From Membranipora membranacea (Eukaryota > Bryozoa > Gymnolaemata > Cheilostomatida > Membraniporidae): a stretch of 64,000 nucleotides of DNA. The notes beneath the pieces were generated by a model that ran no database searches, was not told the origin of the DNA, and saw only the letters and a list, made by a program, of their open reading frames with translations. The stretch covers positions 33,606,001 to 33,670,000 of the forward strand of contig OU612065.1 in NCBI GenBank assembly GCA_914767715.1, read 5' to 3'. The position numbers and the translations under genes are program-made. Position 1 is the stretch's first letter. Every line of letters begins with the position of its first letter. This document shows positions 1 through 64,000 of this stretch, one piece after another.

Positions 1-647
1 GCAATATTCAATTTTTCGGAATCTGGAATATTATCATAAAATTGATTATCTTCAAACTTAAGTTGACCCTATAATTTTCTATTTTCGTTAAAAGCACAGA
101 ATGTGTTTAAAGCAGAAGTTAAATAATAGCATACTATTCACTTTCAGGAGAACTGCAAAACGTAGACTCTGTCGTTGATTTATCATAGAGAAAAAATAAC
201 ATCCGCTATCGAAGAATTTCAGATGAGAAAGCTTTTATCACATTACAGAGAATAACAGATATTTTGCTCCATTATAGACATTATACTCATATCTTCATAA
301 ACCAAATTTATTTAAAATTATTGTCTGCTGTGCTGTTGGTCAGAGTTTTGGCTATTACAATACCCGAAAAGTAGAATTTACAATACAAGTATATAATTTA
401 TTGTAAAGTTATCAATACAGAATCACTGTCCAAGTATCTATAATCAATCTGAGGTGCTCATAGTCTCAAAACCTTACATGCAGGGTTAGGGTTTCAGCTA
501 ATTCAGGCTGGATCAACAGACTAACTGGTTTAGAGTGACGTTATCAGGGGATTATCAACTGATTTACTGACTATCCCTATCAAAAATACTACATAAAAAG
601 AACATTACCGAATCTTATCACATCACAATCTGTGTTCTCTATTGTAG

Positions 648-788
648 TCTAGGAACACTGACCAGCCTGGAAGATCTGAGGTTAGATTATAATAAAACAC
701 TGACAGAATTACCAGATGAGATTGGAGGATTGAAGTGTCTGCTGACGTTAAATGTACTAGGGTGTGGCCTCACCAGTCTGCCAAGCAG
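648..788 (+). CDS. LRR exon a (141 bp, two LRRs, phase 2-2)
   Basis: The exon lies between a ttgtag acceptor and a gtaaat donor and reads as two 23-24 residue LRRs (LxxLxxLxLxxNxxLxxLPxxI, then LxxLxVxxCxLxxLP). It begins after two bases of a codon and ends after two, so it is a symmetric cassette. It differs from exon d (11012) by one synonymous base. Confidence 0.85.
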
Positions 789-3700
789 GTAAATATATAT
801 ATATTTATATACATTCATTACATATTGAGTTTGAGTCGCTTTAAGAACATATTGATGTACACTGAATGAATTTATGTATATATAAATATAGATATATATG
901 AATTCATTGCATGTTGAGTTTAATAACTCTAAGAACTTATTGATGTGTGCTGAATATCATGCTCTAAGCTGAAAATATTGCATTATGAGACTGGTGTGTA
1001 GAATGCAATTACCAACAAGGTGAGTCTCAATTGCAATTTTTTAACAAATTATTATAAACACTGTAGGACGTAAATATTAACTGCATGATATTGTCATAAA
1101 CCAAATTTATGGCAGGCTATTAAGGATTTGTCTAAAGTGCTGTTGGTGAGACTTTTGGGTATACCAAGTTGCCAGATCTGCGAATGATAGAATTTACAAT
1201 ACAAGTATGGAATTTATGGAATCCTGCCGATATGCAAATTATGTCTGGAATCGTCAATATGATATAAGTATTTAGATTAATTCCTTTTTAGGGCAGTTGT
1301 GTGCAATATAAACATATAGGAATGGAAAGTGATATACCTACTCAAGAATATTATGAAGATCATCTTTAGGGTCATATCCCCTTGTAAAAATCACTGACCC
1401 AGCTTTGTTGCCAGTATTATAGGAGTTGCTTGCACCGATGTGTTTGTATACGCTGTTTGTCAGGTTTTTGGCTAAGCCAACCGCAAGGAATATTGACAAT
1501 AGAAAAGGCAATTTCAAATATCGTAGCCTATTGACCGTTGGTGTGCGGTCTTTGTATTAAACCTGTGGCCAAACGTCTCTGGGCATCACTGCCAAGAAAA
1601 CTTATGTTGTAAGGTAGGAATTAATGAGCTATTTTTTAGTTAGCTGCAAACGATATTCCGCTAATAATTAAAACTTGCAGATACTATAAATGGCAAAAAT
1701 ATTTTCCCATATAAATTGTAAAACTAATAATTCATACATTACTATCAATCTATTTATAAGCGGTCATACAGTCTCCAAATATTACCATACACCAGACTCC
1801 AGGGGATGGTTTCAATAAGAGACTCAAAACATCTCTTATAGCTTCAAAGTTCAGCTATTAATAGATAGACAGACATAATGTTTCCCATCATTCAGTAAGT
1901 GTTTGCATTGCTGTTTGTCCGGTTTTTTCATATCAGCAAACTTTGAAAAATAGAAATTAGAGAAGAAATTTGAGAATATCAAATTTTATTTTACATCCAA
2001 AATATATAATCCCCTTTATTAGAACTTACCTGTTCCCAAGTTGTAGGCTGGGCATGTTACAGAGAGCAGGTTATCTTTCTGTTCAGCCAATGCAGAATCA
2101 CAACCCAAGGCCTGCAGGTCAGATTCACTTTCTCCAATCTCTATCCAGGTTAATAGATCACCCAATAGTGAATCGTACATGTGCTCCATTTTGGCGCCAA
2201 ACATCTCATAAAAGTTTGTTTACATTGATACGGAAGAATTTGATGTCAGGAGTGGGACTCTCATAAACAAAGCCCTACACTATCAAACAATAACTACTGA
2301 TAAATAAATTTACTAATTTTTCTCAGTAAATAGTGCTTATTTTTTGAAAAACATTATAGCTGCACATTCCTCAGTTATATTTGACACTGCGGATGGATTT
2401 TTGAAAGCTTATTTTCTATATTTAAAAGAAAGTAAAATATGAATTACTGTAGTAATACAATACATTTGACTACTCATTCTTTTCCCGAGTTCAGTTTTTA
2501 GTTATATTGCAATGGCTAGGCTCGATGTAATTAACATGATGTCAAAATTATTAGGATGTAAATTTGAGCATAGCAAATTGGTAAAAGTAACTTGCATTTT
2601 TTGTCCCTAATATTACCCCCTACACAAGAAAACTGCTGCATGTGTAGTAACAAGTCTCTATAATGAATGCTGGACCTGAACCGCAGGCCACCTTCAAATC
2701 AGAGGTGCTCATACTCTAAACCTTTCAACGGGGTTATAGGCTTAAACTTGTTTTTTTTTAAATGTTTTGCAATATTAGCCGTCAAGAAAAAACTAAAAAA
2801 GGGAAAAAATCAATCAAGATGGCGAAAAAAATAATCAGAACATCAACATTTGAATAATTTATAATTTAGTATTGAACATAAATCAAATGGTATATTGTTA
2901 AAAGTAGATGCTATCATATTAACTAAGAAGTTATTTGAAGTTAAGTGTAGCTTGAACATGTCTCTCATATTAAAAATGCGCGAGAAATTAGAATTTTCTA
3001 ACATAAATGGTGGACATGTCTTGTTTACCAATTGATGTCCAGTTATGCTAGTAAAATATATCTTAAGCACTGGTAGATGTAGAAGGTGTAATGACCCTGG
3101 TAATTCATTAGTTGGTACCAGGTGATTAGGAATGATTTGTATATTACATATCAACCTGAAGGCTCTCTTCTGGAGTAAAAATATGTCCTTTAGTATATAG
3201 TTTGGTGATAGGTTGTATAGTAAATATGGATACTACTTATGATGTGGCAAAAAATTAAATGATGGTAAAGTATATAAGATGTTTTGTTGTCAAAAAACGC
3301 CTACAAATTTGTTCTAGTGTAATTGCCTTTGCTTCTTTTTAACGGACTAAGGAAACATGGTCATGCCATGTTAGCCTGGCATTCATGATGAAACCTAACC
3401 GTTTTCATTCAGGCTTTATCAACAGACTAACTGGTTCAGACTGACATTAGTAGGGGAATGTCAACTGATTTGCTGACTATGTTTATAATAAATACTGTAA
3501 AAAATTACATTTACCTAATCTTATCATAACAATATATGTGTTCTCTGTTATAGTCTAGGATCTCTGACCAGCCTAAAGAAGCTGTTGTTAGCATAGCTGT
3601 TGGTGATGGGTGGTTTTGGTATGACAACACCTGAGAGTTAGAATCTAAAATACAAATATAGAATTTATTGTAAAGTCATAGATACCGACGCACAACCCAA

Positions 3701-6700
3701 GCATTTACATTAAATCTGAGGTGCTCATATTCTCAAAAGATTTCATGCAGGGTTGGGCTTAAGCTAGTTCAGGCTTGATCAACAGTCTATCTGGTTCAGA
3801 CTGACGTTATCAGGGGATTATCAACTGATTCACTGACTATCCCTATAAAAAATACTACATAAAAATACATTACCGAATCTTATCACATCACAATCTGTGT
3901 TCTATGTTATAGTCTAGGAACACTGACCAGCCTGGAAGAGCTGACGTTAGATGATAATAAAACACTGACAGAGTTACCAGATGAGATCGGGGGATTGAAG
4001 AGTCTACGGACATTAAAAGTATCAAAGTGTGGCCTCACCAGTCTGACAAGCAGGTAAATATATATATTTATATACATTCATTACATGTTGAGTTTGAGTC
4101 GCTTTAAGAACATATTGATGTGCACTGAAAGAACTTATGTATATATAAATAAATATATAAATATATGTATATATATGAATTCATTGCATGTTGAGTTTAA
4201 GAACTCTAAGAAGTTATTGATGTGTGCTGAATCTCAAGCTCTAAGCTGAAAATATTGCATAATGAGACTGGTGTGTAGAATAGATGTTGAGCACTGGTAG
4301 ATGTAGAAGGTGTAACGAACCTGATAATTCGTTAGTTGGTACCAGGTGATTAGGAATGATTTGTATATTACATATCAACCTGAATGTTTTTTTCTGGAGT
4401 AAAAATAAGTCATCTCGTATATAGTAACTTTGGATACCACTTATGATGTGGCAAAAAATTAAATGATGGGAAAGTATAAAAGATGTTTTGTTGTCAAAAA
4501 ATGCCTGCAAAGTTTTAATTGCCTTTGCTACCTTTTTACTGACACAGGAAACATGGTCATGCCATGTTAGCCTGTCATTCAATTATTAAACCTAACAGTT
4601 TTCGTTCAGGCTTTATCAACAGACTAACTGGTTCAGACTGACATTATTAGGGGAATATCAACTGATTCTCTGACTATGTCCATAATAGATACTGTAAAAA
4701 ATACATTTACCTAATCCTATCAAAACACTATTATGTGTTCTCTGTTATAGTCTAGGATCACTCACCAGCCTAGAGGTGCTGAGGTTAGATGGTAATGAAT
4801 CACTGACCGAGTTACCAGATGAGATCGATGGATTGAAGTGTCTGCGGAAGTTATATGTACGAAGGTGTGGCCTCACCAGTCTGCCAAGCAGGTAAATATG
4901 ATATATATATATATATATATAGAGGGAAACTGTGATTGTGTCAGCTAACTTGGCCAAAGATATGTCCACAGAGTAAGGATACAGAGGTGAAACTTTAATG
5001 AGAGTCATAGTGCCTTCGGTTTTGGATTCACTGTGGGAAAATCATCAATCTGAATATTTGCCAGTTTTACTAAATATATTAGTTACAATGGCAATTTGTG
5101 ACGCAGACATGCCTACCTATGATAGGTCATAATTCATTCTGTATGTTACCTAAAGACTGATTTCCAACTTTCTTGAAATGTTCAATCTGCAAGCTATACG
5201 CCATATTGTTGTCATTTCTGTTAGGATACATAGGCTATGAGTTATCTGGGGTTTTAAAATGAGTTATATCATATAGATTTATATGCGGCTTGGGTCAGTA
5301 CACGGACATTTCTTAATTTTGATGACCGCCCCGGCTATCAATTGCCACATGTATATCATGATAACACTCATTTTAAAAAATATGGAAAAATTTTGGAAAT
5401 CAGTTTTAGGTTAAATACAGAATGAATTATGACCTATCATAGGTAGGTGTGTCAGCATCACAATTTCCGATGGTAACTTATATAATCAGTAAGATTAGCA
5501 GGTATCCAGATTGATGTTTTCCCACAGGGAATCCAAAACCGAAGGCACTATGATTATCATTAAAGTTTCCCCTCTGTATCCTTACTCTGTGGACATATCT
5601 TTGGCCAAGTAAGCTGACACAATCACTTTTGTGGGTTAAGGTTATGATACCAGCGTTGACCGATTTAGACATTTTATATATGTGATTGGATGATGTTGCG
5701 TCATTTTATCGGAGAAATGAGGCCGAAAATGCTGTTTTTAGCAAAGTGGATGGCTGCGCTACATTGATTGCTACAAATTTCTAAACAGGTTACATTCATT
5801 CTTAGAGACATAGTTCATCCTAATTTTAGGTGGAAAATAATATTTGATGAGCCCAAAATGGCTTTTTAAGTCACGTCATAATGCGTGTTGTTTTTTAACT
5901 TTGATGATATAATGCTAAATTTTAAGCTACGATTTGAGACAGTTCGAATAAAATAGGGCCATATTTTTTGCTTTTTTTCCACTATATTGCTGTTTAAATG
6001 ACACACACCACAAATTTCAGCAGTATATCAAATGTATCAATATCAGCATAGACCATCAAAGGTAGATACGTTTTGCGCCATTTATCAATAACGTCAAACA
6101 TGCTGTCAAAAGGTCCAGCACTAAAGACAGACAAATTTATTTTGAAAATTCTCACATACGAAGCCGCTTTGATTAAGCTTGGTACAAACAGGAAATGCCA
6201 ACAGAATACGGCACTATGCATTTGTCTTCCTCGAATTATACCACACAGAATACCCAAAACAGCCAATTTAAGGGGCTTTTCAAGGTGTTTTTCGGCATTC
6301 TGTGTGGTATAATTCGAGGAAGACTAAAACATAGTGCCATATTCTGTTGGCATTTCCTGTTTTTACTATGCTTAATCGAAGCGGCTTCGTATGTGAGAAG
6401 TTTCAAAATAGATTTGTCTGGCCTGAGTGCTGGACCTTTTGACAGCGTGTTTGACGTTATTGATAAATGACTTAGTTGGTTAAAATTGCAAGTGTTGTCT
6501 CTGTCCGAGGACTGAGGAATATCAGTGCCTTAAGGGCGCGGCCGCCGTATTTGTCGGCAAGTTGCTCTCAGTGTGCAGGCAGGCCGGAGCATACCTGGGG
6601 CGTCATGTGTCATGAGCCCAGTAGTCAGTAGACCGCAGCGGGATTCGAAGCCGGGACCTCCAACGCTTGCGCGTCAGAGGGCAGGCGCTCTAAACAACTG

Positions 6701-9700
6701 AGCTACCTCCTACTCCTTGTCTAGTAGTAACAGTAAAGTAAAACTGATAAAGTAGAAAAGAAACTGTAGTCTGGAAGCTGTCACGTAAAATATTGAGAGA
6801 TGACGGCATCTCAACTACCACGTTCCATCCTATTACCTAAGCTTAGCCAGTTGTTTTCATCAATCAGTCACCAGCCTGCATATTGCTATATTACTGTATT
6901 TTTCTGTATAATATATTTTGTGTGTGTCAGGATGTAAAGCAAAGCAGTTAATTGAATGCATATGAGAAGTTTGGAACAGCTGTTGGATATCACATACTGC
7001 TATAAACATTATTTACATCAAAACATTAGATCATTTTTCAATAAATAATACTAATACTGAGTGCAAGTTAACCATTCTAACTAATAGTAAAAAACTATTA
7101 AAGTGTTTGTAAAGGAACAGGGTTCTTGGTATCATTTTTGAGCTTGAAATGAGATTAAGACAGCTATCACACATGCATTTGCATGAAAAATAAGTCTTCA
7201 GGGTTACCTGGTCTGGTAGGTATGGGGGTTATAAGTTAACACTATTGAGTTGCCTACTCATGCACAGCCCAACTTGTCCAGGCGATTTGTAATGAGCCTA
7301 TTATGGGCGAAATGCAGTAATATTAGTGACTATTGTGGTTAGATAACAACTTTTGCAAATACATGACAAAGTCACTCACAAGTCTGTCGATGACATAAAA
7401 GTTCAAATTTAATGAGTTGAGGCCGCTAATCAAAACAAACTTCATTTCTGTTGTGAGCCCATGTTGAAGAAGAGATTAGAAGAACCACTGTACCAAAGAT
7501 TATAAATACTGACTGTACATTACAATCAATGACTATGACCCATTCCCTGTCCACAGCTTTTCAAGCGAGTGAGTTTCATTTCATACCGCTGCGCTTGTTT
7601 ACTCTGTTTGAATAAGATTATACTGGAGCAATGGATTCTTCTTGCTGACAAAGCCTTGCTTATTTCAGATTTACCTAAAAATGGGCCATACAATGCTTTA
7701 TGGTTAGTACCAAATCTTGCGATAACATCCAACACTAGCCCCCCAAATAAGATCCATAGTGATGAAATAACTCAAAAACTCGACAAATTAATTTCCTATG
7801 TGACTGATGTGTGCTTTGACATAGGTTCTCATATGGCCTGCTGCACTCAGTCAGTAATATTGATAGTCCATGTTTAGATGTGCTGAGTATCTGTGATGCA
7901 CAGATGGACAAGATCTGATGTAAAATAATATAGAAAGTTTCTCAAGGTATTCCACTGCTTACACGATTATCAATACTCCTCTCTTTAGGAGGCAGTCAAA
8001 TTCATTTACATTTTACATCACCCTGAAGTCCGAAATAACTAGATGACAATTTTGTTTACTTCAATTTACTTTGTGACTTGAAAATTCCAGTTTTTTATGT
8101 AAACAACAAAGTTTACCCGAGAAAATCTTGTGAGTCCAAACATCAGAATATTTGCAAAATTTGTCGTAAAGATTCTTAAAACTTCAAATCACTCAGTATT
8201 AATCATCGCATGCTTTGGATTTTAACATCATCCTAATGCCTGAAATGTCGAGATTTGAAAACAAATTATTTTAGATTTTTGTGCAAATTAGAAAAACATC
8301 CAGTCTACATGTGTAAATTTTGTAACTTCCATTGAAATTCTATTGAAAGCCACTAATCATAAAGCATAACGGCTGAAGACAGAGTTTGTTTGGAATGTCA
8401 TATCTTAGTATTTATAATCTTCAATACAATCCATGTAGCCACAATCTCATTTATTCATCGAATAAATATACACAAAACCTTGAAATACTTTAGCCATGTA
8501 TTGATCTGCCTTTATATTGCCAATTTCTATCTCGAGCAGTAACCATGGTTAACAGAAAGTGTTGTATCTGTCAAAGCACTGTGGGTTATTTCCAGTGGCC
8601 GAAATCATACAGATTTAAACTTGAGTGGTGTGACTACCTCAGAGATATTTTCCCTCTGATAATCACATGGACTCGACGTCGATTTGCAAAAAATGCCTCC
8701 GAAATGATATTCAATCTCGCTCTCACTAGAGCTGTTAATCTCCCTGTAATTTTCATTCTCACTGTCGGATGAGCTAGAGCTGTAATTTTTTGCTATGTTC
8801 GATTTAGATCGTTAGCTTTGTCATTGAATTATGAAATGTCATACACTATCCCATTTTACCAGCTAAACCGCATGGGACAGATAAATAAAGCCTTGTATTC
8901 ACTCATTCATTCAATAGATAAATTCTGTGTGTTTTGATATCACATGCAGAATATCAAAACCACTGTGTCATAACAATAATGTTCTAAACTAGACTGAGAT
9001 CTCTAGAATGATACCAAAAAACCTGATCCTTTACAAACACTTTAAAGGACCAAAGCAATATACAGTGTAGCTAGTGCTGCAGTAGCCTGTCTTGACAAGC
9101 TTTGTTCGGTGGGGGGTGGGGGAAAATGCAAGAGTTGACAAACTTTGTTCTCCACCCCAACCGAACAAAGCTTGTCAAGACAGGCTAGTCCTGCAGTAGT
9201 CATGCAACAGTTTTACACTGAAAGATTCATAGCGCTTCTGGGTAACAATCATGTAAAGTGGTAGAAATCGTCATCCTGCTGACCTAATGAATATATGCCA
9301 TGTACTATACAAGTAAAATAAACTAGCACTTTAGAGCTTCCTATTTTCCTTCCAAACTGGAACCACTCACACCAGTGGATAAAAAAACTCTTATGGTGAG
9401 GGTTGCCATAACAAACTCCATATAAATCCCTCTAGTTGCTAGAAGATACGCCAACACCAGTTAACTGCAGTTCTCTAATTGTGTATTAACTGTGTAATTG
9501 TTAGCACTCTGTGTGTATGGAGAATTGAATCCACCTGAGCAATCAACTTCATTATGTGTCTTGCAAAGGTTGTGTCTAAGATTTTGTTTTGAGCCGTGAA
9601 AAAGTGGTTGGCATACTTTCAAATTATTACGACTGTCTACTATTCGATATGAAGTAGGTGAAATATGATAAGGATTCGGATGAAATCCAAAATATAACAC

Positions 9701-12700
9701 AACAAAATTGTTTCAACTGGTTTTCCTCTGCCTAAACTCATCCAGAAAATTTCAACATAAAAAGGAGGGGAAAACATTTATCACTTTCTATTAGAATCAA
9801 TATTAACTTGGTCCACTGCAGCAATTCAAATAGCAGTCCTGCCATAAACAAAGAAGCTAAGATCTTACATACCTTTCCCTTGAACTGGAACATAAAAATA
9901 ATTATCCCGACAAATCATACAATAGTATCTACAATAGATTCAATATAGCTTCGATTATCTTTATTATATGTCAATTATTTAAAAACTCCACTACTAAATT
10001 AAATGTATAAATAGTTGCAATTTTATATCAGACATATCAGCCTATTTGTAAGTCCGCTGACACAATGAGTTTTGTAGCCACTTATATAGTGAAAAAAAAC
10101 CTTTAATATTCTCACTGAAACTTGTGTTGTTCAATCATTGTTCCAATTTTTTATTAGCTGTATAATAGAACTTCACTCTAATTATCAGAACCTAGTCACT
10201 AAGTTAACCTGGTCCTGGCATTAGCTGTTTGATGTTATAAGTTCCTCTAAAGTATGTATCCAATTATTTGAGTCACTGAAGTACTGTATGGCATAAATTA
10301 ATCGTGCTCAACTAGCTCTTCTTGGTTAAATTTATTGTTTCCGTTTCTGCAATATTCAATTTTTCGGAATCTGGAATATTATCATAAAATTGATTATCTT
10401 CAAACTTAAGTTGACCCTATAATTTTCTATTTTCGTTAAAAGCACAGAATGAAAGAATGTGAATTCCCATTAATCTGTTTAAAGCAGAAGTTAAATAATA
10501 GCATACTTTCAGGAGAACTGCAAAACGTAGACACTGTCTTTGATTTATCATAGAGATAAATAACATCCGCTATCGAAGAATTTCAGATGAGAAAGCTTTT
10601 ATCACATTACAGAGAATAACAGATATTTTGCTCCATTATAGACATTATACTCATATCTTCATAAACCAAATTTATTTAAAATTATTGTCTGCTGTGCTGT
10701 TGGTCAGAGTTTTGGGTATTACAATACCCGAGAAGTAGAATTTACAATACAAGTATATAATTTATTGTAAAATTATCAATACAGAATCACTGCCCAAGTA
10801 TCTATAATCAATCTGAGGTGCTCATAGTCTCAAAACCTTACATGCAGGGTTAGGGTTTCAGCTAATTCAGGCTGGATCAACAGACTAACTGGTTTAGAGT
10901 GACGTTATCAGGGGATTATCAACTGATTTACTGACTATCCCTATCAAAAATACTACATAAAAAGAACATTACCGAATCTTATCACATCACAATCTGTGTT
11001 CTCTATTGTAGTCTAGGAACGCTGACCAGCCTGGAAGATCTGAGGTTAGATTATAATAAAACACTGACAGAATTACCAGATGAGATTGGAGGATTGAAGT
11101 GTCTGCTGACGTTAAATGTACTAGGGTGTGGCCTCACCAGTCTGCCAAGCAGGTAAATATATATATATTTATATACATTCATTACATATTGAGTTTGAGT
11201 CGCTTTAAGAACATATTGATGTACACTGAATGAATTTATGTATATATAAATATAGATATATATGAATTCATTGCATGTTGAGTTTAATAACTCTAAGAAC
11301 TTATTGATGTGTGCTGAATATCATGCTCTAAGCTGAAAATATTGCATTATGAGACTGGTGTGTAGAATGCAATTACCAACAAGGTGACCCTCGATTGCAA
11401 TTTTTTAACAAATTATCATAAACACTGTAGGACGTAAATATTAACTGCATGATATTGTCATAAACCAAATTTATGGCAGGATATTAAGGATTTGTCTAAA
11501 GTGCTGTTGGTGAGACTTTTGGGTATACCAAGTTGCCAGATCTGCGAATGATAGAATTTACAATACAAGTATGGAATTTATGGAATCCTGCCGATATGCA
11601 AATTATGTCTGGAATCGTCAATATGATATAAGTATTTAGATTAATTCCTTTTTAGGGCAGTTGTGCGCAATATAAACATATAGGAATGGAAAGTGATATA
11701 CCTACACAAGAATATTATGAAGATCATCTTTAGGATCATATCCCCTTGTAAAAATCACTGATCCATCTTTGTTGCCAGTATTATAGGAAGTGCTTGCACC
11801 GATGTGTTTGTATACGCTGTTTGTCAGGTTTTTGGCTGAGCCAACCGCAAGGAATATTGATAATAGAAAAGGCAATTGAAAATATAGTAGCCTATTGATC
11901 GTTGGTGTGCGGTCTTTGTATTAAACCTGTAGAAAAGCTGCAAACGATATTCCGCTAATAAATAAAACTTGCAGATACTATAAATGGCAAAAAGATTTTC
12001 CCATATAAATTGTAAAACTAATAATTCATACATTACTATCAATCTATTTATAAGCAGTCATACTCTCCAAATATTACCAGACACCATAATAGATTGTTAT
12101 ACTGCAAGATGGATTACAAAGTCTCCAGGGGATGGTTTCAATAAGAGACTCAAACATCTCTTATAGCTTCAAAATTCAGCAATAAATAGATAGACAGACA
12201 TAATGTTTCCCATCATTCTGTAAGTGTTTGCATTGCTGTTTGTCCGGTCTTTTTATATCAGCAAGCTTTGAAAAATAGAAATTAGAGAAGAAATTTGAGA
12301 AAATCAAATTTTATTTTACATCAAAAATATATTTTCCCCTTTGTTAGAGCTTACCTGTCTCAAAGTTGTAGGCTGGGCATGTTACAGAGACCAGGTTATC
12401 TTTTTGATAAGCCAATGCAGAATCACAACCCATGGCCTGCAGGTCAGATTCACTTTCTCCCATCTCTATCCAGGTTAATTGATCACCCAATAGTGATTCC
12501 GTACATGTGCTCCATTTTGGCACCAAACATCTCATAAAAGTTTGTTTACATTGATAAGGAAGAATTTGATATCAGGAGTGGGACTCTCATAAACAATGCC
12601 CTATACTATCAAACAATAATTACTGATAAATAAATTTACTTGTTTTTCTCAGTAAATAGTAATTATTTTTTGAAAAACATTATAGCTGCACATTGTGGAG

Positions 12701-15700
12701 ATCATTTTGATGGTCTCATTTGCCTTGTAGCTTAAGTATATAAGCATTTAATCAGGACTGAAACTGCAAACAGAATTATAGCTTGAAGTCTATGCACCTG
12801 TAGTCTGGAAGCTGTCACGTAAAATATTTAGAGATGATGGCATCTCAACTACCACGTTCCATCCTATTACCTAAGCTTAGCCAGTTGTATTAAGCAATCA
12901 GTCACCAGCCTGCATATTGCTATTACTGTATTTTTCTGTATAATATATTTTTTGTGTGTCAGGATGTAAAGCAAAGCAGTTAATTGAATACATATGAGAA
13001 GTTTGGAACAGCTGTTGGATATCACATACTGCTATAAACATTATTTACTTCAAAACATTAGATCATTTTTTGATAAATAATACTGAGTGCAAAGTTACCT
13101 CACGTACCATTCTAACTAATAGTCTACCTGATCACTTGCCCATTGCTGGGTGCCAAAATTGTGTGGCAAACACAGCTCATCAATAATGGTCACAAAACTA
13201 CACAGTGACTTAATATCCAACAAAATAAATGAGCCAGGAAATTGGAGTGTAATTTATGAAATCGGCAACCCAGGGGAGACCTCCATGAGCGATGCTTTAT
13301 AGAAGCAAATTATCACTATCACATCTCTCAAAATCATCACTCACTTGGCTGTTCAATTAGACAAATTCGCTCACTCAGAATTTATATAGTTCCATCAAAG
13401 ACTGAGCCATTTCTGAGCGAGACCATAGAGTGCGCGATCAGATTGCGATTTTGGCTGTTTTTAATTGAAAGATCCCCCTAAAACCCTTCGCTCTCCTTTA
13501 AAATACGATGCTAAAGCTAATAGCACAGTTGTTATAATCCAAGCAGATGAACCAGGTCAGAAATTTCACTTTTAAGCCACCCTGTATGACGAAAAAGTTA
13601 CACAATTTAATCAAGAAGCATGATGGGATCCTTGAAAAATACTCATGGTCAATCATGGCTCAATACTAAAAAACTTGATAAAAAGTATTAAAAACCATAA
13701 GAGAGTTTCAAAATTGCAGAGTGTGGATCTTATCAGGAAACATCTGAAACAACATGTTTTGAACCTAACAAATAATGGGGGTTTGTCAACATAGTTTTGA
13801 ACAGAAAAGTTTGTCATGATGATACAAATGGGTGTTTGAAATTTGACGACATAAAAATGACAGAAAAACATGAAACAACTGCGAACAGGGCACAATGTTT
13901 TGTTGAAAAATCATTTGAACTCCATCTGAATTGGTAAACAAGGTATATAAGTCATCTTTGTCTACTTTCTGACAAACTTTATAATGAATCTGCTTCCTAC
14001 AGTAGGAAGCAGATTCATTATAAATTTTGGCTATATATTATAAAAATGGCCATATAGAACATTAGTCTCAGAACACATGATTCTTTTGATAGACAATTTC
14101 TCACAGGACTGGTCACGAATTCACCAAATTACAGACACTAATTTTGCTTTTGAAACATTCATCGAAAGCTACTCTACCATCATTGAAAATTCAAGCAAGA
14201 AGACTAGTGCTAAAACCCAAATGCGACATTTTAAAAAGCCACCGATGACCACAGGATCATTGGAACTTAGAGAAAAGTGTAAAAATTGCACATTAAATCT
14301 AAACAAGAACAGGAGTTTCCAATACAGAAGCCAGCTAACCAATAAATTGCCTTCCAATTAGTCCTTTTTATGATATTTAGGAATTGTTAACAATTTCAGG
14401 TATTTCAATGCGTCAGACCTTTTAAACTCTGCGAAGAACTGTCACAGTGTTACTATTAATGTTATATTGTCACTATTATTCCTCGAATGAACAGAACACC
14501 CCCCCCCCCCTCCCCTAAACATTTTAGTATTTCACAAGATCATTATGGGGAAAGTGTGACAAATTTACATAAATCTGGTTAAGAAAAGTATTTCTATTTA
14601 CATTTCAGAAAAGCTGAAAAGACTCCTTTATTGATTTATCACAAGAAAATTATTATTATCTTCCTAATAAGGAAGTTCTGATGAGACAACAGAAATTTGT
14701 TCTACCATAGACATCAGGTAGCAAGACAGAAATTGCACCATATTTAAAACCTAGGCACGGAATCACTGTCCAAATCGATAAAGATTCTTTTATTCCTACC
14801 AAATTCCATAGAAAATGCACTGTATGCTATTAAAATTGCAATGGATTCCTACACTTCTCATAGGTAAAAATATTTGAGCTATTCTATTTTTCTTTTTACA
14901 GCATGTCAAACTTAGAAAATTTAAGGCTACTGAATATCAATAAGAATATAGCTCTACTCTCAATTCCCGCTGGAGTATGTCGACTCGATACACTCAAGTC
15001 AATGGAGTGTAAAGACTGTACATCTCTGACAAGTCCTCCTTATGCTGTCTGTAGACAGGGGCTGCTAGCAATGAGAAAATACTTTGCCGATCTGGAAGAA
15101 AATGTTGAGCAAAACAAAAAGTTTGTTCCAATAACTGTTATTGGTCAAACTATGGCTGGTAAAACCAGCCTTGTTCGGTCAATGCAAGAAAATAAACGGG
15201 CTTTGACCACTCGATGTAACAATAGCAAGCTAGATCAGGCCACCAAAGTGATCAAGGTGTGTGAGGTAGACGTTGATGAAAAATTCAAACTTGTATTTCA
15301 TGACTTTGGTGGGCAAGCAGTATATCAGTTTGCCTATCAATTGTCACATAGATCACAGTATGTTCCCATGCTTGTCATAGACATTGCTGAATTTGACCGA
15401 CTTGTAGCTGAACACGGAGAAGAGAATGCCTGTGAGACAGTCTGTTTAACATGGCTCTCCCACCTTTATTTGTCCTGTCCAAAAGCAGGCCAGCCTTTCG
15501 TGGTGCTCACCCACTGTGATCTTATCGATAATGAAACCTGCAAAGCGAGAGTGAGTCAGTTGATAGAAGTGACTGAACGTCTGCGCCTTAGGTTAATAGA
15601 GGAGGAGAAGGCAATGAGACCAATAAACAGTCCAATCTTCATAATGGAGAGTTTCTGTGATACATCTCAACCTCTTCTCTCAAAACACACACCCCTTCTC

Positions 15701-18700
15701 ATATATAAAGGTTCTGGAACACAGGTAATCCTCGATCTAAAAACTTTCCTTGTGTCTGTTGGATTGCCTCTACTCACAGAGATTCCAGGTAGCTGGTATG
15801 TTCTGATGAATTTGTGTGCAAACAGCACACAGCCATATCTTACGCTGGGTGAGCTAGACAAGCTCTTCTCTAATGACAAAGATCGCTTCATTCTTCAGTA
15901 CCTTCATGAAATCGGGCGAGTGATGTGGTACAGAAATCGAGTCAAACTAAAAAACATCGTGTTTCATCGCATTGAGCTGCTCACACACCTAGTTGAGTTG
16001 CTCTATGATCACTGCAGAGAGGAAGCGTGGAATAAGCATAGTTTTCTGGCATTCCAGCATGATAACATGGGAATCAATCAACGGCAATACAATCATATGG
16101 TCCAATCATACCTAAATACTGGAGTGATAAGGGACATTTTACTGCTCAACCTCATCAAAAAAGAGTCCGAATTCAAATCCCAACCTGAGCTTGCAATCGA
16201 GGTATTGAAGGTCTTTCATTTGGTTTGTGGTCCTGTCAAGAAGGGCAGTGAAAGTCATTATATCGTCCCATACTTCAGTCAGAGAGAAATCACAATCGAG
16301 GAATCTGGAAAGTACATTCTTTTGAAAGTTGACATCTGTTTCAACGGACTGGCTATTCCTAGCTACGTATATCATCTTCTCGCTGCAAATTATGTGGATC
16401 TCCATATAACGCCATCCAATTGTATTGAGGCTGGCTCCAATGGTGTTTGTGTGAGGGAAAACAATGGCACAATCAAGTACCTACTTCATAACCATACTGA
16501 GAGAACCTTTTCCCTCCTGATACTGACCCCAACAAAACATGTCGATAAATCCTGGAACAGCCTGCTGTACACCTTGCAAAATTTGAGATCTCAACTGGAA
16601 CAAGAATGGAAGGGAGCTCACTATGAGATAGTATTCTACTGTTCGCACTGCCTGCTCACTAAGAAGGAGAACCCAACCACTCAAGTCAATCCTGCATGGC
16701 TCAACACTCGCCATCAACCTTATACTGGCGATGAAACTTGTGACTGTATTCAGCAAACTTCAGCCAAAAGCCGGACTACTATTCCGTATCCACTGTTCTA
16801 TCCATGTGAGTACAGTTTCACCAACTTATGTATGATTGATATGGCAATGAAAATTCTGGTCTGCTCTTTCTGCCTTCCTCTATAGATACCTTAATTCAAA
16901 TTGTTTTTCTGATGCTTGCTATATTATGACATACTACATGCTACTATATGCTTGATAGGTAGCACCATCACAGAGAGAGGGGTTCGGACTTTAGATGAGT
17001 ACATGTCAGAATTCGAAGTGGCTTCTCATGAATCACAAATAGAGGATATTGTGAAGGAAGTAAATTCTGAGAAAGTTCTTATTTACGCTTCAGATTTATA
17101 TCCAGTCACGGCTGACCCAATGAGTAGTACACTGAAACATAAGGTAGGAAGATGTTGTTGATTTTCACCTTTTATATGTAATATTTTCAAGATGAACCCC
17201 ACTGTTTTCACTCATAACCTGCATACAATAAGATGGTAGTAAATTTACTGGATTTAGTGTGCCTACACACACATTAGTCAGAGTCTTATTTTCTTGCAGA
17301 AGGTGTACAAAATGTCTGAGACTCGCGGAAGAGCGCTTATTATATCGAACACCTGCAATAACACAAGGAAAGGTTCAGAGCATGACTATCGGAATATTAA
17401 AGGAATGCTTGAGAAGTTTGGATTTATAACTGTAGGAGGTCACAAAAATTACACTGCAGAGGTAATGGCAATGTTTTTGTTCCGCCATTGTTTAAGCGCT
17501 CAAACGGTGACGGGATGCTGGTAGAGGCATTTCATTATCAAGAGAAAGTGGTTGATAATGAAATGCCTCTACCCGCATCCCGCCACCGTTTGAGCGCTTA
17601 AAGGGCAACCAGGGTTTCAAATAACTTCTCATTTGTTCTCATTGATTAATAACAGATTGCACCTTCTGCATAGAGAAAAAGACAAAATCTAATTGGGATG
17701 ATTATTCAGCCAAAATTCTTGTGAAACATTTCATCCATCTGGTACTGACACTAGAATACCACAGAGCAGTTTCCTGTTCCTGTTATTATTTAGCCTGTGC
17801 TCTATCATCATTACAGCAATGTCGTGGAACCTCCCCTAAACTGAAGTGTTACCCAGCTTAGAGTCAGTAACCACTTTGAGTTTTGCATCGCGTAATGCAC
17901 AAAGCTGATGCTGCTTAGCACATTATTTACTACCTGTTAATGCATTGCTGCAAATCCTTGGTTGCCCCTTAAAGGGCAACCAAGGTTTCAAACAACTTCT
18001 CATTGATGGCCATTGATTAATAGCAGATTGCACCTTCTGCATGGGGAAAAAGATAAAATATAATCCGGATGATTATTCAGCCAGAATTCTTGTGAAACAT
18101 TTCTTCCATCAGGTACTCAAACTCAGCTAAAAGAGAATGCCACATAGCAGTTTCCTGTTCCTGTTATTATTTAGCCTGTGCTCTATAATTATTACAGCAA
18201 AATCTTGGAACCTCCCCTAAACTGAAGTGTTACCCGGCTTAGAGTCAGCAGCTACTTTGAGTTTTGCATCGCGTAATGCACAAAGCTGATGCTGCCCAGT
18301 GCATTATTTGCTACCCATTGATGCATTGCTGCGAAACCTTGGTTGCCCTTTAAACTAGCTCCGCCACAATGAAATAAATGCATTGTCACTATAGGAAAAT
18401 TATCAATATTTGATCTAAAATTATAATAGTTAGAGGTGACTGTAACTCAGTTTGTAAGGTAGTATAGATATTTCATATGAGAGAGCCAGTGATCAATTCC
18501 CAGCAATTGCAGAAGTATAAGAAGAAGCGACCAACCAAAGCAGCAGCATCTTGTTATCAACTTGATGCTATTTCTTCTTCAATTTTTTTTTTAGCTGAAA
18601 ATTAGTATCAACTGTTCAGGATAAGCTGCTAAATCTACTGTAATTCTCAAACTCAAAATCAAAGAAAAACCTGGACTTTTGACAGTAAAGCAATAATTGC

Positions 18701-21291
18701 ATCATTGTGTCTACAACTTCCGATGACGTTACGTCGCCCCACAATTAAGTGCCTCATTTCAGCTGTATATGGTGTCCTGTCTAGGTATGTTATTAAGTCT
18801 ATGGTGAGATCCTATTTTTTGGCTTCAGGCTATATACGTATACTCGAATCACTTATTTGTTGTTTGCATAGATGATCGTTACGGCTATCCATTCAGAGAC
18901 ACAGCTAGTAGACTGGGAGACAGGAGAATCAGTACACAAACATCTCAACTCATTTGTGTTGGTCATCACAAGTCATGGTCATGAAGGGTCTGTGTCTGGT
19001 TCCAATGGTAAACATCTCGTAATCACAGAGCTTATGGATCTGCTCTCATCTGAGAATTTCCCCGCTATGAGAGGGAAGCCAAAGCTGGTCATCATACAGG
19101 CTTGTGCTGGTAGTAAGTTTATAAACTTGATCGATTATGGACCGTCAATTATTTTTCTAAGGGAGTAACTTACTAATAGTTCAACGATTCTTTTTTAATT
19201 TCCATGTCCTTGTCATTTACGTCTGCATTCTCAGGCAGCGATTTAATTACCGATGGTATGACATACACCCAAATTTTCTACTAAGTATTTGCTCTTATAC
19301 TCATAAGACAAATTAGTTCTCAGTGAAAGTCCAGATTGTCTCTCTACTTGTAGGTAGGAAAGAAACACTTCCAGGAGACTTGCCCCCTTCTCAAGCACCA
19401 CCCAATCAGAATCAGCTAGAAGTAGATCAGCCTCAACATAGCAATGGTGCCACAAATGAATCCCCTTCTACAGATCCTCATGATAACCCTATATCAGACT
19501 TCATCATTATGCAGTCCAGCTTTGATTGTAAGTTGTGAGAGACAATATTCCATACTTTCTAATTGTGATCGTAGATGTGTTGGTATTGAAATGAACATAA
19601 TTGTACTTTATATCACTGACAACCAGTTTGAAGGTTGTGATGGTTTGTTGATGATTGAGTTATTTTAAATTATGAACAGTAGGACACCCAACTCAATCTG
19701 ACGGGCACAGCTGAGCTGAGGCATATCCATCTTCTTTGTTTGAGTGATGTCATCGATCAGTTATTTTAACAGGATATCCCAGCCTTTGGCATGCACAACT
19801 CATTTGAACACTTACAGAGTATGATAACTAGCCACTTGGTCATACTGGGCAATAGTAGGAAATGCAAAAACAATTTTTTGTGTTCTTTTGCAGCATTCAA
19901 ATCACATCGAAGTCCTAAAGTTGGCTCGCTGTTCATCCGCTGCCTGGTATCTACATTCTATAGATATGCTCACAGAGATCATCTCGAAGAACTGGCAGCA
20001 ATTGTAAGTGATAGATCTTACTGCAGTTTTAGTCAATGTATGATGCTTGTAAACAGATTTTACACAATCAATCGAGTTTTTTGCAGTACAGTTATTAATT
20101 GTCTCAACAAATTGTTGGTTAATGCTTGAGAGTTTAGTAAGACTTGATGTAAGCATGTGTATTTTTACAGCATAATCTCAAGCTGAATCAATCAAGCACA
20201 AATACAACACACGTTTTTTTAGGGTGGGGGGTAAATGGACTGAATAATACATAGCATGTTAGTCACAGCTAAGTAAATGATTCCACCCGCACCTTTGTGA
20301 CGGCCATTGGCTTATTTTACAGGTCAGTGAGACTGTAGTAAAGGCTGGAGCACAGAGAACAGAATATCTGCAAAGAATCGGAAAGCAGCATTATCCCTCT
20401 ATACCTCAGACTAGATCTACATTTCTAGGTAATAAGTTCTATCTGCAGCCTGGGATCAATATGAGAACAGAGGACCACCCAGAATCACTCAGAAATCCTG
20501 TGTTACGCAAACCTACAGCTACAAGGATTCACACAGAACCTGGTATGTATGATGTTATGTATGATATAGAAGAAATGAAAATCATAGAAACTTTTTACTC
20601 GTTTCAATGCCGTTGCGCCACTTACGATGCTAATGCTGCTGCTGCCGCCGCCGCCGCCGCCGCCGCTGCTGCTGCTGCTGCTGCTGCTGCTTACAGTGTC
20701 CTGTCTAGGTTGAGGAAGTTTTTATTTTTACCTGATTATGACACTGCCTCAGTTTTTTCTCCTACACACCCGCTGATATGTCTGTAACTTGTGAATTAAC
20801 CAAAATATAAGGTACATATGTATTTTTTGAGTAATGAAAAAGCATTGTGCAATAATACATATCATGCAATATTTATTAGTGCTAGAGATGCGTTAGACAA
20901 AGAGTGGCCCAATGGTTAAGGGTGCGAACTTGCAAACCTTGAAGACCAAGTTCAATTCCCAGCCCGGCAAATGATAATGTTGAAAATAAGATGCAAATAA
21001 CATGTTATGCTTTCTACCTGATGCGGCCACAAATTATTTTCTTGCCCACCCACTGATATGTTGTCATGAAGGAACAACTTGAAAATTCACAAAAAAAAAA
21101 CATGAGTGAAATATGATTGGCCTATGGTATGGAAAAGACATTGTGATGTCTTACCATAATATACAATGTTAATTGGATTTTTCTCTTCTACAGACCTAAT
21201 ACATACATATAGAACCGGAGAGGCAGAGCAGATGAAGACTTATTATCAGTGGTCAGTAAAGAGAAACTCAGTAAAGAGGAACTCACCGTGA
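648..21291 (+). CDS. LRR-Roc-COR-caspase protein (ROCO family), 5' end outside the window
   Basis: Predicted exons: 648-788, 3913-4053, 4751-4891, 11012-11152, 14902-16805, 16959-17143, 17300-17461, 18872-19112, 19235-19255, 19354-19527, 19894-20003, 20323-20542 and 21194-21291 (stop TGA). Phases agree at every junction. The protein would carry LRR pairs, a Roc GTPase domain, a COR region, a linker and a full caspase p20-p10. Roc-COR proteins are large GTPases that dimerise through COR (LRRK, MFHAS1 and DAPK1 are animal relatives). Caspases are Asp-specific Cys proteases of cell death and inflammation. No CARD or DED prodomain is seen; the LRR-Roc-COR part may take over the sensing and oligomerising role, which is inference. 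The upstream start, and whether all four distant LRR exons join one transcript, are unknown. Introns between LRR exons are unusually long and full of repeats. Confidence 0.8.
2019..2190 (-). other. Antisense exon-like reading frame, copy A
   Basis: On the minus strand an open frame of about 55 codons ends at a good donor (ACAG|gtaag). It includes the segments GDLLTWIEIGESESDLQ and SVTCPAYN. The same frame with the same donor is open in copy B (12344-12525) despite several amino-acid differences and no indel. This looks like a stray exon of another gene or of a transposon carried in the intron. I do not recognise the family, and no neighbouring minus-strand exons were found. Confidence 0.35.
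2840..3400 (-). mobile_element. LINE reverse-transcriptase 3' fragment (minus strand)
   Basis: The minus strand reads as a decayed non-LTR retrotransposon C-terminus: a WHDHVS-type motif near 3380-3350, then FRLICNIQIIPNHLVPTNEL (interrupted) and a tail ending near 2843. A second copy lies at 4273-4590. Both are frame-disrupted and 5'-truncated. They sit in introns of the LRR gene. Confidence 0.7.
3554..3592 (+). pseudogene. Truncated LRR exon
   Basis: A TATAG acceptor is followed by about 39 bases matching the start of the LRR exons (LGSLTSLKKLLL). The match then stops and intron-type sequence resumes. The exon has no donor and is a broken cassette, evidence of exon turnover in this gene. 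Confidence 0.65.
3913..4053 (+). CDS. LRR exon b (141 bp, two LRRs, phase 2-2)
   Basis: Same length, phase and flanks as exon a. It differs from the others at exposed strand positions: ELTLDDNKTL against DLRLDYNKTL, and LKVSKCGL against LNVLGCGL. The usual LP near the end is LT here. About 500 bases of the flanking introns resemble 300-1000. Confidence 0.83.
4273..4590 (-). mobile_element. LINE reverse-transcriptase fragment, second copy (minus strand)
   Basis: A minus-strand frame includes LTWHDHVSCVSKKVAKAIK and FRLICNIQIIPNHLVPTNEL, a non-LTR retrotransposon RT tail closely related to 2840-3400. It joins the intron repeat abruptly after GTGTGTAGAAT, where copies A and B continue differently. 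Confidence 0.75.
4751..4891 (+). CDS. LRR exon c (141 bp, two LRRs, phase 2-2)
   Basis: Flanked by a ttatag acceptor and a gtaaat donor. It encodes the same LRR pair with variant exposed residues (VLRLDGNESL, LYVRRCGL). A dinucleotide AT run and a foldback element begin directly after its donor. Confidence 0.84.
4920..5640. mobile_element. Foldback (MITE-like) element with ~230-bp arms
   Basis: Sequence at about 4925-5160 returns as its reverse complement at about 5400-5640, including GGATACAGAGG / CCTCTGTATCC and CCTACCTATGATAGGTCATA / its complement. A non-palindromic centre separates the arms. A related sequence lies at 54890-55370. There is no coding capacity, so it is a non-autonomous DNA element of unknown superfamily. 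Confidence 0.75.
6075..6470. mobile_element. Foldback element with ~190-bp arms
   Basis: The left arm, beginning CATTTATCAATAACGTCAAA, is matched by the right arm ending GACGTTATTGATAAATG. The arms run through GCTTTGATTAAGC / GCTTAATCGAAGC and CCTCGAATTATACCACACAG / its complement. The short loop holds nothing recognisable. Small open frames here are by-products of the palindrome. Confidence 0.8.
6500..6716 (-). mobile_element. tRNA-derived SINE (minus strand)
   Basis: Read on the minus strand from 6716, the sequence contains GGAGGTAGCTCAGTTG (A-box-like) and GGCTTCGAATCCC (B-box-like) at tRNA spacing, then about 130 bases of unrelated body. The T stem does not pair properly, so it is not a functional tRNA gene. 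It would be an RNA polymerase III-derived SINE. Confidence 0.6.
6765..7095. repeat. Direct repeat, copy 1 (partner 12800-13125)
   Basis: This stretch, from GTCTGGAAGCTGTCACGTAA to ACCATTCTAACTAATAGT, recurs at 12800-13125 just after the end of duplication copy B. The match stops exactly at AATAGT, where the 7.1-9.05 kb inverted-repeat element begins in this copy. Confidence 0.88.
7097..9052. mobile_element. Putative ~1.95-kb DNA transposon with inverted ends
   Basis: The left end at about 7098-7137 (TTAAAGTGTTTGTAAAGGA, then GGTATCAT) is matched in reverse complement at about 9010-9050 (ATGATACC, then TCCTTTACAAACACTTTAA), with a few mismatches. It holds only short frames, including a THAP-like start at 8545. 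No target-site duplication is clear. It would be a decayed or non-autonomous element. Confidence 0.55.
8545..8772 (+). pseudogene. THAP-like zinc-finger fragment inside the 7.1-9.05 kb element
   Basis: The 75-residue frame starts MVNRKCCICQSTVGYFQWP and continues through LEWCDYL. This resembles the first half of a C2CH THAP DNA-binding domain: CxxC near the N-terminus, an aromatic/proline patch, and a Trp some ten residues later. The distal Cys and His of the domain are not seen in this frame, so it is at most a fragment. THAP domains occur in P-element-type transposases, which fits its place between inverted ends. Similarity is judged from memory only. Confidence 0.3.
9086..9200. mobile_element. 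Small MITE with ~32-bp inverted ends
   Basis: TAGCCTGTCTTGACAAGC at the left is answered by GCTTGTCAAGACAGGCTA at the right around a G-rich / C-rich centre. CTGCAGTAG occurs on both outer sides and may be a target duplication. A degraded relative occurs at about 56850-57000. Confidence 0.7.
11012..11152 (+). CDS. LRR exon d (141 bp, two LRRs, phase 2-2)
   Basis: The protein is identical to exon a (one synonymous A/G difference). It arose by the segmental duplication. If spliced in, the protein carries the same LRR pair twice. Confidence 0.84.
12344..12525 (-). other. Antisense exon-like reading frame, copy B
   Basis: Counterpart of 2019-2190: the minus strand reads through LTWIEMGESESDLQ and SVTCPAYNFETG to a donor GACAG|gtaagc. 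The frame has been kept open in both copies although substitutions accumulated. Identity unknown. Confidence 0.35.
12800..13125. repeat. Direct repeat, copy 2 (partner 6765-7095)
   Basis: Same order and orientation as copy 1 with small indels, for example an added CCTCACGT near 13103. It ends at CTAACTAATAGT and then diverges. Confidence 0.88.
13300..13485. mobile_element. Truncated hAT-like MITE
   Basis: It contains TTCGCTCACTCAGAATTTATATAG and an end TTAATTGAAAGATCCCCCT, matching the body and right terminus of the complete element at 24813-25062. The left end is degraded. Confidence 0.6.
13978..14024. repeat. Perfect 23-bp-arm palindrome
   Basis: Arms 13978-14000 and 14002-14024 are exact reverse complements around one base (A14001). 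AAGCAGATTCATTATAA can be read outward from the centre. It would form a cruciform or a hairpin in the pre-mRNA about 880 bases upstream of the Roc exon. Origin unknown. Confidence 0.9.
14077..14361 (+). mobile_element. LINE fragment (endonuclease-RT linker)
   Basis: A 94-codon frame reads DWSRIHQITDTNFAFETF, then KKPPMTTGSLELREKCKN. This pattern (DW..I...D.N.A...F, later KPW.T..L..S...K) is common between the endonuclease and reverse transcriptase of non-LTR retrotransposons. No RT motifs follow, so it is a short remnant inside an LRR gene intron. Confidence 0.5.
14902..16805 (+). CDS. Main exon: terminal LRRs, Roc GTPase and COR
   Basis: The exon opens after a ttttacag acceptor in phase 2, as the LRR exons do, and continues with a last LRR pair. 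Roc follows. Counting from the first Met codon (14903), the P-loop GQTMAGKTSL is at residues 81-90, the switch II motif DFGGQ at 134-138, and the base-recognition motif THCD at 203-206. The P-loop Lys, Thr and Ser and the Gly-Gly of switch II are present, so nucleotide binding is expected. The region from about 280 onward (PGSWYVLMNL, a GELDKLF helix, FLHEIGRVMWY-like segment) resembles COR, the dimerisation module that follows Roc. The open frame runs on to 16885, but the better reading leaves it at CCAT|gtgagt (16805), joining in phase to 16959. No kinase or death domain lies in this exon. Confidence 0.88.
16959..17143 (+). CDS. Linker exon between COR and caspase
   Basis: After a TTGATAG acceptor the frame reads STITERGVRTLDEYMSEFE, then an acidic helical stretch, and ends CATAAG|gtagga. 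Phase 1 in and phase 0 out match both neighbours. No known domain is recognised. It may be an activation linker, since caspases are usually cut N-terminal to p20, but no clear site is claimed. Confidence 0.72.
17300..19255 (+). CDS. Caspase p20 (large subunit) exons
   Basis: Three exons: 17300-17461, 18872-19112 and a 21-base microexon 19235-19255. The first gives RGRALIISNTC, the conserved RG strand whose Arg helps bind P1 Asp, then DYRNIKGMLEKFGF. The second carries the catalytic His in SHGHEG and the catalytic Cys in QACAG. The microexon and the next exon give SDLITDGRKE, comparable to the stretch after QACxG where caspases are processed. Both catalytic residues are present, so an active protease is predicted. 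The 1.4-kb intron between the first two holds a hairpin and two copies of a 380-bp MITE. Confidence 0.85.
17493..17599. repeat. Hairpin with 48-bp arms
   Basis: The left arm starting TAAGCGCTCAAACGGTGACG is answered by the right arm ending CCACCGTTTGAGCGCTTA, separated by about ten bases. The right arm abuts the terminal TTAAAGGG of the next MITE. A half copy without its partner arm lies at 52200-52250. Confidence 0.85.
17598..17971. mobile_element. TTAAAGGGCAACC MITE, copy 1
   Basis: About 375 bases beginning TTAAAGGGCAACCAGG and ending CCTTGGTTGCCCCTTAA. The inverted ends are about 20 bp. Shared body sequences include GCAGATTGCACCTTCTGCAT and GCATCGCGTAATGCACAAAG. It is non-coding. Copy 2 follows tail to head, sharing the TTAA. 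Confidence 0.88.
17967..18353. mobile_element. TTAAAGGGCAACC MITE, copy 2
   Basis: Direct tandem copy of the preceding element with the same ends (AAGGGCAACCAAGGTTTC ... GAAACCTTGGTTGCCCTTTAA). Divergence from copy 1 is modest. It sits wholly in the intron that splits the caspase p20. Confidence 0.9.
19354..21291 (+). CDS. Caspase interdomain linker, p10 (small subunit) and C-terminus
   Basis: Exons 19354-19527, 19894-20003, 20323-20542 and 21194-21291. The first is a Pro/Gln/Ser/Asp-rich linker ending ISDFIIMQSSFD, which lines up with the ADFLxxxST-type strand that begins caspase p10. The second has SHRSPKVGSLFIRCL, the SxR...GSxFI block that supplies the substrate-binding Arg. The third and fourth complete p10 and add a basic tail ending SVKRNSVKRNSP before TGA. 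Together with the p20 RG and QACAG residues, all three expected P1-Asp pocket positions (Arg, Gln, Arg) are conserved, so this looks like a true caspase rather than a para- or metacaspase. Confidence 0.8.
20636..20694 (+). repeat. GCC/GCT trinucleotide repeat
   Basis: About 19 GCN triplets in a row, first GCC then GCT, in the intron after the third p10 exon. Because the upstream frame stays open past the donor, intron retention would add a polyalanine tract, but the normal splice removes it. Confidence 0.9.
20891..20972 (+). mobile_element. tRNA-like SINE head
   Basis: AGAGTGGCCCAATGGTTAAG resembles an A box and AAGTTCAATTCCCAGC a B box, about 45 bases apart. Stems are imperfect and the sequence runs on into AT-rich DNA, so it is a SINE or tRNA pseudogene. 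Confidence 0.5.
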
Positions 21292-23546
21292 CCTTTTTTT
21301 CTCTCACCTTCCGGCAGTTCTTCACCAGACTGATGACGCTGAAGATCATTTGTTACTCAATCTTACTAAGTCACAAACTGGTGGTTAGACAAAGAATATA
21401 AGTTATCATCTATATCTAAGTGCTGCTATTGGAGTTACCCTGTGTACATTCAAATATTCTTCTCAGTTATTAAAAAAACTTTATATGTGTAGTAGCCTTG
21501 ATTGCCTTTCACATTTGATTCATTTTAATCACAATAAATATGTTTCTTATCCACAATGAATATTTCTTTCAATAAAAATGTCGCATGTTTTATTTATTAT
21601 CCTCAATTTATACAATCTTCATTCACAAAGTGTATATTTATTATCTATAATGTATATATTTTATTAAAGCAATGTATATATTTTTTTAAAGCAATGTATA
21701 TATTTTTCTAATAAATCTGGGAAAATTTAATTGTGGTCTCCGTAGAAGTTTTGTCACACTGCATTAGAATTGAATATTCATCCAAGTATCTAAAAGCTAC
21801 ATTGAATCGAATTGAAGTTTTTATGGCAGCAAAATGACATTGGCAATCAGATATCTTGGAGAGGTTTTACCCCAAAAGATTGCTGACTCCATTGCATAAA
21901 ATTACGTTTAACTCTTGCAGCAACAAGCGCAGATAGTGTAGAAGAATCGATGACAAAACCTTTAGTCACCCTACATTTCATTTGTGACCTACCAAAAGTA
22001 TAATGTCCCATGATGCTCATAATACCTTGATTAAATTTGGTGCGCATAATTTTCAGAAGTGAGCCCTTAGATAAGAATTTCTTCCTAAATTAAGATGAGA
22101 AAATAAGTTCACACAAAGTCAAACTTGATTGCAGATCAGAGAAATACCAGTAAACAGTGACAGCTTTATACACAAAAAGCGTGTTATAGCTAGTATGTCT
22201 ACTCAGGCCTGCTCAAAAGTGGAGTTTATTTTAAAAATTCTCTTGCTTTCATCACTTATGCCATCCTAGGTTGGTGATAGGTATATGGCTAGTAAGTGCA
22301 TGGAAGACACTTTTGTTAGTAAACAGTCGGTGATGAATAAGGAGTTGGCAGCAAAACATATGTTTGCTATTCAAAGTCGTTGAAACTGTGATATTACCAC
22401 AAATCGACCTATCATGTTGAGTCATGCTACAGATGGATCAATATACCTCACAAAAGCCTGTGTTCACTAGTTTTGTATCGACAAGAAGTACTCTTTGGTA
22501 TTGAGGACAACAGCAAAGCTTTTCAGGACAAGCTGAAATTGAAAGAAGTTTCTACAATATTCCTTCATCACCAACGAGAACACAATTTCTCCAGGCATAA
22601 ATGGCGTAATTGAACTATATAGCTCACTTTGATCAGGCAGTTTGAAATAAACGTCCCAAGCTCCCTGTTTTGATGACAACGGGTAAATATATTATTGTAG
22701 GTACTAATGAAAGCGTCCAGTTCTGTATGGGCAGTAGCCATATTCATGAAAGAATCATAGTAGAGGGTTTGTTGGTGCAGCCAATGTTGCTTGCTAAGAC
22801 ATATTTTAGGTACTTAGTCTAATCCAACACTCCAGTGTTCTAAGACATGTGGCAGATGCTGTATGTGATATGTCTTACATCACGCATGTGGCCCCTACAG
22901 TACCACAGCAATGCTTTATAGGCCTTGAGTGCTGTAAGATATGTCACAGCCAGGCTGCCAGCACTTGCCACATTTCTTACAATAATCGTTGTCAACGACG
23001 GTTTTTAGTACCCATTCAGAACATCATAATTTTTTGCAATGTGAGTTGTCTGCTCATGGCAAATGAAAGGACAACTTATAATATACACAGACATCTGTAA
23101 ATGAAATACTTTACAGTGTCTATTTTCTTATGCAAAGTCAATAAAATTACGGTGTAAGATGTTAAGTTGGTTTAGTAAGGTGAATATACTATGAGAGTCT
23201 CCCATTAACCTACATATGACATGGAACCTTGGTTAAAGTTTATTTGGGTCAAGTTTATCTAGCCAGTCATCTTCCAAGAATTTCAACCTATTTCACATCT
23301 CAATATTTTGTGTCGACCATACTAAGTTTTGAGAAGAAAGAAGAAGGTAGGAAAAAGCATTTTCATTGAAGTTCGACTTTTGGACATTTCAGGTATGAGA
23401 ATACTTTAGTTTGTAAAGAACAAGTTTGACTTCTACAACCGTGACTTTAGCCCATTATTTTATCACTAGGTAGATGACTGTCATTGTAGAGTAGATCAAT
23501 TCAATAAGTTATAGTGATAAATAAAAAGAAGTTTGTTGTTGCAGCA

Positions 23547-23637
23547 GAGCAACAATTAATTGAATCAATTCAATTTCGATGCCAGTAGAGTAGAGTAGAG
23601 ACAGTAAAGTAGACTACTGGCATTGAATTGATTCAAT
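23547..23637. repeat. Imperfect hairpin
   Basis: TTGAATCAATTCAATTTCGATGCCAGTAG is answered by CTACTGGCATTGAATTGATTCAA around a short AGAGTAGAGT-rich centre. It is probably a tiny MITE. Confidence 0.7.
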
Positions 23638-24812
23638 TCATTGAGTTGTAGATGAGTAGGAATGAGTAACAACACAACAGACCAGTTGGATGGCCAGTTT
23701 TGTTACTTACTCCTTTCCTTGCTTGCTGTTTGATGATGTTTTGTTGCTGGCCCCAAACGGGGGCTAGTCAAACATTGCACGACAACAAGACCCATCTCAA
23801 TAATGTTTTGGACTTGGAGTCAACCTGTGATGCAGTTTGTACTCTTTACCTTCAACTTGATCCAAAGCGTCCCGTCACAGGGCGCACATGAATAACTATA
23901 CCTTCAGTGTGTCGTGGTTTGGTTTGTAGATCGGGGTTTTTTCCGCTTTGGGTAAACTGTTGAGCACTAATGGAAAAATATTAAAATTATTCGGGTGTGC
24001 ACGTAGGCACAATTAGGGTTGAGAAAGATGGTGTGGCTCAATTCCAGTGAGCAGATATAAAACAAACACGGGAGATACTTTTCTCAGGCGTTGGTTTACC
24101 AACTTTGAAGATTCGATGCTAAGCCTATAGTTTGTACTTATATACATTGGTTTTTGATGGGATAGTAACTGTAGAGATATGGTTTTGTTAATTAAACCTT
24201 GCCTATCCTCGTTCTATACTCAAACTCAAACCGATCAAAATTGAAAATTAAAGCAAGTTAAGTCTGCCAAGATTGATTGTTGTTAGTCAGTGTTTCTCCT
24301 AGGCCTTGATTGATGTAAGTAAGCAATGATGGTGGGTGAGGAGTGAACTCGCAGTCACTATCATTGACTTTGAATATAGACCTGTAATAATATGGGATCA
24401 CCTTACTTTGTTTCTGCTACATGTTAGTTAGTAATTTTACCCAAACTAGTAGCTTGTTGTTACTTCTTAAACATTTTGCACATGTATACTGGTGCCTAGA
24501 CAAATGGATCTCATTGCCTAGACTGGAAATAAGCAGAAAAACTGTGGAGGTTTTAGTTTCAGTTAGTAGCCAGTGTGATGTGACGTCTAATCGTAAGCCA
24601 ATACAGCCACAACCAGTTTCCCGAAAGGGATTGCTAAGCCATCTATTTTCCACTTAAACCCAGGTCGTCTCGATGAGTAGGAAACTAGCCAATAACCGGC
24701 CGTTGGTGGCAGATGCTCAACACAATCACACAGTAGTATTCTGTGAGCTCTGACCCAGTGAGACTGGTGTTTAACAATGCTTACTCGGCGCACTCAAAGC
24801 GCAGGTCTGCCC

Positions 24813-25062
24813 CAGGGGGGTCTTTCAATTAGAAACAGCCAAAATCGCTATCCGATCGCTCACTCCCTGAGTGAGTGATACCTGCTAGGTTCTCGCTTTC
24901 AGATCGCTCACTCACTTGATGGATCTATATACATTCTGAGTGAGCGATTTCGGAGCGATTTTGTCTAATTGAAAGACCAAGTGAGTGATAACTTTTGTGC
25001 GATGTGATAGTGATAACTTCCTTTGGTAAAGGATCGCTCTTTCTAATTGAAAGACCCCCCTG
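24813..25062. mobile_element. hAT-like MITE, complete copy
   Basis: Perfect 23-bp ends CAGGGGGGTCTTTCAATT... and ...AATTGAAAGACCCCCCTG. The CAGGG start is typical of hAT elements. The body repeats GAGTGAGCGATT-like motifs in both orientations. A clean 8-bp target duplication is not visible. Relatives: 13300-13485 and 35573-35816. Confidence 0.8.
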
Positions 25063-26865
25063 TTTGCCTATAAACTCTGAGCAAACCGATTAACAACGGC
25101 TCAAGAAAGACACATAGGCAAACATGATCCTCATGTTTATCCTAGCTTACAAGAAGATCGGTTGTTCATTGAGTTTCATATTTTGGAAAACACATGATAT
25201 TATAATTCATCGGATCTTTTGGGTTGGCAAAAATATAAACGGTATTGCAGTCCAGGAATTCATGAGTATTTCCACCTCAAGTTTTGATCATCAGACAAGT
25301 TACATGTTAATTATTATGCATGATATCGCTGTGTTATATTATCTCACTCACATTATGTTAGGCGCAGCGGTTTCGCGATCACTGGAACTATCGGGTCGGC
25401 ACTGATGTCATTTATACTCATACGCATACCTTACATTAACATAACAGCACTCCACTCCACAAATAAAAGTATATTTATTTGCTGTGCTTGTAATTTTTAT
25501 GTGATTCAGCAAGTTGTTGGGTAATTCCAGCATAGGGAACTTTGGGAGATGGATCATTTCACAGTGTAAAAGAAGTATCTGGAAAAGAACATCTAATCTT
25601 TCCATCAATCATAGAGAAAGTATTCACCCAATATATTAGTTAGCCTCAGTTTGTGTTCCCAGTTGAATCATGCGCAATCCTCGTACTTTCAGCTGAGCCT
25701 CGTACGCCAAACTGAATCTTCTGAGATAATACTGCAAACAAGATGGATGCCGATCTGTACGATGAGTTTGGTAATTACATCGGACCGGACTTAGATGACA
25801 GTGATGATGAGTTAGCGGATCAGGATAGTGATGGGTCAGCTGACCACGACGCTGTAGATGATGATCCCAATGATGCTGACGTATGTATTTTATAATCCTC
25901 CTCCATTCAAGTTTCTTCTTCGCAAAGTTTCTTTTTTTGCTTGACGTCGTTTCAACATCATCTAGCTGTATTTGGAGTAAAGCACTAAGTCTTGGAGTTT
26001 ACTATGTGATTAGGAACTCAATTTGTACTTGGAAATACATCTTTATTACACTCAATGTGCATGTAGAAGACCAATTACCCGACATTGATAATCATTTTAC
26101 TTTTTTGAACCAGAATGATGATATGGATGGAGATGATGGTGACGCTGATATGCAGGTTGTACTACACGAGGATAAGAAGTATTACCCTACAGCTAGTGAG
26201 ACGTTTGGTCCTGATGTGGAGGTAAGTTAATAAGAGGATTTCCAATCCGCCTTCCTCTTGTGTTTATGACTATATATCAATAAAATTAGGTCAAGATTTT
26301 ATTCTCATCTTAGGATGTATTTTTCACTGTAGTTATGCTGCCCAAAACATTTTTGGTTGGCAGTGTACCAATAAGTAGGAGCTCAGATGAGCCCATCAGA
26401 TTGAGAAGGCATGCAAGCTAAATTAAGCCTGGATGCTAAGTATTCAAGTATAGTTTTGAAATTGATCAACTTTGGGAGCTAAGTTCTTTACTTTAGCATC
26501 TCAGTGACTTTATGTGTGATTCTTTAGACAATTGTACAAGAAGAAGACACCCAGCCGCTGACTGAGCCGATTATAGCACCTGTAAAACAGAGAAAGTTTG
26601 CATATACAGAGCGAGAACTGCCTGTCACTACATATGACTATGAGTAAGTGAGGCTCATTATTCAGTCTTTTCCTGAGAAAGACCGATCCTCCTGACAAAT
26701 TCCGATTTCCCAGTCTATATCGTGAATATCTTGCAACAACTCCTTTTTTGTTAGCTGACTTCGCCTTTGATGATAAATGAGTCATGAATTTTTGAGGCTG
26801 CAGTTGGATGAATGGGGCATAATTTTTGTTCTCCATTCCCGATATCTCATATTGCGCTGCTCTTA

Positions 26866-27245
26866 AGCTGCGTTTACATTAGGCCGTCTTTTGGCCCAGT
26901 CTTGAGTCTGACCGACAAATTACTAAGACGGAGGCTGAGACTGTAGTGTGAATAACAAAAACGGTTGACTGACCTTGTCTGACCGGCTTTTAAGACGGTG
27001 TCTGGCAATTCGAGCAGTGCTCGTTTTGCAGTCTCAAGACTGCCTGTCTTAACACAAATTCCTAATTTAGCGATCACAATACTGCCCTTTGTTCTATCAC
27101 TCACATTTATTTTCTCTGAGACTGACATTGGCTAAGCCGGTGCTATGTAAACACATGCCAGACTCTGGCTCAGGCTTGGGGTTAAAGACTGCTCAGTCTT
27201 GAGTTGGTGGCCAGCTGACGGAGACGGCCTAATGTAAACGCAGCT
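26866..27245. mobile_element. Harbinger-like MITE in an EFTUD2 intron
   Basis: 380 bases with inverted ends AGCTGCGTTTACATTAGGCC ... GGCCTAATGTAAACGCAGCT, flanked on both sides by TTA, the 3-bp target usual for PIF/Harbinger elements. Its right end lies only 14 bases before the next exon (27260), so the last part of the 3' splice region follows directly after the element. Confidence 0.85.
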
Positions 27246-30200
27246 TTATCATATTTCAGGTTTTTAGCTGATCTGATGGACAATGCTGACCTGATCAGAA
27301 ATGTGTCACTGTGTGGACATCTCCACCACGGAAAGGTGAGGACAACATTATCTTCCCCATGATGTCTTGCCAAAAAAATCTGTCAATATGTTTCTTTGTG
27401 TTGATTTTCGGTTATGTAATGCATCACAATGGTGCTTCTAAATTGGCCTGGCACTGTTCCCTTGAATATCAGGCTGGCAAGCCAGACTAACGGTGTATGT
27501 ATCTATCCTTGTTATCTGTATTACAGACTAAGTTTGTGGACGCTCTGATGGAGCAGACCTATCCCCAGTTCCGTAGCACAGACATGCTGACAGCTGACCT
27601 ACGCTACACTGATACACTCTTCACAGAGCAGGAGCGCGGAGTCAGCATCAAATCACAGCCAATCACTCTGGTACTCCCTGATGTGAAGGGCAAGTCCTTC
27701 CTGTGTAACATATTCGATACACCCGGACACGTGAACTTCTCTGATGAGGTGACGGCAGCATTCAGAGTCAGCGACGGAGTTGTGATCTTTGTGGATGCTG
27801 CTGAAGGAGTAAGTTATAATGTTTGAATTGTCTAATATTGCTCCACACGTTTTATCTCAACATATTTGTAAGCATGTCACAGCCGATACAAGTTTAAGTT
27901 TTCAGCATTCTTTAGCTTGTCTTGTCTTGTCTGCAATGGGGGATAACACAAAATACATTCTTTAACTTGATGTTCTTTTTTGAGTGAAGATCACCCACAA
28001 GCGCGCCTGGATAAAGTTCTCCACGGGGTGACTAAGCTGTTTTCTCAGCCAACTGGAAGATTCAGTTGAGAGCTGCTAATATGTAGCTATCTCTCTATAA
28101 ACAATCAACCAATACTGCCCCCCCTCCCTCCACCACTATGGTTTGATTACAGGTTATGATGAACACAGAGAGATTGATACAGCACGCCTTACATGAGAGA
28201 CTGGCTATCACTATCTGTATTAATAAGATAGATCGTCTAATACTGGAGCTCAAACTTCCCCCTACTGATGCATACTACAAACTCAGACACATCATCGATG
28301 AGGTACGTATCGAGATTAGACATTAAGCTCACTTCGCTTAGATAAATTAGTATATATCCGTTGGTAATGGATGTCCATGATACTTAGAGATTGCACATAA
28401 CCTGTATATAAATCATTACACATTTAGGGCAGTAAGGGCTATGCCTTTTTTTGCTGCAATCGACGACAAAAAGGAAAATATTATCCAGCTAGAGTTATGT
28501 TAATATTGATGGCAGCACCTTATTTTCCTTATTCTTATTCTCTTTATGGAGAGAAAATGAAGAAGATTTAGATGATCAGACTCAATGTTCAGTTGATCTA
28601 GTGGCACTATGTACACTCTTTGATAACAGAGTGCAGAAAAAAACTTCACCCAATTCAGATCCCTACACTTAGACATATCCCTGTATCTAGATCAAACTAC
28701 AGCAACAGTTTTTTCAGTTCACTCAAGGAAATTATTATTGTTTCAGATAAACGAGATAATAGCTAAGTATGGAGATGATGAGTCTCAGGGTATGGTCTCT
28801 CCTCTGCTCGATAATGTCTGCTTCGCCAGCTCTTACTTATAGGTTCTGCTTTACTCTGAGATCATTCGCTAACGTCTACTCTTAAACATACCAGGGTATC
28901 AACGATGTGGAGTTTGCTAGGAGACTGTGGGGAGATATGTACTTTAATAGCAAAACGTAGGTTTAATAATTCTTTTTTAATGTATTTTCTCCTAGAATTT
29001 TAACTTTCATATTAAAAAGTAGGGTTGAAATATAAAAGTTCCAAATATTTTGACTGTTTACATTATGATGTAGGAGTCTGCTCATACCTGCCGCTCAGTG
29101 AAGAGTTAACCCTCAAAATTTGGCTGTTTGTTTAAGTTTTACTTTAGGATATTGAAAAGATGTTTTGGCTTTTCCATACTGTAATTCATGTGTAGATTTT
29201 AAAATTTCAGCCGCAAATTCTCAAAGAATGCACCACAGCCCGGAGCAGCGAGAAGCTTTGTGGAGTTTATACTTGAGCCTCTGTACAAGGTCTTCGCCCA
29301 GGTATATATGAAGAACTCCTTGATCAAGTAGCGCTCTCCAGGATAAATTGTCTCCACTTGATGTTGAAAACTTAACATCAGACTAAATTTATTTTCGCTG
29401 ATGATAAGTTTCACTACTTAGTTACAGTTTTGACTATAGTAGCAACACAGCGAGAACTTCTACGGAAAGATTTTTTTGCCAATTTGAGTAGCTTTTCAAG
29501 AGTGTATCAACTTAGTCAGCCATTTATTTTATCCAACTTCAAGCAGCAATCATAAAGGCACATGTATTGACTTGACTGCGTTTGCATTAACTATGTTATA
29601 AAAAAAACAATAGTCTTTTGTGAGGCAATGGATACATGGACTCCTTTCTCCCTGTATTCTGGTGCAGAACCAACTCACCAGCTCGTCAGTTTTCTCTCAT
29701 TTAGTAATTGGTCCATGCACTTGCCTAATGCCATTTAGTAAGAGACATCCTTCTGTGTAGCCACTGCTTTAGCCTATATTTCCTGTGTAGCCGCTGCTTT
29801 AGCCTACATTCCCTGTTTACACAGATAGTAGGAGATGTAGATGAATGCTTACCCATGGTGTGTGAGGAGTTAGGTATACATCTTACTAAAGATGAGAAGA
29901 GAATGAATATCAGACCACTACTAAGATTAGTTCTCTCCAGATTCCTCGGTGAAATGAGCGGTATGTATGATACTAGGATATAGATAGTAACACCTCCTTG
30001 TGCCATCATTCTTATTTTGCTTGTGATACGAAAAGTTGGAGTTGTTTACTTCCATATATTGTGTGATCATGTGGGATAAATGTGCTGAAGTAGCAAACTT
30101 CAGGTAATAAATACCTCCTGGGCAGTCTGCGCCTTAAAATATATGGAAACCTGACAGTTGACAGCGAATGAGCATGATTCTATACTTTGTACAGAATATT

Positions 30201-30300
30201 GTCAATCACTGGTCGAAAGGTAATCGAGATAAAAAAACACCTGTTGTCCTAAATCAATGTTGGATATTTTTTTATAAAACTATGCTCTTATCATAGGAAT

Positions 30301-30529
30301 GTTGAGATGGTAGTTACTATGCTCTAACACTGAATGTACTGTTACAGGTTTAGTTGAGATGGTAGTTACTATGCTCTAACACTGTATGTACTGTTACAGG
30401 TTTTGTTGAGATGGTAGTTACTATGCTCTAACACTGAATGTACTGTTACAGGTTTAGTTGAGATGGTAGTTACTATGCTCTAACACTGAGTTGGCTGTTA
30501 CAGGTTTTGTTGAGATGGTAGTTACTATG
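30301..30529 (+). repeat. Four 52-bp tandem units duplicating a splice acceptor and exon start
   Basis: Units start at 30301, 30353, 30405 and 30457; a fifth partial copy is the start of the coding exon itself. Each unit carries CTGTTACAG|GTTT followed by GTTGAGATGGTAGTTACTATG, the true beginning of the exon at 30504. Only the last acceptor leads into the coding exon; use of an upstream one reads VEMVVTML and then TAA. Confidence 0.95.
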
Positions 30530-31722
30530 ATAAAGTCACCTAGAGATAACGGTAAGACTAAAGTAGAACACTTGTACACTGGACCTCAGGATACTGAAGT
30601 AGTGGAGGGTATGATAGAGTGTGACTCTGAGGTAAGTTATCTGGGGGAGGGGCGCCCGTATCTTAAAGCAAAGTCCTCACTATGGCCAGTTCAATTCTTT
30701 GGTCCAATTAATCAGAGTCTGGAGGGCCTCAGACTAACTTCACTTGTGAATCAGTTCATTGTCATCTTCTGATCCTTGTCTTTACAGTACAGTATCAATT
30801 TGTGAGCTTTCTGTATTGATATATTGATTTATATCAAGGAGCAACAGCCCTGTTACTCCTTGGTTTATATATAACTATATCGACTCATTCTGTCCCATTC
30901 TCTCCCTGTTCTGTCTTATATGTCATTCATATCTCACATTTGCTGTTGATTTTAGTCATCTCTCATGGTCCACACCAACAAGCTTTACCCGACAGACGAT
31001 GCTACATCATTCCATGTGTTCGGACGTATCATGTCAGGGACTCTGTATGCTTGGCAGAAAGTGAGAATTCTGAGAGAGAATTACTCGATGGCTGACGAGG
31101 AGGATTCAAGAATCGGACAAGTCGGAAGACTTTGGGTCTCTGAGGCCAGGTATTAATTTGCAAACCCTAAAGGGGTAAAGACATTAATATGAAGAAAAAA
31201 TTTGCCATTGGAAGTAGACTTGAAATAGATGCTAGCTAACATTGACACACCCTCTTTACTTTATATAAACTACCCTCTTGATAGCTAACATTAAATCCCC
31301 TAACCAGCTATATCAAACTCTTGCTAATATTTACTCCCATAGATTATGTCCAAATTTCTTTATCTGCAGCAGCCCCTATTATTTAAAGAAATTTTGGTTT
31401 GGTAGTAGAGTTCTCACCAGTGTGTGGCCATCACTTCTCACTATTGCGTTGTGTGCCATTAAATTATTATTATTATCATATTATTATATTATATGTAAAT
31501 ATTGTTTGTTTTTTTTTTACTTTATTATTCCAATATTGTACTCCTATTTTCATCAGTAATTCACTATTCTGAATTTTGTACTGATGCCAAATAATGCAAT
31601 ATGCAAAACAAGCTCCAATCATATTGGACAGTCTGCAGAACCAGAATAGAATAATAGTGATTTTTCAATAAATGAAAACTATCGCTATAATATATTTGCG
31701 TATTTATTTTTCTTTTCAGAGT

Positions 31723-34295
31723 ATGGCTCGTAAGAACAAAGACCCACAAACAAAAGAGGTTACGACCTTTGGCTCAGCAACTGTAGCGTATGTCAATTTT
31801 GGTCTTCTTATCGGCGCCAACGGATTGGGGATTTATTTTACTGACAAAGAGAATCGTCAACAGAGTGCTTTGGATCAAGTGAGTTGTATTATGAATCCTA
31901 AGTGCAATATTATGAAAACATTTATGCAAAAAAAACTTTAGTATTTTATACAACTGTTCAACTTGCCAGGCATATATTGTTTTTTGAGGAATTACACTCA
32001 GCAAACAGGCTCCAAAGATATTGAATATAATTATGTTTTGGTAGGTCACAGGCTGAATTGAGGTAGTATACATTTGGAAGTTATTACATTCCAATGATCA
32101 TGCATCTACCAAAATTGGAGGAAACAAAAGCCTAAAATTGATTTTAAGTTTTTCCTCATTACAGCATTACTTGAGAACTTATGGTCACCTAACACATCTA
32201 GATAAATTAAGAGACGAGTTTAACACCTCCGAACTTTCAGCAGCAGGATATGAGCCTCTCTGGGCTGATGATGACAACTTTATCAATGTATACAAGAGAC
32301 AAGGTGAGAATTACCAAACTCTCACTTCATGACTTGTGACATTGTTACTTTCCAAAAACTGTTGCAAATATTATTGAGTAAATACATTCATGTGCAAACA
32401 ATCATCGACAATTTCTAAAGTTGAATTGTGCAGAAGTGGGCAATTTAAGCTTTGTAAGAATCAATGCGAAATGGCGGTCTTTGGCTACTTTTTGTATTCT
32501 CATTATAATGATTATGTTGTCGGAAGGATTATCAAGATATGTGCACTTGAATTTTGAAGACTCTCTTAGAGCAATAGGTGAAAGCTACTTATTCTAGTTC
32601 TTTTGATAATCACACTCAGGGACATAATTATGTTTGTTGCTGATTCTTTTGAAGCTTGCCGCCAGAATTCTAGGCAAGGCAGTCAACAACGCTCTGGAGG
32701 AAACAGGAGGAGACCCACAGCTAGCGTCGGCGGGAGGACCAGCTGTCGCTGCCCTACAGGTCCACGTGGACCACCTGGTGCTCCTGGTGAAAGAGGTGAG
32801 GATACTGTGAAGGTAACCTGAGCAGGCTGTCGGGGTGGATGTACCCCCCTCCCCACTCACCCCTGCCAGTCTGCCCAGGATACCGTGAAGGTCTCTGTAA
32901 TTACTATTTTTCTTTCTCAGGGGAAAACAACTTGCCTCTAAATAACTACTTGTTATTTGTATACTCTCAAGCCAATCTCTATAAATATGGAAACAAAAGC
33001 GGCTGGATGCTGTCTTCATCAAAGTTGTGTAGTGGTTCATGGTTTGTGGAATGAGAAATATTAGGTAACATGTATACAAATACCTTTTGTGAGTTCAAAT
33101 GTCCCCCAATGTTTTGACAGCTTCATACAATGTAATGCTTACATACAGCACTGACTGCTTGTATGTATACATATCATAATCATAAGTTGAAAATGCATAC
33201 TGGTTAAGTCTCTTGCCATAAAGTCCAGAAAATGGGAACATCAACATAATATGATATCACTGGACAACCTAAGTACAGGTAATGGAACATTACCTGATCA
33301 AATACTTTTTACCAATTTAAGGGGACACAATTATCGAGGGGCAGGTTGTTGGAATACCAGGAGTAAACGGTGTAAGAGGACAAACTGGAGAAAAAGGATT
33401 CAGAGGAGTGACTGGTAAGTTTGGGCCGGGGGCCAAGAGTCTGGGGAGCTCAGACTAGCTATAACCATCCTGTAGCTTGCAAAATTTCCGACCAAACAGT
33501 CTGTCAAAAACTGAACCCAGTAAACACTGTATCACCATAGATATAGTTGTCCATGAAGGCCAACATATATATGAAAACAAAGATTGAAATGGCAAGGAGA
33601 TCTACAAAGCTCTAACTGAGCCTTGAGATCATCATCAGAAAAAAAAATCCTAATTCAAGTCAGTTGATTTGCTCCGCACACTAGTAGTTTGAAAATCTGC
33701 GGCTTCAATGTTTACACCAAGGGTCACCAAGAGGTAACTTCCATAATTTTTCACCCCCTTTATTATTTATTGAATGTCACAACAATTTCTTACAGGAGCT
33801 GCCGGAGCTAGAGGTGCTCAAGGTACCCAGGGAGTGCCGGGGAGAAATGGTATAAATGGTACTCCAGGGAGCAACGGACAACCAGGCACCCCAGGTTTGA
33901 ATGGTGCACCAGGAACGATCGGAGAAGATGGTAGTACAGGCTCTCCCGGTGTGCAAGGTGTTGCTGGACCTAATGGAACTCCAGGAGCGCCAGGAGCTCA
34001 AGGCACAATTGGAGTGTTTGGAACCAATGGAAGCCCAGGCTTGCCTGGTACGCCAGGTGTCAATGGAATTCAAGGACCGCCAGGAGAACCAGGGACTGCA
34101 GGAGTAGCCGGAGTGCAAGGGCCCGCAGGTGTGTCCGGACCATTCGGAATACCTGGTCCAGATGGGGTACAAGGACTACCTGGAGCACCAGGTGTGGATG
34201 GAGAGGATGGAGAGGATGGGACACCAGGTCCAAGAGGGCCAACTGGTGAGCCGGGCCGAGGTCCAATAGAGGCACTATTTGCCGAATTCGGTTGA
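31723..34295 (+). CDS. Short membrane-anchored-type collagen
   Basis: Exons: 31723-31878, 32165-32303, 32655-32795, 33322-33414 and 33796-34295 (TGA), all phase-consistent; the Met follows a tttcag, so an upstream non-coding exon is likely. The protein starts [13 protein letters not shown], then a hydrophobic stretch ([21 protein letters not shown], interrupted as one helix) that could be a type II membrane anchor. A helical polar segment, a basic GGNRRR and a CRC motif follow, then about 215 residues of uninterrupted Gly-X-Y from [10 protein letters not shown] to the end [13 protein letters not shown]. Layout resembles membrane-associated collagens, or sponge short-chain collagens. There is no C-terminal NC1 or fibrillar propeptide. 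It starts about 570 bases after the last EFTUD2 exon. Confidence 0.83.
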
Positions 34296-34388
34296 TCACA
34301 TATTATGTTGACTGTCCGCAATCACATGACTGTATATCAATATTATCATACATTATCAAACTATACATCAATACTATTGTTTGTAACA

Positions 34389-34394
34389 AATAAA
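34389..34394 (+). terminator. Polyadenylation signal of the collagen gene
   Basis: AATAAA about 95 bases after the collagen stop codon in AT-rich sequence. Confidence 0.5.
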
Positions 34395-35572
34395 AATTTG
34401 TGATTAAGAAATAATTTTGCTTCTATGGGGGAATTGACTAATCGGTACTGTATGACTTGGCAAGCCCACGAGCAACAGATGAGAATCTCCTGTGAAAAAT
34501 TGCCAAAATTACTCTAATTTGCTAACTGTAGATTTAATAATATTTATATATATTTATATGATGCTAATCTAACTGATTGATATCAGATGTAATCACACTA
34601 TGATTATCTTATACTGTCAAGTACTCTATAGAGAATAATGTGGTAACACTTTTAGTCTGAAATGTATGATTTATGTATGACACCGGATACCAAACATTTA
34701 AAAAATCCCTCCTCCACCACAGAGGGTACAAACTTGTTCTAAGTTTTAGGTATGTGTTTATAAATCGAAATTTCCGACAATAGCAAGATGACACTACTGG
34801 CTATTATATGTATATCTATATATTATATCTTCAAGTTTCAGACTTAGATTTCTAATTGATGACCTCTGAATCTCATAACTTGTAGGAATTTGCCAATTAC
34901 ACCTGCCAAGTGAACTTGTATAATCCCTTCATAATCGACAATGACACCCCTGGACACCTGATAATTAATAAGGATAGGCATAAATGTTGTCGATGTATAT
35001 TCATGACAACTAGAGAATTTTTTGGGTTTTCCAAAAGTGACTTGCTGAAAATGTTGTAGGGCTACGGCCCCCATACATTGCCTATGAATACACCTCCTCC
35101 ACCCCCCTTAAGGCTGAATTACAGCCTGCCCTAAAAAAGGTATGCTGTTTATTATAATCAGAGCTCTCACAACCACTCGTGTTTAGGCCATGTTACTCAG
35201 GCGATTTCAGAATATGAGTTTGAAACTCAGATTTTGTTTCATATTAATTAATAATGAACTCCGTCAGTGTGGATTAGACGACAATAGTAAACAACCCTTT
35301 TGCGTTGTAATACGTGATGATACACTGACACACTAACCAACTGGCTGTTTTCAGTTGGATTCTCAATGATGACCTGCTTATAAATCACAAACTGAACATT
35401 TCACCATTGGAGCCAATGAAATTCATCTCCGGCTGTGCTGCAGACCTTGTTCGGGAGGATTACAGTCGCTGAACCCCAAAACCCTCAGCTAATTATGCAC
35501 AAAGCGCTTTGCACCTTTAAAATGCAACTACCAAACACAGTATAAGCAAAACTCAGAATTTGGATCCATCCA

Positions 35573-35816
35573 GGTGGTCTTTCAATTAGGATAAGCCATT
35601 GAATTCCATACCGAATAGTACAATATTCGTTGGGATGAGCGCGTTATTATTATCGTTAACTTTGTGTTTCCTTCAACCAATTAGACACCAACTCACTCCC
35701 AAATTGCTCTCTCAGAATGTATATAGTTCCATCAAAGAGTGAGCGATTTGTGATTGAGACCCTAGCAGGACTCGCTCACAGATCAGATTGCGATCTTGGT
35801 TGGTTGAGAGCACCCA
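35573..35816. mobile_element. hAT-like MITE, degraded copy
   Basis: Starts GGTCTTTCAATTAGGATAAG and contains AGAATGTATATAGTTCCATC and GAGTGAGCGATT, shared with 24813-25062. The right terminus is mutated. Confidence 0.6.
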
Positions 35817-36452
35817 TTATAAGGTGCCGATATAATTTGTTAGTATTTAGGAGTTGTCTGTACTTTGATAATGCACTCTGATTGGATGATCTGTGTATAC
35901 TGATTAGGCCTTTTAAAATAGTTTTAACATAGCGCATGCAGGCATAGTTTGTAGAGGTTCGATGAATTGTCATTACAAACGCCTGCCGTGTATGTAAGTG
36001 AACGAGGGAGAAAATGTAAATTCAGATGACTGAAAGGGTTATAATATGATCCTCCATGCCACTCACTATATTGCAAGGCTTTTCCTACCACCAACTTACT
36101 AATAATAATGATCTTAATCCAAACCAGGGATCTGTGCCAAAGAACAGCTCATACATTCAGTTGAGTTAGCTCAACATTAACATCACCAAGCTCTTTGCTG
36201 GAAGCCTCTTTTGTTCACTCAGCACAGAAATGGAAAATACGATGAGAGAGCTGTATGGCCCAATAGTTCCTTTCGCTTTCATGGTTGCCGGCAAATTTGA
36301 TTTCCTATCAATCATCAACATACCAAATAGATATGCAGTCATTTGTTGACTACAGTGCTATTAATGTGAGCAATGATAGTTTGTTGCTTATTTATTGTAA
36401 TATTTCTCCTCAGTCTAATCCTGTCCATCCTGATCTGACTTTACACTAGATT

Positions 36453-39400
36453 ATGGAAGAGGAGGAAGTACACAAGGACATAATTGATTCTATCTATGAG
36501 TCTGCAGAGAATACTCTCACAACTTCCGGTCTTATCCTGGTCAAAGATTTCATCAAGAAATGGAAATACGCTCTGGCATCTGACGAACTTCTGCTGCAGA
36601 ACCATGACCAACCCAGCGGGCACATTGTATGCGGCAACATGTTTCCAATGTCGCAATTGGATTGTTTCTGTGTTGCATGGTACACGTTTAACATTCGATA
36701 TCTTTTAGATGCATAAATGATGCATATAAAGCAACACAGTTTTTTCCAATATGGTAACTGCGCAGTAACTACAGCTACTTTACTAGAGAGTAATTTGCAA
36801 GAATACTGGCATCATATGTGATAAAATGCTTTGCCATTTGTTTGCTACACTCTGTGTGGCTCCAAATTGTGTGCAATTCTATTTTGCACTGTTTTATTCC
36901 ATTTTCTTAAAATCAAATCTAGTCTCTAGACCGCATGGGAATGATGCGTTTACGACCAGGTAGAGGCATAAATGGTGCATACAAAGCAACACAGTTTTTT
37001 CCAATATGGTAACTGCGCAGTAACTACAGCTACTTTACTAGAGAGTAATTTGCAAGAATACCGGCATCATGGAAAAAAAATGCTTTGCGATTTGTTTGCT
37101 ACCATCTGTGTGGCTCCAAATTGTGTGCAATTCTATTTTGCACTGTTGTATTCCATTTTCTTAAAATCAAATCTAGTCTCTAAACTGCATGGGAACGATG
37201 CGTTTATGACTGCGTATCTGTTGAATTTGTATACATTACTTGCATTTATCTCCCCTGGTAAGCTGCTAACGTTTGGTAAGCCCTAGTGACAACACAAACG
37301 TGCAATATAATTATTTAAATAAACCATTATTCAATAACTTTGAAACATTAATACATGTCAGTATTTTGAAATAGGTTAATATATAGTCAGGGTTTAAATT
37401 ACCTGCATTAAGCACCACTTAATGTTTTTTGCGAATAAAATTGAACGAGATTGTATTCGAAATAAGTTTCAAGAGTTACACTAAAAATTACTCAATGACA
37501 TACCCTACACTAGTGGAAGTCCAATGATCTCATGGGCCTACTACTCAACATCCACAGTGGACTGAATCACCCTCCTAAATGCTAATTGATATTAAATCTA
37601 ATAAATCATAATTAAAATGAAATATATACTGAGGTATGATATATTGTGTATAAATTTGCTGTCAAGAAAACGCATGGTTACTATATTATATACAAGCCTC
37701 TAGTTAGATGTGTAGCAGAGGCAGTTTATATATCGTAACAATGTCTACTAAAATGCACCATTCCAACATATAATAGCGTGACAGATTGCCACATTAGGCA
37801 GACGTAGTTCAGCCTCTAAGGTAAACATCTTTCCAACATAGTTTAGATACAGTTGTGCCGGCTGGGAAGTGCCACTGGAGTCGATAACTAACGAAGAGAA
37901 CGCTATTCCAGAGGAACTGTTAGAGGAACTGTTTATTGTTACAAGGTAGGTGGTCAGTTGACTTACAGATGAGCGCCAGTCTTTAATATCATACATGCTG
38001 AGTTTTACATATTACATCGTGAGCGTCTAGTGGGTAAAACATTACAAGAGAGGTGTGTAAAAATTTTTGAACATTGTGTCACGCTTAGATTTCAATGTTC
38101 GTTGCGACACAAGTTTTACTGCTAGTGATTGCCATTCTTCAAGTGTATCACTCCCTGAAGTTAGTATGATCATATGATAGCAAGCATCTCAATCTTTTTT
38201 CTAGCCCAGCTGAAAGTTTGTATTTACCTGGAATGAAGCCGCTTCATGATGTCAAGTTAGAAGATGTACCAGAGGAAGCTAAACTCAAGACTATCAAGTT
38301 AGTTTCGTGCTAATTCAACTTTTGATGATGTTTCAGACATGGCTTAATCATAAGTAACTGCCTGACTATAACATGCATTGGTCTTTGGGTCTTTAAGCTC
38401 TGTTCATGGGTGGTGGTTCGGTAAGTGAATTTACTGAACTTTTGAGACTTTCCATCCCCAAAATTGTCTGAGTATTTCCATGTTCATATCTACATTTCCT
38501 CATGACAAGAAAATAAATATGTCAAAATATGGAGAGAACCCCAAGTTGACCGGGCCTCATTGAGGTGTCAGTTATTTTCTTGACATCCCCGATATGCAAC
38601 AGTTGATAAGCTTGGTCAACCTCCAAGCATCAACAAAGCTTTAAAAGACAGACCAGGTATTATGGGTGTGACGCATAATGGCTTTGTATGTTGCACGCGG
38701 TTTCACACCATCATACAGTATGCATTAGGTTACCTGCAGCTCACATACATCCCTCAAATACTAGCCTGGCCAGCCTGAGAGTCGTTTATGACATATTATT
38801 ATTACATTGAATTCCATATCTGGAATAGCATCATTAGCTTTCTTTTGCAAAACAAAGGGCTTGCAAAAATAGCCAGTCCCTAGTAGCAATCTAGAAATGC
38901 CCTAATCATCGACACTGTATGGGGTATAATTACTGTTTGCAATTTTGTAAACAAGACAATTTCTCAGGCTAATTATTCATGCTACTAGGGACAGCCAATC
39001 AGATAACAGTCAGATGGGTCCCTGTGTTAAGTGTCTTAACCGTATAACGCTATGATACTATTTCCATTCTAAGAGAAGAATCTAATTCAGTGTATTATTA
39101 TTATTATTTTCTTTATTGTTGGTGTCATGACAATTTGATACCTGTGTATGTAACCGGGTTGTTCTAGCTTATGACTCGGTGAGCTGATAGTTTTCCCTTG
39201 TTCATAATATATTGTTACATTAGTTAAACCAACAACAAAGTGCAGCATGCAGTTACAGAGCTAACCAATGGTCCTAAAACGCCAAAATTATTCACTGAAT
39301 GCTCAAAGAATCATCTCTTATTTTGATTAGGCACACACAGCAGGCGAGGAAACTAAAAACTGAAAGAAATGTACCAGATTATTCAATACGTAGCGTCATG

Positions 39401-42296
39401 GAATCTACCTTCAGAACTGATGAAAACCTGGTAAAAATATTATTTCTGATGTTCTAAGAGGGAAAAAATAAGGAAAAGTTGGGCCATGTATTTGTACTAT
39501 ATGGTCAGCATGAGAGATTGTGTATGTTACTTGTCAAAGTTGATCATACGTTGCTTTGATCTGGCAATCACCTGTATAGTTTGCACATTGAAACAAGAGA
39601 AGCTGACTGTGATAATCCAAAGGCTGATGTGTTTAGTTAAATATAGCATAATCATGATTTTAAAAGTTTGACCGTTAAACTACACATTTATGTAAGCTGA
39701 TTAAAAAGTCGAGTATGCTCTGTGATAGTTTCAATGCAACAAGTTTTTTACACACTGTAAATGTCTTTTTACAACAGGCCCACAAGCATGCTAGAATCAG
39801 AGCCGAAAGAGACTTGTTGAAAACTACCAAAGAAGACGGGACGCTGATAAAAGGCACCAAAAAGGAAATAGATGTACCTGAGGCTATAGTAGAACTTGTG
39901 TATACCAAAGGGCAGGACAAATTCCCCGATAAAGCAATACAGGTTAGGTGATGCACTGAAAGATTTGGTATTCAGCTAGATATATTAATATTGAGATACC
40001 TCCTTGGCAACTGGTACAGGGCTTGTTTGCATAGGTACATGCACTATCTCCACAGCACAGTACAAACTAGTCAATTAAGGCCAGCATATCCCTGCATTAA
40101 AGGCAGTTAGGAACCGCTCTTCAACAATTTGATAGCTTTGCCAAGGGAGCCTGTAGTGGTCATATTTAGAAATAAGAAGGTGTTTTATTCTTACATTACA
40201 TGTGTGGGGACATAATTCCTATTCTGACCTATGAGCTAAAGTGAAAAAGTGAATAGCACAGTGTCGTTGCGTCATGAGGAATGCACTGAATTGGAGAAGA
40301 CACTGAGCCTGTAACAAATTGCAAATGATTTCCAGTCTAGAGTATTTATATGTTATGATGCTTCCTCACTGCTTTTGATGCAGGGATTTGTTTCCTTAAT
40401 TGACTAAGGTTCAAGACACTGATAGTAAAAAATGTGCAAACGCATAGAATAACTAACCCTGCAGGTGTGAAATGGACAAGTGAGTATTACCTTACCTCCT
40501 TTTGTAGAGAACACGACAAACACATATTCACATGGTTACAGAGAATACGCTGGCCAGCCTGAGGGATGTGATAGTCTGTGATAAGGAGGGACAGATACCA
40601 GGAGACTTCAGTGAATCTCCTGACCAGGTACACAGCTCTAAGTCTGCCGCTGATATATTCTCCTCCGGCATGATGTTTATAGAAGATACTTTTTATCTGG
40701 ACACTCGGAAGCTTTCTTCTAAAGACTACAGCAGGTAGGCTCAGAATGTATTGATGGCGCATCCAAGCGTACATCAGTATAACATATAAACCCGTACTTA
40801 CCTCAGTCAAGCAAATATAAACCTGTACTTACCTCAGTCAAGCAAATATAAACCCGTACTTACCTTAGTATAGAATTTAAACACAGCTCACTAGCTACCA
40901 GTATAGGTGATGTACTGGATATATAGGTAGTACCTGCCCTTCATTATGAAGGTACAATTTCAATTACAAAGTGTCTGTCAGCCATATACACCAAGACAGG
41001 TGTCTGTAAGGGCCATTGATGAGTATGTAGGGTCTTTATATAAACTGTGAAATATTGAGCAGTCTACACACAGTTTTCTGCTGCAAGTTTAGCGTGAAAT
41101 TGCAGAGTTGGGCTTCAGGAACTGTCCTGTTCAGTAAGAACCAAGCTCGATGAAATTTGGTCTAGTGTCAAAACACCACAATATCTTCCTGTTAGACAAA
41201 TATCCGAGATCCTGCAGGGAAGGATTTTCCCCATACATATGACATTTAACCTGATCAATGATGGTACGTATTCTATTTTTGTAGACATATAGTCCAGTGG
41301 TTGAGAAAAAAGGGCAGTACTAGAGATTACCCAATCAAGTCCATGCAATTTGTCAAGATTGCCGATATGAAGATTCGGCTTGGTGTGCCATATGTGTACA
41401 TACATCAGGGAAACTGTGAGCATATGGTACAGTTTATCGATATCAGGTAAATATATAGGCTTTTCGTGTGATTGTTCAAAATGGGATAACAAGTCATCAA
41501 ATTTGGCAAAAAAGAGAGTTGTCTACCTAATGTCAGAGAGGGGACAACTGCAACAAAAAGAGTATAATAATTTAATTTAGTTGTTGATCTTGTAATGAGT
41601 CTTGGATTGACACAGTGATTATTGTATCAAGTTGTATAACTTAAATGATACATTTAATGTGCTTTAATACAAATAGTGATATCGACATGAGAAACCTGAA
41701 TACTATCTACTCATCTCATAAGCTCACTATTTTTGTCTGTCGCTTTTGTCAAGTTCATGATGATTTCATGATTGACAAAAGATTATTATGCTCATTTGTG
41801 CGTGGCTTAGTTAATGGCAGCAAATAACTGCAAGTGAGATTTTTTTTAGCATTGTATCATCCAACTCTCCTATGAGCTGTGTAATGGTATGTCACAAAAT
41901 CTCACCTGCATTTGTTTTGCTGTATGATTTGTGTGGTGCTGGGACCACCTTCATTCTACTTCACAAATCCGCTTTGAAATTCATTTCCATAGACATGACT
42001 ATGGTTATTTCACTTTTTTTTGTAGGCTGGTAAACTCTGAGGACTGTCAGACTTTGGCTGCATATCCTCTACAGATCACACAACATCAGCATCGATTCTA
42101 CATCTGTAAATCATGTCAGATACGCAGCGTTAGATGGATGGTTGTAAACAGCGTCGTCTCCCCTGCTGATCCCGACCATTACTGTGACATCTGCTACAAG
42201 ATGCTTCATTATAACAACAAGGGTGAAAAGATCTGTGACTTTAAGGCATACAGATATAATGATATGATGCATAGTACTCTGTCGCTAGCCTACTGA
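36453..42296 (+). CDS. SNAPC3: SNAPC3, snRNA-activating protein complex subunit 3
   Basis: Exons: 36453-36626, 37842-37945, 38205-38297, 39331-39430, 39778-39942, 40508-40734, 41285-41446 and 42026-42296; phases fit throughout and total 431 codons plus stop, close to the human length of about 411. SNAPc binds the proximal sequence element of snRNA promoters for RNA polymerases II and III; SNAPC3 (SNAP50) holds its zinc-binding C-terminus. The last exons are the secure part: LASLRDVIVCDKEGQIPGDF, LGVPYVYIHQGNCEH, then CKSCQIRSVRWMVVN and CDICYKMLHY, with the paired Cys motifs and CxxCxxMLHY signature of the family. The first two exons are placed by phase and an acidic start (MEEEEVHKDIID) and are less certain. 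The gene lies head-to-tail with the collagen. Confidence 0.85.
36711..37210. repeat. Tandem duplication of ~250 bp in a SNAPC3 intron
   Basis: GCATAAATGATGCATATAAA... at 36713 recurs as GCATAAATGGTGCATACAAA... at 36966. Both are followed by nearly the same 240 bases (CAGTTTTTTCCAATATGGTA; TCTAAACTGCATGGGAACGA-type end). It is a recent direct duplication, non-coding. Confidence 0.9.
40790..40870. repeat. 31-bp tandem repeat, ~2.6 copies
   Basis: ATAAACCCGTACTTACCTCA plus 11 bases repeats twice fully and once partly, 55 bases after a SNAPC3 donor. Confidence 0.85.
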
Positions 42297-45200
42297 GATC
42301 AGTAACAGAGGGATGGCTGACTTTTACATCGGCAGACTTATAGCTATCAGGATAAATTACTGAACTGAGCATGAACAGCTCTATCCTAAACTTTTGTAAT
42401 ATATTATTACTGTGACAGACCAGGTAGTTCACAGGTGATCAGCGTAATTACGTTCTCCAAAAGGGATGCAGCACGGCTTGGACCTGATGGTGTTTGGGAA
42501 GGTGATCGCGGCTAGTAAGGGCCTGCCTGAACGCAGGACTACGGCGACAATCACCTTCTGGAACAGGGCTGGCTCTGTGATAGTATGAGCCTTTAGTTCA
42601 ATTTATAATCTAAACTAGCATTTCTTCATTTTGTGAATTTTTTTACTTCTTGTTGCAAGCGGTTAAGAAAGTAGTAGAGAGTAAATTTGAATGAGGTATT
42701 TAACTTGTTTTTCTTCTGCTTCTTTTTGTAAAATAGATAAAGAAATAACCTAATCCCTTACTCTACTATACTCTTTGACGCAATCTTTCTCATCATCTAT
42801 CAAGGATTATAATATGGTGATAGTACCAAAATATAAGCCTTTAAATATTCATTGTTCCGCAGATCCATGAATTATAATTTTAAAATTTGTGCAGCAACCT
42901 TCGCTGAAGTAAGTCCCCAAGCAGTTTGAATGTGAACACATAACAAATAACTAGTCCACTGTTAAATGCTACGTTTGTGACAGCATTTGCTCGTTTCCAA
43001 CAACTGTGTTTTGGTTTCCGACTTAGAAGTAAGATTTAATTACTTCAATGACTGGTTAGTGGGTGTAACAATAGCTACTGTGCATTAGCTGTGTTGGAAG
43101 TTATCAACAAGTTACCAACACAGCTAATGCACAGTAGCTAGTGTAACGATGAATCTCAAAATACTGTTCTACTCACTGATATTGATCAAATTCATAATAA
43201 CTGTAGATTGGAATTCAATATTTTTGTTATTGTCATTATTAGTGTTTAGAAGTATCCTTTCTTTATTCATTATAAGTATCAGGTATTCATGTGTGCGTGG
43301 AGATCATATTAATATAATTTTGGCTTTTTTAGCATTCATTCATCATATATGATCTTTCTGTTGAGGGTTCGGCTATATCAGTGGGTCGAATTTGGATTGG
43401 ATTTATTCCTTTCATTCAATGATGGGTTAGATTGTTTAACGCGATGAAATTAGCGTATGGGGCCTTGCACTGGCAGAGTAGGGGCTGCGTGTTTATGGCC
43501 AGTTTAATTGCTTTAAATGAATGAAGTTCTTCAGGAACTAAACTTTTGGACACTCAAGTGAGTCAAGAGGGTGCCGTTCTAAGGCCACTCAGAATGTTCC
43601 CTCGCGACTAACCGCCCTCACAGTATCAGGGAAGCTGTTCTATATATTGGCAGTCTGGTGTCCAGACTTCTCTGGCCTCTCTCCTCTTTGGGTCATGAAA
43701 GCTACTAGGGTTATCTTCTCTTCATTTATGAGAAAATAACCCCTGTAAAAAATTTTTTTTTTTCTTACTCCAACATGTTTCCAGAAGTCTGTGCATCAAC
43801 CGTTACCTCAAAATGTATATAAATTAAAAATAATTTCGCTTGCAGCAAAAAATAAGATAATTTTTTGGCCAAATGAATATGGATAGATTACCTTGGTTTT
43901 CCATCGCACAAAAACATTACAGAACAATCCATCATAGCATTAATTTACGGATAGTAGGGGCAGCAGCAATCAAGCTATGATATGAAACCTCAAAGCAGGC
44001 CCACAATCGTTTATGAGCTTTTTACAAATTAGTGCCTCTCTTGTATTGGATATATTATGACCTTCTCTTGCAAGCAGTTTCAGGGACTGAGAGGAATGCA
44101 TTGGCGTTGCCAAACTTGACGCTTTATTCGTGTCAATCATAGCAGAGATTGAGTTGCAGACATTTCCCCTGTGGATCATCACCATATTAATCGCAGCTGG
44201 TACACTCCTAATGACGCTGTCATAGAGAAATTATCTGTAAGGCTTAAAGTACAAATATCTTGCTTACACGCTAAATCGTACATTATAACATCTTTATACT
44301 TTTCAGTATAATACAGCTGGCCAATCATGATGCACCAGTATATAAACTGAGCAATCACAACGAAGCGCATTGTCACATTACAGTCTTCTCTTGCATAGCA
44401 GAGTGAGCAGTCGTGTCGTGTCGGGTGATACCAGAGATTGTATAACAGTCATTTCCTCAAAAGATTCTCACCGCACTAAGTTCAGATAGCTTGCTCCCAT
44501 GGACGCTTTCATTGAGAAAAGATTATGTGTAACACTAAACATAGCTCCGTACTGAAGCACAGAAGAGCAATCGTAAGTAGGAACATACATGTAAAATCTT
44601 CCTTGCCCTTTTACATGATTATCAGCCAATAATGGCTACCTACCTATCTCCATCATTACTTTTTGATTTAAGGCTCAGTTTGATAAGAATTTGATAGATT
44701 GATAATCACTGAAAATATCTCTGAATGACTAAAAAAGGACAACAATGTCTTGACAGGGGGGCCATCGGGTGAAGGGCTAAAGTCTGGGGGCTCAGACTAT
44801 CTTGACTACAATAATAGTTACAGAAGAATTAAAATATGTAGGTAGTTATACAAGTCACATCAGTTAGGTTTTTTTTGAGGTCTCAATGTCAAACTTTTAT
44901 TCAAATTGGGCCAAAGACAGCACAGACCTAATTACGTTCTGACTGTAAAAGTTATTTCAAGATCCCCCTCCCTTTTTATAAGGTATAAGATAATCCTTAT
45001 GAGTAGGGCAAACAATTGACTGCACTCATTGTCTCCATTAGGCAAAAGCCGAAAATGTGTGTGTAAAGAAAATTGATTATTAATAATAAACGTAAAAACC
45101 AAAAGATCATGGTTATTCCCTACTCTCATCTACCTCTACAATCCATATCTGTTTACACTTTGTTGCTTGCTTATTCACCTGTGGTTTTTTGAATTATTTG

Positions 45201-46645
45201 AGAGTGTAGTGTTTCCCCCTGTTCCTTGCATCGATCCTCGCAATTGCATGTTGTGTATACACACAAATTGATTTGTTGTTCATCCATCTTTACCTAAAAG
45301 TATTCCAAAGTATTTGTACAACTTATACTGCATCAGCTTGAAATTTCTCCACAAGACCTCTCATAGACTAAGGGCCTTTCTTGTTGATGTAAAACCCCTT
45401 ACATGATTGTCATTATTTTAGCTCACTAGTTGGCAAACAATATAACTGGAAGAATTTGCTTGGCTGCAGCCTCAAAATATATTATTATCAAATCGTACAG
45501 CTGAGATTTAGCCTTCATGGTTTTCGATTTTGTCCTTACTATCGAGCGCTGGCAATGATAAAAAGTTGAATCAACAAAACTGTAGACCCAGAGCCGCTTG
45601 TGATGAAGTCAACTGATAATTCATTTGAGTTTGAAGAATGCGAAATAATTGAGAGAATGAAGTCAATGTGCATCACCTTTGTGTCTACAAAAGAAGTAAA
45701 TCTTTTTTATGTTGCAAAAAAAAATTATTGTATTGATATTTCAGTGCTGTACAATATAATCAGTAATCACCAGCTATAATTGTGCTGTACATGTGAGGTA
45801 TACAATCAGGGGGCTTGGTTATCTTATCCGCCCCTGCCTATGTGATTTAGAAATGATCGCACCCATCCACATAACTGATGAAAACTGTATTACCCAAGAT
45901 TATAAATATTGGTATCACTAACCACACGCATATAATGAGCTAATCTATGAAAGGAAGTTTAATAGCACCTTGCTGCCAAAAATAACTTATAAATTGCCGC
46001 TGAAGCATCTAACGAAAACAAATTGTTGCAGATGTGTTGTTCTGCTCTTCTCGCCGGCTCATAATCTATCAAATAATTTAACTGCATTTACAAACAGAAA
46101 TTTGTTGTCACAAATTCTCCATATTAAAAGCCAAAACTTTGGTGTTTGATAGGCTGAGAGAGCAGCATGAGCACTAATAAAATTAGCAGAAAAAGAGTGG
46201 GAAAACTGAGCTGATTTCCCTCCAAAATGAACAGAGACTGTAGCTAGTAAAATTGTAAAAGTCTGAGAAAATACTGTTCTGTAATTTTCACTGAATAATT
46301 GGATTTTACAAACTGAAACATAATGGGCGCCATCCAACCCCCTGCTTGGATTTGGGCAGACCGTTTTGTATCACAATTTCTCAGAATACATTGATTATGT
46401 GGCGACAATGCGGGCATTTCCAGATATGCTGAAAGATTTAACTGAGAGTAACTACATTTGAAGCAAAAAAGACAACCGTGGATATCTTCATAACAGGTGA
46501 GCACATCGTTTAGCTGCCATTTATGTTGATTCAAATTGTTCAGATTAATGATACCAAAGAGTCAATATTGCAACACCAAAAACCTTTCACTAGATTATAT
46601 GGGCAGCTCAAAAACAACACTGTAAGCAAACTTAATTTTTTATAG
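42297..46645. other. Intergenic stretch without a recognisable gene
   Basis: No frame here shows splice-consistent coding similarity I recognise. A G+C-richer piece at 42430-42590 stands out from its AT-rich surroundings but is broken by stops. A perfect hairpin lies at 43072-43140. The rest is AT-rich and unremarkable. The 5' exon(s) of the gene at 46646 may lie here unseen. Confidence 0.5.
43072..43140. repeat. Perfect hairpin with 26-bp arms
   Basis: TAGCTACTGTGCATTAGCTG... (43072-43097) and its exact reverse complement (43115-43140) surround a 17-base loop. TGTAAC lies just outside both arms, as in a small transposon insertion with a duplicated target. Confidence 0.88.
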
Positions 46646-49600
46646 GTTGTCCTACACCAATAGAGATAGAGACGGATTGCTCAGTCATTTTGACTTACTT
46701 GCATGGGATCGGCTTTCTAATGATGAGAAACACAAACATCAATACAAAAACTGCTCGGAATGTATGACTGAGACTCATAAATATGTCTATGGAAAGTTTA
46801 GAAGAAATGCTATTGCATTTGGCAGCCAAGTTCCAGATGGACCAGCCCTAGCTCCACGAATAGAAAACACAGAGAGAGAGGAGAATATTAGGGGTGCTTT
46901 AGCTGTGGTCGGTCAAATCGCAGTTGAAAGCGCACATACTGCTGCCATGGCACATAACGTTTCCATGAGAACAATGCAAAATCTTAGGAGAGAAGTTGCA
47001 CTCGTAAAGTGTGAAAACACTAGGCCGATCTATGAGCTTAAATCAGAAAACTATGTGTTTGATAGGGAACTAACAAAAGAACACATAGAGGCAACAATAG
47101 AAGCTAATGGCAGACCAAACTTCTCTGAGTTAGCTAGGAATTTCCCTGTATTCTTGAGAAATGGAAAAATAGCGTCATGGCAATCAGACACTCAAACAAT
47201 TTGCCATTGATGAGGGGATATTTGAGCAACCGGACTAGGAGAACAGAAGGCAAAGGCGTGGGAAAAGGATGCTCGACTTAGATGGGGCCAAGTTTTTATT
47301 AACAGCACTTTATCCTACCAGAGACCAGCTGAAACAAGAGACTAGGGACAAGATTTTACGAGGGGAGCTTGATATCGGCGTCCCCTTTGTCCCGATCACT
47401 GTTGAGTGTTTGAAGATAGGAGAAGGAGGAGAGCTAGAAAAACACAGTATCACAACTGAAGGGCGAGCATACGGTATGCAGAAAATTCTTGATAAGCTTC
47501 TTCACCAGCATCTAAGCCTAGGGCTGCACCGCAATCATTTTAACGCAGCTCATGACATAGATGAAGTTATAAAACAGTTACGTATAAAGGGTAGGTTTGA
47601 TCAGTCAATAAACATTTAACTGTATTTTTACCAGCTACATAAATTTACACACAAGTCAACATCAGAGGTAATGAAAATATCAGCAAAGCATGTCTTGTAT
47701 CAAAATAAATGTTCTGCATAATCTGATAAGATGTAGATGCTGTAAGTTTTTACCATTGTCTGGTCATCAAAATGACCGGTGATCACGGTGAAACTTGATC
47801 ACTAGCTCATTGTCTTAACCTTGGTGTTATTATTTTTAAGGTATTCATTGTAATGCACGGAGTATAGAAGAGCTGAATGAAATGATTTCCTCCCGTATGT
47901 TTGCTGTCTGGCACGATCATTCTACCGTCGGCTCACATAGTCATTTCCTTGTTCTTCTCTCACTTATCTATGATCCTCTAGTATACCTCACACCTGCGGA
48001 ATATAAAGAAGGTGGAAAAAAGTGAGTGTCTTTCAGAGGCTATTCATTCATGATAACATCGCAGAGTAAGCATATTGTACCTCTATGAAGACTTGTTGTC
48101 AACGATTTAAAACTAGGTGACTATCAGTGGCTATGTAGCCCAACGGCTACAAGTTATCGAAAACTTTCAGGGGAGTTTCGGAGATCACAGTCAATTATTA
48201 TTTGGTGTATAGTGTGATATAAATGTCTGGTTTCACACTACAGAGGCTCAGTCTAGTAGCCTGTTCTGCAGACAAGCTTACTTAGAACTTCGTACCACAG
48301 AGTAAGGATATATCATCATAGTACATATTGCATTATAACGCTATAAAGCAGTTGTGGTTTTCGGATTGGCTTGCAGATCAAAGCGAGAGTAACACAATAT
48401 TTGAACATGTACTGTGCATTACATGATCATTGATCGACACCTTTCAAACATCATACTAAACGACTGCTCATGTTTTAGGTCTCTTGATTCTATAGTCAGC
48501 CTGATAGAAAGACCAGAGATTTATATTTTCGCTAGATCAAACAGCTCAACAAAGGATCAGATGCTCTATACACCCTACCGAGTTGAAGATCTAAAATCTC
48601 TGCTGCCATCAGTGTCCCATTCAGGGATCGTCTACCACTCAAAAATGAGAGTTGGCATAGGTACATTTCAGTTACATGCAATTGAACTCATACCTTGTTC
48701 TCGAGAAGAAATTGAAGATGTAGAGGTTTATATATCTATCAATATCATGATAGTAGGGTCTAATAATAATTGTGTAACCAGTCATCATCGAATGCTAGCT
48801 TTAGCTTTCCATAATATCATCGTTGCAAACATCCTAAAGTGAAAGAAAATAAAGATACGCTACTGATTCTATCGTAATTCATGTTCTCAAGGTGATTCTT
48901 CAGCAAGGGCATTTGAGTCAGGCAATCACGTGAATGGCCACCTTCCCTGCCACTGCGGCATTGACATCCGTCTTGTCCTGACCTACCAGAATCTAACAAA
49001 GCCTAAGTATCTATCTATATGTGCTAGAATGGAGGTAATCAAGGAAACAAGTCGATGGAATGATAAGCCGGTTGGACAGATATCAGCCTATGATAATCTC
49101 AATGTGAGTGATTTTTTCTTCTTTGGAGATTATCTCATATAATGTAATAACTTTATAGGTACACAAAACAGGGCAAGATTGGTGTACCAGTGAACCCTTG
49201 CTTTGAAACTATTTAGTTTTAACTCAAAGACAGCCAAGAGCTCTACTTCAGTAAGGGAGGCTGGTCACTCTTAACACCATTTTAAGTTAGATCATCTTTT
49301 TTTTTTAATCTAAGATAATAATGGAGGGTTTGGTAATTGGCTTGACTTTTCAGTAATATAACTGATGTACCAACATCTTTTCTATAGGTTAATGCTCTAC
49401 GCACAGAGCTTGATGATCGTGATGTAGAGACAGAAGGCCTGGATAAGTCTAGTCTGCAGGCTCAGCTCAGTAAGGAGCTAGCCGGAGTCAAGCGACTGCT
49501 AGCCCTTGTTTGTTCGGAGGAAGAAGTTCATGTGGGAGATTACATGGTAGGGCAGCTGGAGATTCTTCACAACCTAAAATCAATGATAGGTTGGTGGAAC

Positions 49601-51611
49601 AATATAGGAAATTTGAAATATTAGGCCATTTATATTATGTTGCAATTAAAACTATTGTTCATAGATTTTTTTTTTGGGATATATTTTAGTTAACATTGTC
49701 ATAGAGATGATGTTTGTGGTTCCACCAGCTCTCAGGACAATGCTTGAACAGGCACTGCCAGAAATTCGCAGTAAGTTCAATTTAATTATAAAAAAAACCT
49801 CTAAATCTAGTCAGAGCTCTCAAAAGCGTTATCTGACTTGATTAACAAAATAGTGCTGGTTATTGCAACACATCATATACTGGGATTGTAAACCTCTATG
49901 TATGTTAACCTTTTTATCTAGATAACAAGCATGAAATATCCGGAAGCAATGCCAGACTGTCCCTTTTGAGACTGCGCTCGTTTATTGACAAGCAGCGGCT
50001 AAATCATCCAGCTTTGGACACAATCGATGTGAGGACATTACAAAGCCTCCTTGTTAATCTCAGTCACATTCAACAGCTGGCATACTCAACTGAGATGTCA
50101 AGGAATACTCTAACTATTCTGGCTATGCATAACTCGACATTTGTCTTCAAACTGGATTATATCAAGGTAATGAATGATGAATATGACACTGAGGGTGAAC
50201 CCAGTCTAATTAAATGCCCGGCAGTTAAAAAGCCCAAATTAATGGCATGCTCTGGCAGTGAGTGTACATACAAGATAATACTTAAAATACAAGTGCTACA
50301 TCTTACAAAGTTTACAAATGCTAGTAAACAGTTTTCCCTCTACGATCATATCAAACAAATTCTATGAGCTGATCTGAGGTTATAAGACCACATGATTTGT
50401 TGACCTCAATATGCTGACACTTGGAATTTTGCTTTCAACGCACAAGTTAGCTCGTACATAATGTGATTCATTCTAACGATAAACCACATACTAATCTCAA
50501 TACTGCTATTGTCATTATGAAGGGATGTGTTGACCTTTGCCTAAGCAAATATGCTAAGTAAATAACCAGCTAAAACTTTTGCATCAGCTTGTTGTTGAAA
50601 TCATGCAGCGCTAACCTTCAGCTGTTTCAATATGCAAGTGACAACCACTAGCAATGAAGAAGCTAACAGCATATAATTAAACCCATATGTCATATTCAGA
50701 CAGCTATTACTTTTCATTCCAATTTCAGACACATCTTCATTGGTGATAGCTACACCTAAAACACGAAGCAAGGCCATACCGCAACCAGACCTTTTAGATC
50801 AGACTGAAGCTACATTTAAACCTAGTGAAACTGTCATGCCAGACACGAGCAGGTGCCCCGACCCTGCAAATAAAAATGATCCGCCTAGCACCTCAAATTC
50901 CGAGTTAGACACAGCAGCAAACAAAGGTAATCCAGAGATGCAAAAGAGAGATATCAGCCTAATTACACCTAACATATTATATTAAAAAAGTGCAATTTTT
51001 GCAGGGATCTGGATTAATTGGTTTGAATTCACATGTTATGCAAATGGTTAACTTGTAAGCCATGACACACATAATGGCTTCACCCTTTCTCATTACTACA
51101 TATAATTACAGCTTGCTCAAAGTCTTCAGGTATAGCAGGGTTTCGGACACCAATGTCTATCATGTCAGAAGCTATCGGGACTGAAAATCAGATGGATGTG
51201 CTTAGTACCCCGGCTTGTACCAGTACCCCAGCAGCTGTGCATAAAAAGAAGACTTCTAGAGAGAGACCATCGCAAGAAGGTAGGGCAAATCAAATTTTGA
51301 TAAATATCCTACGCGGATATAAAAGCAAAGCATTATCTTCCTCATCCTCCCAGAAAATTCATATCAGCAAACGAACTTTAAAGCTAAATAATATTGATCG
51401 AAACTGTGATACTCGCATGCAGTGGAAGAAATGGATTGTCTAATGATAGTTACTTTTGGTTTAGATGTCTCATTCTCCAATTTTAGAGGTCATCCTTAGG
51501 AAGTATGTTGGCAAGGAGAAGGCTCTCCGGTTTCTTCAATTGAGGAAGCAGTTGAAACTTTCTCCAACTTCCAGGCCTCTCAAATCAGCCTATCAAAATC
51601 AAAGGACATAA
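46646..51611 (+). CDS. Multi-exon gene of an unnamed family; possibly damaged
   Basis: Exons supported by phase: 47841-48021, 48479-48660, 48892 to about 49108, 49388-49589, 49690-49771, 49922-50257, 50729-50926, 51112-51281 and 51487-51611 (TAA). Upstream, 46646-47210 and 47181-47590 are coding-like but in different frames. Visible segments: FAVWHDHSTVGSHSHFL, MRVGIGDSSARAFESGN, then GHLPCHCGIDIRL (a small Cys/His cluster) and VNALRTELDDRDVETEGL, which looks like a SAP-type helix pair (nucleic-acid binding). The C-terminus is low-complexity Ser/Thr/Pro-rich, then basic. From memory, similar WHDH ... FE(A/S)GN-Cys proteins occur as multicopy uncharacterised genes in corals and sponges and may derive from transposons; I cannot confirm this. 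The N-terminal frameshift near 47185 and a TAG near 47236 suggest a pseudogene, a missed intron or a sequence error. Confidence 0.6.
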
Positions 51612-51789
51612 GTAGCACCAGCATTAAAAGAGGCAAAGCGGAGGGCGCTGCAGGCTATCTCTGTTGAGGAAAAAAGCAACATCATGAAGCATGACATTAG
51701 CCAAGCGACAAACTCCACAGAGGAAAGCCTGCGAATGCAGGAACTAAAATCAGAGGTGAAAGCTCTGGAGCTTTTTCTAAAATTTTGAT
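51612..51789 (+). other. In-frame coding-like extension after the TAA
   Basis: Directly after TAA at 51609-51611 the same frame stays open for about 58 codons, reading KEAKRRALQAISVEEKSN and later LRMQELKSEVKALELFLKF before TGA. The heptad-like pattern suggests a coiled coil. A single mutation to TAA, or stop readthrough, would explain it. Confidence 0.45.
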
Positions 51790-51892
51790 TCTTGTTTTAC
51801 TGTTTTAAAATGTGTCAACGTGTGAAATGAATATTTACTGTCTTTGTGTGTTCTTCATGACATCGATTATTTTTTATGGATGCACTCACCTC

Positions 51893-51898
51893 AATAAA
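51893..51898 (+). terminator. Polyadenylation signal
   Basis: AATAAA about 100 bases after the TGA that ends the extension frame. Confidence 0.45.
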
Positions 51899-52330
51899 GC
51901 GTCTTCTAGCCTGCGTTTCTCAGTTTCCTCGCAGTGAAATATTATTATTTTTCTCTCAGTATTGCCCGGAGTAGATATTCATGTTGTAAATAGGTGTGCA
52001 GAATGTCATCACAAAAATACACTGTATCTTACTGCAGCCACAGCCAATTTTTACTAGCTAATACTTTTGTTCCTCTCACACTCAACTTCTTGCAGCATGA
52101 GTTTAAATGACTATCTTGCTATGAAAGGAAGCCCACTGTGTTTACATTGAGTTTCAATAGATTAGTAATATCCCGGTCATTGAACTAGTGCTTGTTTAGT
52201 TTAAGTGCTCAAACGGTGCAAGATGCTGGTAGAGGCATTTCATTATCAACCACTTTGCTCCTTTGCTGTACAAAACGAGAAGTACAAATATGTGAGACCT
52301 GAACTAAGACTGAAATATTTTTTCTGATAG

Positions 52331-52458
52331 GGGCATCATCAAAAGCCTTGGTGAGGGCACTAGGCATTGATTTTGAACCAAATGAAACTTTTCTGTTTGG
52401 GAAGGGGTATGATAAGAAGGCCGATCATGCAGTCTTCCAGAGGCAGGCTATAAACTAA
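52331..52458 (+). CDS. Possible alternative last exon of the 46.6-kb gene
   Basis: After a CTGATAG acceptor, 42 codons read ASSKALVRALGIDFEPNETF, then LFGKGYDKKADHAVFQRQ, and end in TAA (52456-52458). It starts in phase 1, exactly what the exon ending at 51281 requires, so it could replace exon 51487-51611. No family is recognised. Confidence 0.45.
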
Positions 52459-52938
52459 ATATTTATTTTGCCAAGCTAACTTCAAATAAAACATATGTCA
52501 AGTGAACAATTGCATTGGAATTATCTACAAACACATCCTAGGCTATTTGTATATTCCCAAATTTTGAATCAACATCTTTACTCAAATTGAAATAAATGCC
52601 TAATGAATACAGAGGAAAATCCAACCATTCATGGTTTTTTTTCCTGATATATTTCAGCACCAGATTTGGCGTAGTAATAATTATAAGTCTCTAAAATCCA
52701 GTCATTTTAGTGTATTTTACAATAGTTCACAGGCTGGCTTGTTAATTCCTGCCTGTTATTATAGAATTCTCCTTCTCTAGTACTTAAAATTCATGTCAAG
52801 GCTTGTTTCTACGATTAATTATCACAAGTTAGTTTTATTGGGACTACTTTGCGCTGCCAATTCTGGTTTGATACGAATAAATGGTTGTGAGGCGTCTGAG
52901 CCAGATGCTCCCAGTTATCGACAGCTCCTATTCTTTTC

Positions 52939-53320
52939 CAAGGGCAACCAAGGTTTCAAACAACTTCTCATTGATGGCCATTGATTATTAGCAGATTGCA
53001 CCTTCTGCATGGGGAAAAAGACAAAATATAATTCAGATGATTATTCAACCAAAATTCTTGTGAAACATTTCTTCCATCAGGTACTCAAACTCAGCTAAAA
53101 GAGAATACCACATAGCAGTTTCCTGTTCCTGTTATTATTTAGCCTATGCTCTATAATTATTACAGCAAAGTCTTGGAACCTCCCTAAACTGAAGTGTTAC
53201 CCAGCTTAGAGTCAGCAACTACTTTGAGTTTTGCATCGCGTAATGCACAAAGCTGATGCTGCCCAGCACATTATTTGCTACCCATTAATGCATTGCTGTG
53301 AAACCTTGGTTGCCCTTTAA
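52939..53320. mobile_element. TTAAAGGGCAACC MITE, copy 3
   Basis: Same orientation as the copies at 17.6-18.35 kb and about the same length. The left end is slightly mutated (CCAAGGGCAACC), the right end is CCTTGGTTGCCCTTTAA. Confidence 0.9.
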
Positions 53321-53368
53321 GGAAATCGGACCAGTAGTTCTCAAGTTAGTATCCTAGGCAAGGCATGA

Positions 53369-54025
53369 CCTTGAAGGGCAACCAAGGTTTCGCAGCAATG
53401 CATTAATGGGTAGCAAATAATGTGCTGGGCAGCATCAGCTTTGTGCATTACGCGATGCAAAACTCAAAGTAGTTGCTGACTCTAAGCTGGGTAACACTTC
53501 AGTTAAGGGGAGGTTCCAAGACTTTGCTGTAATAATTATAGACCACAGGCTAAATAATAACAGGAACAGGAAACTGCTATGTGGTATTCTCTTTTAGCTG
53601 AGTTTGAGTACCTGATCATTCTGCTTGCAGGATAGCCTTGTGACATAGTCTATCTCTGCAGCACAGCAGTGGTGGCGCTGCCTTCCATCAAGAAAGGCAA
53701 CTCCCAGGGTTCAAGGTTATGAGATATCAAAACCAGTGTTCCATTTAGGCCCAAATATTTCCAAATTATGGGTTTCCATTGTTTTCCCAATTTTGGTACT
53801 CAGACTAGGTGAATTAGTTCAAGCCCTATGCTGCAGAGACGAACGTATGCCGCAACAGTTCGCACATGCGCAGACTGGTACCTGATGGAAAAAATGCTTC
53901 ACAAGAATCCTGGCTGTATAATCATCCGAATTATATTTTGTCTTTTTCCCCATGCAGAAGGTGCAATCTGCTATTAATCAATGGCCATCAATGAGAAGTT
54001 GTTTGAAACCTTGGTTGCCCTTTAA
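53369..54025. mobile_element. TTAAAGGGCAACC MITE, copy 4, inverted and interrupted
   Basis: The reverse-oriented copy begins 48 bases after copy 3. It is split by 261 bases (53617-53877) flanked by a 9-bp direct repeat GTACCTGAT (53608-53616 and 53878-53886). Removing one repeat and the insert restores the sequence of copy 3. The insert is non-coding and of unknown family. Confidence 0.88.
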
Positions 54026-54065
54026 TGCCTAAAACACGAAGTTAACCCATCCCTCTGATTTAGAT

Positions 54066-54697
54066 TTTTATTTTTCTGAAGTAAATAGAATAGCTAACCA
54101 ATGCTCAGATCTGGACCTCCTTTTAAACGCAGGCAAAACTAAAGAAATGTTATTTTCAACTAAACGTGAAAGACCTGTCAGCCCTAGCCTCTTCCTTAAT
54201 GGATCAGTTATTTCTTTCTGTGAGACTACTAAATATCTTGGTGTTGAGATTGACCAGAAGCTTAGATTTGAAGCCCACATACAAAATGTTGTTCGTAAGG
54301 CAAATCAAAGAATGTATATAATTAAAAACTTTCTTTATTTGAGTACCAAGCCACTTGCATGCATGCTTTTTAAAAGTTTTATTGTTTCACTTATAATGTA
54401 TTGTCTACCAGTCCTCTATCCTGCCATTTATCAACGAGATAAGAAGGACATGTGCAAAATATTTAAAGATGCTTCCTCACTCGGATTACAACTAAATTAT
54501 GATCTCGACACTCTAGTTAACACTCATTAAAAAAATCGTGTAATGCAGATATTCACTGATGACGAACACTTTATCCATAACTACCTCGAACGATGCCCCT
54601 CAGGTCGGCTTAGAAACCCTAAATACCGCAATGCCTGGGGCAAAGACTGCTTTTTGAGAGACATGTGCATTTATATTAATAATACAATTTTTTAACT
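54066..54697 (+). mobile_element. LINE reverse-transcriptase C-terminal fragment
   Basis: The frame reads LLLNAGKTKEMLFSTKRERP, then FCETTKYLGVEIDQKLRFEAH and VSLIMYCLPVLYP. This is the N.KT.EM.F / KYLGV.ID..L.F..H thumb region of non-LTR retrotransposons. It stops at 54528-54530, then continues in another frame (TDDEHFIHNYLERCPSGRLR) to 54697. 5'-truncated and dead. Confidence 0.82.
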
Positions 54698-54889
54698 ACT
54701 TTTTAATAATACTATTTTTGCATGCAAGGCAACTTCATAATTTTTTAGCAGAGTACGTCTACCAGCAACCTTTTTCTCACAACTTTTACAGTTAGTGATA
54801 GAATACAAATCAATCAATTAATCAATCAATCCCTGTATTACATTGGATATTTAATGTGATTTGTCAACACAAGAAAATGATCTGATATA

Positions 54890-55370
54890 ACCCAACTTAT
54901 GGTTGAGGCTCTTTCTGTATGATGTTCTATTTTCTTTAACTTCAATTGACACTCACAGACAAAGGTTTTGGCCTGGACAAAAGCTATGTAGCAAAATCTT
55001 TTTATGTTTTGTAGGGTCAGTACACAGACATTTCCCAAATTTGATGACTAGAAGTCTATCATTTATCACATGTTTATCTATATCATTTTGAAAACCTGGA
55101 TAACTGAAAGCCTATGTATCCTAGCAAAAGTGTCAACAATATGGTGTATAGCTTCAAGGTTTTAATTTAAAAAAATCAGGAAATCAGTCTTCAGGTTTAA
55201 TACGGAATGAAATATGCCAATCATAGGTAGGTATGTTTGCGAGAAAAATGGCATTATAAAATACAGAGACAATGAGTTTTTGGCATCCAGATGTGCGCTA
55301 TTTTCCCCCAGTGAATCAAAAACTACAGGCACTATAACAATCATGGAATGTCCCCTTTTTCTCAGATTTA
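54890..55370. mobile_element. Relative of the 4.9-5.6 kb foldback element
   Basis: Contains GGGTCAGTACACAGACATTT, AATCATAGGTAGGTATGT and ACTACAGGCACTATAACAAT, each matching 5290-5570 with substitutions. Right half only; the left arm is not obvious. Confidence 0.6.
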
Positions 55371-56457
55371 CTCTTGTGATGACATGATGTGAAAAGCTAC
55401 TGTAAGCTTATCATACATCCCTAGTGACCAGCCTATCCCTCATGAGCCCAAATTGCTCATTTTAATATACTGATGGGTCTTTTCCTTGTTTCAAAATGTT
55501 GTGCGTTACGCTGCATGAAGCTGACGTGTGCCTCATCTTTAGTCATCAATGGTACATTGGTTGGGTATGGTATCTCTATTCTATACTCTTCATCTATTTC
55601 TGTTAGTACAGCTTCTGTTTAAAATGATTAGTTAAATTTTCGGAGTTATGATGTATTGTTCATCATCATCAAATTTTAACTGTTGATTTGGTCACAAACG
55701 TACGTCTGGTGCCTCTATGTTGCGTTCAAAACCTTCAAGATTTTCCCCGCCCCCCCCCCCTAACGGGAGGACACACTGGATCCCCTCCCTCACCCTCCCC
55801 GCCAACCCAGGCTCTCTCATCATTTTGAAATTGGCTTTTTGCATAAAAATATTGGGCACCCAGAATAATGAGGCAACATCACCAAAGCAAATTTATGTTG
55901 AGTTGTTGAAATTTAGTAGCTTGGCAGCTTTCTAATGATGTACATATTTGCTGACCCTGCATTTCTACCTTAATGCTGTGAATTGTATGCTGCTGATAAA
56001 TCTTGCAACTTTGCTGTGTATTTAATCAAATCCTGTAGTCTTTTGGTGAAGAATAGGAAAATTGCATATTAGAAATCACTCATCTGTTAAGAACTAAAAA
56101 CCAAAGGGGATGTCTGAAGATTTTAGTAACTTAAATTCCTTTATTGCTGTAACCCTGAGCTTCTCTGTCCATCCCAGCAGCCTGAATGTCGGTGCATAAT
56201 CCCAAAGTCATCATAGTAACAGACGTTTCCTGTTTTCAATGGCCCTTTAACTCAAACTAAATGTCAATTATGTCAACAGATGAGCATATTTGGATGAAAA
56301 AGCCTGATTTTCCTTGAAATCTTTTAGGTGTGAATAGATACCAGTCACATATATAGTACTTCCTGAATGAGGACAAAGGAGGACAGTTAGATGGTGTGTA
56401 TCATGAAACCTACCGCCTCGAAATAAGAAAAGGAGAATGTTGGGTACTACTGAGTGT

Positions 56458-59400
56458 ATGGAGAGTCCATCCACAAGCTCAGAACAACATAGTCATGGTG
56501 AGTTGAAAATCCTGCTAAGACTAAGAGTGAACTAGGTGGCTTCCTCTGAAAGTTGCAAAAGAGTAATTCAATTGATTAATTATCCACATTTCTGTTTCAT
56601 TCTCCTTTGTCAGGTTTATTTAGAATTGGGTATCAAGTGAACCTTATAATAGTTGGCTGAATAATAATGCTGTTAATGATGAATGTTATAACCTAAGTTA
56701 TTAATGTATTGATTGTTCAGATGCCCATCACAACTATTCTTCTTATACAGAACATGGTGAGCCGCCGGCCTCGCTCTCCCCTGAACTGATATTGCAGATT
56801 GACCAACAAAAAGGTAATTTCAGGATATACACATTGAGGTCACATGATCCCTGTCTTGACAAGCTTTGCTTGTTGCAAGGAAGGGCTAGCTTGTCGAATC
56901 ATGCTTTCGCATTCCCAAAAAGGGAGGACAACTCGTGGCTCAAAAAGCTTTTCTCTTGATTCCCGACCCCTACCAACAAAGGTTGTCAAGACTGGCTAAA
57001 TTCATCCTCAGTCAAATCACTATGCAGGATCCTTTAAATTTATTAAAATTAAATGACATTGAAAATATACAAAAGTTTTTACACCTAAATCGTAACGTGT
57101 TTAAAACTTGCTTTGGAGCCTCATACTTTGTAGTTATCTTGTCTTGGTTCATGCATTATCTAGTACCACGGCGTGCCTTATAGCGAGTTATGCTAATTTA
57201 CCCATCTCGTCAGTTCGCGGGTTTTTCTCGTTCCTATTATTCTAAATAACTGAAGAGACAAGTCATCTTTTCACAATTTTCACCCTCCTGCCCTAAATTA
57301 CTACCTTATGTTGCTGCATTTCTCAGTGTGTGAGAGGTGACTTGGGTGCATGTGTGGTTGGTGCTAAATTTTCCGCCGAATTTTCTCCTTTAAAGTTCTT
57401 GCCCTGCCCATGCTCTTCTCCAGCAACTTACTGTACTTACTTAAATGTTGTATTTCTAACTTATTGAGGGTCAACCAGGAAATGGCGTATTAGTCGCCCC
57501 CCTCCTATAGGGGAACCCCCAGCTATCTTGTTAATCATTGAGGTAAGAAAAAATGATATCTTAAATACACATCAAACTGGCTAAATTATTGTTTTGATTT
57601 CCTGAACATTACCTTCTGTTGGAAGGATGTAAAACCATATTTGTTTGCTGCCTGTGTCATAATGAGCCTTTGATTTGTTCATTTCCATGTATTGATAGTG
57701 AGTGTAACTGTAGCCTGCTTAATTTGCTACTAAAATCACTAATCGGCTGCATTTATTTTAGTGTATCGAGTTTGGTACAGAGACAACACTGAGCCAGAGA
57801 TCGATGAGTTTCCTGGTCATATAAACTACAGAGATGTCACACTGTCAGAATTACTAACAGATACACAAAATATGACTGTCACACATATATCTGTCAAAGG
57901 AGATATACCACCACTAGATCAGATAGCTCCTAAACTAAAACATCTCATGTTACATGGAATGAGCACAAATCAGATAAAGAAGTGAGTGAGATTTATACAA
58001 TGATAATATACATATACTTCTATTGTCAATCAACATTCATTTTCTCAAATGTTTTTCATGCAGTGCCAGAACAAATAACTTCAAATAAGAAAAAGCGGAG
58101 AGACAAAGAAAAATAATACACTAGTGATGAAATTAACAAGATTTAAAGTGTTTGAAAGATGTTAAAAAGAGTAAAATGAAAATTTGTACTTGGCTTTACT
58201 TTGATGGTTATAGCCATCAATGTTATATGATATTGTATGATGTAATATGTTATATATGTCATATGATGTTATGGCCATGTATAATACCTCTGTATACTAC
58301 CTGAACTGGGTATACCATCACTACATCATAAGCCATGGTTTTAGTGTCATTTCATCCACCATTATTCTAGTTACACACCCTACTGACCTTATGTTTTCAA
58401 GTGGTTTAATAATTTGCGGTTAATGACAGAAACAGAATACTTAAAGGGATAATATACTTCTGATCTCTGTTTGGCAGCCAATGGAGCACAGAAAAATGTA
58501 TGTACATACATAAACTCCTTATTTGTAATTCAAAACCCCTTGTTCTGCTCAAATGTGCATTCTAAATTGTAGTTGTGCATCTCCAACAAGAAATAAGACA
58601 ACTAACAGAATTGCTTGTGATCTGAAAAAAAGCTGATTTTGTGAGCAGTTGTGTGCTCCTACCTCTTGGTTGGTATTTCAATTGTACAGATACTCAGAGT
58701 GCGCATGTGCAATAATGATGACCTTTGGACTTTAGCTTGTTATTTTCTAACAGCCCAGCTTAACACTTTTACTACCATAACCGGATATGATAATAAAAGT
58801 GTAAAGCTGGGCTGTTAGAAAATAACAAGCTAAAGTCCAAAGGTCATCATTATTGCACATGCGCACTCTGAGTATCTGTACAATTGAAACACCAACCAAG
58901 AGATAGGAGCACACAACTGCTCACAAAATCAGCTTTTTTCAGATCACAAGCAATTCTGTTAGTTGTCTTATTTCTTGTTGGAGATGCACAACTCCAATTT
59001 AGAATGCACATTTGAGCAGAACAAGGGGTTTTGAATTTAAAAAAATAAGGAGTTTATGTATGTACATACATTTTTCTGTGCTCCATTGGCTACCAACAGA
59101 GATCAGAAGTGTATTATCCCTTTAATATGTTCGTGTATATTCTACCATGACACCACAAAAAGATGTGTGCATCAGTAGTATGACTTTAGCTTGGCATGCA
59201 GAGGGTCCCAGGTTCTACTCCCGGTTGGGGAAGGGATTTTTGTAGTTGAGCTAAAAGCTTAAAATTTTCTCATCTTTATCAAACTTACCAGAAATTAGCG
59301 GGCCTTAAATCCGTGAATAATTAAGACTAGTGAAAAAGGTTGGAGTTGTGCCCTCCTCGAATTAGGAGCCCGCGAATTATTTTTTTGGTAAAGACTATTT

Positions 59401-62400
59401 TATATTATATTACAGCATGTGTACAATAGTTAACCTCACAGAGCTGAATGTATGTGGTAATGAGGACCTGCAGATATTACCAGAGTGGATCTGTAAGTTG
59501 GAGAACTTGACAAAGTTAGATGTGTCATACTGCGGTCTGGAGGAACTACCAGAGAGGTAAATAGCGCTGATCAATTAGCATGAATATTTGTTTGCGATGA
59601 TTTATGTGTACTAAAATGCCAAGCATTGGACAGCTAATGACCTTTGAGACAGTTCTCAAAGTTTTGAACAAGATAAAATGCAATATGAAGGTAACGTAAA
59701 TAGTTGTGAAGTCATGACAATTTCAGATGATGTGAGGTGAATTTCTGGTAACAAAATGAAACTATGAAGATTTACTGATCTTATATATTACAGCATGTGT
59801 ACAATGGTTAACCTCACGGAGCTGAATGTGAGACATAACAGGAGCCTGAAGAGATTACCAGACTGGATCTGTAAGATGAAGAGCTTGACAAAGTTAGATG
59901 TGCCATACTGCGGTCTGGAGGAACTACCAGAGAGGTAAATAGCGCTGATCAATTAGCATGAATATTTGTTTGCGATGATTTATATGCACTAAAGTGCCAA
60001 GCATTGGACAGCTAATGACCTCTGTGACAGTTCTCAAAGTTTTGAACAGGATAAAATGCAATATAAAAGTAACGTAAATAGTTGTGAAGTCATGACAATT
60101 TCAGATGATGTGAGGTGAATTTCTGGTAACAAAATGAACCTATGAAGATTTACTGATCTTATATATTACAGCATGTGTACATTGGTTAACCTCACGGAGC
60201 TGAATGTGAGAGGTAACACGAGCCTGAAGAGATTACCAGACTGGATCTGTAAGATGAAGAGCTTGACAAAGTTAGCTGTGTCACACTGTAGTCTACAGGA
60301 ACTGCCAGAGAGGTAAATCAGACGTGTTGATCCATGCCCATTTCTCTCTGTTTTTGCTGTTATTTTCGCCTTGTCAGTTAGATGTGTCAATTTATTTAAT
60401 ATAATATCAAATTGAGGTTGATTTGTAAAATCCGAATGCAAGCTCTATAAAATTGATACTCAAGGCATGACAATTTCAGATGATGTGAGGTGAATTTCTG
60501 GGAACAAAATGAAACTATGAAGATTTACTGATCTTATATATTACAGCATGTGTACAATGGTTAACCTCACAGAGCTGAATGTATGTGGTAATGAGGACCT
60601 GAAGAGATTACCAGACTGGATCTGTGAGATGAAGAGCTTGACAAAGTTAGATGTGTCACACTGTAGTCTACAGGAACTGCCAGAGAGGTAAATCAGACGT
60701 GTTGATCCATGCCCATTTCTCTCTGTTTTTGCTGTTATTTTCGCCTTGTCAGTTAGATGTGTCAATTTATTTAATATAATATCAAATTGAGGTTGATTTG
60801 TAAAATCCGAATGCAAGCTCTATAGAATTGATCCTCAAGGCATGACAATTTCAGATGATGTGAGGTGAATTTCTGGGAACAAAATGAACCTATGAAGATT
60901 TACTGACCTTATATATTACAGCATGTGTACAATGTTTAATCTCACGGAGCTAGATGTGAGAGGTAACAGGAGCCTGAAGAGATTACCAGACGGGATCTGT
61001 AAGATGAAGAGCTTGACAAAGTTAGATGTGTCATACTGTAGTCTACAGGAACTGCCAGAGAGGTAAATCAGACGTGTTGATCCATGCCCATTTCTCTCTG
61101 TTTTTGCTGTTATTTTCGCCTTGTCAGTTAGATGTGTCAATTTATTTAATATAATATCAAATTGAGGTTGATTTGTAAAATCCGAATGCAAGCTCTATAA
61201 AATTGATCCTCAAGGCATGACAATTTCAGATGATGTGAGGTGAATTTCTGGGAACAAAATGAAACTATGAAGATTTACTGATCTTATATATTACAGCGTG
61301 TGTACAATGGTTAACCTCACGGAGCTGAATGTGAGTGGTCAATGGAGCCTGAAGAGATTACCAGACTGGATCTGTAAGTTGGAGAATTTGACAAAGTTAG
61401 ATGTGTCAGACTGTAGGCTACAGGAACTGCCAGAGAGGTAAATCAGACGTGTTGATCCATGCCAATTTCTCTCTGTTTTTGCTGTTATTTTCGCCTTGTC
61501 AGTTAGATGTGTCAATTTATTTAATATAATATCAAATTGAGGTTGATTTGTAAAATCCGAATGCAAGCTCTATAGAATTGATCCTCAAGGCATGACAATT
61601 TCAGATGATGTGAGGTGAATTTCTGGGAACAAAATGAACCTATGAAGATTTACTGACCTTATATATTACAGCATGTGTACAATGTTTAATCTCACGGAGC
61701 TAGATGTGAGAGGTAACAGGAGCCTGAAGAGATTACCAGACGGGATCTGTAAGATGAAGAGCTTGACAAAGTTAGATGTGTCATACTGTAGTCTACAGGA
61801 ACTGCCAGAGAGGTAAATCAGACGTGTTGATCCATGCCCATTTCTCTCTGTTTTTGCTGTTATTTTCGCCTTGTCAGTTAGATGTGTCAATTTATTTAAT
61901 ATAATATCAAATTGAGGTTGATTTGTAAAATCCGAATGCAAGCTCTATAAAATTGATCCTCAAGGCATGACAATTTCAGATGATGTGAGGTGAATTTCTG
62001 GGAACAAAATGAAACTATGAAGATTTACTGATCTTATATATTACAGCATGTGTACAATGGTTAACCTCACTGAGCTGAATGTGAGAGGTAACTGGAGCCT
62101 GAAGAGATTACCAGACTGGATCTGTGAGATGAAGAGCTTGACAAATAAAGATGTGTCAGAGTGCGAACTAGAGGAACTACCAGAGAGGTAAATAGCGCTG
62201 ATCAATTAGCATGAATATTTGTTTGCGATGATTTATGCGCACTAAAATGCGAAGCATTGGACAGCTAATGACCTTTGAGACAGTTCTCAAAGTTTTGAAC
62301 AGGATAAAATGCAATAAATAAAGGTAACGTAAATAGGTGTGAAGTCATGACAATTTCAGATGATGTGAGGTGAATTTCTGGTAACAAAATGAACCTATGA

Positions 62401-62567
62401 AGATTTACTGATCTTATATATTACAGCATGTGTACAATGGTTAACCTCACGGAGCTGAATGTGAGAAGTAACTTGAGCCTGAAGAGATTACCAGACGGGA
62501 TCTGTGAGATGAAGAGCTTGACAAAGTTAGATGTGTCACACTGTAGTCTACAGGAACTGCCAGAGAG
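56458..62567 (+). CDS. Second LRR-exon gene (probable ROCO relative), 5' part; 3' end outside window
   Basis: Exons: 56458-56497, 56721-56813, 57762-57981, then nine LRR exons of exactly 141 bp at 59416, 59794, 60172, 60547, 60922, 61297, 61672, 62047 and 62427. Translation starts MESPSTSSEQHSH, passes a Ser/His-rich then acidic stretch and VYRVWYRDNTEPEIDEF, and enters LRRs at NYRDVTLSELL. Every LRR exon is phase 2-2, 47 codons, two LRRs with pattern LTxLxVxxNxxLxxLPxxIC and LTKLDVSxCxLxELPE. The exon size, phase and gtaaat donor equal those of the LRR-Roc-COR-caspase gene at the other end of the window, so the same downstream domains are expected but lie outside. There is no signal peptide; the predicted product is intracellular. 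Confidence 0.8.
58441..59124. mobile_element. 684-bp near-perfect foldback MITE
   Basis: Two arms of about 330 bases, nearly exact reverse complements, from TTAAAGGGATAATATACTTC to GTATTATCCCTTTAA, around a short centre at about 58765-58795. TA flanks AAGGGATAAT on both sides, compatible with a Tc1/mariner-type target. It lies in the intron just before the LRR exon array. Confidence 0.9.
59165..59235 (+). mobile_element. tRNA-like SINE head (weak)
   Basis: AGTATGACTTTAGCTTGGCA and GGTTCTACTCCCGGTT sit at A-box/B-box spacing. No cloverleaf forms. Confidence 0.35.
59416..62567 (+). repeat. Tandem array of nine LRR exon cassettes
   Basis: Unit length is mostly 375 or 378 bp (one exon plus one intron). 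Introns come in two types: after exons 1, 2 and 8 they start GTAAATAGCGCTGATC, after exons 3-7 and 9 GTAAATCAGACGTG. Exons 5 and 7 are identical over 141 bases, showing a 750-bp two-unit duplication or gene conversion. The repeated 91-codon frames on the minus strand are antisense by-products. Confidence 0.95.
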
Positions 62568-63055
62568 GTAAATCAGACGTGTTGATCCATGCCCATTTCT
62601 CTCTGTTTTTGCTGTTATTTTCGCCTTGTCAGTTAGATGTGTCAATTTATTTAATATAATATCAAATTGAGGTTGATTTGTAAAATCCGAATGCAAGCTC
62701 TATAAAATTGATCCTCAGCAGGCTAACCATAAATACTATCCTCTAGGGTTATGGTATTCTGCATGATAATAATAATAATAAAGTTTTTGGCCAAACTTGA
62801 TAGCTGGTAGTTTTTGAGTTGTCGGCACCTAGTTCTTAAGAAAGGCGGAGCATTCTTATTTGTATGCATTTAGGGTAAGTCAATCTGCATGATATGTGAA
62901 AATCTTTGATGAAATTTCTTATCCACAGCAGAGATTGATGGTGGCCACGATTTCATTGGTCAACCAGTTTTCAAATTGGATTGTGGCTTTTGCCATTTTA
63001 GGGCTACTCTCATGATATATACAAAATTACCCTGTCTTTGTATTTTCTAATGTAG

Positions 63056-63081
63056 CCTAAGATCACTCAGTCTCCCATCAG
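63056..63081 (+). pseudogene. Collapsed LRR exon remnant
   Basis: Between TGTAG and gtacat lie 26 bases reading LRSLSLPS, the beginning and end of an LRR exon with the middle lost. It would change phase from 2 to 1, so splicing it in would break the array frame. Confidence 0.45.
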
Positions 63082-63224
63082 GTACATCTTCCCTCTAAAA
63101 ACAACTAAGTATGATAAACTTTGAGATAACCTTGAAGTTTCATCAAATATCAGGAGTCGGCACAAAGCTCCCTCTGTTTTCACTAAAACTTATTTAAGGT
63201 TTTGAATGAGTAGGTCCAAAATCA

Positions 63225-63720
63225 GGACTGGAGTAAAGCCATAGATTCAAACAATAGTCAAAACTCCATAGAAAACTTCATAGCTACACTTCAAGCTATC
63301 AAAAAAGCACATGAATTCGATTTTAGACAGCCTTGGATGACAACCGAATTGTACTCACTCACATAGGAACATACCCGACTTCATCGTAAGGTGAAAAAGA
63401 TTCCTATAACCTAGTACTCAAGAAAAATTATCAGAAATTACAAATTATGTTTTAAATTAAGAACGCTAAAAGAGATTATTTTGCACACAAATTTGAGTCA
63501 TGTAAGAACAACAAAAATTGAAAAATGAAAATATATCAGAAAAATCATCACTAAGAGCGAGACAAAAGATAGTAATTTAATGATAAAAAAGGATGGTTCT
63601 GAGATCACTGATCCGTTAGGAACTGCTGAAAAGTTTAACCAATTTTTTGTGAGTATTGGGTCGTCACTAGCTAATGATTTACCAGAAACTTCATGTGATT
63701 ATGAGGGCTCTTGAAAATTT
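63225..63720 (+). mobile_element. LINE fragment (endonuclease-RT linker)
   Basis: Frame pieces read FRQPWMTTELYSLT, LHRKVKKIP and later FNQFFVSIGSSLAND, typical of the region just before RT in non-LTR elements (PW.T..L; F..FF..IG..LA). Several stops and frame changes; inactive. Confidence 0.75.
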
Positions 63721-63814
63721 GATGAAATTTGTTTTTAGAGATTAAATCTGTAATTAGCAAGCAGGAGACAAAGGAAGCCAAAGGGTGCGATTTAATTAGC
63801 GCATGTACAATAAA

Positions 63815-64000
63815 AGAAAACTACCTGAGGTGCTCACACTCAAAACCTTTCATGCCTTTTAAGCTAGTTCAGGCTTGATCAACAGATTAACTGGTTCAGA
63901 CTGACACTATCAGGGAAATATCAGCAGATTTACTGACAACTTTAGTTAGCTTCAAACGATATTCCGCTAATATATAAAACTTTGAAACATAGAAATTCGA
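63815..64000. repeat. Intron repeat shared with the first LRR gene
   Basis: CTGAGGTGCTCACACTCAAA, AGGCTTGATCAACAGATTAACTGG and CAAACGATATTCCGCTAATA match the introns around 450-560, 3710-3830, 10815-10930 and 1645-1670. The repeat normally lies just upstream of an LRR exon, so more cassettes are expected beyond the window. Confidence 0.85.

Follow-up and report, generated by a model that had tools for sequence, protein, structure and literature searches.

Along a stretch of DNA from the bryozoan Membranipora membranacea, exons for LRRs, a Roc-COR GTPase unit and a caspase follow one another on the same strand. The initial annotation read them as a single gene, which raises the questions whether one protein could join all three parts and what such a protein might do. 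To answer them we analysed the whole stretch, hereafter the window (64,000 bases, C1:33606001-33670000 of the 339,339,785-base assembly GCA_914767715.1), together with related loci elsewhere in the same genome.

Exon structure of the gene in the window

Joining 12 exons from 648 to 21291 (Table 1) gave one frame of 1,219 residues, its first codon filled out with two intron-border bases and its sole stop at the end, which confirms that the splice phases connect the LRR, Roc, COR and caspase exons as had been proposed. The four LRR exons are 141 bases long each and in phase 2 at both ends, and the start phase of the Roc-COR exon matches them. Of the six exons that follow the Roc-COR exon and precede the last one, five were open solely in the frame used and the p10 exon was open in two. 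Given the single open frame and the recurrence of the arrangement in relatives, we reject a chance joining of frames. The motifs reported as intact were recovered as well: the Roc-COR exon holds GQTMAGKTS, DFGGQ and THCD, and the caspase exons hold SHG, QACAG and SHR...GS.

Table 1. Coordinates in the window of the predicted exons of the gene and of exons belonging to the following array gene.
Position	Strand	Feature	Remarks
648..788	+	LRR exon, 47 residues	141 bases, phase 2 at both ends; LRR_14 4.6e-7, below cut-off
3913..4053	+	LRR exon	
4751..4891	+	LRR exon	
11012..11152	+	LRR exon	Protein identical to 648-788; segmental duplicate
14902..16805	+	Last LRRs, Roc GTPase (GQTMAGKTS, DFGGQ, THCD) and COR region, one exon	Donor at 16806
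16959..17143	+	COR-to-caspase linker exon	Two exons in paralogue L029
17300..17461	+	First p20 exon of the caspase (RGRALIISN...TRKGSEHD)	
18872..19112	+	Second p20 exon of the caspase, holding the catalytic His (SHG) and Cys (QACAG)	
19354..19527	+	p20-p10 linker exon	Several Asp residues
19894..20003	+	Caspase p10 exon (SHRSPKVGS)	
20323..20542	+	C-terminal caspase exon	Matched by tblastn in L004, L014, L018 and others
21194..21291	+	Proposed last exon up to the stop	Basis: splice sites alone
57764..57967 (C1:33663764-33663967)	+	Next array gene, N-terminal-type exon	
59406..62573	+	Next array gene, tandem LRR exons	Spacing about 375 bases

The proposal that the gene begins at 648 did not hold, since a further LRR exon lies upstream (L023:1838-1981) and the start of the gene must be placed 5' of the window. 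The nearest N-terminal-type exon found upstream is at C1:33579645, about 26 kb ahead of the window. From its sequence, the stretch is best explained as the 3' portion of a single gene that belongs to a chromosome 1 tandem array.

Segmental tandem duplications with a spacing of roughly 9-10 kb (window 1-2368 and 10349-12694, and L023) carry LRR exons with their introns. Since the exons were duplicated together with the introns, the number of LRRs seems to change by copying of intron plus exon. A repeat at 17597-18354 and 52940-53616, which looks like a mobile element, has two copies within the caspase intron and further ones in other parts of the window, some of them inverted. Three frames (2843-3232 and 4241-4582 on the minus strand, 54033-54527 on the plus strand) resemble, by eye, fragments of retroelement reverse transcriptase, and Pfam gave no match for any of them. 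An elongation-factor-like GTPase exon, presumably of EFTUD2, lies at 27491-27826 between two array genes (GTP_EFTU 2.1e-19).

Tandem arrays and family size

Between 33.58 and 34.43 Mb of C1, ten N-terminal-type exons (N), eleven Roc-COR exons (R) and eleven caspases (C) alternate as NRC NRC NRC NRC NRC NRC NRC RC NRC NRC NRC, with one N missing. The gene that follows the one in the window has its Roc-COR exon at C1:33707183. A second array at 36.0-36.7 Mb misses one R and a third at 31.5-32.05 Mb has one C extra; in all cases the array members were picked by hand among the matches listed. Genome-wide, we found at least 150 N-terminal-type exons (from 185 candidates), at least 150 p20b matches (from 225 candidates) and, after merging lists, at least 187 caspase loci. 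The family thus likely has a hundred or more members, a figure that takes intact and damaged ones together.

Twenty relatives were fetched for comparison, of which 18 (L003-L020) were chosen for a downstream caspase and two (L021 and L022) for having none listed. The similarity of the Roc-COR exons of L005 and L020 is split over two frames, so that some family members look damaged; these two exons could be either damaged copies or sequence errors. The Roc match of L021 is cut short and no caspase was found at that locus. On the minus strand of C9:2370500-2390000 (L024/L025), a frame holding MGSCLSWFRK, which resembles a lipid-anchor start, lies upstream of an N-terminal-type exon and could be a candidate for the first exon.

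Linkage of the Roc-COR and caspase exons

With the exons of the window as queries, 55 of the 69 scored Roc-COR exons (from 257 candidates) have a caspase 0.7-3 kb downstream on the same strand, and none of the 69 has a caspase upstream or on the opposite strand within 12 kb. Fourteen had no listed caspase: three of these loci were fetched (L022, L027 and L028) and all carry a second caspase type, and for the remaining 11 there is no caspase among the matches listed. A Pfam-based search agrees in direction, as 35 of 148 Roc places have a same-strand caspase at most 12 kb downstream and none has one upstream or on the opposite strand; its lists cover 150 of 372 and 140 of 515 candidates, and further GTPases of the Ras-like kind seem to be counted among the Roc places. 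After merging the lists, 92 of 203 Roc places were paired with a caspase among the matches listed.

These data bear on whether two adjacent genes could be involved, one for LRR-Roc-COR with its end at 16885 and another for the caspase, which tandem duplication has kept side by side. The Roc-COR frame does run to the stop at 16885, and in-frame Met codons are present inside the linker exon and the first caspase exon, as that arrangement would have it. Against it, the COR exon and the linker exon are only 153 bases apart, and the stop falls inside the intron between them, behind the donor at 16806. In the 18 relatives chosen for having a caspase, the order is always Roc-COR, p20a, p20b, p10, and a GT donor always closes the COR exon at one common residue, whereas the in-frame stop behind it wanders from 3 to 201 bases on. 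Because the GT overlaps a conserved Cys codon it is weak evidence by itself, and more weight goes to the donor bases that follow the GT and to the variable position of the stop.

Linker exons of matching phase recur as well. In a scan whose reference motifs came from the window and three of the 18 relatives themselves, such an exon with the shared motif was detected in 10 of the 18. The scan found no motif-bearing linker exon in the other eight, five of which (L008, L011, L013, L015 and L019) have a candidate without the motif, one (L012) a single unconvincing candidate and two (L009 and L018) none. In L029, a 70% identical paralogue with its linker in two exons, DNA similarity to the window is confined to the exons, part of the linker included. 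Given the recurrence of the linker, the Roc-COR/caspase order that is never reversed among the scored exons, the exon-only similarity of L029, and the common donor with its wandering stop, we judge two adjacent genes to be very improbable. The proposal that LRRs, Roc-COR and caspase belong to one gene thus gains support from the genome-wide order and strand, the donors, the phase-matched linkers and the 153-base gap, and one gene appears likelier than two.

One gene might nevertheless have alternative ends, with some transcripts stopping after COR and the caspase serving as an optional module. We regard this as unlikely: the stop at 16885 does come just behind the donor, and L007 holds two caspase domains of which one has no catalytic residues, both of which would suit an optional module, but the distance of the stop varies among the relatives. 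A single gene that runs on into its caspase remains our preferred reading.

In some relatives LRRs, Roc and COR share a single uninterrupted frame, of at least 1942 residues in L026 (where the frame runs to the fetched end), 1745 in L027 and 1634 in L028; by Pfam, L026 and L028 have strong LRRs, with Roc and COR-A below the cut-offs. Frames of this kind (1634-2462 residues) were considered as intronless retrocopies and rejected, since they are long LRR-Roc-COR exons and the caspase exons are still split.

Domain identity and motif conservation

In the raw exon frames, Roc scored 29.1 bits against a Pfam cut-off of 27, COR-A 20.5 bits against 35.3 and LRR_14 29.4 bits (4.6e-7) against 40; the joined linker and caspase exons matched Peptidase_C14 at 109.4 bits (2.9e-31) over positions 1-225 of the 233 of the profile. 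HMM searches therefore recover Roc and Peptidase_C14 as the initial annotation expected, and COR-A too, yet under the Pfam cut-off. The best solved matches to the caspases are caspase-9 and caspase-8; for the window caspase, caspase-9 ranks first among 176 matched solved-structure sequences, and its SHG and QACGG align with SHG and QACAG.

For conservation we aligned 17 genes, namely the window gene and 16 of the 18 caspase-bearing relatives. The Roc-COR alignment, the trees and the counts exclude L005 and L020 because their Roc-COR matches are broken into two frames, and L021, L022 and L026-L030 are absent too. Roc was detected in all 17 at E<=0.01, and at the same threshold COR-A in 11 and COR-B in one, so that the COR assignment is moderately supported and dimerisation through COR is extrapolated from the family. 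A profile of the 17 Roc-COR exons matches 3dpu, which we take to be the Chlorobaculum Roco, at 3.3e-16, the COR stretch being weak (i-Evalue 8.1). Its 10 solved matches include 3dpu, 6hlu, 8r4b and 4wnr (the last three presumably prokaryotic Rocos as well) and LRRK1, which is matched more weakly than 3dpu; the rest match the LRRs only. Neither NACHT nor NB-ARC was found by Pfam at E<=1 in the frame of the Roc-COR exon, a search that covered this exon of the gene, and PADLOC gave no match for the two proteins submitted. A single-sequence structure prediction was discarded for its mean pLDDT of 36.6.

All 17 aligned genes retain the GTPase motifs AGK[T/S]S, D[F/L/V]GG and THxD. The catalytic His and Cys of the caspase are kept in 16/17, with L007 as the exception, the p20 Arg in 16/17 and the Gln preceding the Cys in 17/17. 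In caspases the pocket for a P1 Asp is formed by the Arg of p20, the Gln of QAC and the Arg of p10; the window caspase, whose p10 contains SHR, retains the residues predicted to form it. L007 has two consecutive caspase domains (L007:4765-5583 and 5785-7732), a second-type caspase sitting ahead of a first-type one without catalytic His and Cys, and this latter domain is possibly a pseudo-caspase regulator. An invariant W, an FxCxHC motif and a later Cys cluster near the end of the COR exon in the Roc-COR alignment (residues 569-615 of the window exon) and may perhaps form a metal site.

Exchange of caspase cassettes

The caspases fall into class 1a, present in the window, class 1b (L008, L011, L013, L015 and L019) and class 2 (L022, L026, L027, L028 and the first domain of L007). 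Apart from L007, each locus read shows a single class; there is an additional, partial 1a match farther along in L005, and L016 contains a p20a match that is partial. The clearest case of differing classes on similar genes is the pair L009 and L019, which share 94.2% identity along 3.5 kb that comprise intron and Roc-COR exon, show no DNA match across the caspase (class 1a versus 1b) and resume at 94.9% identity downstream of it. Likeness on the left side with a differing cassette is also seen in L016/L015 (85.5%) and L004/L007 (91.5%). To judge from these alignments, near-identical LRR-Roc-COR chassis bear different caspase cassettes. The window gene and its neighbour L030, 97.3% identical up to the first caspase exon and with differences of 17-20% in the later exons, would represent a milder case of cassette exchange.

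The ends of the blastn matches hinted at an exchange exactly at the splice donor. Windowed identity, however, moves the left border in the L009/L019 pair to a point within the COR exon, about 240 bases before the exon ends, and an exchange at the donor itself was given up. Such a position is compatible with homologous recombination or gene conversion. The caspase tree joins the five 1b rows (99/98), and an AU test on the Roc-COR data rejects the same rows as a clade by 799 log units; this test was not blind, as the 1b group was named after viewing the alignments, and it carries a long-branch warning, for L013 above all. Between Roc-COR distances and caspase distances the correlation is weak (Mantel r 0.344, a value reached in 11 of 9999 permutations). 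The weak correlation and the conflicting trees speak against a simple fusion that never changed partners, and we read them as cassette exchange.

Proposed mechanism and role

The predicted anatomy combines sensor repeats, a nucleotide switch and an effector protease. We hold it to be fairly probable, by analogy, that this tandem-array gene, with an N-terminal-type domain, an LRR array, Roc-COR, a linker and a caspase, encodes an intracellular receptor for innate immunity or self/non-self recognition. Most likely, ligand binding by the LRRs would alter the Roc-COR unit and so bring caspase domains together. In detail, the LRRs would bind a foreign or altered-self ligand, upon which the Roc-COR unit would change its nucleotide state and its self-association; the attached caspase domains, thus brought together, would be activated by proximity and cut themselves or substrates after Asp, leading to cell death or local inflammation. 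Activation of the caspase would then be driven by GTP, and no CARD or DED adaptor would be needed. Over evolutionary time the sensor would be diversified by tandem duplication and the effector exchanged via recombination at the COR-caspase border.

A use in immunity or allorecognition is suggested by the family size, the arrays, the multiplication of LRR exons and the exchange of effectors. We tentatively go one step further and propose that the LRR-Roc-COR arrays of this colonial animal may comprise a hundred genes or more, with caspase cassettes of at least three classes swapped at the COR-caspase border, as one-protein cell-death receptors for defence or colony recognition. Caspases also have non-death roles, and one fused gene could use its caspase for local processing or signalling (self-cleavage, cytokine maturation) or act in development instead of serving as a death receptor; we think this rather unlikely, as a family of this size in tandem arrays, with LRR exons that vary and cassettes that are exchanged, agrees better with conflict-driven evolution. 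Receptors of the kind we favour would give bryozoans candidates for immune or allorecognition receptors, and the family would provide a set of naturally swapped effectors on a shared chassis, parallel to bacterial conflict systems.

Comparison with known systems

The closest architecture is bacterial. In bacteria, LRR - AP-GTPase(Roc) - COR proteins carry C-terminal effectors that vary, the caspase being one of at least 24, according to the sections of PMC8195603 drawn on here. The domain order is the same as in the present gene, with the LRRs first and the effector last, and these sections likewise describe several copies per bacterium with varied effectors (PMC8195603). In contrast to the bacterial proteins, this is an animal gene with introns, the caspases have caspase-9 and caspase-8 as their best solved matches, and caspases are the sole effector seen in the loci read. 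A recent transfer from bacteria was considered and set aside: one narrow scan of genome contigs with two patterns gave 234 pattern matches, none of them confirmed as a prokaryote relative by tblastn at E<=1e-3. In bacterial ternary systems, AP-GTPase-COR and caspases are placed separately as effectors, as far as the excerpts of PMC7159879 go.

Among the papers listed in searches of the open-access literature, with subscription papers and preprints outside their scope, we found neither an animal Roc-COR-caspase fusion nor such a family in bryozoans. The animal Rocos include LRRK1/2, DAPK1 and MFHAS1. MFHAS1 shares the LRR-Roc-COR chassis, and the GTPase motifs of animal Rocos are alike. In Trichoplax, Rocos carry CARD or death domains (PMC4104024), and the animal Rocos named in the consulted portions of that paper differ from the present gene in being without a catalytic caspase (PMC4104024). 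Hybrid LRR-caspase and TNFR-caspase proteins are described from amphioxus (PMC2575513); in them, as here, a sensor is joined straight to a caspase with an active-site motif, bypassing an adaptor, but a Roc-COR GTPase goes unmentioned in the passages of PMC2575513 used for this comparison. The LRR-Roc-COR-caspase combination is thus already known for bacteria and LRR-caspase for amphioxus, and for the predicted animal LRR-Roc-COR-caspase we saw no counterpart among the open-access papers listed.

The NLR/inflammasome and the Apaf-1/CED-4 apoptosome combine sensor repeats, a nucleotide switch and proximity activation of a caspase. They would work alike, yet with a STAND ATPase in place of the Roc-COR GTPase and with the caspase as a separate protein recruited via CARD or PYD, whereas here it would be attached. 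If the gene is transcribed as one protein, the covalently attached caspase of this animal receptor would be gated by a Roc-COR GTPase in the place of a STAND ATPase, and GTPase control of caspase activation would become testable within a single polypeptide.
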